From the IMG/VR virus record IMGVR_UViG_3300036850_000316, positions 1 through 36,777 of that record: a DNA stretch of 36,777 nucleotides; one strand, 5' to 3'. The position numbers were made by a program, and so were the translations under genes. Numbering within the stretch: the stretch's first letter is position 1; each line of letters opens with the position of its first letter. Positions 1 through 36,777 of this stretch are shown here, piece after piece. The notes under the pieces were generated by a model, which was not told the origin of the DNA, searched no databases, and saw only the letters and a program-made list of their open reading frames with translations. The stretch comes from a virus.

Positions 1-468
1 CTAATTACCCCTGCTGCGCTCGAGGTACATCATCGACGGCAGGAATCGTCTCGGCGCGCCGATCGAGTCGATCTCGTGTCGTCGGATGCGCGCTCCCATC
101 TTGTTCACGAGGTCATGCCCCTCGGACAAGAAGTGGCGGATCAGAGCGCGCTCGAGAGTTGTGAGGACGGTCGGCATGCGTTGGCCCGGCCTCGTAACGG
201 CGTATCCCGGAAGCACGATGCGCTTGCCCGTCTTCGCCACCTGGACGTGGTTCATCAGCCTGAGGTTGTTCAGCTGGCCACGGAGCCGGCGCCTGATGTT
301 GTCGGCCTTGCCGACGTACAACGCCTCGAAGCCGGAGCCCCATTGACGCGCGAACACATACACGCCCGGCGCTGGGTCGAGCTTTTCTAGGTCCACGCCG
401 TATAGGCCGTCCCCCTTCGAACGGACCAGCGGGACGGGCCGCCGGCCCCACTCCACCTGCAGTCTCAT
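1..468 (-). CDS. GIY-YIG-like nuclease domain protein
   Basis: Small protein of 155 residues whose N-terminal half carries the two strands that define GIY-YIG nucleases: PGVYVF, then about ten residues later ALYVGKADNIRRRL. The lysine and arginines after the second strand fit the family's catalytic helix. The catalytic glutamate is probably in the LERALIRHFL segment, but I cannot fix it. Such domains cleave one DNA strand per active site and occur in homing endonucleases, UvrC and restriction enzymes. Here it stands alone, without a DNA-binding module, at the end of the phage next to an HNH gene, so cargo nuclease or anti-competitor function is possible. ATG at 468 is chosen; a GTG at 495 would add nine residues. 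Neither has a good ribosome binding site. Confidence 0.65.
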   Translation of the reverse strand: MRLQVEWGRRPVPLVRSKGDGLYGVDLEKLDPAPGVYVFARQWGSGFEALYVGKADNIRRRLRGQLNNLRLMNHVQVAKTGKRIVLPGYAVTRPGQRMPTVLTTLERALIRHFLSEGHDLVNKMGARIRRHEIDSIGAPRRFLPSMMYLERSRGN

Positions 469-531
469 GCCCGCAACGATAGGCCCCGGCTGCACCGAGC
501 GACCAGGATGTCGGTCAGCCAGTCGTCCTGG

Positions 532-1374
532 TTATGCACCAGGCGGCCCGGCCTCCCACGGACGCCCCTCGAAGAATGCGCGCTCGGACTCGTGGCGCTG
601 CAGGATCAACGCCTTGCGCTCCACGAAGATCCGATCGCGCAGGTCGTAGAACTCATCGAGGCTTGACGGGCAGACCGCGTCGTCCGGCTGCCTGTACCGG
701 TTGTGGAACCCGTTGCACGCCGCGCACGCGAGAACCTTGTTGCTGCAATCGTGCGTCCATTCGTTCGGAAGTCCGAAGCCACGGCATACGCTCTCGGGGA
801 CCACGTGGTCGAGCGCGAGCTGCAGCCAGCTCTCGTAACTCGCGGCGAGGTCGAGGCCGCAGTAGGCGCATGTCGTCTGGCCCGTCTTCCGCATGAACGC
901 GAGGCCGTAGCCCTTGCGCGCCGTGTCGCCGCCGGCTCGTCCCAGCAACGCTCGGCCGCCGTCGGGATAGGTGTCGAACGGCAGAGCCGACTTAACGCGA
1001 TCCGGTCGCGGACCGTCGAGGCGCTTCTCCTTCGACGCCTTGTTCTCGGCGTCGATCCTTCTTTGCTCGCTCATCAGTAGCTGCGCCACGTGGCGCAAGG
1101 TTTCGGGCGAGACCGGCGGCGGCGCACAGCAACGAGCGCAGTGAGTGACTCCACCACCCGAGATCGACCATCGCATGTCCTTGCAGTCGGGATGCAGCTC
1201 GCGGAACTCTGCCTCCTCGGCCTCGATCGCCGCGGCCTGCTCCGGCGTCCGGTGCATCACCGCAACCCACTCCGGACCACCGAAGAACGGACGACCGCAG
1301 TTGACGCACGGCGCCCCGGCCTGGAACTCCTCGTACGTCAGCCGGTCGGCGTCCGTCCAGGTGTGCTCACTCAT
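532..1374 (-). CDS. HNH endonuclease with extra cysteine motifs
   Basis: A 280-residue protein with a C-terminal HNH (beta-beta-alpha metal) nuclease: a CAYC pair, then LALDHVVPES containing the catalytic histidine, then a CAAC pair followed by NGFHNRY. The four cysteines would bind a structural zinc and the Asp-His plus Asn/His would hold the catalytic metal. The N-terminal half has further cysteines (CVNC; HCARCC) suggesting a second zinc site, followed by a charged linker. The start at 1374 overlaps the upstream gene's stop by eight bases (ATGAGTGA), so the two are translationally coupled and probably work together. The nuclease call is firm; role (restriction of foreign DNA, homing or packaging) is not visible. 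It is far from the terminase, unlike the second HNH gene at 18647. Confidence 0.75.
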   Translation of the reverse strand: MSEHTWTDADRLTYEEFQAGAPCVNCGRPFFGGPEWVAVMHRTPEQAAAIEAEEAEFRELHPDCKDMRWSISGGGVTHCARCCAPPPVSPETLRHVAQLLMSEQRRIDAENKASKEKRLDGPRPDRVKSALPFDTYPDGGRALLGRAGGDTARKGYGLAFMRKTGQTTCAYCGLDLAASYESWLQLALDHVVPESVCRGFGLPNEWTHDCSNKVLACAACNGFHNRYRQPDDAVCPSSLDEFYDLRDRIFVERKALILQRHESERAFFEGRPWEAGPPGA

Positions 1375-2137
1375 CTGAGGCATTAGGCCACGGCTGGTCC
1401 TTCGCCCACCAGAGAAACTCCGATGCCCACATGAGGTCGTCACGGAATCTCTGGGGCAGCAGTTCGACGAGCCGGTCATTGCTCCATATGACGAGGCGAC
1501 CGATCTGCCACTGGACTCGTTCCGCCTTCGGGAAGTTCACGCGGAAGACGGCATCCGCGAGCTCTTTCTTCCCGAAGCTGTTCGGCGAACTGTAGATGAG
1601 GATCGGGAGGAAGCGGACCGGCTCGACCATGCACAGCACCTTCGTCAAGAGCGATTCCTTCAGCCCACGGAAACCCATGCCGCGGTTGCCCTTGATGAGA
1701 TCCGTCAGACGATCCTCGAGGTGGGTTGAGGGAGGGCCGTACAGCAGGTACGAGATCGTCTCGACGACCCGGGCGCGAGCGTCGTCGTCGCCTCGCTGGT
1801 TCCACTCGTCGTTGAAGTTGCTCATGTTCCCCGGATGCGCGACGAGGTCGGAGTTCGCGAACCGACGCAGCTGTTCGCTGGTCACGCGTTCCAGACCGCC
1901 TTCCGAGAAGTGCTCGGAGTACTCGTCGCGGAAGGCGACGGCTCTCGGATCGGCGGCCGGTCTCCGTTCGGCGAACTCCTCGGCAAGCCGCTCGCCGCGT
2001 TCGCGCGCAAAATCGCCGACCACGGTCGATTCGAGGAACTCCTGACGCACTTCCTCGGTGGTAGGCACCCGTGGGGGCGGAGGCGCTGAGCACGTCGCGC
2101 ACTGCGACTCCTCGAGACCGTGGACACACTCCGCCAT
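1367..2137 (-). CDS. Unknown protein with N-terminal zinc motif, coupled to HNH gene
   Basis: I do not recognise this 256-residue protein. It opens with MAECVHGLEESQCATC, a C-x-H...C-x-x-C pattern that looks like a small zinc-binding knuckle. A charged helical stretch follows, then a mostly helical domain containing DEWNQRGDDDARARV, a tyrosine/leucine-rich ISYLLYG segment, and VEPVRFLPILIYSSP. The last pattern faintly recalls N-terminal regions of modification-dependent restriction proteins, but this is only an impression. No Walker or nuclease motif is visible. ATG at 2137 is preferred because it begins the cysteine motif; an earlier start at 2158 would add seven residues. The stop overlaps the HNH gene start, implying a two-gene unit. 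Confidence 0.5.
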   Translation of the reverse strand: MAECVHGLEESQCATCSAPPPPRVPTTEEVRQEFLESTVVGDFARERGERLAEEFAERRPAADPRAVAFRDEYSEHFSEGGLERVTSEQLRRFANSDLVAHPGNMSNFNDEWNQRGDDDARARVVETISYLLYGPPSTHLEDRLTDLIKGNRGMGFRGLKESLLTKVLCMVEPVRFLPILIYSSPNSFGKKELADAVFRVNFPKAERVQWQIGRLVIWSNDRLVELLPQRFRDDLMWASEFLWWAKDQPWPNASDE

Positions 2138-2183
2138 GACGCGACTGTAGCTCGTCACGCGACGACGGGAGTGGGCCCCGAAG

Positions 2184-2384
2184 TCAGCGTGGTTTGGCGA
2201 CTAGTTCGGCCCCCGCGCGAACCGTCGATGCGATCGACAGGTTCTTGAGCACCGACAGCACCGCCGCTCCCGCGGCGATCTTGAGGTCGCCCAAGCCGAG
2301 GCTGTTGGTGAGCACTACCGACGCGGCGAACGTCTGCACGAACGTCCACGCCGAGCGTTCAAGCACATCAAGAAACCGTGTCAT
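2184..2384 (-). CDS. Holin-like small membrane protein (r1t-type)
   Basis: A 66-residue protein with an N-terminal amphipathic, aromatic segment (MTRFLDVLERSAWTFVQTF) and two short hydrophobic stretches, roughly residues 15-28 and 36-52 (AAGAAVLSVLKNLS). This size and pattern is typical of r1t-type holins of actinophages, which permeabilise the cytoplasmic membrane so that the endolysin can reach the wall. A good Shine-Dalgarno (AAGGAG) precedes the ATG. It lies directly downstream of another membrane protein and the endolysin, completing a lysis cassette. The hydrophobic stretches are short, so the exact topology is uncertain. Confidence 0.7.
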   Translation of the reverse strand: MTRFLDVLERSAWTFVQTFAASVVLTNSLGLGDLKIAAGAAVLSVLKNLSIASTVRAGAELVAKPR

Positions 2385-2399
2385 GTGAGTCTCCTTGTC

Positions 2400-2858
2400 C
2401 TAACGCGAGAGCGCGTACGCGATCGCGATGAGCGTTGAGATGAAGCCCGCCGCACCGACGAGGTAGCCCCATCCGTCCTTGAGTCCGGAGCGCTGACCTT
2501 CGCCTCGCTCGAAGCGCGTGGCGAGTGCATCGATGCGTGCGGTGAGCGCCTCGATCTTCTCCCGCAGGTTGCTGGTCTCGGCGTTCGCTTCGCCGCGCGG
2601 CATGAACGTCGACGCTTGATCTCCGAGCTGAGCGCGGAACTCGTTGACGGCCTCGAAGCGCTTCTCGGCGGCGAGCTCGGCCTTGGCGACCGCACGTTCA
2701 GCGGCACTCAACGCTGCAGCGACGGCCTTCTCCTGCGCATCGAAGCGTTGCTCGTACCGGTGATCGCGCTCGTCGAAGATCTGAGCGAAGTGAGCGCGGA
2801 GCGTTTCGACGGTCCAGCCGCTGGCCTCGCTTGCTGTCTCACCACCGCCAGGGCTCAT
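2400..2858 (-). CDS. Coiled-coil protein with C-terminal membrane anchor, lysis cassette
   Basis: A 152-residue protein. Residues about 15-110 form a long alpha-helical, alanine/glutamate-rich coiled coil with a repeated [20 protein letters not shown] pattern. Residues about 130-148 form one transmembrane helix ([16 protein letters not shown]). Proteins of this design are common beside the endolysin in actinophages and are annotated as second holins or membrane-linked lysis proteins; their mechanism is not established here. ATG at 2858 is chosen because it forms an ATGA overlap with the endolysin stop, giving coupled translation. A start at 2876 inside the endolysin gene would add six residues. 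Confidence 0.65.
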
Positions 2859-3541
2859 CGCCACAACGCGTCCCATGTGATTGGCCCGACGACGCCGTCA
2901 GCCTGCAGCTTGCGCGCCTTTTGGAACGCGATCACCGCGCCGGAGGTGGCGGGACCGAAGACCTTGTCGACAACGAGCTTGCTGCCGTGGTGGTTGAGCC
3001 GGCTCTGCACCGTGCCCACGTCGTCGCCCCTTGTGTACGGGGACGTCAGCGTGAGGAACCGTCCAGGCCAACGCGGGTGCGCCGACGCCGCCTTCGATGT
3101 CGTCGCCGTGCTCTTGTACGGCGGCCGTCCGAAGCCGAGGATCGAGCCGGACCGCGTCCGGCGCTCCACCCGGCTATTCGAGTTGCCCTCGATCGTCCCG
3201 ACGCTGCCGTCGGCGTTGACCTTCTCCACGAACCCGACGTGCTCGGCCCCCGCGCGCCCGCCTGTCCAGTCGAAGAACACGAGATCCCCGACGGCCGGCG
3301 TCGTGTGCCATCGCTTCTGTGCCTTGAACCAGTTCACGCCGGTCGGGCAGTACGCGAAGCCCTTCGGCGTCGAGATCGGTATAGGCGTGCCCGTCGTGTA
3401 CAGGCAGTAGCTCACGAACATCGCGCACCACGGGTTGTAGTCCATCCCGTACCACGCGCCGAACGTACTGCGGTTGTTCGCGCCCTCCTTGTAGCCGATC
3501 CACTGCCGCGCGACGTCGAGTGCTTGCTGTGCCGTTCCCAT
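2855..3541 (-). other. Possible internally initiated short endolysin (CHAP + binding domain)
   Basis: Within the endolysin gene, the coding strand reads AAAGGAGGAACGAAGATG, with the ATG at 3541-3539 in frame. The purine run matches the anti-Shine-Dalgarno almost perfectly, seven bases before the start. It sits exactly at the linker between the transglycosylase-like and CHAP domains. Initiation here would give a 228-residue CHAP plus peptidoglycan-binding protein. Dual-start endolysins are known in other phages. The alternative is a relic of two once-separate genes that fused. Confidence 0.5.
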
Positions 3542-3934
3542 CTTCGTTCCTCCTTTGAGCGCAGCCACGGCGGCTTGCGCTTTCTCGAACCGGCCGAACT
3601 TGCGGTAGCCGCCGTCGGTGTAGGCGCCCCACGGGCGGAAGCTGCGACCGGCGGCGACGTAGATGCCGAATGCGACGCGCGCGTTGACGGCGGGGATGAA
3701 CAGCTCGTCGTTGGACTTGAGGCCGTAGCGCGCTCGGCGATCCGGCCCGAGGGCGCCGCGCATGTTGATCTGCCACAAGCCGTACGAGTCGTCGCCGGTG
3801 CGCGGGTTGGCGTTGCGCGCGCGCTCGTTGCCTTCCGACTCGCCGAGAGCGACGGCGACGGCAACGACGAGCTCGTCGCGCGACCACCCGGCCTGCTGTG
3901 CGGCGCGAGCGATATCAACTGCAGCAGTAGGCAT
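2855..3934 (-). CDS. Endolysin: transglycosylase-like + CHAP + peptidoglycan-binding domains
   Basis: A 359-residue cell-wall hydrolase with three parts. Residues 15-125 look like a lysozyme/transglycosylase fold: GESEGN with candidate catalytic Glu32/Glu34, then [10 protein letters not shown], the hallmark of SLT-type enzymes. Residues 135-255 form a CHAP amidase/endopeptidase domain with Cys170 ([11 protein letters not shown]), His232 ([10 protein letters not shown]) and the IEGNS motif. Residues 290-359 form a PG_binding_1 domain ending in [13 protein letters not shown]. Together they would cut both glycan and peptide bonds of peptidoglycan at the end of infection. There is no signal peptide, so export depends on the holin. 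Inside the gene, at codon 132, an excellent ribosome binding site and in-frame ATG could give a shorter CHAP-only product (separate entry). Confidence 0.88.
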
Positions 3935-3974
3935 GGCGAAACCTCCGGACGAACGGACGGGGGCCGAGCGGGCG

Positions 3975-4379
3975 TTAGATCGTCGAGAAGACGATTCCGT
4001 CGAGCTGGAAGTAGACGTTGCTGCCGGTCGTCGGCACGACCGTGCCGGCCGCGTTGACGACCACCACGCCGAACGCGTTGTTGGACTCGACGGCGAAGAT
4101 CGCCTGGGCCGTCGGCCGGTAGCCGGCGGGGAGCGTGAAGGCCGACGTGTTGACCACGCCGTTCTTGATCGTGCCCTTGAGCCAGACCATGTCGCCGATC
4201 CGGCGGTAGCCGGCGTTCGTGAAGCCGGACCCGAAGTTGACCCACGTGCCGGTCAGCGTCGGCGGCGTCCACGCGAGGTCGCCGACGAGGTAGAGCAGGT
4301 TGTCGCGCACGTGGAGGTTCATGAGCGCGGCGTCGGGGACCTCGGCGGCCACCCACGTCCTGGGCGCGGTCCAGGCCAT
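3975..4379 (-). CDS. Small tail/fibre protein, paralog 1
   Basis: A 134-residue protein, one of three tandem paralogs that all begin with MAWTxPRTWVA and share a central GYRRIGDxVxLxGTIK block, a LPAGYRP turn and an ending of the form YxxLDGIxFS. The glycine- and beta-rich pattern resembles small receptor-binding or baseplate-associated domains found after minor tail genes in actinophages. Its start shares one base with the stop of paralog 2 (TGATG), so it is made by termination-reinitiation. Position between tail genes and endolysin supports a distal-tail role. I cannot tell which ligand it binds. Confidence 0.65.
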
Positions 4380-4786
4380 CAGGCCACCGCCGAGAAGCAG
4401 ATGCCGTCGAGGGTGTAGTAGGCGTTGGAGCCGATCTGCGGGATGACGTTGCCCGAGACCGACACGGTCACGCGGCCGATCAGGTTGTTGGCGTCGGAGA
4501 TGAAGATCTGCTGGACGAACGGCCGCCAGCCGGCCGGAAGCACGAAGGCCGCGGCGGCGATCGTGCCGCTCTTGATCGTCCCGCGCAGGTAGACGACGTC
4601 GCCGATCCGCCGGTAGCCGGCGGCCAGTGTGACGCCTCCGAAGTTGACCCAAGCGTTGGTGAACGTCGGCGCGATCCACGCGGCGTCGCCCTTGAGGTAG
4701 AGCTCGTTGTCGCGGATCTGCTCGTCGAGCATCGCCTTGGTCGCGGTCTCGCCGGCCACCCACGTGCGGGGCGTCGTCCAGGCCAC
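4379..4786 (-). CDS. Small tail/fibre protein, paralog 2
   Basis: A 135-residue protein clearly homologous to the two neighbours: same MAWTTPRTWVAGE start, RDNELYLKGD block, WVNFGG strand, GYRRIGDVVYLRGTIK core and LPAGWRP turn. It is closest to paralog 1 by eye. Translation starts at a GTG one base past the stop of paralog 3. It is likely a structural piece of the tail tip or fibre. Differences between copies fall in the AVSGNVIPQ and SDANN stretches, as expected if surface loops diverge for host recognition. Confidence 0.65.
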   Translation of the reverse strand: MAWTTPRTWVAGETATKAMLDEQIRDNELYLKGDAAWIAPTFTNAWVNFGGVTLAAGYRRIGDVVYLRGTIKSGTIAAAAFVLPAGWRPFVQQIFISDANNLIGRVTVSVSGNVIPQIGSNAYYTLDGICFSAVA

Positions 4787-4787
4787 G

Positions 4788-5213
4788 TCAGGCCACCGGG
4801 AACTGGATTCCGGCCACGGAGAACCACGTCGCGGACCCCGTGTAGGCGACGACCTCGCCCGTCGTGTCGAGCACGTCGCAGCGGCCGAAAAGATTGTTGG
4901 AGACCACGGCGAAGGTCATGCGCTCCGGCGGCCGGTAGCCGACGGGGAGGACGAACATCGCGCCGAGCGACGGCGTCGACGACACGGTCCCGCTCTTGGC
5001 GAGCCCGACCATCTTGAGGACCTTGCCGATCAGCTTGTAGCGCGGCCCGCCGTACGTCGTGCCGGCGTCGTAGGCCACCCACGAGTTGAGCAGGGTCGGG
5101 AGCTGCCAGGCGTCGTCGCCCTTGAGGTAGCGCAGGTTGTCGCGGACGGTGTTGAGGTCGGCACCAGACACGACCTCGAGCGCGACCCACGTGCGGGGCG
5201 CCGTCCAGGCCAC
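4788..5213 (-). CDS. Small tail/fibre protein, paralog 3 (most divergent)
   Basis: A 141-residue member of the same family as the two genes downstream. It keeps [38 protein letters not shown] and the terminal AGIQF, but its centre (VAYDAGTTYGGPRYKLIGKVLKM) is divergent and longer. GTG start, two bases after the stop of the zinc-motif tail gene. As the first copy after the large minor tail protein it may be the ancestral copy from which the other two arose by duplication; that order is inference. Confidence 0.62.
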   Translation of the reverse strand: MAWTAPRTWVALEVVSGADLNTVRDNLRYLKGDDAWQLPTLLNSWVAYDAGTTYGGPRYKLIGKVLKMVGLAKSGTVSSTPSLGAMFVLPVGYRPPERMTFAVVSNNLFGRCDVLDTTGEVVAYTGSATWFSVAGIQFPVA

Positions 5214-5215
5214 GG

Positions 5216-5653
5216 CTACTCCTCACCGCGCGCACGCCGCTGGATCTCGCGCGGGTCCGGCGCGTCCGGGTCGTTCTCGATCACCGGCCGCGCGTGGCGC
5301 CAGTTGTCGGCGGCCAGGTCGTCGCGGGTCTCGGCCCCCGGCGTCCAGTTCCACGCCGATCGCGGCCGCGCCTCGAGCACGCGCAAGACGGCGTTGAGCG
5401 TCGCGCGGTTCGGCCGGGTGACGTGGTGGATCGTCCCGCACTGACAGCACACGGCCTTGGGCTCGTCCATCCCGCACGCGATCCCGGACCCGCACTCGTA
5501 GCAGTCGGCGACCAGCCGGCCGTGGTTCACGTAGGCCGCGACGGGCGGCCCCGTCGACGGCTTCGGCTCGATCCCCATGTCGGCCAGGCGCTTGAGCAGG
5601 TCGGCCTGCGACCGCACCCGCAGCGCGCGCCGGTACTCGACGAGCTCGGCCAT
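5216..5653 (-). CDS. Tail-region protein with four-cysteine zinc motif
   Basis: A 145-residue protein of unknown function. Residues about 45-70 contain CYEC followed by CCQC (with another cysteine between), a compact arrangement that should bind zinc as a ribbon. The N-terminus (MAELVEYRRALRVRSQADLLKRLADMG) is helical, and the C-terminus is charged and proline-rich. The start shares a base with the stop of the large minor tail gene (TGATG). Position in the tail operon suggests a structural or assembly role. The much longer open frame continuing upstream to 7444 is an antiphase artefact over the minor tail gene. Confidence 0.6.
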   Translation of the reverse strand: MAELVEYRRALRVRSQADLLKRLADMGIEPKPSTGPPVAAYVNHGRLVADCYECGSGIACGMDEPKAVCCQCGTIHHVTRPNRATLNAVLRVLEARPRSAWNWTPGAETRDDLAADNWRHARPVIENDPDAPDPREIQRRARGEE

Positions 5654-7509
5654 CAGAAGCCCACCACCGTCGTCGTGTCGAGGACGCCGTGCGTGGCGTG
5701 GCCGAGGACCCAGAAGTTCCAATCCTCCGCCGGCGAGAGCTGGTAGCCCAGGCTCATCGCCGCGCCGTCGACGGCCTCGGTGATCTGCTCGACGAAGACG
5801 TCGCGCTGCACGGTCGCGCCGGTCGGCGGCCGCCGCATGATCCGCACGCGGTCGCCGATCCCGCGGGAAAGCAGGGCAACCCACTCCGCGTTGGCGTAGA
5901 CCGGCCCGAAGCTGACGGTCTCGCACCTCACGCGCGGGTCCTTGTAGCGGCGCAGCGAGAAGTCGGCGCGGTCGATCGCCTCGGCCGCGACCTCGAGGTC
6001 GGTGCGCTGCTCGAGGGTGCGCCGGCCGTAGGTCTCCTGCGAGTCGAGATCCTCCCGCACGATCAGGGTCCCGGCGTTGGTCTCGCGGATCTCGTTGTAG
6101 ATCCGCTCCTCGTCGTAGGACAGCTCCACGACCTCGTAGTCGACCTCGGCCCCGCCGCCGTCGCCGAACGTCGCCTGCGGGGCGTCCTTCGGCGCGGTGA
6201 TCCGGTCGTAGCGGTCGAAGAACGTCGGCGAGCCGTCGCCGGCGATGAAGAACACGCCGGCCTCGGACTCGGCCACCTGGTGCAGCGCCTCGAGCGCCGA
6301 GACCCCCTCGAGGTCGGCCGCGGCGAGCGTCGACTGGCCTGGGTCGATCGACCGCGGCGTCGCCGGCCATCCGGCCCGGTCGAGGATGTAGCCGATCCGC
6401 GCGCCGGACAACTCGCCGGCGCGCAACGTCCGGGCGGCGTAGTGCGCGGTGATCCTCGCCGGCGTCAGCACGTGGTCGTAGACGGCGAACTCGTCCAGGC
6501 CGCACGCAGCGGCCGTGCCGATCCACCCGGCCGCCAGCACGAACCCGACGTCCGGCGGGTCGATCGTCGCGGCCGCCGTCTGCGAGTCGACGAGCACGGA
6601 GTCGACGTAGAGCTCCAGGAGCAGGGTCGAGGCGTTGTACTGGCAGACCACGTGGTGCCACGCCCCGTTGTTGGTCGCCGTCGGGTTGCCGAGGATCTGC
6701 AGCTCGGAGTGGTCCTCGCCGAACGCGACGAACTGCAGCTTGCCGGCCGACGCCGCGGCCAGCGAATCGAGCGAGAGCCAGTACGTGCCGGTCTGCCCGA
6801 GCTGCCACAGGTTGCCGAAGACCGCGGCCGTCATGTCGTACCAGGTCTCGATCGCGAACGATCCGCCCGGCGTGCGCCCGGGCGCCGGCACGATCCCGTA
6901 GTTGCCGACGCCGTCGAAGCGGTAGCAGCCCGTCCCGTCGCGCATCGCGACGTCCTCGTGATCGTGCGTGGCACCGACGACGTAGCCGGCGAGGGCGGCG
7001 GAGGTCTCGTCCGACAGGAAGGCGCCGCCGCCGCTGGCGATCGGCTCGTCGCGCATCCGGTAGTAGAGAAGCGGGTCGTCCGCCAGGACCTCGACGGCGT
7101 AGGGCGAGACCAGGTCGGCCCGGGCGAGGATCTTGAACAGGTCGACGCAGCGCAGCTGCAGCACGACCGAGCCCGGGTCGCCGCCGCCCTCCCAGCGCAG
7201 CGGCCACGCCTCGACGAAGCCCTGGAAGCGCCGGTAGTTCACCCCGTCGTGAACCACCGTGTAGCGCACCGGGCGCATGGGAAGCACGTTGGGGTAGTAG
7301 GGGCTCGCCGCGTTGGTGGGGTCGAACCGGCGGTCCTCGTCTTCGACCTCGAGGGTGAGCACGCTCGCCTCGATGCGGTCGAGCTCGAACTGTCGCCCGC
7401 TTACGCGATCGAGGTGACGCACGTAGGGCGTGATGTCGACCCACGCCGGGCTCGCGTCGAACGGGTCGCTCGCGAAGGCGACTTCGACCACGAACGTCGG
7501 CTGCGTCAC
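5653..7509 (-). CDS. Minor tail protein with inserted LamG-like domain
   Basis: A 618-residue minor tail protein. The first 150 residues (VDITPYVRHL...ASVLTLEVEDEDRRFDP...YRRFQGFVEAWP) match the start of actinophage minor tail proteins that follow the tape measure and build the tail tip. Residues about 150-360 form a LamG/concanavalin-like jelly roll (YRFDGVGNYGIV, SFAIETWYDM, GAWHHVVCQYN, LDEFAVYDHVL), a fold used to bind sugars. The tail-type scaffold resumes afterwards (ALEALHQVAESEAGVFF...RIYNEIRE). It is plausibly an adhesin built into the tail tip. GTG start overlaps the tape measure stop by four bases. The structural role is firm; carbohydrate binding is inferred from the fold. Confidence 0.75.
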   Translation of the reverse strand: MTQPTFVVEVAFASDPFDASPAWVDITPYVRHLDRVSGRQFELDRIEASVLTLEVEDEDRRFDPTNAASPYYPNVLPMRPVRYTVVHDGVNYRRFQGFVEAWPLRWEGGGDPGSVVLQLRCVDLFKILARADLVSPYAVEVLADDPLLYYRMRDEPIASGGGAFLSDETSAALAGYVVGATHDHEDVAMRDGTGCYRFDGVGNYGIVPAPGRTPGGSFAIETWYDMTAAVFGNLWQLGQTGTYWLSLDSLAAASAGKLQFVAFGEDHSELQILGNPTATNNGAWHHVVCQYNASTLLLELYVDSVLVDSQTAAATIDPPDVGFVLAAGWIGTAAACGLDEFAVYDHVLTPARITAHYAARTLRAGELSGARIGYILDRAGWPATPRSIDPGQSTLAAADLEGVSALEALHQVAESEAGVFFIAGDGSPTFFDRYDRITAPKDAPQATFGDGGGAEVDYEVVELSYDEERIYNEIRETNAGTLIVREDLDSQETYGRRTLEQRTDLEVAAEAIDRADFSLRRYKDPRVRCETVSFGPVYANAEWVALLSRGIGDRVRIMRRPPTGATVQRDVFVEQITEAVDGAAMSLGYQLSPAEDWNFWVLGHATHGVLDTTTVVGF

Positions 7510-8978
7510 AGCCCCGTGCTCCCGTTGCGCCCCTTGCCGCGAAGGAGTTCGCGGCGCAGGTGCTCGACGACGCGCGGGACGTCGCCCAGGACGGCGCCGT
7601 TGAGGTTCACGATCACGTCGCCGCCGCCGGCCGCACCTGCGAGGGCGGGCGCGCGCGTAGCTCCGGCGTTCACGCGCACGACGTCGGGCACGGCGAAACC
7701 GCGCGACATCGCGCGAGCGTCGCCGAACGCCTTGGCGATGCCGCGCAAGCCGAGCTCAAGCGGCGTCGGTGAGCCGGGGATCAGCCAGTCGGGCAACTTG
7801 AGGCGGCTGATCGTGCGGCCGAGGTTCCGGACGAAGCGGACGACGGGCTCGATCGCGCGGCCGATCGCTTTGAAGATCGCTTCCAACGGACGCAGCAGAG
7901 GAAGAAGCACCCCGAGCGCCTTGGCGAGCACGTTGGACGTGACCGCGGCGAGCGCGCCGATGAGCCCGATGATCGGCGTCAGCACCGGCATCAGGATCTT
8001 GACGAGCAGCGTGATGATCTTCGCCAGCGGCGGGATGATCGGCGTGAACGCCTGCAGCAGCTTCGCGAGGGGCGGCAGGATCGGAAGGATCGCCACGAGG
8101 ATGTCGCCGAGCGCGTCGCCGAGCACGCCGAGCACGGGCGTCAGGGCCGCGACGATCTTGGTCATGATCGGCCCGAGGGCTTTGGCCAGTCGCAGCAGCA
8201 GCGGCGCCAGCGCCTTTGCGACACCGCCGAGCGCCGTGCCGATCACCGGCACGAGCGCGGTGATCACCGGCATCAGCGCGCGCAGCGCCGGCATCAGCGC
8301 GGCGCCGACCGACTCCTTCACCTCGCCGAACGCGTTCTTGAGGACGTCGAGCGAACCCGACGCCGTCTTGCCTTCCTTCTGCGCGAAGCCGCCGACCTGC
8401 GATCGCAGGCCGCCCATGATCTGTTCGTAGTTCCCGGCGGTGGAGCCGGCGTCCTTGAACTTGATGCCGATGGCCGCGAGCGCCTTGCCCTTGCCGAGCA
8501 GCGCCTTGCCGAGCACGCTCGCCGCGTCCGGCAGGTCCTTGCCGGTCTTCGCCGCGTAGTCCTGCATGAGCGGCGTCAGCGCGATGATCTGCTTGCCGGT
8601 GAGGCCGAACTGCGCGAGGTTGGCCTGCGCCGCCGCCGTCGCGTCGTCGTCGAACTTCGTCTTGGTGGCGAGGGCCGCGTTGAGCTTCATCAACGCCGCT
8701 TGGTTTGTGTCGGCGAGCGTCGGGAACTTGCGGAACGCTTCGCTCAGCTTCAGCTGCGACTGCTCAGCCTCCGCGAAGGCCTTGACCGACGCGACGCCGA
8801 ACGCGACACCGCCGACGGCCAGGCCGCCGAGCGCCGCGGCGCCGACCTTGCCGAGCTTTTTGAGACCGTCGCCGACCTTGCCGAGCCGGCTCGCGCCTCT
8901 CTCGACGTCGCGGAACGCGCGCTGCGCGTCGTCGGCGTTGCCGGTGATGAAGATCTGGAGCTCGCGCTTGCGCGCCAA
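7506..8978 (-). CDS. Tape measure protein
   Basis: A 490-residue protein that sets tail length and travels through the tail tube during DNA ejection. The N-terminal helix bundle includes NADDAQRAFRDVERGASRLGK and a glycine/alanine hydrophobic stretch (AALGGLAVGGVAFGVA). Residues about 230-390 are strongly hydrophobic, with repeated proline-spaced leucine/valine helices (ALMPVITALVPVIG, ILPILPPLAKLL, ILMPVLTPIIGLIGAL). At about 1.5 angstroms per residue the tail would be near 70-75 nm, a short siphophage tail. The start is TTG, supported by a GGGAGG ribosome binding site just upstream. It follows the frameshifting chaperone genes and one gp10-like gene, the expected order. Confidence 0.88.
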   Translation of the reverse strand: MARKRELQIFITGNADDAQRAFRDVERGASRLGKVGDGLKKLGKVGAAALGGLAVGGVAFGVASVKAFAEAEQSQLKLSEAFRKFPTLADTNQAALMKLNAALATKTKFDDDATAAAQANLAQFGLTGKQIIALTPLMQDYAAKTGKDLPDAASVLGKALLGKGKALAAIGIKFKDAGSTAGNYEQIMGGLRSQVGGFAQKEGKTASGSLDVLKNAFGEVKESVGAALMPALRALMPVITALVPVIGTALGGVAKALAPLLLRLAKALGPIMTKIVAALTPVLGVLGDALGDILVAILPILPPLAKLLQAFTPIIPPLAKIITLLVKILMPVLTPIIGLIGALAAVTSNVLAKALGVLLPLLRPLEAIFKAIGRAIEPVVRFVRNLGRTISRLKLPDWLIPGSPTPLELGLRGIAKAFGDARAMSRGFAVPDVVRVNAGATRAPALAGAAGGGDVIVNLNGAVLGDVPRVVEHLRRELLRGKGRNGSTGL

Positions 8979-8987
8979 TGTGCCTCC

Positions 8988-9389
8988 CTAGTGGAAGCCG
9001 TGCCGTGCGGTGAGCGCGTCGATGGCGTCGCCCACGGCCTCGACCATCTGGTCGGTGTTGCGCTCGATCGCCGGACGGATGAACGGCTGCGCGGCGATGT
9101 GGATCTCGCCCGCGCGGTGCGTGAAGCTGATCGTGCCGCCGTACTCGTGGACGCCGGCATGCGGCGCCTTCGCGCCGATGAACGCGCCCTTGCCCGTGGA
9201 GCCGGCGCGGATGGATCTGCGCAATGCCCCACGACGGAACGGCGCGTCGTCGCGCGCGTCTGTTGCCACCGGGAGCACCGCATCGCCCAGCGCCTTGTTC
9301 GCTTCGCGCACGAGCTTGGGGTCGATGGCCTTGAGCGCGGAGCGGAGCTCCCTGAGGCCTTTGATCTCGACGGTCGGCTTGCGCGGCAT
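8988..9389 (-). CDS. HK97 gp10-like tail component
   Basis: A 133-residue protein recognisable as the HK97 gp10-like family: it opens with KGLRELRSALKAIDPKLV, has the DDAPFRRGALRRSI strand typical of the family, the HAGVHEYGGT turn, and an AAQPFIRPAIER C-terminal helix. Family members act at the head-tail joining or tail-completion stage. The ATG shares one base with the end of the frameshifted chaperone frame (TGATG). Placement between chaperone and tape measure is unusual; gp10-like genes more often precede the tail tube, and here another connector gene fills that slot. Confidence 0.75.
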   Translation of the reverse strand: MPRKPTVEIKGLRELRSALKAIDPKLVREANKALGDAVLPVATDARDDAPFRRGALRRSIRAGSTGKGAFIGAKAPHAGVHEYGGTISFTHRAGEIHIAAQPFIRPAIERNTDQMVEAVGDAIDALTARHGFH

Positions 9390-9849
9390 CAGCGCCCTTT
9401 CAACGTGTCGGCCATGAAGCGGCTCATCGACTTGAAGTCGGCGACGGTGAGGTCGCGGTACTGCGCGGGGGTGAGCCCGTAGAAGGCGCAGAACGCGGGC
9501 ATGGCCCGCTCGATCTGCGCCGTCAGACCGGGGGGCGGCGCGCACCTCGCTTGGTGCCGCGCGGTCCCTGGTGGTCCTGCGGCTGCTTCTTCGTCTCGGC
9601 TTCGAAATGGATGTCGCGGAGCTCCACCTCGCGCGCCTGCTCGATGGTGAAGCCCGGTTCGGTGCGCCGGCGCAAGATCCACACGACGGCACGCAGCAGC
9701 TTGATCGAGTAGTCGCCTGACGCCAGCTGCTCGCCGAGCGCGGTGAACGTCATGCCCGTCGCTTCTTCCAGGTCCTCGAGCTCCGCCAGCGTGAACTTCT
9801 GGACGTCGAGCTCGAGATGCAGCGCGGCGTTGTCCGCCTGCTCGCTCAC
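9389..9849 (-). CDS. Tail assembly chaperone, -1 frameshift product (gpGT-like)
   Basis: The longer chaperone, about 153 residues: 107 from the zero frame, then 46 from the -1 frame after slipping at 9535-9529. The added tail reads GLTAQIERAMPAFCAFYGLT, then a helix with DLTVADFKSMSRFMADTLKGR-like content, which closely resembles the T-domains of other siphophage chaperones. The added frame has no sensible start of its own; upstream of the slip it translates to arginine/alanine-rich nonsense. Known siphophages use this frameshift to hold the two products at a fixed ratio needed for tail assembly. Confidence 0.75.
9523..9849 (-). CDS. Tail assembly chaperone, zero-frame product (gpG-like)
   Basis: A 108-residue protein made by normal termination at 9523. 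It is acidic in the first half (LTLAELEDLEEATG-type helix; the actual text is FTLAELEDLEEATGMTF) and ends in a basic tail. Position between tail tube and tape measure, and overlap with a second short frame, identify it as the shorter of two tail assembly chaperones, which coat the tape measure before tube polymerisation. GTG start forms a GTGA overlap with the tail tube stop. Close to its end is a perfect slippery heptamer that feeds ribosomes into the -1 frame (next two entries). Confidence 0.78.
   Translation of the reverse strand: MSEQADNAALHLELDVQKFTLAELEDLEEATGMTFTALGEQLASGDYSIKLLRAVVWILRRRTEPGFTIEQAREVELRDIHFEAETKKQPQDHQGPRGTKRGARRPPV
9529..9535 (-). promoter_or_regulatory. Programmed -1 ribosomal frameshift site, C CCC CCG
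   Basis: The coding strand reads CGC CGC CCC CCG GTC TGA at the end of the zero frame. The heptamer C CCC CCG obeys the X XXY YYZ rule, letting both tRNAs re-pair after slipping back one base. The zero-frame stop is one codon later, and the -1 frame continues for 46 codons. The calculated shift direction matches the two open frames exactly. Confidence 0.75.
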
Positions 9850-10820
9850 GGCGTCACATCCGTCGTGCGGTACACGCAGGTGATGGCCGTGGCGTCGCTC
9901 GCGCCGGTGTTGATGCACTTGAACTGCATGGGCTGCGTGACGATCTCGGGCCCGCCGACGACCGGCGTCTCGCCGTCGAAGCGCACGTTGCAGGTGAAGG
10001 ACAGTGTGTAGCGCAGCGCCCCCTCGATGATGTCGCCGAGCATGGTGATCACCAGGGCTGCCTCCGTGCCGGCGACGAAGCGGTTGTACGCCGTCATGGA
10101 CTCGAACTCACCCTCGAACGACCCGCTCACTTCGCGGAGGCCAACCTCGAGCGGATTGCGCCGCATGGTCGATCCGATGAAGAAGCGGTCGTCCTTGAGC
10201 GCGTTGTTGCCCTTGAGCGTGACCTCGGTCACAAGGACGGCGGCACCGGCCACGGACAGGGAGACGTCCACGCTCGGAAACACCTTGAAGCCCGAGGCGT
10301 AGGACGCCACAGCCAGTGCCGTCGCGACGTCTTCCTCTTCGGCAAGCATCGACAGCTCGAGTGAGGGGATGTCGTCCACGGCGGCCTTGAGTTCCCACTC
10401 GGCCACCTTCGATCCGTGATAGGTGAACGGCAGCGCGAGCGCCGTCGGCGACGGCGGCTTGCCGATCTGCATGGTCATCGACAGAGCGTCAAGCGACGCG
10501 GGTGTGAAGGTGTGGTCGCGCGTCAGCGTGCCGCCGCCCGGTGTGGACGTCGCGACGCCGCCGAACATGTGCTTGAGCAGCATGCCGAAGCCCTTGTTGC
10601 CGAGCTCGAACGACACCGCACCGGCCGGGTTCTGCGCCCCCGACACCCACCGGCCCGACCGCTGCAAGCGCGCGCCGGCACGTAGGCCTTGTGACTCCTG
10701 GCGCGGGCGTTCGGTCTTGACGCCTTCGTTCAGCAGCTCGAAGAAGCGCGTCACCACCACGGGCGTGCCATAGACCGTTTCCTCCGCGAAGCCGATCTGT
10801 GCGTCGAGTCCAGTCGCCAC
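9846..10820 (-). CDS. Major tail tube protein
   Basis: A 324-residue structural protein. The opening (GLDAQIGFAEETVYGTPVVV) and the middle (LPFTYHGSKVAEWELKAAVD, LELSMLAEEED) match the tail tube family of siphophages, in which a beta-sandwich subunit stacks into hexameric rings around the tape measure. The C-terminal part (GSFEGEFESMTAYNRF...TLSFTCNVRFDGETP) completes the second sheet. GTG start. It precedes the chaperone pair with a GTGA overlap, the canonical order. It should be one of the most abundant virion proteins. Confidence 0.85.
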   Translation of the reverse strand: MATGLDAQIGFAEETVYGTPVVVTRFFELLNEGVKTERPRQESQGLRAGARLQRSGRWVSGAQNPAGAVSFELGNKGFGMLLKHMFGGVATSTPGGGTLTRDHTFTPASLDALSMTMQIGKPPSPTALALPFTYHGSKVAEWELKAAVDDIPSLELSMLAEEEDVATALAVASYASGFKVFPSVDVSLSVAGAAVLVTEVTLKGNNALKDDRFFIGSTMRRNPLEVGLREVSGSFEGEFESMTAYNRFVAGTEAALVITMLGDIIEGALRYTLSFTCNVRFDGETPVVGGPEIVTQPMQFKCINTGASDATAITCVYRTTDVTP

Positions 10821-10823
10821 GGG

Positions 10824-11012
10824 TTACGCCTCCTTCCGGCGCGTCTTCTTCGCGGCGTCGCCCGCCGCCTCCCAGACGTCTTGTTCCAGAAGCCGCGTCG
10901 CGAGCTCGTCGGCCACCTCGATCGACTCGCCGCGCTCGCACGTCCCGATCACGGCGCCGCCGTCGATCACGTCAACCGCGTCGTGCGGGCCGATGTACGT
11001 CACCTTCGCCAT
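10824..11012 (-). CDS. Small conserved-type structural-region protein
   Basis: A 62-residue protein (MAKVTYIGPHDAVDV...EVADELATRLLEQDVWEAA) with a short beta-rich start and a helical, lysine/arginine-rich end. Small proteins of this look often sit immediately before the tail tube in actinophages, possibly as minor connectors, but I do not know a function. A strong GGAGG ribosome binding site precedes the ATG. The longer frame through it up to 11996 is not coding, since it runs antiphase to two recognisable connector genes. Confidence 0.6.
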   Translation of the reverse strand: MAKVTYIGPHDAVDVIDGGAVIGTCERGESIEVADELATRLLEQDVWEAAGDAAKKTRRKEA

Positions 11013-11026
11013 GAGTCCTCCCTCGC

Positions 11027-11467
11027 CTAGATCCGCGCCTGAGCGACGACTTGTCCCTCGAGCGACGCCCATCGACCGTTCGCGCCGGTGCCTTGCCGCA
11101 GCTCGTCGCGCACGTACGCGGCCTGCCGCACCGTGCCCGACACGCTGGGGTCGGTACGCAGCGCGTCCTCGAGCTCGGCTTGCAGGTCGTCCAGTCGCGC
11201 GCGCGCGGCGGTGGCGACCTCTTCTCCCGCGCCCGCCTTGATGACGTGACACACCACGAACGCCGTGATCGCCTCGTCGCGGCGCAACCGGCCGAGTGCG
11301 GCCCACTCCTGCTCCGTCGTGACGCGGTCGACGAACAGCGCTTCGGGCGGGAGCTCGTCGCCGGGGTGCGCCAGGAACACGCCGACACCGGCCAGCCCGG
11401 GCCGCGCCACCAGCAACGCCTTGAGCGCGACCAGGAACGCCTCGCGAACACTCGAAGAGGTGGGCAT
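11027..11467 (-). CDS. Tail terminator / head-tail joining protein
   Basis: A 146-residue protein located between the head-tail connector and the tail tube, where the tail terminator is normally encoded. It begins with a helix (SSVREAFLVALKALLVARPG) followed by strands (GVGVFLAHPGDE, ITAFVVCHVIKAG) and ends with a helix and strand. Alpha-beta composition and length fit tail terminator proteins, which cap the finished tail and join it to the head. No sequence hallmark is decisive, so the name rests mainly on synteny. The ATG shares a base with the stop of the connector gene (TGATG). Confidence 0.6.
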   Translation of the reverse strand: MPTSSSVREAFLVALKALLVARPGLAGVGVFLAHPGDELPPEALFVDRVTTEQEWAALGRLRRDEAITAFVVCHVIKAGAGEEVATAARARLDDLQAELEDALRTDPSVSGTVRQAAYVRDELRQGTGANGRWASLEGQVVAQARI

Positions 11468-12333
11468 CAGCCGATCGCCGGTATGCGCTCGTCGTAGTCC
11501 TGCACGGCCGCGTCGACGTCGGGGATGCCGAACGGCTGGCCGCGGCGTCCGGCCACCGCCAGCGCCCGGGTGCCGAGCTCGTCGGTGTAGCTGATCGCGC
11601 GGTCCTCGATGTTGCTGGCGACGAGACGATGTCGCAGCAGCACCAGCGCCGCGCGCTTGATGCGCTCCGGCGGCGCGTCGTAGCCGACGGCATATTGCAG
11701 CCAGACATTGAAGGGTGCCGAAGATGACGCGGGCCAGCCGGCCTCCCGGTACGCGACGCCCTCCGGTCGCAACGTGATCGCCGCAAGCTCGGGCGCCGTG
11801 AGCGCCGCGCCTCCCACTGAGCCCGACAGCAGCGAGCGCAGGCGCCGGTCGGGCAACACAAGCTCGGTGCGGCCGGCGCCGGCCAGAGACACCCTCCTCG
11901 ATCGCGGCACGAACGCCACGCCGCACGCGACCTCGAGCTCGTCTTCCACGAGGTCGCGTCCAGCAACGATCTTTGCGTTGGGGTAACTCGTTTCACTGGC
12001 GAGCGCGGCGTTGTCGAAGGCGCGCGCCTCGGCCACCGTGAAGTAGAAGCCGCCGACGACCTCGAAGCTCGTGGTCGCCGTCTCGGCGTTGCCCGCGCGC
12101 ACGTACACCCACGTCGCGGTGTAGACGTCGAGCGCCGCCGTCTGCGCGGGCGTCAGCGCGAAGTCGTACACGCCGGTCCCGACGTCGGTGGCCGCAGCCG
12201 GTCCGGCAACGGTCGCGCCGGCGCCGTCTCGCACCGTCACCATCGGCGGCGCGGCCGCGTCAGCGGGGACGCCGAATTGATCGGTGACGGTGAACGAGAT
12301 CGTGGCGCCGCGGTTCTGCAGCAGCTTGGTCAC
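11467..12333 (-). CDS. Head-tail connector with N-terminal Ig-like domain
   Basis: A 288-residue protein of two parts. Residues 1-95 look like an immunoglobulin-type beta-sandwich (ISFTVTDQFGVPAD, MVTVRDGAGATVAG, TWVYVRAGNAETATTSFEV). Residues 95-288 resemble gp6/gp15-type head-tail adaptors: FTVAEARAFDNAALASE, DELEVACGVAFVPR, then WLQYAVGYDAPPERIKRAALVLL, a helix pattern typical of connector rings. It would sit below the portal and join head to tail. The Ig-like domain may decorate the connector or be exposed for surface binding. GTG start, two bases after the preceding stop. Confidence 0.7.
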   Translation of the reverse strand: MTKLLQNRGATISFTVTDQFGVPADAAAPPMVTVRDGAGATVAGPAAATDVGTGVYDFALTPAQTAALDVYTATWVYVRAGNAETATTSFEVVGGFYFTVAEARAFDNAALASETSYPNAKIVAGRDLVEDELEVACGVAFVPRSRRVSLAGAGRTELVLPDRRLRSLLSGSVGGAALTAPELAAITLRPEGVAYREAGWPASSSAPFNVWLQYAVGYDAPPERIKRAALVLLRHRLVASNIEDRAISYTDELGTRALAVAGRRGQPFGIPDVDAAVQDYDERIPAIG

Positions 12334-12336
12334 GGC

Positions 12337-12594
12337 CTACTTCTTGCCTCGCGTGCGCGGCCGCACAGGCTCGTTGCCCAACGCGCCGAGGTCGTCGGTC
12401 GTGACGCCGCCCGTTCGTTCGGCGGCGTTCTCGGGTGGGCCCTCGACGGTCTTGTCGACCACCGCGATGCGCCGACGCCCGCCGAGCGCGGCGATCGCCT
12501 TCTTCACTTCGCTCGCGCGTTCGGTGTTGCCCATTCGCTCGTAGCCCTCGAGCTCGCGCTCGAGCGCCGCGCGCACATCGTCTGTCTTCGCCAT
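12337..12594 (-). CDS. Small basic head-region protein
   Basis: An 85-residue protein. The first 40 residues form an amphipathic, charged helix (MAKTDDVRAALERELEGYER, RASEVKKAIAALGG); the rest is polar with a basic end (RPRTRGKK). Comparable small genes lie between capsid and connector in many actinophages and are of unknown function; a minor head or scaffold-linked role is possible. A strong AGGAGG ribosome binding site precedes the ATG. It is separated from the capsid gene by a GC-rich hairpin. Confidence 0.6.
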   Translation of the reverse strand: MAKTDDVRAALERELEGYERMGNTERASEVKKAIAALGGRRRIAVVDKTVEGPPENAAERTGGVTTDDLGALGNEPVRPRTRGKK

Positions 12595-12617
12595 GCGTGT
12601 CCACCTCCTGACGACGC

Positions 12618-12650
12618 GGGGACCGGCGCGCCGGAGCGACGCCGGTCCCC
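12618..12650 (-). terminator. Perfect 11-bp hairpin after the capsid gene
   Basis: The arms GGGGACCGGCG (12618-12628) and CGCCGGTCCCC (12640-12650) pair perfectly around an 11-base loop, in the gap between the capsid stop and the next start. No T-tract follows on the transcribed strand, so this is more likely a weak terminator, an RNA-stability element or a processing site that raises capsid message relative to downstream genes. Confidence 0.5.
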
Positions 12651-12680
12651 GTGATCGGATGAAGCGCTACTTCGCGCCGA

Positions 12681-14060
12681 CTAGAACGCCGGCGCGATGA
12701 GGCCAGTACCGGTGATGCGAGACAGCCCGGTCGGGCGGCGGTCGGCGGTGAACGCCGAGTAGCCGTACACCAGGAGCTTGACGGTCAGCGTCGCGGCCCC
12801 GACCTCCTCGAAGCGCAGCTGCCGCGGGAGCCCGTCGCCCTCTTCCCACAGGATCGGGTCGTCGCGCTTGAGCACGAACACGACGTCCTCGTTGGTGCCG
12901 ACGTTGGTCGGGATGTTGCCGTCAACGATCACGGGAAGACCCATGAGCGTGCCGACCAGCTGGCCCTCGCCGAAGGCCTCGGCGGCCTTGCCCATCGCAT
13001 TGATGGCGGCGCCGGCGTCGCCGTGAACGATCAAGGGGCGACCCGTCGAGTCCACCGCCGCGATGATCCAGCCCCAGCGCCGGGGGTGCATGGCGATCAG
13101 GCTCGCGCTCACCTTGCGGTTGGACGCGACCTGCTGCACGGCGTCGGCCAGTTTCGGCCAGAACTCGGCGAGCGTCGGCGTCGCGTCGGTGTAGGTGATG
13201 ACGTTCTCACCCGTCGCCGCCTGCAACCCGACGTGCGTTCCGGCCGCGCCGGTCCCGGCGATCACCGACGTGTCCAGCTTCATCGCGTAGTCGGCGACGA
13301 GGTCGGCGTAGACCAGCGTGTCCAGCCCCGGCGTGCCGCGTTCCAACGCCTGCCGCGAAACGTCCTGCTGCCCGGCGAACGTCCTGACGTTGATCGTCAG
13401 GTCATTGTCGAAGTCGGCGTCCGTCTCCTGCACGGCGACGTTCTGCCCGTCCTGGGCAGCCACAGCCGTGCCGGTCTCGGCTCGCGGCACGATCAGCGTC
13501 ATGCCCTGCGCCGGCAACGGTTCGCGACGGACGGCGTTCGCGACGGCGCGCCCGTTGCGCAGCACGTCCGCGAACTCGTCGACCAGATACTGCGGGACGA
13601 CCAAGCCGCCGAACGAGCCCGTGCCGAGGTCGCGCTGCTCGATGCCTTCGGCATTGCGCACGCGCTCGCTCTCGACCTCCACCTCGGTCGCGTGCTGCGC
13701 GAGACGCGCGGCCGCGCGGGCGTCCCCGAGCTTCACGGCGCGGAACGCGTCCGAGAAGAACGAGTCCGGCCCGCCTCGGCGGTAGGTGCGCGGCTCGCCG
13801 GTGACCGCGGCCGTAGCGCGTTCGGTGTTCGCGCCGGGCGAGGCGTCGGCGGCGGTCGCGCGGTCGCGGCGCGACTCCACCTCGGCGAGCTCGGCCAGCC
13901 GCGCGTCGACCGCGTCGAGCTCGGTGCGCAGGTTGGTGACCTGCGTGAGCTCGTCGTCGGTCAGGTCGCGCTCGTTGTCCGCGTCCGCCGCTGCAATGAT
14001 GGCGTCCACCTGCGCGAACAAGTCCGCGCGCGTGGCACGAAGACGCTCGATGAGCGTCAT
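12681..14060 (-). CDS. Major capsid protein, HK97 fold
   Basis: A 459-residue capsid protein. Residues 1-75 form a coiled coil (LIERLRATRADLFAQVDAII, LRTELDAVDARLAELAEVES), the delta/scaffold domain cleaved off by the prohead protease. From about residue 140 the HK97 fold is recognisable: GSFGGLVVPQYLVDEFADVL, AGQQDVSRQALERG, the E-loop and spine helix, and DDPILWEEGDGLPRQLRF near the end. Subunits assemble into an icosahedral shell. A strong ribosome binding site (AAGGAGGTC) precedes the ATG, in keeping with high expression. The gene is flanked on both sides by stable hairpins. It follows portal and protease in the standard order. Confidence 0.9.
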   Translation of the reverse strand: MTLIERLRATRADLFAQVDAIIAAADADNERDLTDDELTQVTNLRTELDAVDARLAELAEVESRRDRATAADASPGANTERATAAVTGEPRTYRRGGPDSFFSDAFRAVKLGDARAAARLAQHATEVEVESERVRNAEGIEQRDLGTGSFGGLVVPQYLVDEFADVLRNGRAVANAVRREPLPAQGMTLIVPRAETGTAVAAQDGQNVAVQETDADFDNDLTINVRTFAGQQDVSRQALERGTPGLDTLVYADLVADYAMKLDTSVIAGTGAAGTHVGLQAATGENVITYTDATPTLAEFWPKLADAVQQVASNRKVSASLIAMHPRRWGWIIAAVDSTGRPLIVHGDAGAAINAMGKAAEAFGEGQLVGTLMGLPVIVDGNIPTNVGTNEDVVFVLKRDDPILWEEGDGLPRQLRFEEVGAATLTVKLLVYGYSAFTADRRPTGLSRITGTGLIAPAF

Positions 14061-14083
14061 GGTTGACCTCCTTGGTCACTCAT

Positions 14084-14104
14084 ACGCGCGCGAGTTGCGC
14101 GCGT
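14084..14104 (-). promoter_or_regulatory. 8-bp hairpin between protease and capsid genes
   Basis: ACGCGCGC (14084-14091) and GCGCGCGT (14097-14104) pair perfectly around a five-base loop. The element starts four bases past the protease stop and ends about 23 bases before the capsid start, leaving the capsid ribosome binding site free. It lacks a T-tract; a 5' stabilising stem on a processed capsid message is a reasonable guess. Confidence 0.4.
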
Positions 14105-14107
14105 GCT

Positions 14108-14968
14108 CTACGCGACGCGCGTGAAGCGCGTCGGGAACATCGACGCGGCGATCGCTCGCCGTGTCCGCTCCGCTGGCGTACCGGAGCTCGGCGCTGTGGC
14201 AGGCGCCGTGGGTTGGCCGAGCCTTGTGGCGAGGGCTGCGACCACGTCTTGTGCGTTGCCTGCGTTGCGCGCTTCGACGGCGACCGCATGCAGCTGCTCG
14301 TCGTCCAGACCGAGCGAGCGCGCGATCGTGTCGAAGTCGCGCATCCGAAGCGCTGCGTCGGTGTCGACGTAGGCCGGGAACGTCACCGGCGACACCTCCC
14401 ACAGCTTGACCTTCTCGATCACGCGGAGCTCTGGCTCGACGACCTTGCCCTTGTCGGGATCGTCGTCGTCCAGCGTGATCCAGGTTTCCTTGAGCACCTC
14501 GAAGCCGAAGCTCATCTGCGACACGTCCCCCGCCTCGAGCGACAACGCAAGGTCGACGGCGTAGGTCGTCGGCGTCATGTCGGCGTCCACCTCGAGGCCG
14601 CGCTTGGACTCGTCCAGGCGCAGGCTGCCCGCCGTGTTGCGCGCCAGAGGCAGGTCGGTGTTGTGGTTCTTGAGCATCCGGATGTCGTCCTTACCGATCG
14701 ACTCCTCGAACGTCTTCGGTGCGATCTCCTCGAGCCAGCCGAACATCGACTTGCCGCCGATCTTGGTTCGCTTGTTGAACACCGACGCTAGCCCCTTGAA
14801 GCCGATCGGCCCGTCGTCGCCGGCGGGCTGGCGCACCTCGAGCTCGCGGATGTCGTCGAGGCGAAGCTCGGTCCCCGGAGGGACGTCGAGCTTGCGACGG
14901 ACGTGCGCCTCGACGTGCGCGCGCATCGCCTCGGCTCCTTGCCGCACACGTTCGGCGGTTGACGTCAC
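14108..14968 (-). CDS. Prohead protease, HK97 family (U35)
   Basis: A 286-residue maturation protease. The family's features are visible: FKGLASVFNKRTKIGG near the start, EEIAPKTFEESI, the catalytic histidine in MLKNHNTDLPLAR, and the catalytic serine region GDVSQMSFGFEV, followed by LWEVSPVTFPAYVDT. It cleaves the capsid scaffold domain and itself during head maturation. After about residue 215 the sequence is a low-complexity Ala/Pro linker, probably self-processed. The start is GTG at 14968, overlapping the portal stop (GTGA) and preceded by AGGAGGT. The frame stays open upstream but runs antiphase through the portal gene. Confidence 0.88.
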   Translation of the reverse strand: MTSTAERVRQGAEAMRAHVEAHVRRKLDVPPGTELRLDDIRELEVRQPAGDDGPIGFKGLASVFNKRTKIGGKSMFGWLEEIAPKTFEESIGKDDIRMLKNHNTDLPLARNTAGSLRLDESKRGLEVDADMTPTTYAVDLALSLEAGDVSQMSFGFEVLKETWITLDDDDPDKGKVVEPELRVIEKVKLWEVSPVTFPAYVDTDAALRMRDFDTIARSLGLDDEQLHAVAVEARNAGNAQDVVAALATRLGQPTAPATAPSSGTPAERTRRAIAASMFPTRFTRVA

Positions 14969-16158
14969 GTTGCACCTCCTGTCGGTTGCGTCGCGGGCAG
15001 GGTCGTCGTGAACGGAGGCCAGAGGTACTGGTCGCCGGACTCGATCGGCTGCTCGTCCTCGAGCGCGCGCACCTCGTTCACGCTGCGCCAGCCGCCGCGG
15101 ATGGCGAGGTCGTGTGCCTCGTAGCGCGTCTTGGTGTCGGCGCGCAGCAGGCCGTCGACCACGAAGTGGACGAACTGCGGCTTGGGCAGCAGCTTGCTCC
15201 ACGGGTTCTCGATGCGCACCAGCCACGGCAGCACGGAGAACTGTGTGAAGTCCTGCGCGCGCTGCTCGCGGTTCGCGTACGTGACCGACTGCCCCGAGCT
15301 CGCCGCCCCGATCATCTCGCCCGGGATGCCGAAGAAGCGCGCCGCCTTTTCGGCCACCAGCCGCTCGATCGCCACCAGCTGCGACTTCTCCGGGTCGCTC
15401 TGGATCGGCTCGTACTTCAGGCCCTGCCCGAGCACCACGGGCTCACGCCCGCGCACCGCGTCGAGGAAGCGCTGCTTGATGGCCTTGGCCGTGGGCTCGC
15501 TCACGGTGCCGTCCGCTTGAAGCACAGCGCTCGGGTGCGCGCCGTCACCGAACCACTGGGCGCCGTACTTCTCCGCCGCCAGGCCGCGCGCGATCGTCTG
15601 GCGCGCCGCGTCGATGGCGCTGATGCCGAGCACCGCGCCGGGCCGGGTGATTCCGCGGACGTGGAACACGTCGTCGATGGGGATGAGCTCGTTGTCGAAG
15701 CGGTAGACGGGCGGGCCGGTCTTGCCCTTGCGCCGCACGACCACGTCGGCGTGGTCGCGGAGCTCGATCTGCGTGGCGAAGCCGAGGCCGTCGCGCCCGA
15801 CGATGCGCCCGTACGCGTTGCCGTTCTCGATGATCGACAGCACGATCTGACCGACGAACTCCGTGCGGTCGAGCACGACCGACGGGTTGGTGACCACCTG
15901 CGGCTGCGACGGCATGGGGATGCGTGTGTCGCCCTGCTTGCGGAAGGAGCCCACGGGCAGCGTGCTGATTGTGTCGACGAGCAAGCGCGCGCACGCCCAC
16001 ACCGCGTCGTTGGTCATGGCGTTGAGGTAGGTCACGCCGACGCCCGCGTAGGTGAAGCCGTTGCGGTCGCGCGCGGCGAGCAGGCTCTCGAGTGACGCCT
16101 CTCGCCGGGACACCGCGCTCGATCGCGCGCGCTCGATCAGCGTGCCCAGCACGCTCAC
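14965..16158 (-). CDS. Portal protein, HK97 family
   Basis: A 397-residue portal, forming the dodecameric ring at one capsid vertex through which DNA enters and leaves. Recognisable features are NAMTNDAVWACARLLVDTIS near the start, GNAYGRIVGRDGLG, DVFHVRGITRPGAVLGISAI, and the wing/crown part KAARFFGIPGEMIG followed by YANREQRAQDF. Length fits HK97-type portals. The true start is GTG at 16158, which overlaps the preceding small membrane protein's stop by four bases. The extra 200 codons open upstream are antiphase to the terminase. Its place between terminase and protease is canonical. Confidence 0.9.
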   Translation of the reverse strand: MSVLGTLIERARSSAVSRREASLESLLAARDRNGFTYAGVGVTYLNAMTNDAVWACARLLVDTISTLPVGSFRKQGDTRIPMPSQPQVVTNPSVVLDRTEFVGQIVLSIIENGNAYGRIVGRDGLGFATQIELRDHADVVVRRKGKTGPPVYRFDNELIPIDDVFHVRGITRPGAVLGISAIDAARQTIARGLAAEKYGAQWFGDGAHPSAVLQADGTVSEPTAKAIKQRFLDAVRGREPVVLGQGLKYEPIQSDPEKSQLVAIERLVAEKAARFFGIPGEMIGAASSGQSVTYANREQRAQDFTQFSVLPWLVRIENPWSKLLPKPQFVHFVVDGLLRADTKTRYEAHDLAIRGGWRSVNEVRALEDEQPIESGDQYLWPPFTTTLPATQPTGGAT

Positions 16159-16313
16159 TTGGCAGATCCCAACACGGCACCGGCGACGGTGAGCAGCACC
16201 CCGCTGACGATCAGCGCGGCTGTCGTGCTCACCGTCGCGATGCCGTAGACCAGGAGCGAGGCGCCGGCGAGCTCGAGCAGGCTCGAGAGGAGCGCCCTGA
16301 AACGTCGCGTCAC
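16155..16313 (-). CDS. Small membrane protein between terminase and portal
   Basis: A 52-residue protein beginning with a basic stretch (VTRRFRALL) followed by two hydrophobic segments (LLELAGASLLVYGIA and TAALIVSGVLLTVAGAVLG), so probably a two-helix membrane protein with the N-terminus inside. It is linked by GTGA overlaps to both terminase and portal genes, so it is genuinely translated. Small membrane genes at this position recur in actinophages; function is unknown. A holin-like or superinfection-exclusion role is possible but unsupported. Confidence 0.62.
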   Translation of the reverse strand: MTRRFRALLSSLLELAGASLLVYGIATVSTTAALIVSGVLLTVAGAVLGSAK

Positions 16314-17884
16314 CACACCGCCTCCTCCGTGATCTCGTGCGGCCCGGTCTGCCGAACTGCGCCGTCGTAGGCGATGACCGCGGCAACCGCGGCGTCGATG
16401 CGCCGTCGCGAGGTCTTGTGTTCCTTGACGATCCGCGGGCCGAAGCGGTCGATCTTGATGACGCAGTTGGCAACGTGCCGCGCCAGGCGCGGGTCGCCGT
16501 CGTGGGTGAAGGCCGGCACCTCGGCGAGCGCGCCCTCGGTGAACTGCTGCGTGGCCGGCACCATGCGCCCGGGCGAGTTCGTCGGGAAGTCCACAACGGG
16601 CAGACCTTCGGCTTGCAGCAGGTCGATGGTGCGCTGCCACCGATACGGGTCAGCGTGCACGACGGACACTCGCCACCTCGCGCACGCGTCGCGCACCGCT
16701 TGCTCGGCCTCGGCCACGTCGACGCGCCAGTCGTCGCGGCCCGGGTTCTCCCACACATTCAGCACGAACAGGTGCGGGCGGTCGTGCGCGCAGCCGATCA
16801 GCGCTGTCGAGTCGCCCGAGTACGACCCGTCGAAGCCGAGCGCCACCTGCTCGCCTGCCTCGACCACGCGCTCGGTGTCGGCCAGCGCATCCCAGCGCTG
16901 CGACACGTCCCACGACTCGATGGCGTTGACCCACTGGTTCAGGTGGTAACGGCGGAACTCGTGCTCGGGAACCTCGCGGAAGCGCCGCTCGATCGCCTCG
17001 GCCCCCATGAACGACTCGGTGTTGCACGCCGCGACCGCGTCGCGCAGCGCCGCGGGATCGTGCAGGTCGAGGTCGTCGGGCGCCGCCAGCCAATCGAAGA
17101 GGAAGGCTGGGTCGGCGAGCTCGCCGGACTCGACGGCCCGCCCGTACTCGTACAGGTCCTCAGCCACCGATCCGGCGTCGCGCACGCCGGCGGTGGTGAT
17201 GCCCATCTCCCAGCTGTCGCGCCGCTTGGCCAGGCCATTGGCGATCACGAGATGCACGCGCGCCTTGTTGCCGACCCACTCGTGCAGCTCGTCGGCCGGG
17301 AAGAACGTCGGGCGCAACCCCTCGTTGGTGCCGGCCGCGGCCGCCACGCGGTACATGCGGCCGGGTCTTCCTCGCAGCAGGATCTCGGTGTCGTAAGCCT
17401 CGACCAGTTCCGCGAGCTTGCCCTCGGTGAGCATCACGCGCGCCGCGCCGAACAACAGGTCGGCCTGTTCGAAGCTCGCCGCCGCGACCGGGATGTCCGG
17501 CGATGTCACCGGGCCCGAGCGCGGCGTGCCGTTCTCCGCGAAGCCGGCGCACCGCACCGGGCCGAGCAGCTCCGCGCACGCGATCGCGGCCGTGAGCTCC
17601 GTCTTGCCCGCGCCCTTGGGGCGTCCGCGCAGCGCCCGGCGGTAGACGCGATGCCCGTCGTCGCCGAGTTCGTAGGTGCGCCAGATGAAGCGACGCTGGT
17701 CGTCGGTGAGCTTGAACGGCTTGCCGAACCAGTCTCCCTGCGAGTGCACGAGGAAGAGCTCGATCCACGCGCACACGTCGCGTCCGAGCGAAGGTCGCAG
17801 AGGAACGCGATCACTCTTCGGCTTCGATCGCCTCGGCTTCGACGACCCGCGGGTCCTCGTCCCTGCTCCCGTATTCGCTGGCAA
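16310..17884 (-). CDS. Terminase large subunit
   Basis: A 524-residue DNA-packaging motor. The ATPase has Walker A GRPKGAGKTE (87-96), and a Walker B region FFPADELHEW with Asp198-Glu199. The C-terminal RNase H-like nuclease shows Asp352 in GFDGSYSGDST and Asp412 in VVHADPYRW, with a third acidic residue near the end in AAVIAYDGA. It cuts concatemers and pumps DNA through the portal. The gene overlaps the small subunit by 74 bases. The start is TTG at 17884, about twelve bases after a GGAGG. A CD-length and order typical of HK97-like phages make the call secure; packaging strategy (cos or pac) cannot be read here. Confidence 0.92.
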   Translation of the reverse strand: MPANTGAGTRTRGSSKPRRSKPKSDRVPLRPSLGRDVCAWIELFLVHSQGDWFGKPFKLTDDQRRFIWRTYELGDDGHRVYRRALRGRPKGAGKTELTAAIACAELLGPVRCAGFAENGTPRSGPVTSPDIPVAAASFEQADLLFGAARVMLTEGKLAELVEAYDTEILLRGRPGRMYRVAAAAGTNEGLRPTFFPADELHEWVGNKARVHLVIANGLAKRRDSWEMGITTAGVRDAGSVAEDLYEYGRAVESGELADPAFLFDWLAAPDDLDLHDPAALRDAVAACNTESFMGAEAIERRFREVPEHEFRRYHLNQWVNAIESWDVSQRWDALADTERVVEAGEQVALGFDGSYSGDSTALIGCAHDRPHLFVLNVWENPGRDDWRVDVAEAEQAVRDACARWRVSVVHADPYRWQRTIDLLQAEGLPVVDFPTNSPGRMVPATQQFTEGALAEVPAFTHDGDPRLARHVANCVIKIDRFGPRIVKEHKTSRRRIDAAVAAVIAYDGAVRQTGPHEITEEAVW

Positions 17885-18332
17885 CGCGGTTCAGTTCCTC
17901 CACCGTGAGTTGGCCCTGCGCGATCGTTAGCCCGAGTCGCGCGCGCGACATGGGCGTAAGTCCGAGCTCGTTCTCGAGCCGCAGGATCTGCGTGTCGAGC
18001 TTCGCGACGTAGTCGGCCACCGGATTGACGCGCACCTGTCCCTGCGAGCCCTTCACGACGAGCGCCACGGACACTGCGGCCATCGCCCGCTCGAGCTGGT
18101 CGTACAGCCGGAACAGCCGCGTGATCGCCGGCCGGTCGACGTCCTGCGCGAGCCTCGCCATCGGCGATCGCCAGTACGCGGCCCATGCGCGCCGCACCTC
18201 GGGCACGAGCCCCTTCGGTGGTCGCGGCACCTTGACCAACGGCGCTTCGTCGCCCTGCACCAGCGTTAGCTCGCGCCGGCGATGTCCTTGCGCGCGGTCG
18301 GCCGGCTTGCCCAGCGGGCCGCGCTTGCCCAT
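17811..18332 (-). CDS. Terminase small subunit, P27 family
   Basis: A 173-residue protein beginning MGKRGPLGKPADRAQGHRR, the typical start of P27-family small terminases, followed by a helical core (RRAWAAYWRSPMARLAQDVD...LFRLYDQLERAM) and a C-terminal helix and acidic tail. It recognises the packaging site and recruits the large subunit. The C-terminal 25 codons overlap the large-subunit start. The acidic end (EEDPRVVEAEAIEAEE-like) may contact the motor. Confidence 0.85.
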   Translation of the reverse strand: MGKRGPLGKPADRAQGHRRRELTLVQGDEAPLVKVPRPPKGLVPEVRRAWAAYWRSPMARLAQDVDRPAITRLFRLYDQLERAMAAVSVALVVKGSQGQVRVNPVADYVAKLDTQILRLENELGLTPMSRARLGLTIAQGQLTVEELNRVASEYGSRDEDPRVVEAEAIEAEE

Positions 18333-18341
18333 GCGGAAGGA

Positions 18342-18548
18342 TCAGCTCTCTGTCTCGTCCGGGGGCTCGACGGCGTCGACCGCGTCGGCCACATCGCGCA
18401 GGACCGCGAACATCCGGACACAGTCGCCCCGGTTGGCGTAGCCCTCGGACGAGTCCGCGACGATCCGCCCGTTGGCTGCGCGCACGCGCCAGCGGTACTC
18501 GCCCCGGGCGTCCCGGTAGACCTCCGCCTTGTACGGCGCACGTGCCAT
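18342..18548 (-). CDS. DUF1508 (YegP-like) protein
   Basis: A 68-residue protein matching the DUF1508/UPF0339 fold: AEVYRDARGEYRWRVRAANG, then RIVADSSEGYANRGDC, where the tryptophan-arginine strand and the SSEGYA turn are the family's signature. The function of this small beta-alpha domain is unknown; bacterial copies are linked to stress. In phages it occurs singly near the terminase genes. A GGAGG ribosome binding site lies about nine bases before the ATG. It stands between an HNH gene and the small terminase. Confidence 0.78.
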   Translation of the reverse strand: MARAPYKAEVYRDARGEYRWRVRAANGRIVADSSEGYANRGDCVRMFAVLRDVADAVDAVEPPDETES

Positions 18549-18646
18549 CCCTCACCACCTCCTCGAAAAAACGAGAAACTCGAAAACGGCCGGAAACATG
18601 GGCTGGACCGAGGAAGACTGCGGGCTGTCCAGACGACTCGCCGTTC
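18549..18646. other. A/T-rich spacer between HNH and DUF1508 genes
   Basis: About 98 bases without a gene, noticeably richer in A and T than its surroundings. On the minus strand CGAG-TTT-CTCG is followed by six T (18566-18582), which resembles an intrinsic terminator but has only a four-base-pair stem. It may be a late-operon control region. I see no convincing promoter hexamers. Confidence 0.3.
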
Positions 18647-18943
18647 CTAAAAGAACGCGGAGCCCTTCCGCGAGTTGCACGAACGATGCACGGCCCGGAG
18701 ATTCTTCGCGGTCCGCGCACCACCCCGCGCTACGGGATGCATGTGGTCGGCCGTGAACGGGTCGCCTCGCCGCCGCGGCTCGCCGCAGATCGCGCACACC
18801 TTCGCGCGCGACACCACCTCGCGAGCGAGCTTCCGGTAGGACCGGTCGTACGCTTCCCATCTGCCATGCGCTGCGCAACGCCCAGGCGTGCTCAGCAACA
18901 CGGGACAACCCGGTTCCAGACACGGCGTGAGCGAATGCCGCAC
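18647..18943 (-). CDS. HNH endonuclease upstream of terminase
   Basis: A 98-residue HNH nuclease: a first cysteine cluster (CLEPGCPVLL...CAAH), then CAIC, then the core DHMHPVARGG with the catalytic histidine, NLRAVHRSCNSRKG at the end. In HK97-like phages an HNH protein encoded beside the terminase is needed for DNA packaging and cleavage with the large subunit, and this position (immediately before small terminase) fits. GTG start at 18943, with a weak ribosome binding site. It differs from the larger HNH protein at 532 in length and context. Confidence 0.85.
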   Translation of the reverse strand: MRHSLTPCLEPGCPVLLSTPGRCAAHGRWEAYDRSYRKLAREVVSRAKVCAICGEPRRRGDPFTADHMHPVARGGARTAKNLRAVHRSCNSRKGSAFF

Positions 18944-18956
18944 GTCTCGCTCGCAA

Positions 18957-19934
18957 TCAGGCCGCGACGCCGGCGCCTTCGAGGATCTCGCGTCGGACGT
19001 GCTCGGCCACGGCGCGCATGAGCGGAGGAGGCACCCCGTTGCCGAGCTGCTTCCACTGCTGCTCGAAGTTGCCGACGAGTTCGAAGTCGTCGGGGAAGCC
19101 CATGATCCGCTTGCCCTCCTCGATCGACAAGCGTCGCGCCTCGGACCAGTGCATCAGCGCACCGAAGTAGGACGCGCGGATGGTCGGCGCCGGCTTGCGC
19201 GGGTCGAGCTTGCGGTGGTCCCAGTAACGGCTCCGTGTCCAGGCGAGGTCCGCCCCTCGCTGACCGTGGTTCGTCGTTGCCCACACCAGCCGCTCGACTT
19301 CGCTGAGGGGGCGCGGACAGAACGTGCGCGGCTCGACGTCGCGGAGCGCCACGCGCACCGGGATCGGCGGCTCCTGCGGGCGCGGATGCGAGGGTTCGGC
19401 ACCGACGTCGTCACGCACGCCGACGAAGATCACGCGCTCACGCGACTGCGCGACACCGAAGAACTTGGAGTTGAGGAGCCTGCACGAAACGCGGTAGCCC
19501 GAGCCTCGGAGCTCTTCCATGATCGACGGGAAGACCGTCTCGAACATCTTCCCCTTGACCAGGCCCGACACGTTCTCCATGACGAACGCGCGCGGTCGGA
19601 ACGCGCGCAGCAGACGCACGTACTCGACGTAGAGCTGATTGCGCGGGTCGGAGCTCCGCCTCTTGCCCGATGTCGAGAACCCCTGACACGGCGGACTTCC
19701 ATCCAGAACGTCGAGTCCACCCGGCTCGAGGTCCGCCATTCGCAACGCCTCCTCGTCCGACAGCTGTGCGATGTCGCCCTCGTGGATGGGCACGTCGGGG
19801 AAGTTGCTGCGGTAGGACGCCGCCGCGTGGCGGTCCCATTCCACGGCGAGCCGATCCTCATATCCCGCCAGCACGTAGCCGAGTGACGACCCGCCGCATC
19901 CCGCGAATGTCGAGACCACGGTCAGATGGTTCAA
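18957..19934 (-). CDS. DNA cytosine-5 methyltransferase 1
   Basis: A 325-residue C5-cytosine methyltransferase with all core motifs: motif I FAGCGGSSLG, motif IV SPPCQGFS with catalytic Cys83, motif VI ENVSG, motif VIII QSRERV and motif X GNGVPP. It transfers a methyl group from S-adenosylmethionine to cytosine. The target-recognition region (about 180-260) is short, and its sequence specificity cannot be read. The start is TTG at 19934, backed by AAGGAG about eight bases upstream; the frame open further upstream is antiphase to the ParB-like gene. It is next to the ParB-like gene with no restriction partner, so it is probably a self-protection or regulatory methylase of the phage. Confidence 0.9.
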   Translation of the reverse strand: MNHLTVVSTFAGCGGSSLGYVLAGYEDRLAVEWDRHAAASYRSNFPDVPIHEGDIAQLSDEEALRMADLEPGGLDVLDGSPPCQGFSTSGKRRSSDPRNQLYVEYVRLLRAFRPRAFVMENVSGLVKGKMFETVFPSIMEELRGSGYRVSCRLLNSKFFGVAQSRERVIFVGVRDDVGAEPSHPRPQEPPIPVRVALRDVEPRTFCPRPLSEVERLVWATTNHGQRGADLAWTRSRYWDHRKLDPRKPAPTIRASYFGALMHWSEARRLSIEEGKRIMGFPDDFELVGNFEQQWKQLGNGVPPPLMRAVAEHVRREILEGAGVAA

Positions 19935-19966
19935 GAGTGTTTCTCCTTCGGAGTCGCGACGCGTTT

Positions 19967-20551
19967 CTAGGGAACGAACTGCTCGCCGCACTTCGGACAC
20001 GTGACGATCCGCGCGTCGCGTTGGACGTCCGTGTCGTACTCGGGGAACTCGATCTCCTGGAGTCGGATCAACTCGCGGACCTCGTCGTCGGTCAGGCCGG
20101 TCGAGGCCAGCAGCTCGGATGCGTCCTCGAATCCCTCGAGGACGCCGGCCAGGCTCAGTCGATCCCAGTCGGCCTCCTCGGCCGTGCGGTTGTCGGCGAT
20201 CGCGTAGGCCGCGAGCTCCTCGTCGTCGAGCTCGACCCATCGGACCGGAACCTCGTCGAGGCCGAGGATCTCCACCGCCGCCCGAAGCCGCATGTGGCCG
20301 GCGGCGATCCGTCCGTCCGACCTCCGAGCCACGATCGGCGCCAGGAACCCGAAGCGCCGGATGGACTCGGCCACTTTCTCGAGACCCTCCTTGGAGATGG
20401 TCCGCGGGTTGGCCTCCCAACGCCGCAGCGCCGCAGCCGGGACGGTCTCCAGGTCGGCCGGGCCGTCTCCCATCCCCGAACGTCTGTTCGTGCCGCCCTG
20501 GGCCCCCTCAGGGGCCTCTCGTGAAGCCGTGGCGGCGACCTCAGACCCCAC
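19967..20551 (-). CDS. ParB/Srx-like nuclease-fold protein
   Basis: A 194-residue protein with a ParB N-terminal domain: NPRTISKEGLEKVAESIRRFG, PIVARRSDGRIAAGHMRLRAA, VPVRWVELDDEELAAYAIADNRTAE. The GxHxR segment (AAGHMRLRAA) is the nucleotide-binding signature of the fold. The C-terminus carries CPKCGEQFVP, half of a zinc ribbon. It lacks a central ParB DNA-binding helix-turn-helix, and there is no parA, so it is not a partition protein. Phage proteins of this type commonly sit beside methyltransferases. GTG at 20551 overlaps the HTH gene's end; an internal ATG at 20473 would remove 26 residues of low-complexity sequence. Confidence 0.78.
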   Translation of the reverse strand: MGSEVAATASREAPEGAQGGTNRRSGMGDGPADLETVPAAALRRWEANPRTISKEGLEKVAESIRRFGFLAPIVARRSDGRIAAGHMRLRAAVEILGLDEVPVRWVELDDEELAAYAIADNRTAEEADWDRLSLAGVLEGFEDASELLASTGLTDDEVRELIRLQEIEFPEYDTDVQRDARIVTCPKCGEQFVP

Positions 20552-20819
20552 AACGGATCACCTGGTCGGTTTGGCGAGCGGGATGAAGGATGCGTGGCGC
20601 CTTGCGCCATCGCCCGATCATGTCCTGGACGGTCGACCGAGCGAGGTCGAGATCCTCGGCTATCGCGCGCACCGACCAACCGCGCACGTGCAGCAGGATC
20701 ACGTTGCGCAGGACTGTGGCCGGGTCGGGACTCGAAGTGTCCGGGACATCGCGCGTTCCGGCACGCTCGCGCGGATCGTCGCGAATGTGTTTGCGCAGGT
20801 CGGATCTGTATGCGCCCAT
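20541..20819 (-). CDS. Small helix-turn-helix protein
   Basis: A 92-residue protein with one clear helix-turn-helix at about residues 45-70 (LLHVRGWSVRAIAEDLDLARSTVQDMIGRW), similar to the DNA-binding domains of small terminases and sigma-like regulators. The N-terminus is charged, the C-terminus basic. It is first in the block transcribed from the promoter candidate at 20874-20902, ahead of the ParB-like protein, methyltransferase and packaging genes, so it may control late expression or assist packaging. ATG at 20819 is chosen; a TTG three codons upstream is also open. Confidence 0.6.
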   Translation of the reverse strand: MGAYRSDLRKHIRDDPRERAGTRDVPDTSSPDPATVLRNVILLHVRGWSVRAIAEDLDLARSTVQDMIGRWRKAPRILHPARQTDQVIRCGV

Positions 20820-20873
20820 GAAATTCAAAGGCCGCCGGCGTTCCAGGGACGGAACTGTCCAGCGGCTAGCAAC

Positions 20874-20902
20874 ATATTACAGACGGAGCCGACATTCGTC
20901 AG
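20874..20902 (-). promoter_or_regulatory. Candidate promoter for the HTH-ParB-methyltransferase/late block
   Basis: On the minus strand, CTGACG (20902-20897) and TAATAT (20879-20874) are separated by exactly 17 bases, with TG directly before the -10 element. This is an A/T-rich island in a GC-rich genome, sits right after the Vsr stop and about 55 bases before the HTH gene start. The position and spacing fit a vegetative-type promoter. Confidence 0.4.
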
Positions 20903-20918
20903 GGGATGACGTCGGTCC

Positions 20919-21335
20919 TCACAACGAAGCAACTCGCCGGAGCTTGCGACGAGCTGCGGGCAAAGTGCGGACATGCAAGTCGTGCTCCCAAACCCGCACA
21001 ACACGTATTCCACGCAGACGAAGCTCGCGGCGTGCGATGCGATCTCTTTCCCTATTGCGCGCGAGCTTTGGTCCCCAAAACTCCGCATTGTCTTTCGGCG
21101 ACCGGCCGTGCTTTGGACATCCATGCCAAAAGCAACCATCGGCGAACAGCGCGAGCTTTAGGCCTGGAAGGTAATAGTCGGGGCGGCCTGGCAAGTCAGT
21201 CGCCTGCTCAACGACACGGCGTCGAGGGAAGACCTCTTTGATCAGAACCCCGAGGCGCTGCTCGGGCTTGGTGCCGGACGAACGGATCGCGGACATGTTG
21301 CGGCTGCGCTGTTCCCGGGTAAGCCAGTCAGGCAT
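20919..21335 (-). CDS. vsr: Very short patch repair endonuclease
   Basis: A 138-residue Vsr endonuclease: MSAIRSSGTKPEQRLG at the start, PGRPDYYLPGLKLALFADGCFWHGCPKH with the metal-binding Asp53 and the aromatic wedge, then NAEFWGPKLARNRERD. Vsr nicks DNA at T:G mismatches that result from deamination of 5-methylcytosine, so that the G-strand is used for repair. The gene lies nine bases after the restriction-endonuclease-like gene in the methyltransferase 2 operon, the standard Vsr context. Its base composition is lower in GC than the phage backbone (58% in a 60-base count at 21001), suggesting acquisition with the restriction-modification unit. Confidence 0.92.
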   Translation of the reverse strand: MPDWLTREQRSRNMSAIRSSGTKPEQRLGVLIKEVFPRRRVVEQATDLPGRPDYYLPGLKLALFADGCFWHGCPKHGRSPKDNAEFWGPKLARNRERDRIARRELRLRGIRVVRVWEHDLHVRTLPAARRKLRRVASL

Positions 21336-21345
21336 GGCGCGGACG

Positions 21346-22188
21346 TTACCAGTTGCCGGTGTCGTCGACGAGTTCCGCCAGCGTGAGGAGCCGCCCGTTC
21401 GCGCGGGCCTCCTGGAGTTCGGGTGAGACGATCCCGATCGCTTCCATCACCGGGAGATTGACGAGGGCCACGCCGTCCACGCAGTCGTCCTTGAGGAGCG
21501 CGACGATACGCGAACCGTCGTACTCGTGACAGACGACGTAGAAGCGGATCGACCCGGTCATACGGTGAGCTGTCGCCTTCACGATCGCGCACTCGTTGTT
21601 TGAGTTCGAGACGCGGTCCGTTCTCATGCTCCATTTGCAAGAGACGAGTGCGACCGGACGCGATCCGACACGCTCTACTGCCAGGACATCAGCCTTCGGC
21701 TGCTTCACATGCGGGATCGCGATGTTCGGCCAGTAGATAGTGAGGGGCTGCTCCTCCCGGTAGTCGAACCTCGCGTCGCCCCACTTCTGCATCACGTAGG
21801 CGGTGACGAACTTCAGCGCATTACCGGCAGGATTGGCCTTCTGGTTCCCGTTCTCGCAGTCCTCCCAGAACTCGTGGCGCCACATACGTCCGAGGAGATT
21901 CTTGACGTCATCGCGTGACTTGCCGAGCTGCAACGCGATGTACTCCTCGGCTGCCTCCGCGCGGACCTGCCACGTCCGGTCGTGGCGCGGCTCCGCAACC
22001 CTCTTGCCCTTCACCTTCGGTCGGGGATGCAGCTTGTCTGCATCGATGATGTGGAGGTAGCCGTGCTCGTACCACGACACGAGCTGGATGATCCCCAGCC
22101 AGGCCTCCTCGTTGTTGAGTTCCCCGGCTGGATAGGTCGCCGCTTCGAGCTCCGCGATAACCGCGGCCGTGAGTTCTGGGTTCGCCAC
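21346..22188 (-). CDS. Type II restriction endonuclease-like protein
   Basis: A 280-residue protein placed directly between a C5 methyltransferase and vsr, so it is almost certainly the restriction partner. The N-terminal half is helical with many aromatic residues (ATYPAGELNNEEAWLGIIQL). The catalytic core is visible at residues about 165-185: KQPKADVLAVERVGSRPVALVSCKWSMRTDR, i.e. an Asp followed by S-C-K, a PD-(D/E)xK variant in which the expected acidic residue before the lysine is replaced by Ser-Cys. This CKWSxRTDR element recurs in type II enzymes of several specificities, so the recognition site is not deducible. GTG start abuts the methyltransferase stop with no gap. Confidence 0.75.
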   Translation of the reverse strand: MANPELTAAVIAELEAATYPAGELNNEEAWLGIIQLVSWYEHGYLHIIDADKLHPRPKVKGKRVAEPRHDRTWQVRAEAAEEYIALQLGKSRDDVKNLLGRMWRHEFWEDCENGNQKANPAGNALKFVTAYVMQKWGDARFDYREEQPLTIYWPNIAIPHVKQPKADVLAVERVGSRPVALVSCKWSMRTDRVSNSNNECAIVKATAHRMTGSIRFYVVCHEYDGSRIVALLKDDCVDGVALVNLPVMEAIGIVSPELQEARANGRLLTLAELVDDTGNW

Positions 22189-23181
22189 CTACGCGACCTT
22201 CTCGTCGTCCCCCTCAAGCACTTCGCGAAGCTTAGTCGCGACGGCGGCGGCGACGGGCGGCGGGAACGCGTTGCCGACCTGCCGGTATGCGTTCGTCTTG
22301 CGCCCGGCAATCTCCCACGAGGACGGGAAGCCCTGGATGATGGCCGCCATCTGGACGGTGAGGCGAGGCATCCCGTGAAACCCTCTCGGAGGCGGAGCGT
22401 CCGCGAGCACGGCTCCGTCAACGCCGAGCCCGGCCCACGACTTTCGCGCGCGTGTCGGCCCAAGATCGGGTCCGCCGTGCTTCTTCGACCCGCCAACGAG
22501 CGTCGGACCGATTGCGTTCGCCTTCTTCGCCCACCGGTCGGCACCCTTCCACCCGGCGGACGCCATGGCGGCGTGGAGCGCTTCGCCGACGGTTGGCGGC
22601 GGCTTCGGCGATGGCTCCGGCCAGGCGAAGCGCGCAAAGGCGGCGGCGGGAAGCGCCACCATCAGCGCCCTCGGGCGCAGCTGCGGCACGCCGAAGTCGG
22701 ATGCATTCAGCTTGGCCCAGTCGGCCACGTATCCGAGCTTCGCGAACGCGGCTCGGATCTCGTTTCGGTAGCCGGAGAATCGCGCCTCGAGCAGGCCCGG
22801 AACGTTCTCGATGAACACGGCGCGCGGTTCGCACTCGCGCGCGATCCGGATCATCTCGGGAAACAGATCGCGTTCGTCGTCGGCGCCGAGGCGATGTCCG
22901 GCGACGGTGAAGGGCGGGCACGGCACGCCTCCGGCCAGAAGGTCAACGCGGCCGCATAGGCGGCGCGCGTCGAAGTCTCGAAGATCGGCGCGGACTACCG
23001 GCCATGCGGGGCGGTTCTGCTTGAGCGTCTGGCAGGCGACGTGCTCGATCTCGACGAGCGCCGCGTGATCGAAACCCGCCTCCTCGAGGCCGAGCGCCTG
23101 ACCACCGGCGCCCGCACACAACTCGAGGCTCGTTAACAACCTGCGCTCCCCTTCGTTCGTGTCGATCGTCGGCGCCACCAT
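22189..23181 (-). CDS. DNA cytosine-5 methyltransferase 2 (restriction-modification pair)
   Basis: A 330-residue C5 methyltransferase: motif I LELCAGAGGQALGL, motif IV GGVPCPPF with catalytic Cys88 (a PCPPF variant rather than PPCQGF), motif VI FIENVPGL, motif VIII QLRPRA and motif X GNAFPPP. It modifies a cytosine in the recognition site of the adjacent endonuclease and protects host and prophage DNA. Start ATG at 23181 follows a GGGTGG ribosome binding site. It is transcribed divergently from the HerA operon across 182 bases. Operon order methyltransferase-endonuclease-vsr makes the pair functional on paper; target specificity cannot be read. Confidence 0.9.
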   Translation of the reverse strand: MVAPTIDTNEGERRLLTSLELCAGAGGQALGLEEAGFDHAALVEIEHVACQTLKQNRPAWPVVRADLRDFDARRLCGRVDLLAGGVPCPPFTVAGHRLGADDERDLFPEMIRIARECEPRAVFIENVPGLLEARFSGYRNEIRAAFAKLGYVADWAKLNASDFGVPQLRPRALMVALPAAAFARFAWPEPSPKPPPTVGEALHAAMASAGWKGADRWAKKANAIGPTLVGGSKKHGGPDLGPTRARKSWAGLGVDGAVLADAPPPRGFHGMPRLTVQMAAIIQGFPSSWEIAGRKTNAYRQVGNAFPPPVAAAVATKLREVLEGDDEKVA

Positions 23182-23363
23182 GCCACCCGGCGCTGACTGA
23201 ATGAAGCAACCGACGCAAGACGGCGTCGGCGTCGGTCCTGGCGGTTATCGTGATGCGCCTCCTCGAGGCGGACCTTTCTGCGGTGTGAATGGTGGACCGT
23301 GTCAGTGGGCTGTAGTAGCTTTTAACCGTTCACCGGTTAGAGGTTAACGAGGAGGTAGAGGAG
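23182..23363. promoter_or_regulatory. Divergent control region with inverted repeats before herA
   Basis: The region between methyltransferase 2 and herA contains a 6-bp inverted repeat TAACCG/CGGTTA (23323-23339) and a wider TTAACC...GGTTAA pair ending at 23347, overlapping the probable herA promoter or leader. A second hairpin, CGCCTC/GAGGCG, lies at 23256-23270. A weak -35/-10 combination (TGGACC, 17 bases, TAGCTT) precedes the repeats on the plus strand. A strong GGAGG lies upstream of the herA ATG. An operator for a regulator not identified here is plausible. Confidence 0.4.
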
Positions 23364-25031
23364 ATGGCAGAGCCCGAACGGTCCGAAGAGGCAGCGAAGG
23401 AAGAGCCGGTCGTCGAGGAGTCCGTCGCCCTCGAGGCGGTGGAGGTCGTCTCCGGAGTGGAGTACCCGCCGGGGCTGGTGGGAAGGATCGTCAGCACGGA
23501 GGCGTCGCCTTCGTTCGAGACGCTGCAGTTCCGGCTCATCGCCGCCCAGAACGCGTCGCCCGGGAAGCTCGTCGCGGTGGAGGCCGAGGACGACGACGGC
23601 CGGCGCGTCCAGGTGCTCGCCCGCGTCGACAACGTGCACGAGGTCAATCCTCATGAGGACGCGCTGAGCTCGACGCTGCGCGAGGTCCTGCCCTTCGACA
23701 CCAAGTACGCGGCGGAGGGGAGCTCGACGGTGATCTACCGCCTGGCGGTGTGCGAGCCGCTCGAGGAGGCCGTCGTCGGCGAGGACGGCGCCGTCGAGGA
23801 GATCCGCGCCGTGCAGACACTCCCCCGCGCCGGCGCGGCGGTGTTCGAGGCAGGTCCGGATCTCACGGTGGCCGCGCTCGGCCTCGAGCGGGACCCGGAC
23901 GCCGGGCTGCACATCGGCTGCTCGTACGGCGACCCGGACCTCCCGATCATCCTCAAGAAGGAGACGATCCAGCGGCACATGCTAATCGTCGGCGGGATCG
24001 GCGCCGGGAAGAGCTACACGCGCGGCGTCCTCGCCGAGGAGCTGCACGCGTGGGGCATCCCCCAGGTGAACCTCGACGTGAACGGCGAGCTGATCGAGGC
24101 CGCCACCGAGCTCGGCGGCCAGAACCTCGTTCCCGGACAGAGCGGCTTCACCATCCCGGTGAGCGCGCTTTCGTCGGCGGACGTGCTCGAGGCGGTGCCG
24201 AGCATCAACCCGGGCACGAACATGGAGACGCTCCTTCGCTTCGCGCACGAGAACATGCAGAAGCAGATCCTTCAGGGAAAGCGGAACTTCTTCACGGTCG
24301 ACGAGCTCGTCGACCACATCGAGCACTGCGCGTTCGTGCTCGAGATGACGACCGGGAAGGGCGACGAGAAGAAGCCCGACGCCCGCACGGTCGAACCGAC
24401 GAAGCTGCGGACGCAGAGCCTGAACAGAATCCCGTTCCTCGGCGCCCCATACGACTGGAAGGCCGCGCTTCAGCCCGGGGCGGTCATCAACATCGATTGC
24501 CGCGGACTGATCCTCTCCGACCTCCGCCTGATCGCGGCTTCCGTCGCACGAGACCTCCAGGGCCTGGCGCGCAACGGCGAACTCCCCTTCGTGGTCCTGT
24601 CGATCGACGAGTTCCACCTCGTCGCGCCGAACAACGACCAGGTCGTCACGACCCAGGTCCTGCGGGAGATCGCGAGGATCGGACGGCACTACAAGCTCGG
24701 CCTCGTGCTGACGACGCAGAGCCCGAGCGACGTCGATCGCGCCATCCTCAAGCGCCTGCTCACCCGCTTCCTGCACGCCATCGAGCCCGACCAGCTCGAC
24801 GCCCTGCGCGGGGTGTTCTCCGATGCGTCCGACAGCTTGGTCCGCGCGATGCCCAAGCTGCCTCAGGGCGTGTGCGTCGTGACCGGCGCGTTCGAGACGG
24901 TGCGCCACGCGACCGTCGTCCGCGTGCGCACGCGCGGGACGACGCACGGCGGCAAGACGCCCGACATCTTCACCGAGATCGCTGAGTCCGGATGGCCGGG
25001 CAAGCGGCCGAGGACGGAACGGACGGGCTGA
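23364..25031 (+). CDS. herA: HerA-type AAA ATPase
   Basis: A 555-residue HerA/FtsK-superfamily ATPase. Residues 30-200 contain the beta-barrel (HAS-barrel-like) N-terminal domain; the motor begins at 205 with Walker A GGIGAGKS (210-217), followed by LNLDVNGELI-type hydrophobic strand (the text is QVNLDVNGEL), Walker B FVVLSIDEFHL with Asp415-Glu416, sensor TTQSP and the C-terminal helix QGVCVVTGAFETVRHA. HerA forms hexameric DNA translocases that partner a nuclease. The partner here is the next gene, starting one base after the stop. ATG start with GGAGG upstream, plus strand, opposite to all neighbours. It is not a packaging ATPase: terminase is elsewhere. Confidence 0.88.
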   Translation: MAEPERSEEAAKEEPVVEESVALEAVEVVSGVEYPPGLVGRIVSTEASPSFETLQFRLIAAQNASPGKLVAVEAEDDDGRRVQVLARVDNVHEVNPHEDALSSTLREVLPFDTKYAAEGSSTVIYRLAVCEPLEEAVVGEDGAVEEIRAVQTLPRAGAAVFEAGPDLTVAALGLERDPDAGLHIGCSYGDPDLPIILKKETIQRHMLIVGGIGAGKSYTRGVLAEELHAWGIPQVNLDVNGELIEAATELGGQNLVPGQSGFTIPVSALSSADVLEAVPSINPGTNMETLLRFAHENMQKQILQGKRNFFTVDELVDHIEHCAFVLEMTTGKGDEKKPDARTVEPTKLRTQSLNRIPFLGAPYDWKAALQPGAVINIDCRGLILSDLRLIAASVARDLQGLARNGELPFVVLSIDEFHLVAPNNDQVVTTQVLREIARIGRHYKLGLVLTTQSPSDVDRAILKRLLTRFLHAIEPDQLDALRGVFSDASDSLVRAMPKLPQGVCVVTGAFETVRHATVVRVRTRGTTHGGKTPDIFTEIAESGWPGKRPRTERTG

Positions 25032-25032
25032 C

Positions 25033-27162
25033 GTGACCGACCGCCGCACGAGCGTCGAGGATCGCGAACGGGCGATCTTCCGCTACCTCGCCGACGTCGG
25101 CAACGGTGGAGCGACGGCGCGCGACATCTGGGAGACGGTCGGCCAGAAGCTCGCCGACTCCGTCACGCCGCAGGCGTACTACAAGGTGCTGGACCGTCTC
25201 GTCGCCGTCGGGAAGCTCGATGTCCTCGACGACGACCCCGCCGGCGGACGTCGTTACGCCGTCACGCCGTACCTGCACGTCGACACCGCCCTCACGCTGG
25301 ACGACGTCTACGAGCTCCTCGACTGGATGGAGCCGACCGAGGCGATCGCCCGGGTCGTCGACGCGCGCGACTACTTCGAGGAGAAGCGCGCGGACACGCT
25401 CGCCGCGGCGGCTCGCGCCTTGCTCGAGGAGGACCCGCGCGAGCTCGTGTTCGCGTTCGTGGCGCAGCGGTTCCGAGAACTGCAGACCGACGTCGAGATG
25501 TACCGCGACAAGGAGCTCGCCGAACGCGACCTGCTCAGCAGAATCCAGGTGCAGTTCAAGGAGTTCCAGGTGCTCGTCTACCGCTGGCTCGGCCTGTCGC
25601 GTTCGGCGGTGGACGCCGCGCACCGGGACTCGATCATCAGCGGCGACGCCGACCTTCTGCTGGACGAGGCGGTGCTCCGGCGCGAGCTCGACGCGCGCAT
25701 CTTCGGGGACCGGTGCATCATGCCGATCGACGCGAAGAAGGTTCTCGCGTCGGACGAGTGGAAGAGGACGAGCGTCTCCGGCAGCGACGGAAGCACGCAC
25801 GCGAGCGTGATGCAGGTGGTCACGGCCAGCCATTTCGTCGAGGACGCCGGCCATCAGGTCGTAACGTTCAACAACAGCGTCGTGTACATCGAACCGGCAC
25901 CGTCGATCAAGGACAGGATCTCGTTCCCGTACTACAGCGTCCCCATGACGCGCAGCGCCATCGACGACGCGACCAACCGGGGCATGGTGCTCGCGCCGTT
26001 CATGTTCCGCTACCTCAGCGACTCGGAGTATCAGCACATGGCGCACTGCGCGACCGACGTCGTGCAGTGGCGCGCGGACGAGGCGGTGTTCCTCGGGACC
26101 GGCCGTTCGTGGGCGGACGGGACACTGCTCCCCAAGCCGACGATCCACATCCGCGACGGCACCATCGTTCCCGAGGAGCGCGAGTACAAGCACTACCGCA
26201 CCGCCAACCCCTACGGCGACATGGTCCGCGAAGGCATCGGCCACAGCCGCAAGATCCTCGAACGGATCGTCTCCACCGACACTCCGCCGGTGTTCGCCGG
26301 CGCGGTCAAGAGCACGCGCGTCCGCTTCTTCTCCTCGCTCCTGAACTGGTACATCTCGATCGGGTCGCGGTCGAGACTCGGCGAGCCGATCGATCCTCAG
26401 TGGGACACCACGAGGGCTGCGCACATCGCGGACAACGAGGCGATGAGCTATCTGCTGTCTACGCTCGAGGGGGAACGCCGCGACGGCCTGTACTACGTGA
26501 CCTTCGGCGTCGTGCGCACCTTTCACACGTTCACGGAGTACTTCGCTCGTCCGAAGGACGACTCCTTCGACTGGGTCGACTTCTTCGAGCAGATCCGCGA
26601 GCGCGAGGCCACCGCCTACCGTGACGACATCGATCCTGATCCGCCGTACCTGGCGAGCGTTCCCGACGTCGCCGACGACGACTTCGTCTTCCTCACGAGG
26701 AAGGCCGACTACGTGTCGTTCTACATCGGACACACCGGCTCCGAGCCGCCGCCCGTCGCTCCCCGCTACGAGTTCCTGGAGAGCCTTCGGTCCATGCCGA
26801 CGCTCGAGGCGAAGCGCGCGCGGGTCAGGCGCAACCAGGAACTCCTCGTCGGCGGCATCCACCGAACCGGTCTGTCGGCCGACACGGAGCACAACTTCCT
26901 GTCGCAGAAGCGACTCGTGAAGCTCATCCCCTTCGTCGTGTACGAGGCACACGAGAAGTGCAAGGCGCTCGGCAAGAAGCTCGAGTCGGAGCTGAAGTCC
27001 TTCGTGATCGCGCACCTGCAGGCCCTGCGTCGCGCTCGCGCGCCTCGCCCGAGCGACGTCGAGTTCCGTCCTGCTCCCCTGCGGACCTTCATCGAGCAGC
27101 GGCGGATCGTCCAAGAGGACCGCGAGGACCGCGAGGAAGACGTCGGACGAAACGAGCGGTGA
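25033..27162 (+). CDS. Winged-helix plus NurA-like nuclease, HerA partner
   Basis: A 709-residue protein. Residues 8-80 form a winged helix (ERAIFRYLADVGNGGATARD...YKVLDRLVAVGKLD). After a helical linker, residues 240-660 resemble NurA nucleases: SGSDGSTHASV with candidate catalytic Asp252, an acidic pair near 349-350, the VFAGAVKSTRV strand, and the C-terminal IPFVVYEAHEKC with His640, matching NurA's conserved aromatic-Ala-His segment. NurA acts with HerA as a DNA end-processing nuclease-translocase. The N-terminal winged helix is an addition not found in plain NurA and could provide target recognition. GTG start one base after herA. It ends four bases before the end of the facing methyltransferase 3. 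The nuclease call is by pattern only. Confidence 0.62.
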   Translation: MTDRRTSVEDRERAIFRYLADVGNGGATARDIWETVGQKLADSVTPQAYYKVLDRLVAVGKLDVLDDDPAGGRRYAVTPYLHVDTALTLDDVYELLDWMEPTEAIARVVDARDYFEEKRADTLAAAARALLEEDPRELVFAFVAQRFRELQTDVEMYRDKELAERDLLSRIQVQFKEFQVLVYRWLGLSRSAVDAAHRDSIISGDADLLLDEAVLRRELDARIFGDRCIMPIDAKKVLASDEWKRTSVSGSDGSTHASVMQVVTASHFVEDAGHQVVTFNNSVVYIEPAPSIKDRISFPYYSVPMTRSAIDDATNRGMVLAPFMFRYLSDSEYQHMAHCATDVVQWRADEAVFLGTGRSWADGTLLPKPTIHIRDGTIVPEEREYKHYRTANPYGDMVREGIGHSRKILERIVSTDTPPVFAGAVKSTRVRFFSSLLNWYISIGSRSRLGEPIDPQWDTTRAAHIADNEAMSYLLSTLEGERRDGLYYVTFGVVRTFHTFTEYFARPKDDSFDWVDFFEQIREREATAYRDDIDPDPPYLASVPDVADDDFVFLTRKADYVSFYIGHTGSEPPPVAPRYEFLESLRSMPTLEAKRARVRRNQELLVGGIHRTGLSADTEHNFLSQKRLVKLIPFVVYEAHEKCKALGKKLESELKSFVIAHLQALRRARAPRPSDVEFRPAPLRTFIEQRRIVQEDREDREEDVGRNER

Positions 27163-27166
27163 TCAG

Positions 27167-28291
27167 TCAGCGCGGGTCTGCAGCGGACCCGACGTCGAAC
27201 AGGGTGCCCGGGTCGGAGGAGGCGCTCGCGCGGAGGGTCGACGCCGGCTGCGACAGGTGATCGCGAAGCGATCTCCCGGCCGTCTCGGCGAGCACCGGCG
27301 GGACCGCGTTCCCGATCAGTGTCGCGATGACCTCCTGCGTGCCCTCGAAGCGAAAGTCGTCGGGGAAGGTCTGCAGCCGAGCACCTTCCCGAAGGGTGAT
27401 GTTGCGGTGCTCGGAAGGATGACCGAAGCGACCGCGGGTGAAGCTGTCGAACCGCGCCGTGATCGTGCCGGCCGGGCGATCGGGAGCGAGCCGTCCGTAG
27501 ACGTACCTGTGTCCGATCTTCTCGGCACCGTTCTTGTGGCAGTCCACGCGAAGCTCGGCGGGCAGGTCCTCGAATCCTCCTCCGGGCGGGATCAGTCGCA
27601 GGCGTTCGACGTTCGTCGCGGACAGCCTCGTGCGGCGGTGGAGGACGTCGTTGGGGGCCGGACTGTGATCGTCAGGCGGAGACGGAAGATCGCCGATGAC
27701 CTCGTGCACGGTGACCGCGCAACCGACATGGGTTCGCGACGGGAGGTCGAACCGAGGAAGGTCGTGCCTCCGCCATCCCCACAGCAGCGCCCGCCGACGG
27801 TTCTGCGGCACGCCGTAGTCCGCCGCGTTGACGACCAGTGACATCGTCTCGTAGCCGGCCTCGCGGAGCATCAGCTCGAAGCGCTGCGAGATGGCGAGCC
27901 CGCGCTTGCCAAGCAGTCCCGGGACGTTCTCCATGAAGTACATCCGCGGAGCGGCATGGATCACGTGCTCAGCGAACCTGAGGACGAGGTCGTTGCGCAC
28001 GTCATCGTCGCTGCCGATGCGCTGCACGGAGAACCCTGCGCACGGCGGAGCTCCTGCGACGAGGTCGATCTCGCCAGGCTCGACGCCGATCGCGCGCATG
28101 AGCGACGCGGGATCGATGACAGCCAGGTCTGCGCGCAGGAACGGGTGATCGAAGTTTCGCGCGTAGGTCCGCGCGGCCGCGTCCCAGTTGTCGACGCCGG
28201 CGACGAGCCGGAACCCGGCCCGGCTGAGACCCAGCGAGAGTCCGCCTGCTCCGCAGAACAGATCGATCGCCGTCGGCGTGTTCTGGGTCAC
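27167..28291 (-). CDS. DNA cytosine-5 methyltransferase 3
   Basis: A 374-residue C5 methyltransferase: motif I DLFCGAGGLSLGL, motif IV GAPPCAGFS with catalytic Cys84, motif VI FMENVPGL, motif VIII PQNRRRALL and motif X GNAVPP. It is the second gene of a tandem methyltransferase pair, coupled by a GTGA overlap with methyltransferase 4, and converges on the NurA-like gene with only four bases between the stops. No dedicated type II endonuclease is adjacent; the facing HerA/NurA-like operon is the obvious candidate nuclease. The GTG start at 28291 is fixed by the overlap; the open frame continuing to 29197 is antiphase to methyltransferase 4. Confidence 0.9.
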   Translation of the reverse strand: MTQNTPTAIDLFCGAGGLSLGLSRAGFRLVAGVDNWDAAARTYARNFDHPFLRADLAVIDPASLMRAIGVEPGEIDLVAGAPPCAGFSVQRIGSDDDVRNDLVLRFAEHVIHAAPRMYFMENVPGLLGKRGLAISQRFELMLREAGYETMSLVVNAADYGVPQNRRRALLWGWRRHDLPRFDLPSRTHVGCAVTVHEVIGDLPSPPDDHSPAPNDVLHRRTRLSATNVERLRLIPPGGGFEDLPAELRVDCHKNGAEKIGHRYVYGRLAPDRPAGTITARFDSFTRGRFGHPSEHRNITLREGARLQTFPDDFRFEGTQEVIATLIGNAVPPVLAETAGRSLRDHLSQPASTLRASASSDPGTLFDVGSAADPR

Positions 28292-29793
28292 GCCGTCCCC
28301 GAGACGATTCGATGTCCGGCCTTCAGCGCCGGGATGAGTCGTGAAAAGGAAGACGTGACGGGGCCCTCGATGCCCGGACGGAACGACTCCATGCCCGACT
28401 CGGGAAACGCGAGCCGGCCGAGCGTGTAGAGAGCGAGCCAGGCGGAGAACGCGGGGGGGACGGCGTTGCCGATCTGCCTGAACTGGTCGATCATCCCGCC
28501 CTCGAACTCGTACGACTTCGGGAAGCCCTGCAGCAGCGCCGCCTCGCGCACGGTGAGCCCGCGATGCTGCTCGGGGTGAACGAACCGACCGCTCGCCGGA
28601 TTGCGGGCGTGCGCCGTGATGGTGACCGCGGCCCGGTCCCAGAAGAGCCGGCCGTAGATGTCGGGATACGGCGGGTGTCCTCCCTGGCGTCGCTCGAGTC
28701 GTGCGCGGCACTTCGGTCCTGCACCGGCGGGAAGGCTCCCGCCGTCGGACGGCACGGACCGGATGGTGTCGAGGGTGGACTTCTTGTGGTCGGCGCAATA
28801 GTGCATGGGGTCTTCTTCGTCGCGCTTGCCCGGCCGGACGCGTGGCAGCGTCCCGATCGCCTCGCGGACGCTGCGGAAGTCCTCGCGTTCGACCGGCCCG
28901 CGCGGCGGCGCGAACGGCCGCTTGAAGGCCACGAGTACCATCCGGAATCGCTCCTGAGGCACGCCGTACGCCGCCATGTTCTCCACGCTGACATGAACGC
29001 TGTAGCCGCAGTCGACGAGTGTCCGGCGGGCCTCCGACAGATACGGCCAGTACTTCGTCGTCACGAGTTCGGGAACGTTCTCCATCACGATGGCGTCGGG
29101 CCGAAGAGCCTTCGCGACGTTCGCCATGTCGATGAACAGCGAATTGCGAGGGTCGGATTTGCCGGCCTCGTTCCTGTGCGACGCGAACCCCTGACACGGC
29201 ACGCAGCCGATGAGAACGAGCGGATGACCGCTGCGTCGGCGCGACGACTTCACCAGTTTGCGAAGGCGATTGGGTTGCTTCGCGAGCAGCGAGACGTCCT
29301 CCAGCACAGGAGCAAGACCGAGGTTCTTCTCGAACGTCTTGTTCGCGACAGGATCTGTGTCGATGGCGAGCGCGAGTCTGTACGCCGGGAAGATCGAGTT
29401 GACCGCCTTGAATCCCGCAGACACTCCACCCGCTCCGCTGAACACATCGATGACGTCGATAGGTCCGTCGTCAGCGACGTTCGGCCACTGCGAATCGAGA
29501 TTCAGCGACAGCCATGCCGCGAGCCGCGTCGCGGCGTCGACAGCATCGGCACCTTCAGGAAGTTGGTCGTCGAGTCGCCGCACGGCAACGCCTGCCCGTC
29601 GCTTGACGAGCCGGAGTGCGTGTGTGTGTTCCGAGATCTTCGAGTCGCCCACGATGACACCTTGCGCTATTTCTACCGTGCCGGGTCCGATGAGGTGTTG
29701 GCCCCGCCTCACACGGGCCTCGGAGGGCGGCCTGGGAGGCCGTTGCGCCGCGGCTGAGCAGCAGCTCTTCGGCCCGGAAGAGCGGCAGGTCAC
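28288..29793 (-). CDS. DNA cytosine-5 methyltransferase 4 with N-terminal extension
   Basis: A 501-residue C5 methyltransferase. The catalytic part starts at motif I DVFSGAGGVSAGF (117-129), with motif IV IGCVPCQGFASH and catalytic Cys200, motif VI VMENVPEL, motif VIII PQERFRMVLV and motif X GNAVPP. About 110 residues precede motif I: cysteine/arginine-rich at first, then a VEIAQGVIVGDSKISEHTHAL stretch, not a known domain to me. The region between motifs VIII and IX is long, as expected for a target-recognition domain. GTG start at 29793 has AGGAGG in front and overlaps the stop of the small helical gene upstream. The tandem pair could methylate the two strands of an asymmetric site, or two different sites. 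Confidence 0.88.
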   Translation of the reverse strand: MTCRSSGPKSCCSAAAQRPPRPPSEARVRRGQHLIGPGTVEIAQGVIVGDSKISEHTHALRLVKRRAGVAVRRLDDQLPEGADAVDAATRLAAWLSLNLDSQWPNVADDGPIDVIDVFSGAGGVSAGFKAVNSIFPAYRLALAIDTDPVANKTFEKNLGLAPVLEDVSLLAKQPNRLRKLVKSSRRRSGHPLVLIGCVPCQGFASHRNEAGKSDPRNSLFIDMANVAKALRPDAIVMENVPELVTTKYWPYLSEARRTLVDCGYSVHVSVENMAAYGVPQERFRMVLVAFKRPFAPPRGPVEREDFRSVREAIGTLPRVRPGKRDEEDPMHYCADHKKSTLDTIRSVPSDGGSLPAGAGPKCRARLERRQGGHPPYPDIYGRLFWDRAAVTITAHARNPASGRFVHPEQHRGLTVREAALLQGFPKSYEFEGGMIDQFRQIGNAVPPAFSAWLALYTLGRLAFPESGMESFRPGIEGPVTSSFSRLIPALKAGHRIVSGTA

Positions 29794-30062
29794 GTGATCT
29801 CCTCCTGAGACACGACGCGCTGCAGGCCGACTCGGATCTCGTCGAGACGGTCGACGGCGCCGAGCGGTCCTCCTCCGGTTCCTCCACCGCCCTCACCGAC
29901 TCGGCGCGTGCTCGCGCCTGCGACGATTCGATTCGCGAGCGCCCGAGCTTCGCCGCGCAGCCGGACGAGAAGATCCTCGACGTACGCGAGCGTGTCCGCC
30001 GCGGACGGATCGATGTCGCGGATCGTGACCACCGCATCAGACTCTCCGCGTCGACGCGGCAC
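29790..30062 (-). CDS. Small helical protein coupled to methyltransferase pair
   Basis: A 90-residue protein of unknown function. Residues 15-48 are helical with heptad-like leucines (ADTLAYVEDLLVRLRGEARAL, NRIVAG), then a glycine-rich linker (VGEGGGGTGGGPLG) and a second helix (VDRLDEIRVGLQRVVSQEE). Two helices joined by a flexible linker suggest a hairpin coiled coil or an oligomerising adaptor. It overlaps the start of methyltransferase 4 by four bases (GTGA), so it may be an accessory part of that module. It follows the HTH gene by two bases, so it could equally belong to the early operon. Confidence 0.5.
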   Translation of the reverse strand: MPRRRGESDAVVTIRDIDPSAADTLAYVEDLLVRLRGEARALANRIVAGASTRRVGEGGGGTGGGPLGAVDRLDEIRVGLQRVVSQEEIT

Positions 30063-30064
30063 GT

Positions 30065-30565
30065 TCAGGTCCCGATCGCTTTCTTCGAGGCGAGCTGTTC
30101 GATGAGCTCTCGGGCTCTGCTCTTGCCGTTGTTCTTCTTCGCGGCGTTTACGCCCGGTTCTATATGGACGGTTCTAAGGACGGTTCCTCGGCCACGGGTG
30201 TCCGCATCTGGCTGACGCACTTGTCCGGTTCTGCGGTCGATCGTGTCCGGTATTGAGAGCTCTTCGGGAATAGCGGACACCTTGGCCGCTTCTACGATCG
30301 GCAAGATCCAGTACAGGTGCGACCGGCGGCGCTTCCCCTTGCCGCCATGCTCGAGCCAGCGCAGCTCGCCGAGGTCGTGAAGTTCCTCGATCGACCGCCG
30401 GACGGTGCGCGTCGAGCAGCCCGCCTCGGACGCGATCGTTGACTGCGAAGGGAATGCGCTGCGGCCGTGCTTGTCGGCATGGTTGGCGATCGAGATCAGG
30501 ACGAGCCGCGCGTTGCCCTCGCTGCGCGAATGCTCGAGGACCCAGGAGATGGCCTGGACGCTCAC
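30065..30565 (-). CDS. Helix-turn-helix replication-initiator-like protein
   Basis: A 166-residue protein with an HTH_36-type winged helix: VSVQAISWVLEHSRSEGNAR, LVLISIANHADKHGRSAFPS, QSTIASEAGCSTRTVRRSIE, ELRWLEHGGKGKRRRSHLYW. This is the N-terminal domain of many phage replication initiators and replication-module regulators; the C-terminal part here is basic and low-complexity, with no helicase or primase domain. It is likely an origin-binding or replisome-recruiting protein, with host enzymes doing the rest. GTG start overlaps the rusA stop (GTGA), in the recombination/replication operon. Confidence 0.72.
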   Translation of the reverse strand: MSVQAISWVLEHSRSEGNARLVLISIANHADKHGRSAFPSQSTIASEAGCSTRTVRRSIEELHDLGELRWLEHGGKGKRRRSHLYWILPIVEAAKVSAIPEELSIPDTIDRRTGQVRQPDADTRGRGTVLRTVHIEPGVNAAKKNNGKSRARELIEQLASKKAIGT

Positions 30566-30918
30566 GCGATCGCCTCGACGACGACTTCGGCACGGGGTTT
30601 GCCGTCGCGTCGGACGACGTAGGCGTGGAGCTCGAGGACCTGGCGATCGTCCGCGAAAGCAGCACGTCGCATGCCGTCGAGGACCGTCTTGCACAGGTTG
30701 TCGACATCGCCCCTCGCGCCGAAGAAGCGCACGTCGACGCGCACGGGTCCACGGATCGCCCCGCCGGCCTTCTTCCTCGCCTGCAGCGCGACGAAGTGGA
30801 CCAACTCCTCGTAGGCTCTCGTCGCATCGGGCGTGTAGACGCGCGGCTTCCGCCCGCGGGTGTCGACGCGCGGGCGGCCCTTCGGCTGCGGCGTGCCCTC
30901 AACGACGAACGCGATCAC
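30562..30918 (-). CDS. rusA: RusA-like Holliday junction resolvase
   Basis: A 118-residue member of the RusA family: VEGTPQPKGRPRV at the start, then FFGARGDVDNLCKTVLDGM with Asp71, Asp73, Lys77 and Asp81, and AFADDRQV with Asp90/Asp91. These acidic residues and the lysine form the metal site that nicks four-way junctions symmetrically. In the phage it resolves recombination intermediates and concatemers before packaging. GTG start; GTGA overlap with the gene before. It works together with the single-strand annealing protein two genes upstream. Confidence 0.88.
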   Translation of the reverse strand: MIAFVVEGTPQPKGRPRVDTRGRKPRVYTPDATRAYEELVHFVALQARKKAGGAIRGPVRVDVRFFGARGDVDNLCKTVLDGMRRAAFADDRQVLELHAYVVRRDGKPRAEVVVEAIA

Positions 30919-31121
30919 AAGCCGAGGTCGCCCTGCTCGCCGGGAGGCTTGCCCTTGCGCGCGGCGACGGCCTCGTCCATGTGTCGCTTGCAGAGACGGC
31001 GGAGCGTGAACACGTGCGGCCGGTCAGATCCGTCGGCGCGCCGGTATTCGAGGCGCTCGTGGTACTGCTCGTACGGGCTGTCGACCCGGTGCGGTCCGAC
31101 CTCGCACACGAAGCCCCTCAC
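30915..31121 (-). CDS. Small unknown protein of recombination operon
   Basis: A 68-residue protein (VRGFVCEVGPHRVDSPYEQY...HVFTLRRLCKRHMDEAVAARKG). Two cysteines and histidines (C-E-V-G-P-H; C-K-R-H) could form a small zinc-binding site, giving a compact basic domain that may bind DNA. Function is unknown. It is fixed in frame by GTGA overlaps with the annealing protein upstream and rusA downstream, which argues it is a true gene of the early operon and not an artefact. Confidence 0.55.
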   Translation of the reverse strand: MRGFVCEVGPHRVDSPYEQYHERLEYRRADGSDRPHVFTLRRLCKRHMDEAVAARKGKPPGEQGDLGL

Positions 31122-31861
31122 GCCTTCGCGTCCTGCGCACCCATGAGCCGCGACGCGAGCTCGTCGAGGCGTTCGTCGGCTGCCGTGGTGAGGAAGTCGA
31201 TGAGCTCGGAGGCCTGGGCCTTCGTGACCTTGGACAGGTGCCCTTCGGACTCCGGCCACTTGGACGCGACGATCGCGCGCATGAACTCCTCGCCGACCTC
31301 GCGCTCCTTGCACGTCGCATGGATCTTGCCGATCTGCGCTTTGCTCGCGGCACCGCTCCCGTTGCTCGCGCCGGCCCCGGAAACTTGTTTACCGCGGGTC
31401 GAGACGGACGCTGAGTCGGCATCGGAGTGTTTCCGCCAGAGCTCGAGCGCGACGCCGAAACGCATCGCTGCGTTGCGGATCGCGTCGCCGATCAGCTCCT
31501 TCGTCGGCTCGGTCTTGCCGGCCTCGACGGTCCCGTAACCCAGGCGCGTGACGCCGGACACGGTGAGCTTGATCCAGAGCCCGACGGGACGGCCCTTGTC
31601 ATCGACGTCGAGAAGCGGGCGCCCGTCTTCCATCCACGCGACCGGCTCCCACATCCACGCGGGGTCGGCATCGAGGAGCCGCTCGGTGACGGCTGCGTGA
31701 CCGACGTAGTCGAGATGGATGCGCGCCGGCTCGTGGAAGCCGCCGCAGATGTCGCAGCGCGACTTCGGCTGCTCCTTGTTGATCCCCTTCGGCAGCTTGT
31801 CGATCGCTCCATCGGGAAACGCTTCGCGGAGCTTCGTGAGGGCGGCGTCGCGGTCGTTCAC
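31118..31861 (-). CDS. Rad52-like single-strand annealing protein
   Basis: A 247-residue protein with the core of Rad52-type phage recombinases: YVGHAAVTERLLDADPAWMW, WMEDGRPLLDVDDKGRPVGL, LTVSGVTRLGYGTVE, then ELIGDAIRNAAMRFGVALELW. The C-terminal part is a Ser/Gly linker and an alpha-helical domain (ASKAQIGKIHATCKEREVGEEF...SKWPESEGHLSK) typical of partner-binding tails. It pairs complementary single strands during phage recombination and repair. GTG start at 31861 and GTGA overlaps on both sides fix the frame. Family assignment is by pattern; the exact clan (Rad52, Erf or Sak3) is uncertain. Confidence 0.65.
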   Translation of the reverse strand: MNDRDAALTKLREAFPDGAIDKLPKGINKEQPKSRCDICGGFHEPARIHLDYVGHAAVTERLLDADPAWMWEPVAWMEDGRPLLDVDDKGRPVGLWIKLTVSGVTRLGYGTVEAGKTEPTKELIGDAIRNAAMRFGVALELWRKHSDADSASVSTRGKQVSGAGASNGSGAASKAQIGKIHATCKEREVGEEFMRAIVASKWPESEGHLSKVTKAQASELIDFLTTAADERLDELASRLMGAQDAKA

Positions 31862-32112
31862 TTGACGCGCTCCCATGTGACCCGCGCGACGAACTCGGCC
31901 TGGTGCGCGCCCTCGACGTCCTCCCACTCCACGCGCCACCGCAGCGGCTCGTCCTTCTTCCGCACGACGAGGCACTCGCCGCCCGGCCCCCGATATGTCC
32001 GTCCGCCCCAGCCCTCCTGCCACTTCGATGAAGACGTCGGCGTGTCAGTGGCGACGATCTTGCGGACGAGCGTGAGGACCGGACCGTCCGGCACGTTGTG
32101 ACGCAGGCTCAC
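31858..32112 (-). CDS. Small unknown beta-rich protein
   Basis: An 84-residue protein of the early operon with strands LTLVRKIVATD, WGGRTYRGPGGECLVVRK and LRWRVEWEDVEG, and a short basic C-terminus. It looks like a small beta-barrel; I do not recognise a family. GTG start at 32112 and GTGA overlaps with both neighbours support a real gene. It may be an accessory to the annealing protein, but that is only position. Confidence 0.52.
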   Translation of the reverse strand: MSLRHNVPDGPVLTLVRKIVATDTPTSSSKWQEGWGGRTYRGPGGECLVVRKKDEPLRWRVEWEDVEGAHQAEFVARVTWERVK

Positions 32113-32321
32113 GACTTCGCCTCCAAAGCCACGGCGATCCGCTCGAGCGCTTCCGCGCACGCGACGAGCGCGAGCACGTTCGCGTAATCGATCGTCATCT
32201 GCTGGTGCTTGCCGAGGTCGAGGCCGGCAGCGTACGCACGCAGCCGCCAGCCGTCGTCGTTCCTGTCGGCGAGCTTCTCCGCGACATCGAGTGCCGCGCG
32301 CGCCTTGCCGAGCGCGCTCAC
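32109..32321 (-). CDS. Small helical protein
   Basis: A 70-residue, almost entirely alpha-helical protein (VSALGKARAALDVAEKLADR, IDYANVLALVACAEALERIA). The alanine/leucine-rich pattern suggests a helical bundle or hairpin, possibly an oligomer. Unknown function. Frame and GTG start are set by GTGA overlaps with the excisionase-like gene and the following small gene. Confidence 0.52.
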   Translation of the reverse strand: MSALGKARAALDVAEKLADRNDDGWRLRAYAAGLDLGKHQQMTIDYANVLALVACAEALERIAVALEAKS

Positions 32322-32545
32322 GCGAACCCGCCGGGGCTGTAGGGCCGGCCTTCGAGGAACGCCTCGAGCGCCTTGCGCGGGACGAGGATCTTGCGGCCGA
32401 CTCGGCGGTGGTACAGCTCGCCGGACGCGATCAGCTGGTAGACCTTCGAGTGGCTGAGCCCGAGCGCATCCGCGGCGTCCCGGACATCGAACGCTATCGG
32501 TGGGAAGGGCTCTTGGAGGGTCTCGGGCCGCGCGTCCTGTGCCAT
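32318..32545 (-). CDS. Excisionase/MerR-like HTH_17 DNA-binding protein
   Basis: A 75-residue protein with an HTH_17 winged-helix: FDVRDAADALGLSHSKVYQLIASGELYHRRVGRKILVPRKALEAFL. This is the fold of phage excisionases and of small DNA-binding regulators. It is first in the minus-strand early operon, next to the divergent regulator, so it could be the Xis that partners the integrase, or a regulator of the early promoter. ATG at 32545 is used; the frame is open further upstream but those residues are low-complexity and unlike the family. A -10-like TACAAC lies only seven bases before the ATG, suggesting a leaderless or near-leaderless transcript. Confidence 0.75.
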   Translation of the reverse strand: MAQDARPETLQEPFPPIAFDVRDAADALGLSHSKVYQLIASGELYHRRVGRKILVPRKALEAFLEGRPYSPGGFA

Positions 32546-32552
32546 ACCAAGG

Positions 32553-32583
32553 GTTGTAGCCCGACCCCGGCGGGGCTCGGCAA
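32553..32583 (-). promoter_or_regulatory. Candidate promoter for the early operon
   Basis: On the minus strand TTGCCG (32583-32578) and TACAAC (32558-32553) are separated by 19 bases. The -10 lies seven bases before the excisionase-like ATG, so the transcript would begin at or one base before the start codon, a leaderless form common in actinobacteria. Spacing is on the long side. Confidence 0.35.
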
Positions 32584-32626
32584 CCCACCGAACAGCGGGA
32601 GTTTCGACAGCCGAACGGCCACCGGC

Positions 32627-32656
32627 ACACCCCTCCTTCGGCGGCGACACCCCTCC
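32627..32656. repeat. Direct repeat ACACCCCTCC with 20-bp period
   Basis: The decamer ACACCCCTCC occurs at 32627-32636 and again at 32647-32656, exactly 20 bp or about two helical turns apart, in the divergent control region between the early operon and the regulator gene. This is the geometry of paired operator half-sites on one face of the helix. Confidence 0.45.
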
Positions 32657-32695
32657 CTTTCGTGGTGTGTCGTCCCTTGGCGTAACACTGCGTAC

Positions 32696-32711
32696 ACGAA
32701 CAGGTGTTCGT
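32696..32711. promoter_or_regulatory. Palindromic operator candidate ACGAACA-GG-TGTTCGT
   Basis: A perfect 7-bp inverted repeat separated by two bases, located just upstream of the LuxR-type regulator. LuxR-family proteins bind such palindromes, so autoregulation is plausible. The repeat overlaps a possible GTG start at 32704, which argues that translation of the regulator begins later, at 32764. Confidence 0.4.
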
Positions 32712-32763
32712 ACCAGGCCAAGGAGGTCAGGTCAAGGAACTGAAGGAAGGACGGTCGAAAGGA

Positions 32764-33438
32764 ATGGTCGGCGACAGAGTGGAAGGGACGCGGTCCTTGG
32801 GGAAGGGCTGGCGTGTGGCCATATGCGAGCCGGACGCGCTCACCAGGCGTGCCATCGAGAACATCTTCGAGAACGCGGGGTTCGTCGTGATGTCGGCGGC
32901 GGACATCGGCGACCTCGAGGGACGGATGCCCGACAAGAAGAAGGGGTCGCCGCCGCCGGTGATCGTCACCGACGCCGGCTGCGTGAAGGGGTGGCTCGCC
33001 GAGGAGCTCTTCCGCAGGCGGCGCGTTGGGTCGGTGATCCTGATGGCCGAGCCCGAGGAGGGACTGCTCGAGCAGGTGGCGCGGGCGAAGAACCCGCCGT
33101 GCGCCGTGCTGCTGCGCTCGGAGACCGACCCGGACCAACTCCCCGAGATCGTGCGCCTCGTCGGCCGCGGCTACAGTCTCACCTCGCCTGGGATCACCGC
33201 GGCCCGAACCGTGCTGAACGCCCGCGTGGCGCTGTCGGCGCGCGAGAAGCAGATCGTGAAGCTCGTCGCGCAAGGCTTGACGAACGCGCAGATCGCGGAG
33301 CGACTATCGGTGTCGATGCACACGGCGAAGGAGCACGTCGCGACGATCCTCCGCAAGCAGGGCCTGCGGCGGCGGATCGATCTCGCCGCATGGGCGCATG
33401 AGCACGGCATCGCGAACGGAGGAGGAAGGAACGAATGA
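32764..33438 (+). CDS. LuxR/NarL-type regulator with degenerate receiver domain
   Basis: A 224-residue regulator. Residues about 15-140 have the alternating pattern of a response-regulator receiver domain (WRVAICEPDALTRRAIENIFE, PPVIVTDAGC, VGSVILMAE), retaining the Asp of the phospho-acceptor position but lacking the conserved Thr/Ser (MAE instead) and the final Lys (RSE instead). Residues 155-215 form a LuxR helix-turn-helix (LSAREKQIVKLVAQGLTNAQIAERLSVSMHTAKEHVATIL). It is divergent from the early operon, the place of a lysogeny repressor or switch regulator. ATG at 32764 has an AAAGGA close by; a GTG at 32704 is possible but overlaps the palindrome. Confidence 0.8.
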   Translation: MVGDRVEGTRSLGKGWRVAICEPDALTRRAIENIFENAGFVVMSAADIGDLEGRMPDKKKGSPPPVIVTDAGCVKGWLAEELFRRRRVGSVILMAEPEEGLLEQVARAKNPPCAVLLRSETDPDQLPEIVRLVGRGYSLTSPGITAARTVLNARVALSAREKQIVKLVAQGLTNAQIAERLSVSMHTAKEHVATILRKQGLRRRIDLAAWAHEHGIANGGGRNE

Positions 33439-33932
33439 CACTCGCTGCGCATGCGCCGCTCGACGACGCATTCATCGTGGCCAAGCTGCTCGAGGATCAC
33501 GACGACGACACGATCTTCCGCATCAATTGGGTCGCCTTCTGCGCACTGATGCGGACCATCGGTCACGTTCTCGACAAAGTCGACGGTGCGCAGTCAGCTC
33601 ATCGTCGAGAAGTAGTCGACAGGCGTTGGGTGGAATGGAAGTCGCACCGCGATCAGCACTCGATCTTCTGGGAGTTCATCGAGGATGAACGCAACGCGAT
33701 CCTGAAGGAGTACGAGTTCGGTTACCAGCAGGGCGACGTCTGGGTCGGCGTCGAAGGGCCCGACGGATACGAGACCCATCGCCTCGACGCGGGCGTGTAT
33801 CGGCCGATGCTCTCCGACCGCTTCGTAGGCGAAGACGCACGCGACATCGCACAAGAAGCGCTTCAGTGGTGGCGTCACGAGCTGAGCGTGATTGAAAGGG
33901 AGCTCTCAGGGATGCGTGAGCGGTCGGAGTGA
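33435..33932 (+). CDS. Unknown acidic protein coupled to the regulator
   Basis: A 165-residue, mostly helical, acidic and tryptophan-rich protein (LDDAFIVAKLLEDHDDDTIF, VEWKSHRDQHSIFWEFIEDE, WVGVEGPDGYETHRL, ALQWWRHELSVIEREL). I do not recognise it. Its ATG overlaps the regulator stop (ATGA), so the two are co-translated; it could be a co-regulator, an effector of the lysogeny switch, or an immunity gene expressed in the prophage. Plus-strand orientation makes it one of the few genes likely expressed during lysogeny. Confidence 0.5.
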   Translation: MTLAAHAPLDDAFIVAKLLEDHDDDTIFRINWVAFCALMRTIGHVLDKVDGAQSAHRREVVDRRWVEWKSHRDQHSIFWEFIEDERNAILKEYEFGYQQGDVWVGVEGPDGYETHRLDAGVYRPMLSDRFVGEDARDIAQEALQWWRHELSVIERELSGMRERSE

Positions 33933-34183
33933 GCCTGTCAGACTTCCCGAAGTCGGCAGCGAGGATCTCCGAGGGGTTCTGCCCGCTCTGCGACCGCCGG
34001 ATGAACGACCACGCGTTCTGCGTGCCGTGCGACGTCGGCTGGGCTCTCGAGGGGAGCGGAGCTCATACCGCGGGCGACGACGTCCAGGTCCTCGGCTCGG
34101 CCGGGGTTCTGGTCGTCGCCTCGAGGCGGCTCACGGCCGACGAGATCAAACGACTGTACGCGCGGCCTTCTCGGCTGCCTTAG
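33929..34183 (+). CDS. Small zinc-ribbon-like protein
   Basis: An 84-residue protein. CPLC and CVPC, thirteen residues apart, with a histidine between (DRRMNDHAFC), form a zinc-ribbon-like site. The remainder is a beta-rich segment (DDVQVLGSAGVLVVASR) and a helix. GTG start overlaps the preceding stop (GTGA). Function unknown; its stop overlaps that of the convergent nuclease gene by three bases. Third gene of the plus-strand lysogeny-side operon. Confidence 0.5.
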   Translation: MSLSDFPKSAARISEGFCPLCDRRMNDHAFCVPCDVGWALEGSGAHTAGDDVQVLGSAGVLVVASRRLTADEIKRLYARPSRLP

Positions 34184-34947
34184 TCGAGCGTTACCTTCCG
34201 CAGGTCGACCGATAGCACGTACTCGTAGAGCGACACGCCATCGACGCGCGAGCACGCAAGCTTGAGGTCCTCAGTGATTTCGCGCGCGACCACGACGCCG
34301 CGCACCTTCTGCGTCGGCTCGGCGTGGTTTCGCTCGAGCCAGCCCATGTAGCGGAGCAGCTGGCCGACGACGCGGTCATAACCGCGCGACACTTTGAGCT
34401 CGATAACGACGAGGTCGCCGTTCGCATCGACCGCGAGAATGTCGATGAAGCGCCCGCCCACGGGGAACTCGACCCCGGTGATCCCCTCGTCCTCGTACAG
34501 CCGCAAGCCGGACTCGATCGTGTTGAGGTTCTTCGCCAGGAAGTCGCGAAGGTCGCTCTCGTACGCGAACTCGCTCGGCGCGACCGTGAGATCTTCCTCA
34601 ATCTCTTCCTCGTCGTCGATCGTCACGGCGCGGCGACCGCCCGGCGGAACGTCGCTCTCGGAGTGGATTGGCGCTGGGTCGTTCGCCGGGTCGTACAACC
34701 GGTAGCGGCTGCGGTCGACCTGGAAGAAAAGGTCCTCGTCGGGCCGGTTGTTGTAGTGGAGGCGGCTCGGCGCGTTCGTCGCGAACCGGATCAAGTGAGC
34801 CGAGACCGTGCTCTGCTTGATGCTCGGGTAGTTCTGCCGGAACCACTCGATGGCCTGTTTCTTCGAGAACACATCGCCCGGCGACTTGGCGAGCTCGCGT
34901 GCCATGTCGCGGATTAGCACACGAACGGGCTTGTCGTAGATCGCCAT
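34180..34947 (-). CDS. NucS/DUF91-like nuclease with N-terminal DNA-binding domain
   Basis: A 255-residue protein. Residues 1-85 form a winged-helix-like region (RDMARELAKSPGDVFSKKQA, IKQSTVSAHLIRFATNAPSR). Residues 120-255 match the DUF91/NucS (EndoMS) nuclease fold: SEFAYESDLRDFLAKNLNTI, EFPVGGRFIDILAVDANGDL, then VVIELKVSRGYDRVVGQLLRYMGWL, with Asp and Glu-Leu-Lys of the PD-(D/E)xK site intact. NucS cleaves mismatched DNA in actinobacteria and archaea. This phage version has a different N-terminal half. It is 11 bases after the integrase stop, in the same direction. Nuclease fold is secure; whether it acts in mismatch repair, integration or defence is open. Confidence 0.78.
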   Translation of the reverse strand: MAIYDKPVRVLIRDMARELAKSPGDVFSKKQAIEWFRQNYPSIKQSTVSAHLIRFATNAPSRLHYNNRPDEDLFFQVDRSRYRLYDPANDPAPIHSESDVPPGGRRAVTIDDEEEIEEDLTVAPSEFAYESDLRDFLAKNLNTIESGLRLYEDEGITGVEFPVGGRFIDILAVDANGDLVVIELKVSRGYDRVVGQLLRYMGWLERNHAEPTQKVRGVVVAREITEDLKLACSRVDGVSLYEYVLSVDLRKVTLD

Positions 34948-34958
34948 CGCAACAGAGC

Positions 34959-36179
34959 CTACGCAGACGCGCTCTTCTCGGCATCCTCCGTCGACATCCC
35001 CAAAGCGCGGTCGGCGTGCTCACCGGCTTCGCGATCCTTCGCTCCCTTGTAGTCGACGTAGCGACGCACCATCGTCGACGTCCGCCACCCGAAGCGGCCC
35101 ATCATGTCGGTCTCCGTGAGGAAAGGCGCCACCGCCGTCGCCGCGTGATGCCGGAGCATGTGCGGCGTGATCCTCACACCCGTCTTGACGACGATCGCGC
35201 GGAAGCGCTTGTTGATCGAGTCGGGCATCAGCGGGCTCCGGCCGTCGACGTCCGGCGAGAACAGGAAACCCTCCGCGGGATAAGCGATCACGTCGAAGTC
35301 GCGCGCCCGCTCGTCGAGCTGGCGCAGCAGCTCGCGCAGGACGGCCATCGTCCCGTCGCCGACGGCGACCCGCCGGCGGCCGTCCGCCGTCTTGAGCTGA
35401 TCGGTGACGACGAGCCTGGGCCCGCCGATCTCGTTGCCGTGGGTGTCGTGGGTACGCCGGCGTTTGGTGACCTGCCTGCGGAAGAAGATCTCGCCCGAAT
35501 CGAGGAGCACGTCGGCGCGCTGCAGCCCGAGAACCTCGGCCCGCCGCCCGCCCGCGGCCGCGCACACGATGACGTAGGCGAAGAACGCGAAGTCCACCTT
35601 CTGCGCCTCGACGAGGAACCGCTGCACGTCACCTTCGTCGGGCGACTCGACCGGCTTGTGCGGCGCGCGGGGCCGCTCCTCGACGTCGCGCGCGACGTTC
35701 GTCCTCACCCAGTCCTGCTTGCGTGCGTACTCGAGCACGCCGTACAGCACGCCGGCGATCTCCTTGACGCTCTTGGGGCCGAGGCGCTTGCCGAGCCTGC
35801 CGTAGAGGTCCTCGAGCTCCGTCGCCCGGGTCAGCGACCGCACGCGTCGGCTCCCGATCTCCCGGACGATGTGTCCGACCGCCCAGCCATAGGCCTCGAG
35901 GGTCGACTCGCGTACGCGCCCGAGCTCCTCCTTGCGACGCAGCCACGCGTTCGCGGCCTCCTCGACGGTCGGCTTGAGCTTGCTGGAAGGGACTTGCCCC
36001 GCAGCGACGTCGGTGACGAACTTGGCAAGCGCCTTGCGCGCCTGGTTGTCCGACGTCGCCGGGACGTACCGGCTCACGTACTTGCATGCTTCGGCGTCGT
36101 AGACCAGCAGCTGCACGGTCGTCTTCGACCGCCAGCGGTAGTGACCCGCTCTGCCTTTCGTGGCTTTCCTCGTGGTCAT
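34959..36179 (-). CDS. int: Tyrosine recombinase integrase
   Basis: A 406-residue phage integrase. An arm-binding region (1-60) precedes a SAM-like core-binding domain (70-165: TVEEAANAWLRRKEEL...GPKSVKEIAGVLYGVLEYAR). The catalytic domain shows the full set: Arg at AAGGRRAEVLGL (212/213), Lys263 (LKTADGRRRV), His340-x-x-Arg343 (TPHMLRHHAATAV), Trp365 in the histidine/tryptophan position, and Tyr374 (VRRYVDY), nine residues later. It integrates the phage genome at an attachment site, which I cannot locate here. ATG start with ATGA overlap to the gene upstream. It confirms that this is a temperate phage. Confidence 0.93.
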   Translation of the reverse strand: MTTRKATKGRAGHYRWRSKTTVQLLVYDAEACKYVSRYVPATSDNQARKALAKFVTDVAAGQVPSSKLKPTVEEAANAWLRRKEELGRVRESTLEAYGWAVGHIVREIGSRRVRSLTRATELEDLYGRLGKRLGPKSVKEIAGVLYGVLEYARKQDWVRTNVARDVEERPRAPHKPVESPDEGDVQRFLVEAQKVDFAFFAYVIVCAAAGGRRAEVLGLQRADVLLDSGEIFFRRQVTKRRRTHDTHGNEIGGPRLVVTDQLKTADGRRRVAVGDGTMAVLRELLRQLDERARDFDVIAYPAEGFLFSPDVDGRSPLMPDSINKRFRAIVVKTGVRITPHMLRHHAATAVAPFLTETDMMGRFGWRTSTMVRRYVDYKGAKDREAGEHADRALGMSTEDAEKSASA

Positions 36180-36625
36180 CGGGGCTGTCCATCGTCCACG
36201 ACGGCGCTGACATGCAACCCGTCGCGAACGATTCGCTCGGCGCGGTCGATGACGTCCTCCTGCAACAAGTCTGTGTCGTCGACCTCCGGGTCGAAACCCG
36301 CGACGGCCATGGCCTCGACGACCAGTTCGATCGCGTCGCCCGGCTCGAGGTCGAAGAAGAGCTCGACCTGCTCATCGGCCATCGCCTTCGCAAGAAGCAC
36401 CGCAGCTCGCTCGGTCTTGACGGCGATCACCGCTTCTTCGCGCGACGCCTTCTCGCCCTCCTCCGCCGGCGTGAGCGGCCACCCGGCCACGACGGCGCAC
36501 CGCTCGTACCAACGGCCCGACATGTCCTCGAACCTCACGAAGACGCGCGACGGCTCGACGTCCATCGCCACGCCTTGACGACCGCTCGCTGTCACGTGGT
36601 CTCCCCACTTGATGTCGGCGGTCAT
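36176..36625 (-). CDS. Unknown acidic protein upstream of integrase
   Basis: A 149-residue protein. Residues 1-55 look like a small beta-barrel (KWGDHVTASGRQGVAMDVEP, VFVRFEDMSGRWYERCAVVA), the rest is acidic and helical (EEAVIAVKTERAAVLLAKAM, LEPGDAIELVVEAMAVAG, LLQEDVIDRAERIV). A KOW/SH3-like DNA- or protein-binding start is possible. It is coupled by ATGA overlaps to both integrase and the small gene upstream, so it is translated with them. Function unknown. Confidence 0.5.
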   Translation of the reverse strand: MTADIKWGDHVTASGRQGVAMDVEPSRVFVRFEDMSGRWYERCAVVAGWPLTPAEEGEKASREEAVIAVKTERAAVLLAKAMADEQVELFFDLEPGDAIELVVEAMAVAGFDPEVDDTDLLQEDVIDRAERIVRDGLHVSAVVDDGQPR

Positions 36626-36777
36626 CGGGATTCGTCCCCGTTCGCCTGTCGCTCCATCCGCGCCTTGAACTCAACGGCGTCGGGGCGGTTGATCCCGTGC
36701 TTTTGCTCGGCGGCGATCACGCGGAGCATGAACCTCGCCGTCGCGCGCCGGCGCCGCTCGAGTGTTTCGGCGTCCAT
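36622..36777 (-). CDS. Small charged protein at right edge, possibly truncated
   Basis: A 51-codon frame that begins with ATG at the last base of the window and ends at 36622 with an ATGA overlap to the following gene. The protein (MDAETLERRRRATARFMLRV, then IAAEQKHGINRPDAVEFKAR) is a charged helix. Because the ATG touches the edge, I cannot exclude that the gene continues upstream. It may be a small regulatory protein ahead of the integrase operon. Confidence 0.45.
   Translation of the reverse strand: MDAETLERRRRATARFMLRVIAAEQKHGINRPDAVEFKARMERQANGDESR

Follow-up and report, generated by a model that had tools for sequence, protein, structure and literature searches.

A phage-borne HerA ATPase paired with a divergent, enlarged NurA-like protein beside C5 methyltransferases: a candidate restriction-like module

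The window, by which we mean the whole stretch of DNA analysed, is a viral record of 36,777 bp with 68% G+C and the standard gene set of a temperate siphophage. The minus strand holds most of the phage genes, while the plus strand carries herA (g32), g33 and otherwise only a small group of genes at 32764–34183. A single nucleotide separates herA from g33 (stop at 25031, GTG start at 25033), and the two genes converge on a pair of C5 cytosine DNA methyltransferase genes, g34 and g35, with 4 bases between the stops of g33 and g34. g35 and g34 overlap by the sequence GTGA at 28288–28291 and are translationally coupled. An initial annotation had described these four genes, and its coordinates, spacings and overlap all proved exact; absent from it were the status of the locus as phage cargo and a restriction endonuclease (REase)/C5 methyltransferase pair immediately to the left (21346–23181). 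No sigma-70 consensus promoter was found in the intergenic region between g31 and herA (23182–23363). The features are listed in Table 1.

Table 1. Positions of the herA–g33 locus, its neighbours and phage landmarks in the window
Feature	Coordinates	Strand	Size	Remarks
TerL	16310–17776			
C5 methyltransferase g27 with ParB-like g28	18957–20473			g27 is the fourth C5 methyltransferase of the window; the two genes lie a short way upstream of the terminase genes
Putative NgoMIV/Cfr10I-like REase g30	21346–22188	-		Motif SCKWSMRTDR..NNE read in the sequence
C5 cytosine DNA methyltransferase g31	22189–23181	-		PF00145, E value 4.6e-61; divergent from herA
Divergent intergenic region g31/herA	23182–23363			Strong Shine-Dalgarno (GAGGAGGTAGAGGAG) before herA
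HerA-family hexameric translocase ATPase g32	23364–25031	+	555 aa	
Predicted divergent, enlarged NurA-family nuclease g33	25033–27162	+	709 aa	
C5 cytosine DNA methyltransferase g34	27167–28291	-	374 aa	PC, ENV and GVPQ motifs present
C5 cytosine DNA methyltransferase g35	28288–29793	-	501 aa	Start may be 29712
Integrase	34959–36116			

Comparison with L004, the nearest phage relative found (TerL 67% identical), indicated how the locus is placed in the phage genome. The interval from the putative replication initiator to the g26 homologue is about 1 kb long in L004 (6494–7455), whereas the matching interval in the window (18548–30065) spans 11.5 kb, within which the HerA/g33 pair is accompanied by four C5 methyltransferases, a ParB-like protein and one resembling restriction endonucleases. 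The block is thus accessory cargo. The early region of L004 (1960–3819) encodes an ATPase that, as read from its sequence, looks like HerA/DUF87 and bears repeated C-terminal winged-helix-like segments. Elsewhere in the window, a RusA-like resolvase and a single-strand annealing protein (SSAP; g40, phrog_3290) are encoded at 30562–31861, with no evident partner exonuclease, and the gene adjoining the integrase gene (34180–34947) joins a DUF7669 domain to the C-terminal endonuclease domain of NucS.

HerA-like proteins are annotated as terminases in PHROG 2666 and in Blautia phage Montmirail. A role for g32 as a packaging motor was rejected because TerS, TerL, the portal and the major capsid protein are all encoded by the phage itself. 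As for Montmirail (ON453898.1, 8953–10020), the HerA-like ATPase labelled as terminase large subunit, as in PHROG 2666, either is misannotated or shows that a tailed phage can use a packaging motor of the HerA type.

The product of g32 matches the Pfam models for the HerA central domain (DUF87, E value 4.5e-14) and HerA_C (E value 4.8e-11), and its best PDB match is Sulfolobus HerA (4D2I, E value 3.8e-10), bearing out the herA-type ATPase originally proposed. The central domain, together with Walker A (GGIGAGKS, K216) and Walker B (SIDEFH, D415/E416) motifs that are intact and conserved in the one relative of the pair (L002, described below), places g32 in the HerA branch of the HerA/FtsK superfamily. 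The N-terminus is HAS-barrel-like, and the best plasmid matches are HerAs from haloarchaeal Mre11-Rad50-NurA-HerA operons.

g33 returned no family match in Pfam, NCBIfam, PADLOC or PHROGs. Searched against Pfam NurA (PF09376), it gave no match at E <= 10, and scores against NurA in hhalign and hmmsearch were not significant, the hhalign comparison resting on a two-row g33 alignment (Neff 1.4). Its likeness to NurA emerged at the level of motifs. When true NurAs from haloarchaeal plasmids and Actinomycetota genomes were aligned with g33 and its L002 homologue, unguided MAFFT brought NurA motifs I–VI into register, namely DGS (D252), DGT (D375), AGAVK, D-N-E..LL..GER, FY….R-x-E and P..VYEAHE (MAFFT was run in three modes, with motif V misplaced by one). 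In g33, these correspond to D252-G-S, D375-G-T, G423-A-V-K426, D467..LL..GER482, FY564..R578-E580 and P633..E638-A-H-E. Across a 27-sequence alignment, D252, G253, D375, R578 and P633 were invariant, and in the unguided alignments D252 and D375 fell on the invariant NurA aspartates of motif I (DGS) and motif II (DG(S/T/P)), the former being essential in Thermococcus kodakarensis NurA (D49A) (PMC12977600). Not one of 20,000 column shuffles attained the motif-chain score of the two g33 homologues, and 7 of 5,000 attained that of g33 as a single sequence; the NurA-like motifs noted in the initial annotation are real. These motifs indicate that g33 is a very divergent, enlarged NurA-family protein, assigned at motif level; as it has neither a PF09376 match nor a significant profile score, we refer to it as NurA-like or a divergent NurA. 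The NurA family would then reach well beyond detection by current profiles.

The predicted layout of g33 comprises a winged helix (~aa 8–77), a helical linker (~85–215) and the NurA core (~225–709). AF2 models, in which an RNase H-like fold was sought from a 2-sequence alignment, were poor for both the whole protein and the core (pLDDT 36 and 34, respectively) because there are too few homologues. The profile and structure searches that the initial annotation had suggested for both plus-strand proteins were, therefore, positive for HerA but yielded neither a NurA profile match nor a good model for g33. Within the poor whole-protein model, the N-terminal ~80 residues reached a local pLDDT of 57–74, and Foldseek matched them to winged-helix proteins (e.g. 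69 columns at 2.1 Å); no sequence profile supports a winged helix here. On the strength of the local model and these matches, we identify the extra N-terminal region as a winged helix, as previously suggested, with moderate confidence.

Both g34 and g35 match PF00145 (E values 4e-54 and 3e-51, respectively), in keeping with the two C5 methyltransferases recognised at the outset. Their nearest relatives are single methyltransferases in unrelated contexts, and the gene contexts of their plasmid relatives were uninformative. HgaI, as cited in PMC12898733, has two C5 methyltransferases, one for each strand of its asymmetric site, and by analogy g34 and g35, lying side by side, may each methylate one strand of an asymmetric site. 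PADLOC returned only generic HerA, mad8 and methyltransferase models for the locus, with none for g33, and the component set of no known defence system was complete.

The only relative of the HerA/g33 pair that we found lies on a 5.8-kb contig from an Egibacteraceae MAG (L002), in which a C5 methyltransferase (381–1607), HerA (from 1696) and a g33 homologue (3339–5501) follow one another on one strand. Identity to the window proteins is 51% for HerA and 47–48% for the g33 homologue. The L002 HerA frame is broken once or twice at ~2980-3330, with the next frame continuing the protein, which is probably a MAG assembly error. The single L002 methyltransferase shares only 28–29% identity with g34 and g35 and groups with neither; as the methyltransferase tree joined it with g27 via long branches, we take from this tree only that it is not orthologous to g34/g35. 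The four-gene co-occurrence raised in the initial annotation was thus borne out for a HerA/NurA-like pair beside a C5 methyltransferase, but not for g34 and g35 themselves, suggesting that the HerA/NurA-like pair is the conserved unit and that its methyltransferase partner varies or is incidental. L002 was also the only further member among GTDB contigs and in profile searches of ~425 Actinomycetota genomes, and none was found in IMG/VR with g33 and HerA patterns, in phages or in plasmids; short back-translated patterns such as these may overlook distant relatives. That two members are known limits the weight of their co-occurrence.

Among 33 loci with recognisable NurA and HerA, NurA precedes HerA in every case, both being on one strand, whereas the order is reversed, HerA then NurA-like, in both the window and L002 (2/2). 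Likewise, a C5 methyltransferase adjoins the HerA/NurA-like pair in both members (2/2) and was present in 0/33 canonical loci within stretches of 4.5–18 kb. This difference has a chance probability of 1/595 if the loci are independent; we regard it as moderate evidence, as independence among the loci is incomplete, the stretch lengths vary and the cargo of this phage is methyltransferase-rich. It bears on the possibility of chance clustering in a cargo hotspot, whereby the methyltransferases would be orphan anti-restriction genes and HerA–NurA a stand-alone defence or repair pair. Such clustering would fit the ~11-kb block, which brings together a ParB-like gene and four C5 methyltransferases from separate lineages, as well as the solitary relatives of g34 and g35, but is harder to square with the methyltransferase adjacency in both members, and we consider it decidedly unlikely.

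Many canonical NurA-HerA pairs adjoin Mre11-Rad50 repair genes, which the window pair does not. A minority of the canonical-order pairs sit with modification or restriction genes. In one Actinomycetota genome (G132; L081 8066-15777 and L096 624-3590), NurA and HerA are followed by a UvrD/PD-(D/E)XK helicase-nuclease, an N6/N4 methyltransferase and a type III Res (ResIII) protein, so that the pair is contiguous with type III restriction–modification genes. In a second case (G186; L020 6017-12999), a divergent NurA of 453 aa and its HerA are flanked on one side by genes for an HNH nuclease and a type I HsdR and on the other by a UPF0236-family gene. A third (G099; L084 7280-11599) consists of a NurA–HerA–TGT/DpdA-like gene run, in which NurA-HerA is possibly partnered with a deazaguanine base-modification enzyme.

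Taken together, we tentatively interpret the locus as a prophage restriction-like module in which HerA–NurA destroys unmethylated DNA while methylated self DNA is spared, a reading to which we give slightly less than an even chance. The identity of both subunits, their retained catalytic motifs, the operon arrangement, the phage cargo status and the C5 methyltransferase adjacency in both members can all be read from the sequences. Building on these, we infer that the two proteins form a complex in which the HerA ring would pump double-stranded DNA into a dimer of the unusually large NurA-like nuclease, which would unwind and cut it. The winged helix of g33 may bind DNA and help to load or direct the complex. 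The C5 methyltransferases, presumably g34 and g35 and possibly g31, would mark host and prophage DNA, and incoming unmarked DNA would be degraded.

Consistent with this restriction-like module, the HerA and NurA-like genes are linked in both members, and NurA-HerA recurs beside modification or restriction genes (ICETh1, G132, G186). Expression from the prophage would fit both the insertion of the cargo relative to L004 and the transcription of the pair opposite to the phage replication and structural genes. On the other hand, g34 and g35 are not in an operon with herA-g33, and their adjacency is partly to be expected in phage cargo with four C5 methyltransferases. The original proposal, in which the methyltransferases mark self and the HerA/NurA-like pair destroys unmarked DNA, is thus partly supported as a whole.

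Known NurA-HerA works from DNA ends, and circular dsDNA is not a substrate that NurA cuts (PMC12977600); another enzyme may thus have to make the first cut. The neighbouring g30/g31 pair could supply this cut. Matches of g30 in the libraries were below threshold (PF09015, 17 bits; PADLOC REase_II, 15 bits); judging from these and from its sequence motif, it is probably a type II restriction endonuclease, with g31 its probable partner methyltransferase. The two form a complete-looking type II restriction–modification (R-M) pair directly upstream of, and divergent from, herA. HerA-NurA could then be the shredder of this system, with g30 cutting unmodified DNA, g31 protecting self, HerA-NurA degrading processively from the g30 ends and g34/g35 being separate. 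The position of the pair and the requirement of HerA-NurA for ends would agree with such a role, as would the type IIG enzyme of ICETh1, which shares a transcript with NurA and TdtA, the HerA-like protein (PMC5365140). Nevertheless, the 5.8-kb L002 contig shows no REase gene and has its methyltransferase immediately ahead of herA, though it stops nearby and is too short to reveal a REase; given this and the sub-threshold scores of g30, we judge the shredder role to be unlikely.

A dependence on ends would also suit a phage recombination or end-resection device feeding the SSAP g40, with the methyltransferases as unrelated anti-restriction genes. Canonical NurA-HerA resects ends (PMC9960219, PMC12977600), and the phage encodes an SSAP and a RusA-like resolvase with no obvious partner exonuclease. 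However, the pair lies on the strand opposite to the replication and recombination genes, is absent from the corresponding L004 interval, has no match among the searched IMG/VR and phage records and has a sole relative that adjoins a C5 methyltransferase. We therefore consider a recombination device improbable.

A bolder form of the restriction-like module would be a new ATP-dependent restriction class, in which the HerA ring and winged-helix NurA directly recognise unmethylated asymmetric sites and degrade the DNA, one C5 methyltransferase protects each strand and temperate phages spread the system as superinfection immunity. This version is doubtful. If the restriction-like reading is true, a DNA-repair translocase–nuclease would have been turned into a phage-carried restriction enzyme with its DNA-reading domain within the nuclease, and the theme of HerA/FtsK capture would be extended to NurA. 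It would also explain why some NurA–HerA pairs are found among modification or restriction genes (ICETh1, G132, G186) and not beside Mre11–Rad50.

Several known systems resemble the window pair in part. Two-component anti-phage systems of HerA and an effector nuclease reportedly pair a HerA-type ATPase with a single nuclease, as in the window; their nuclease is said to belong to a family other than that of g33, with no methyltransferase requirement. In the canonical NurA-HerA end-resection complex (Pyrococcus, Sulfolobus, Deinococcus), as in the window, the gene for a HerA-family hexameric translocase is linked to one whose product bears all six NurA motifs, catalytic aspartates included. The window pair differs in its reversed order, in a nuclease of 709 aa as opposed to ~340-430 in most NurAs compared, in the predicted winged helix and insertions of g33 and in being phage-borne and flanked by C5 methyltransferases in place of Mre11-Rad50.

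The tdtA operon of ICETh1 from Thermus thermophilus (type IIG enzyme, NurA-like protein, HerA-like TdtA and N4/N6 methyltransferase) likewise belongs to a mobile element and unites a restriction enzyme and a DNA methyltransferase with NurA and an ATPase of HerA-like type; it acts in DNA donation (transjugation) and was not tested there as defence (PMC5365140, PMC7767461). A comparable set is contiguous in the window (the REase-like g30, g31, HerA and g33) but in a different order. In ICETh1, NurA lies upstream of the ATPase, the methyltransferase is of the amino type and not C5, and no winged helix is described. The HerA/FtsK capture systems, including DndFGH and BREX-related capture, similarly combine a translocase, a nuclease and a wHTH proposed to intercept invader DNA; however, they rely on other nucleases (REase, PglZ) and are partnered by Orc/Cdc6 or DndFG, which the window locus lacks, and the accounts of them make no mention of NurA (PMC10853773, PMC12839542). 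HgaI-type R-M systems also have two adjacent C5 methyltransferases but a dedicated type IIS endonuclease, where the adjacent candidate in the window is HerA-NurA. The association of HerA-NurA with modification or restriction genes is, therefore, an already known theme (ICETh1, G132); what is new in the window is the reversed order, the enlarged nuclease with its predicted winged helix, methyltransferases of the C5 instead of the amino type and the presence of the locus in a phage.
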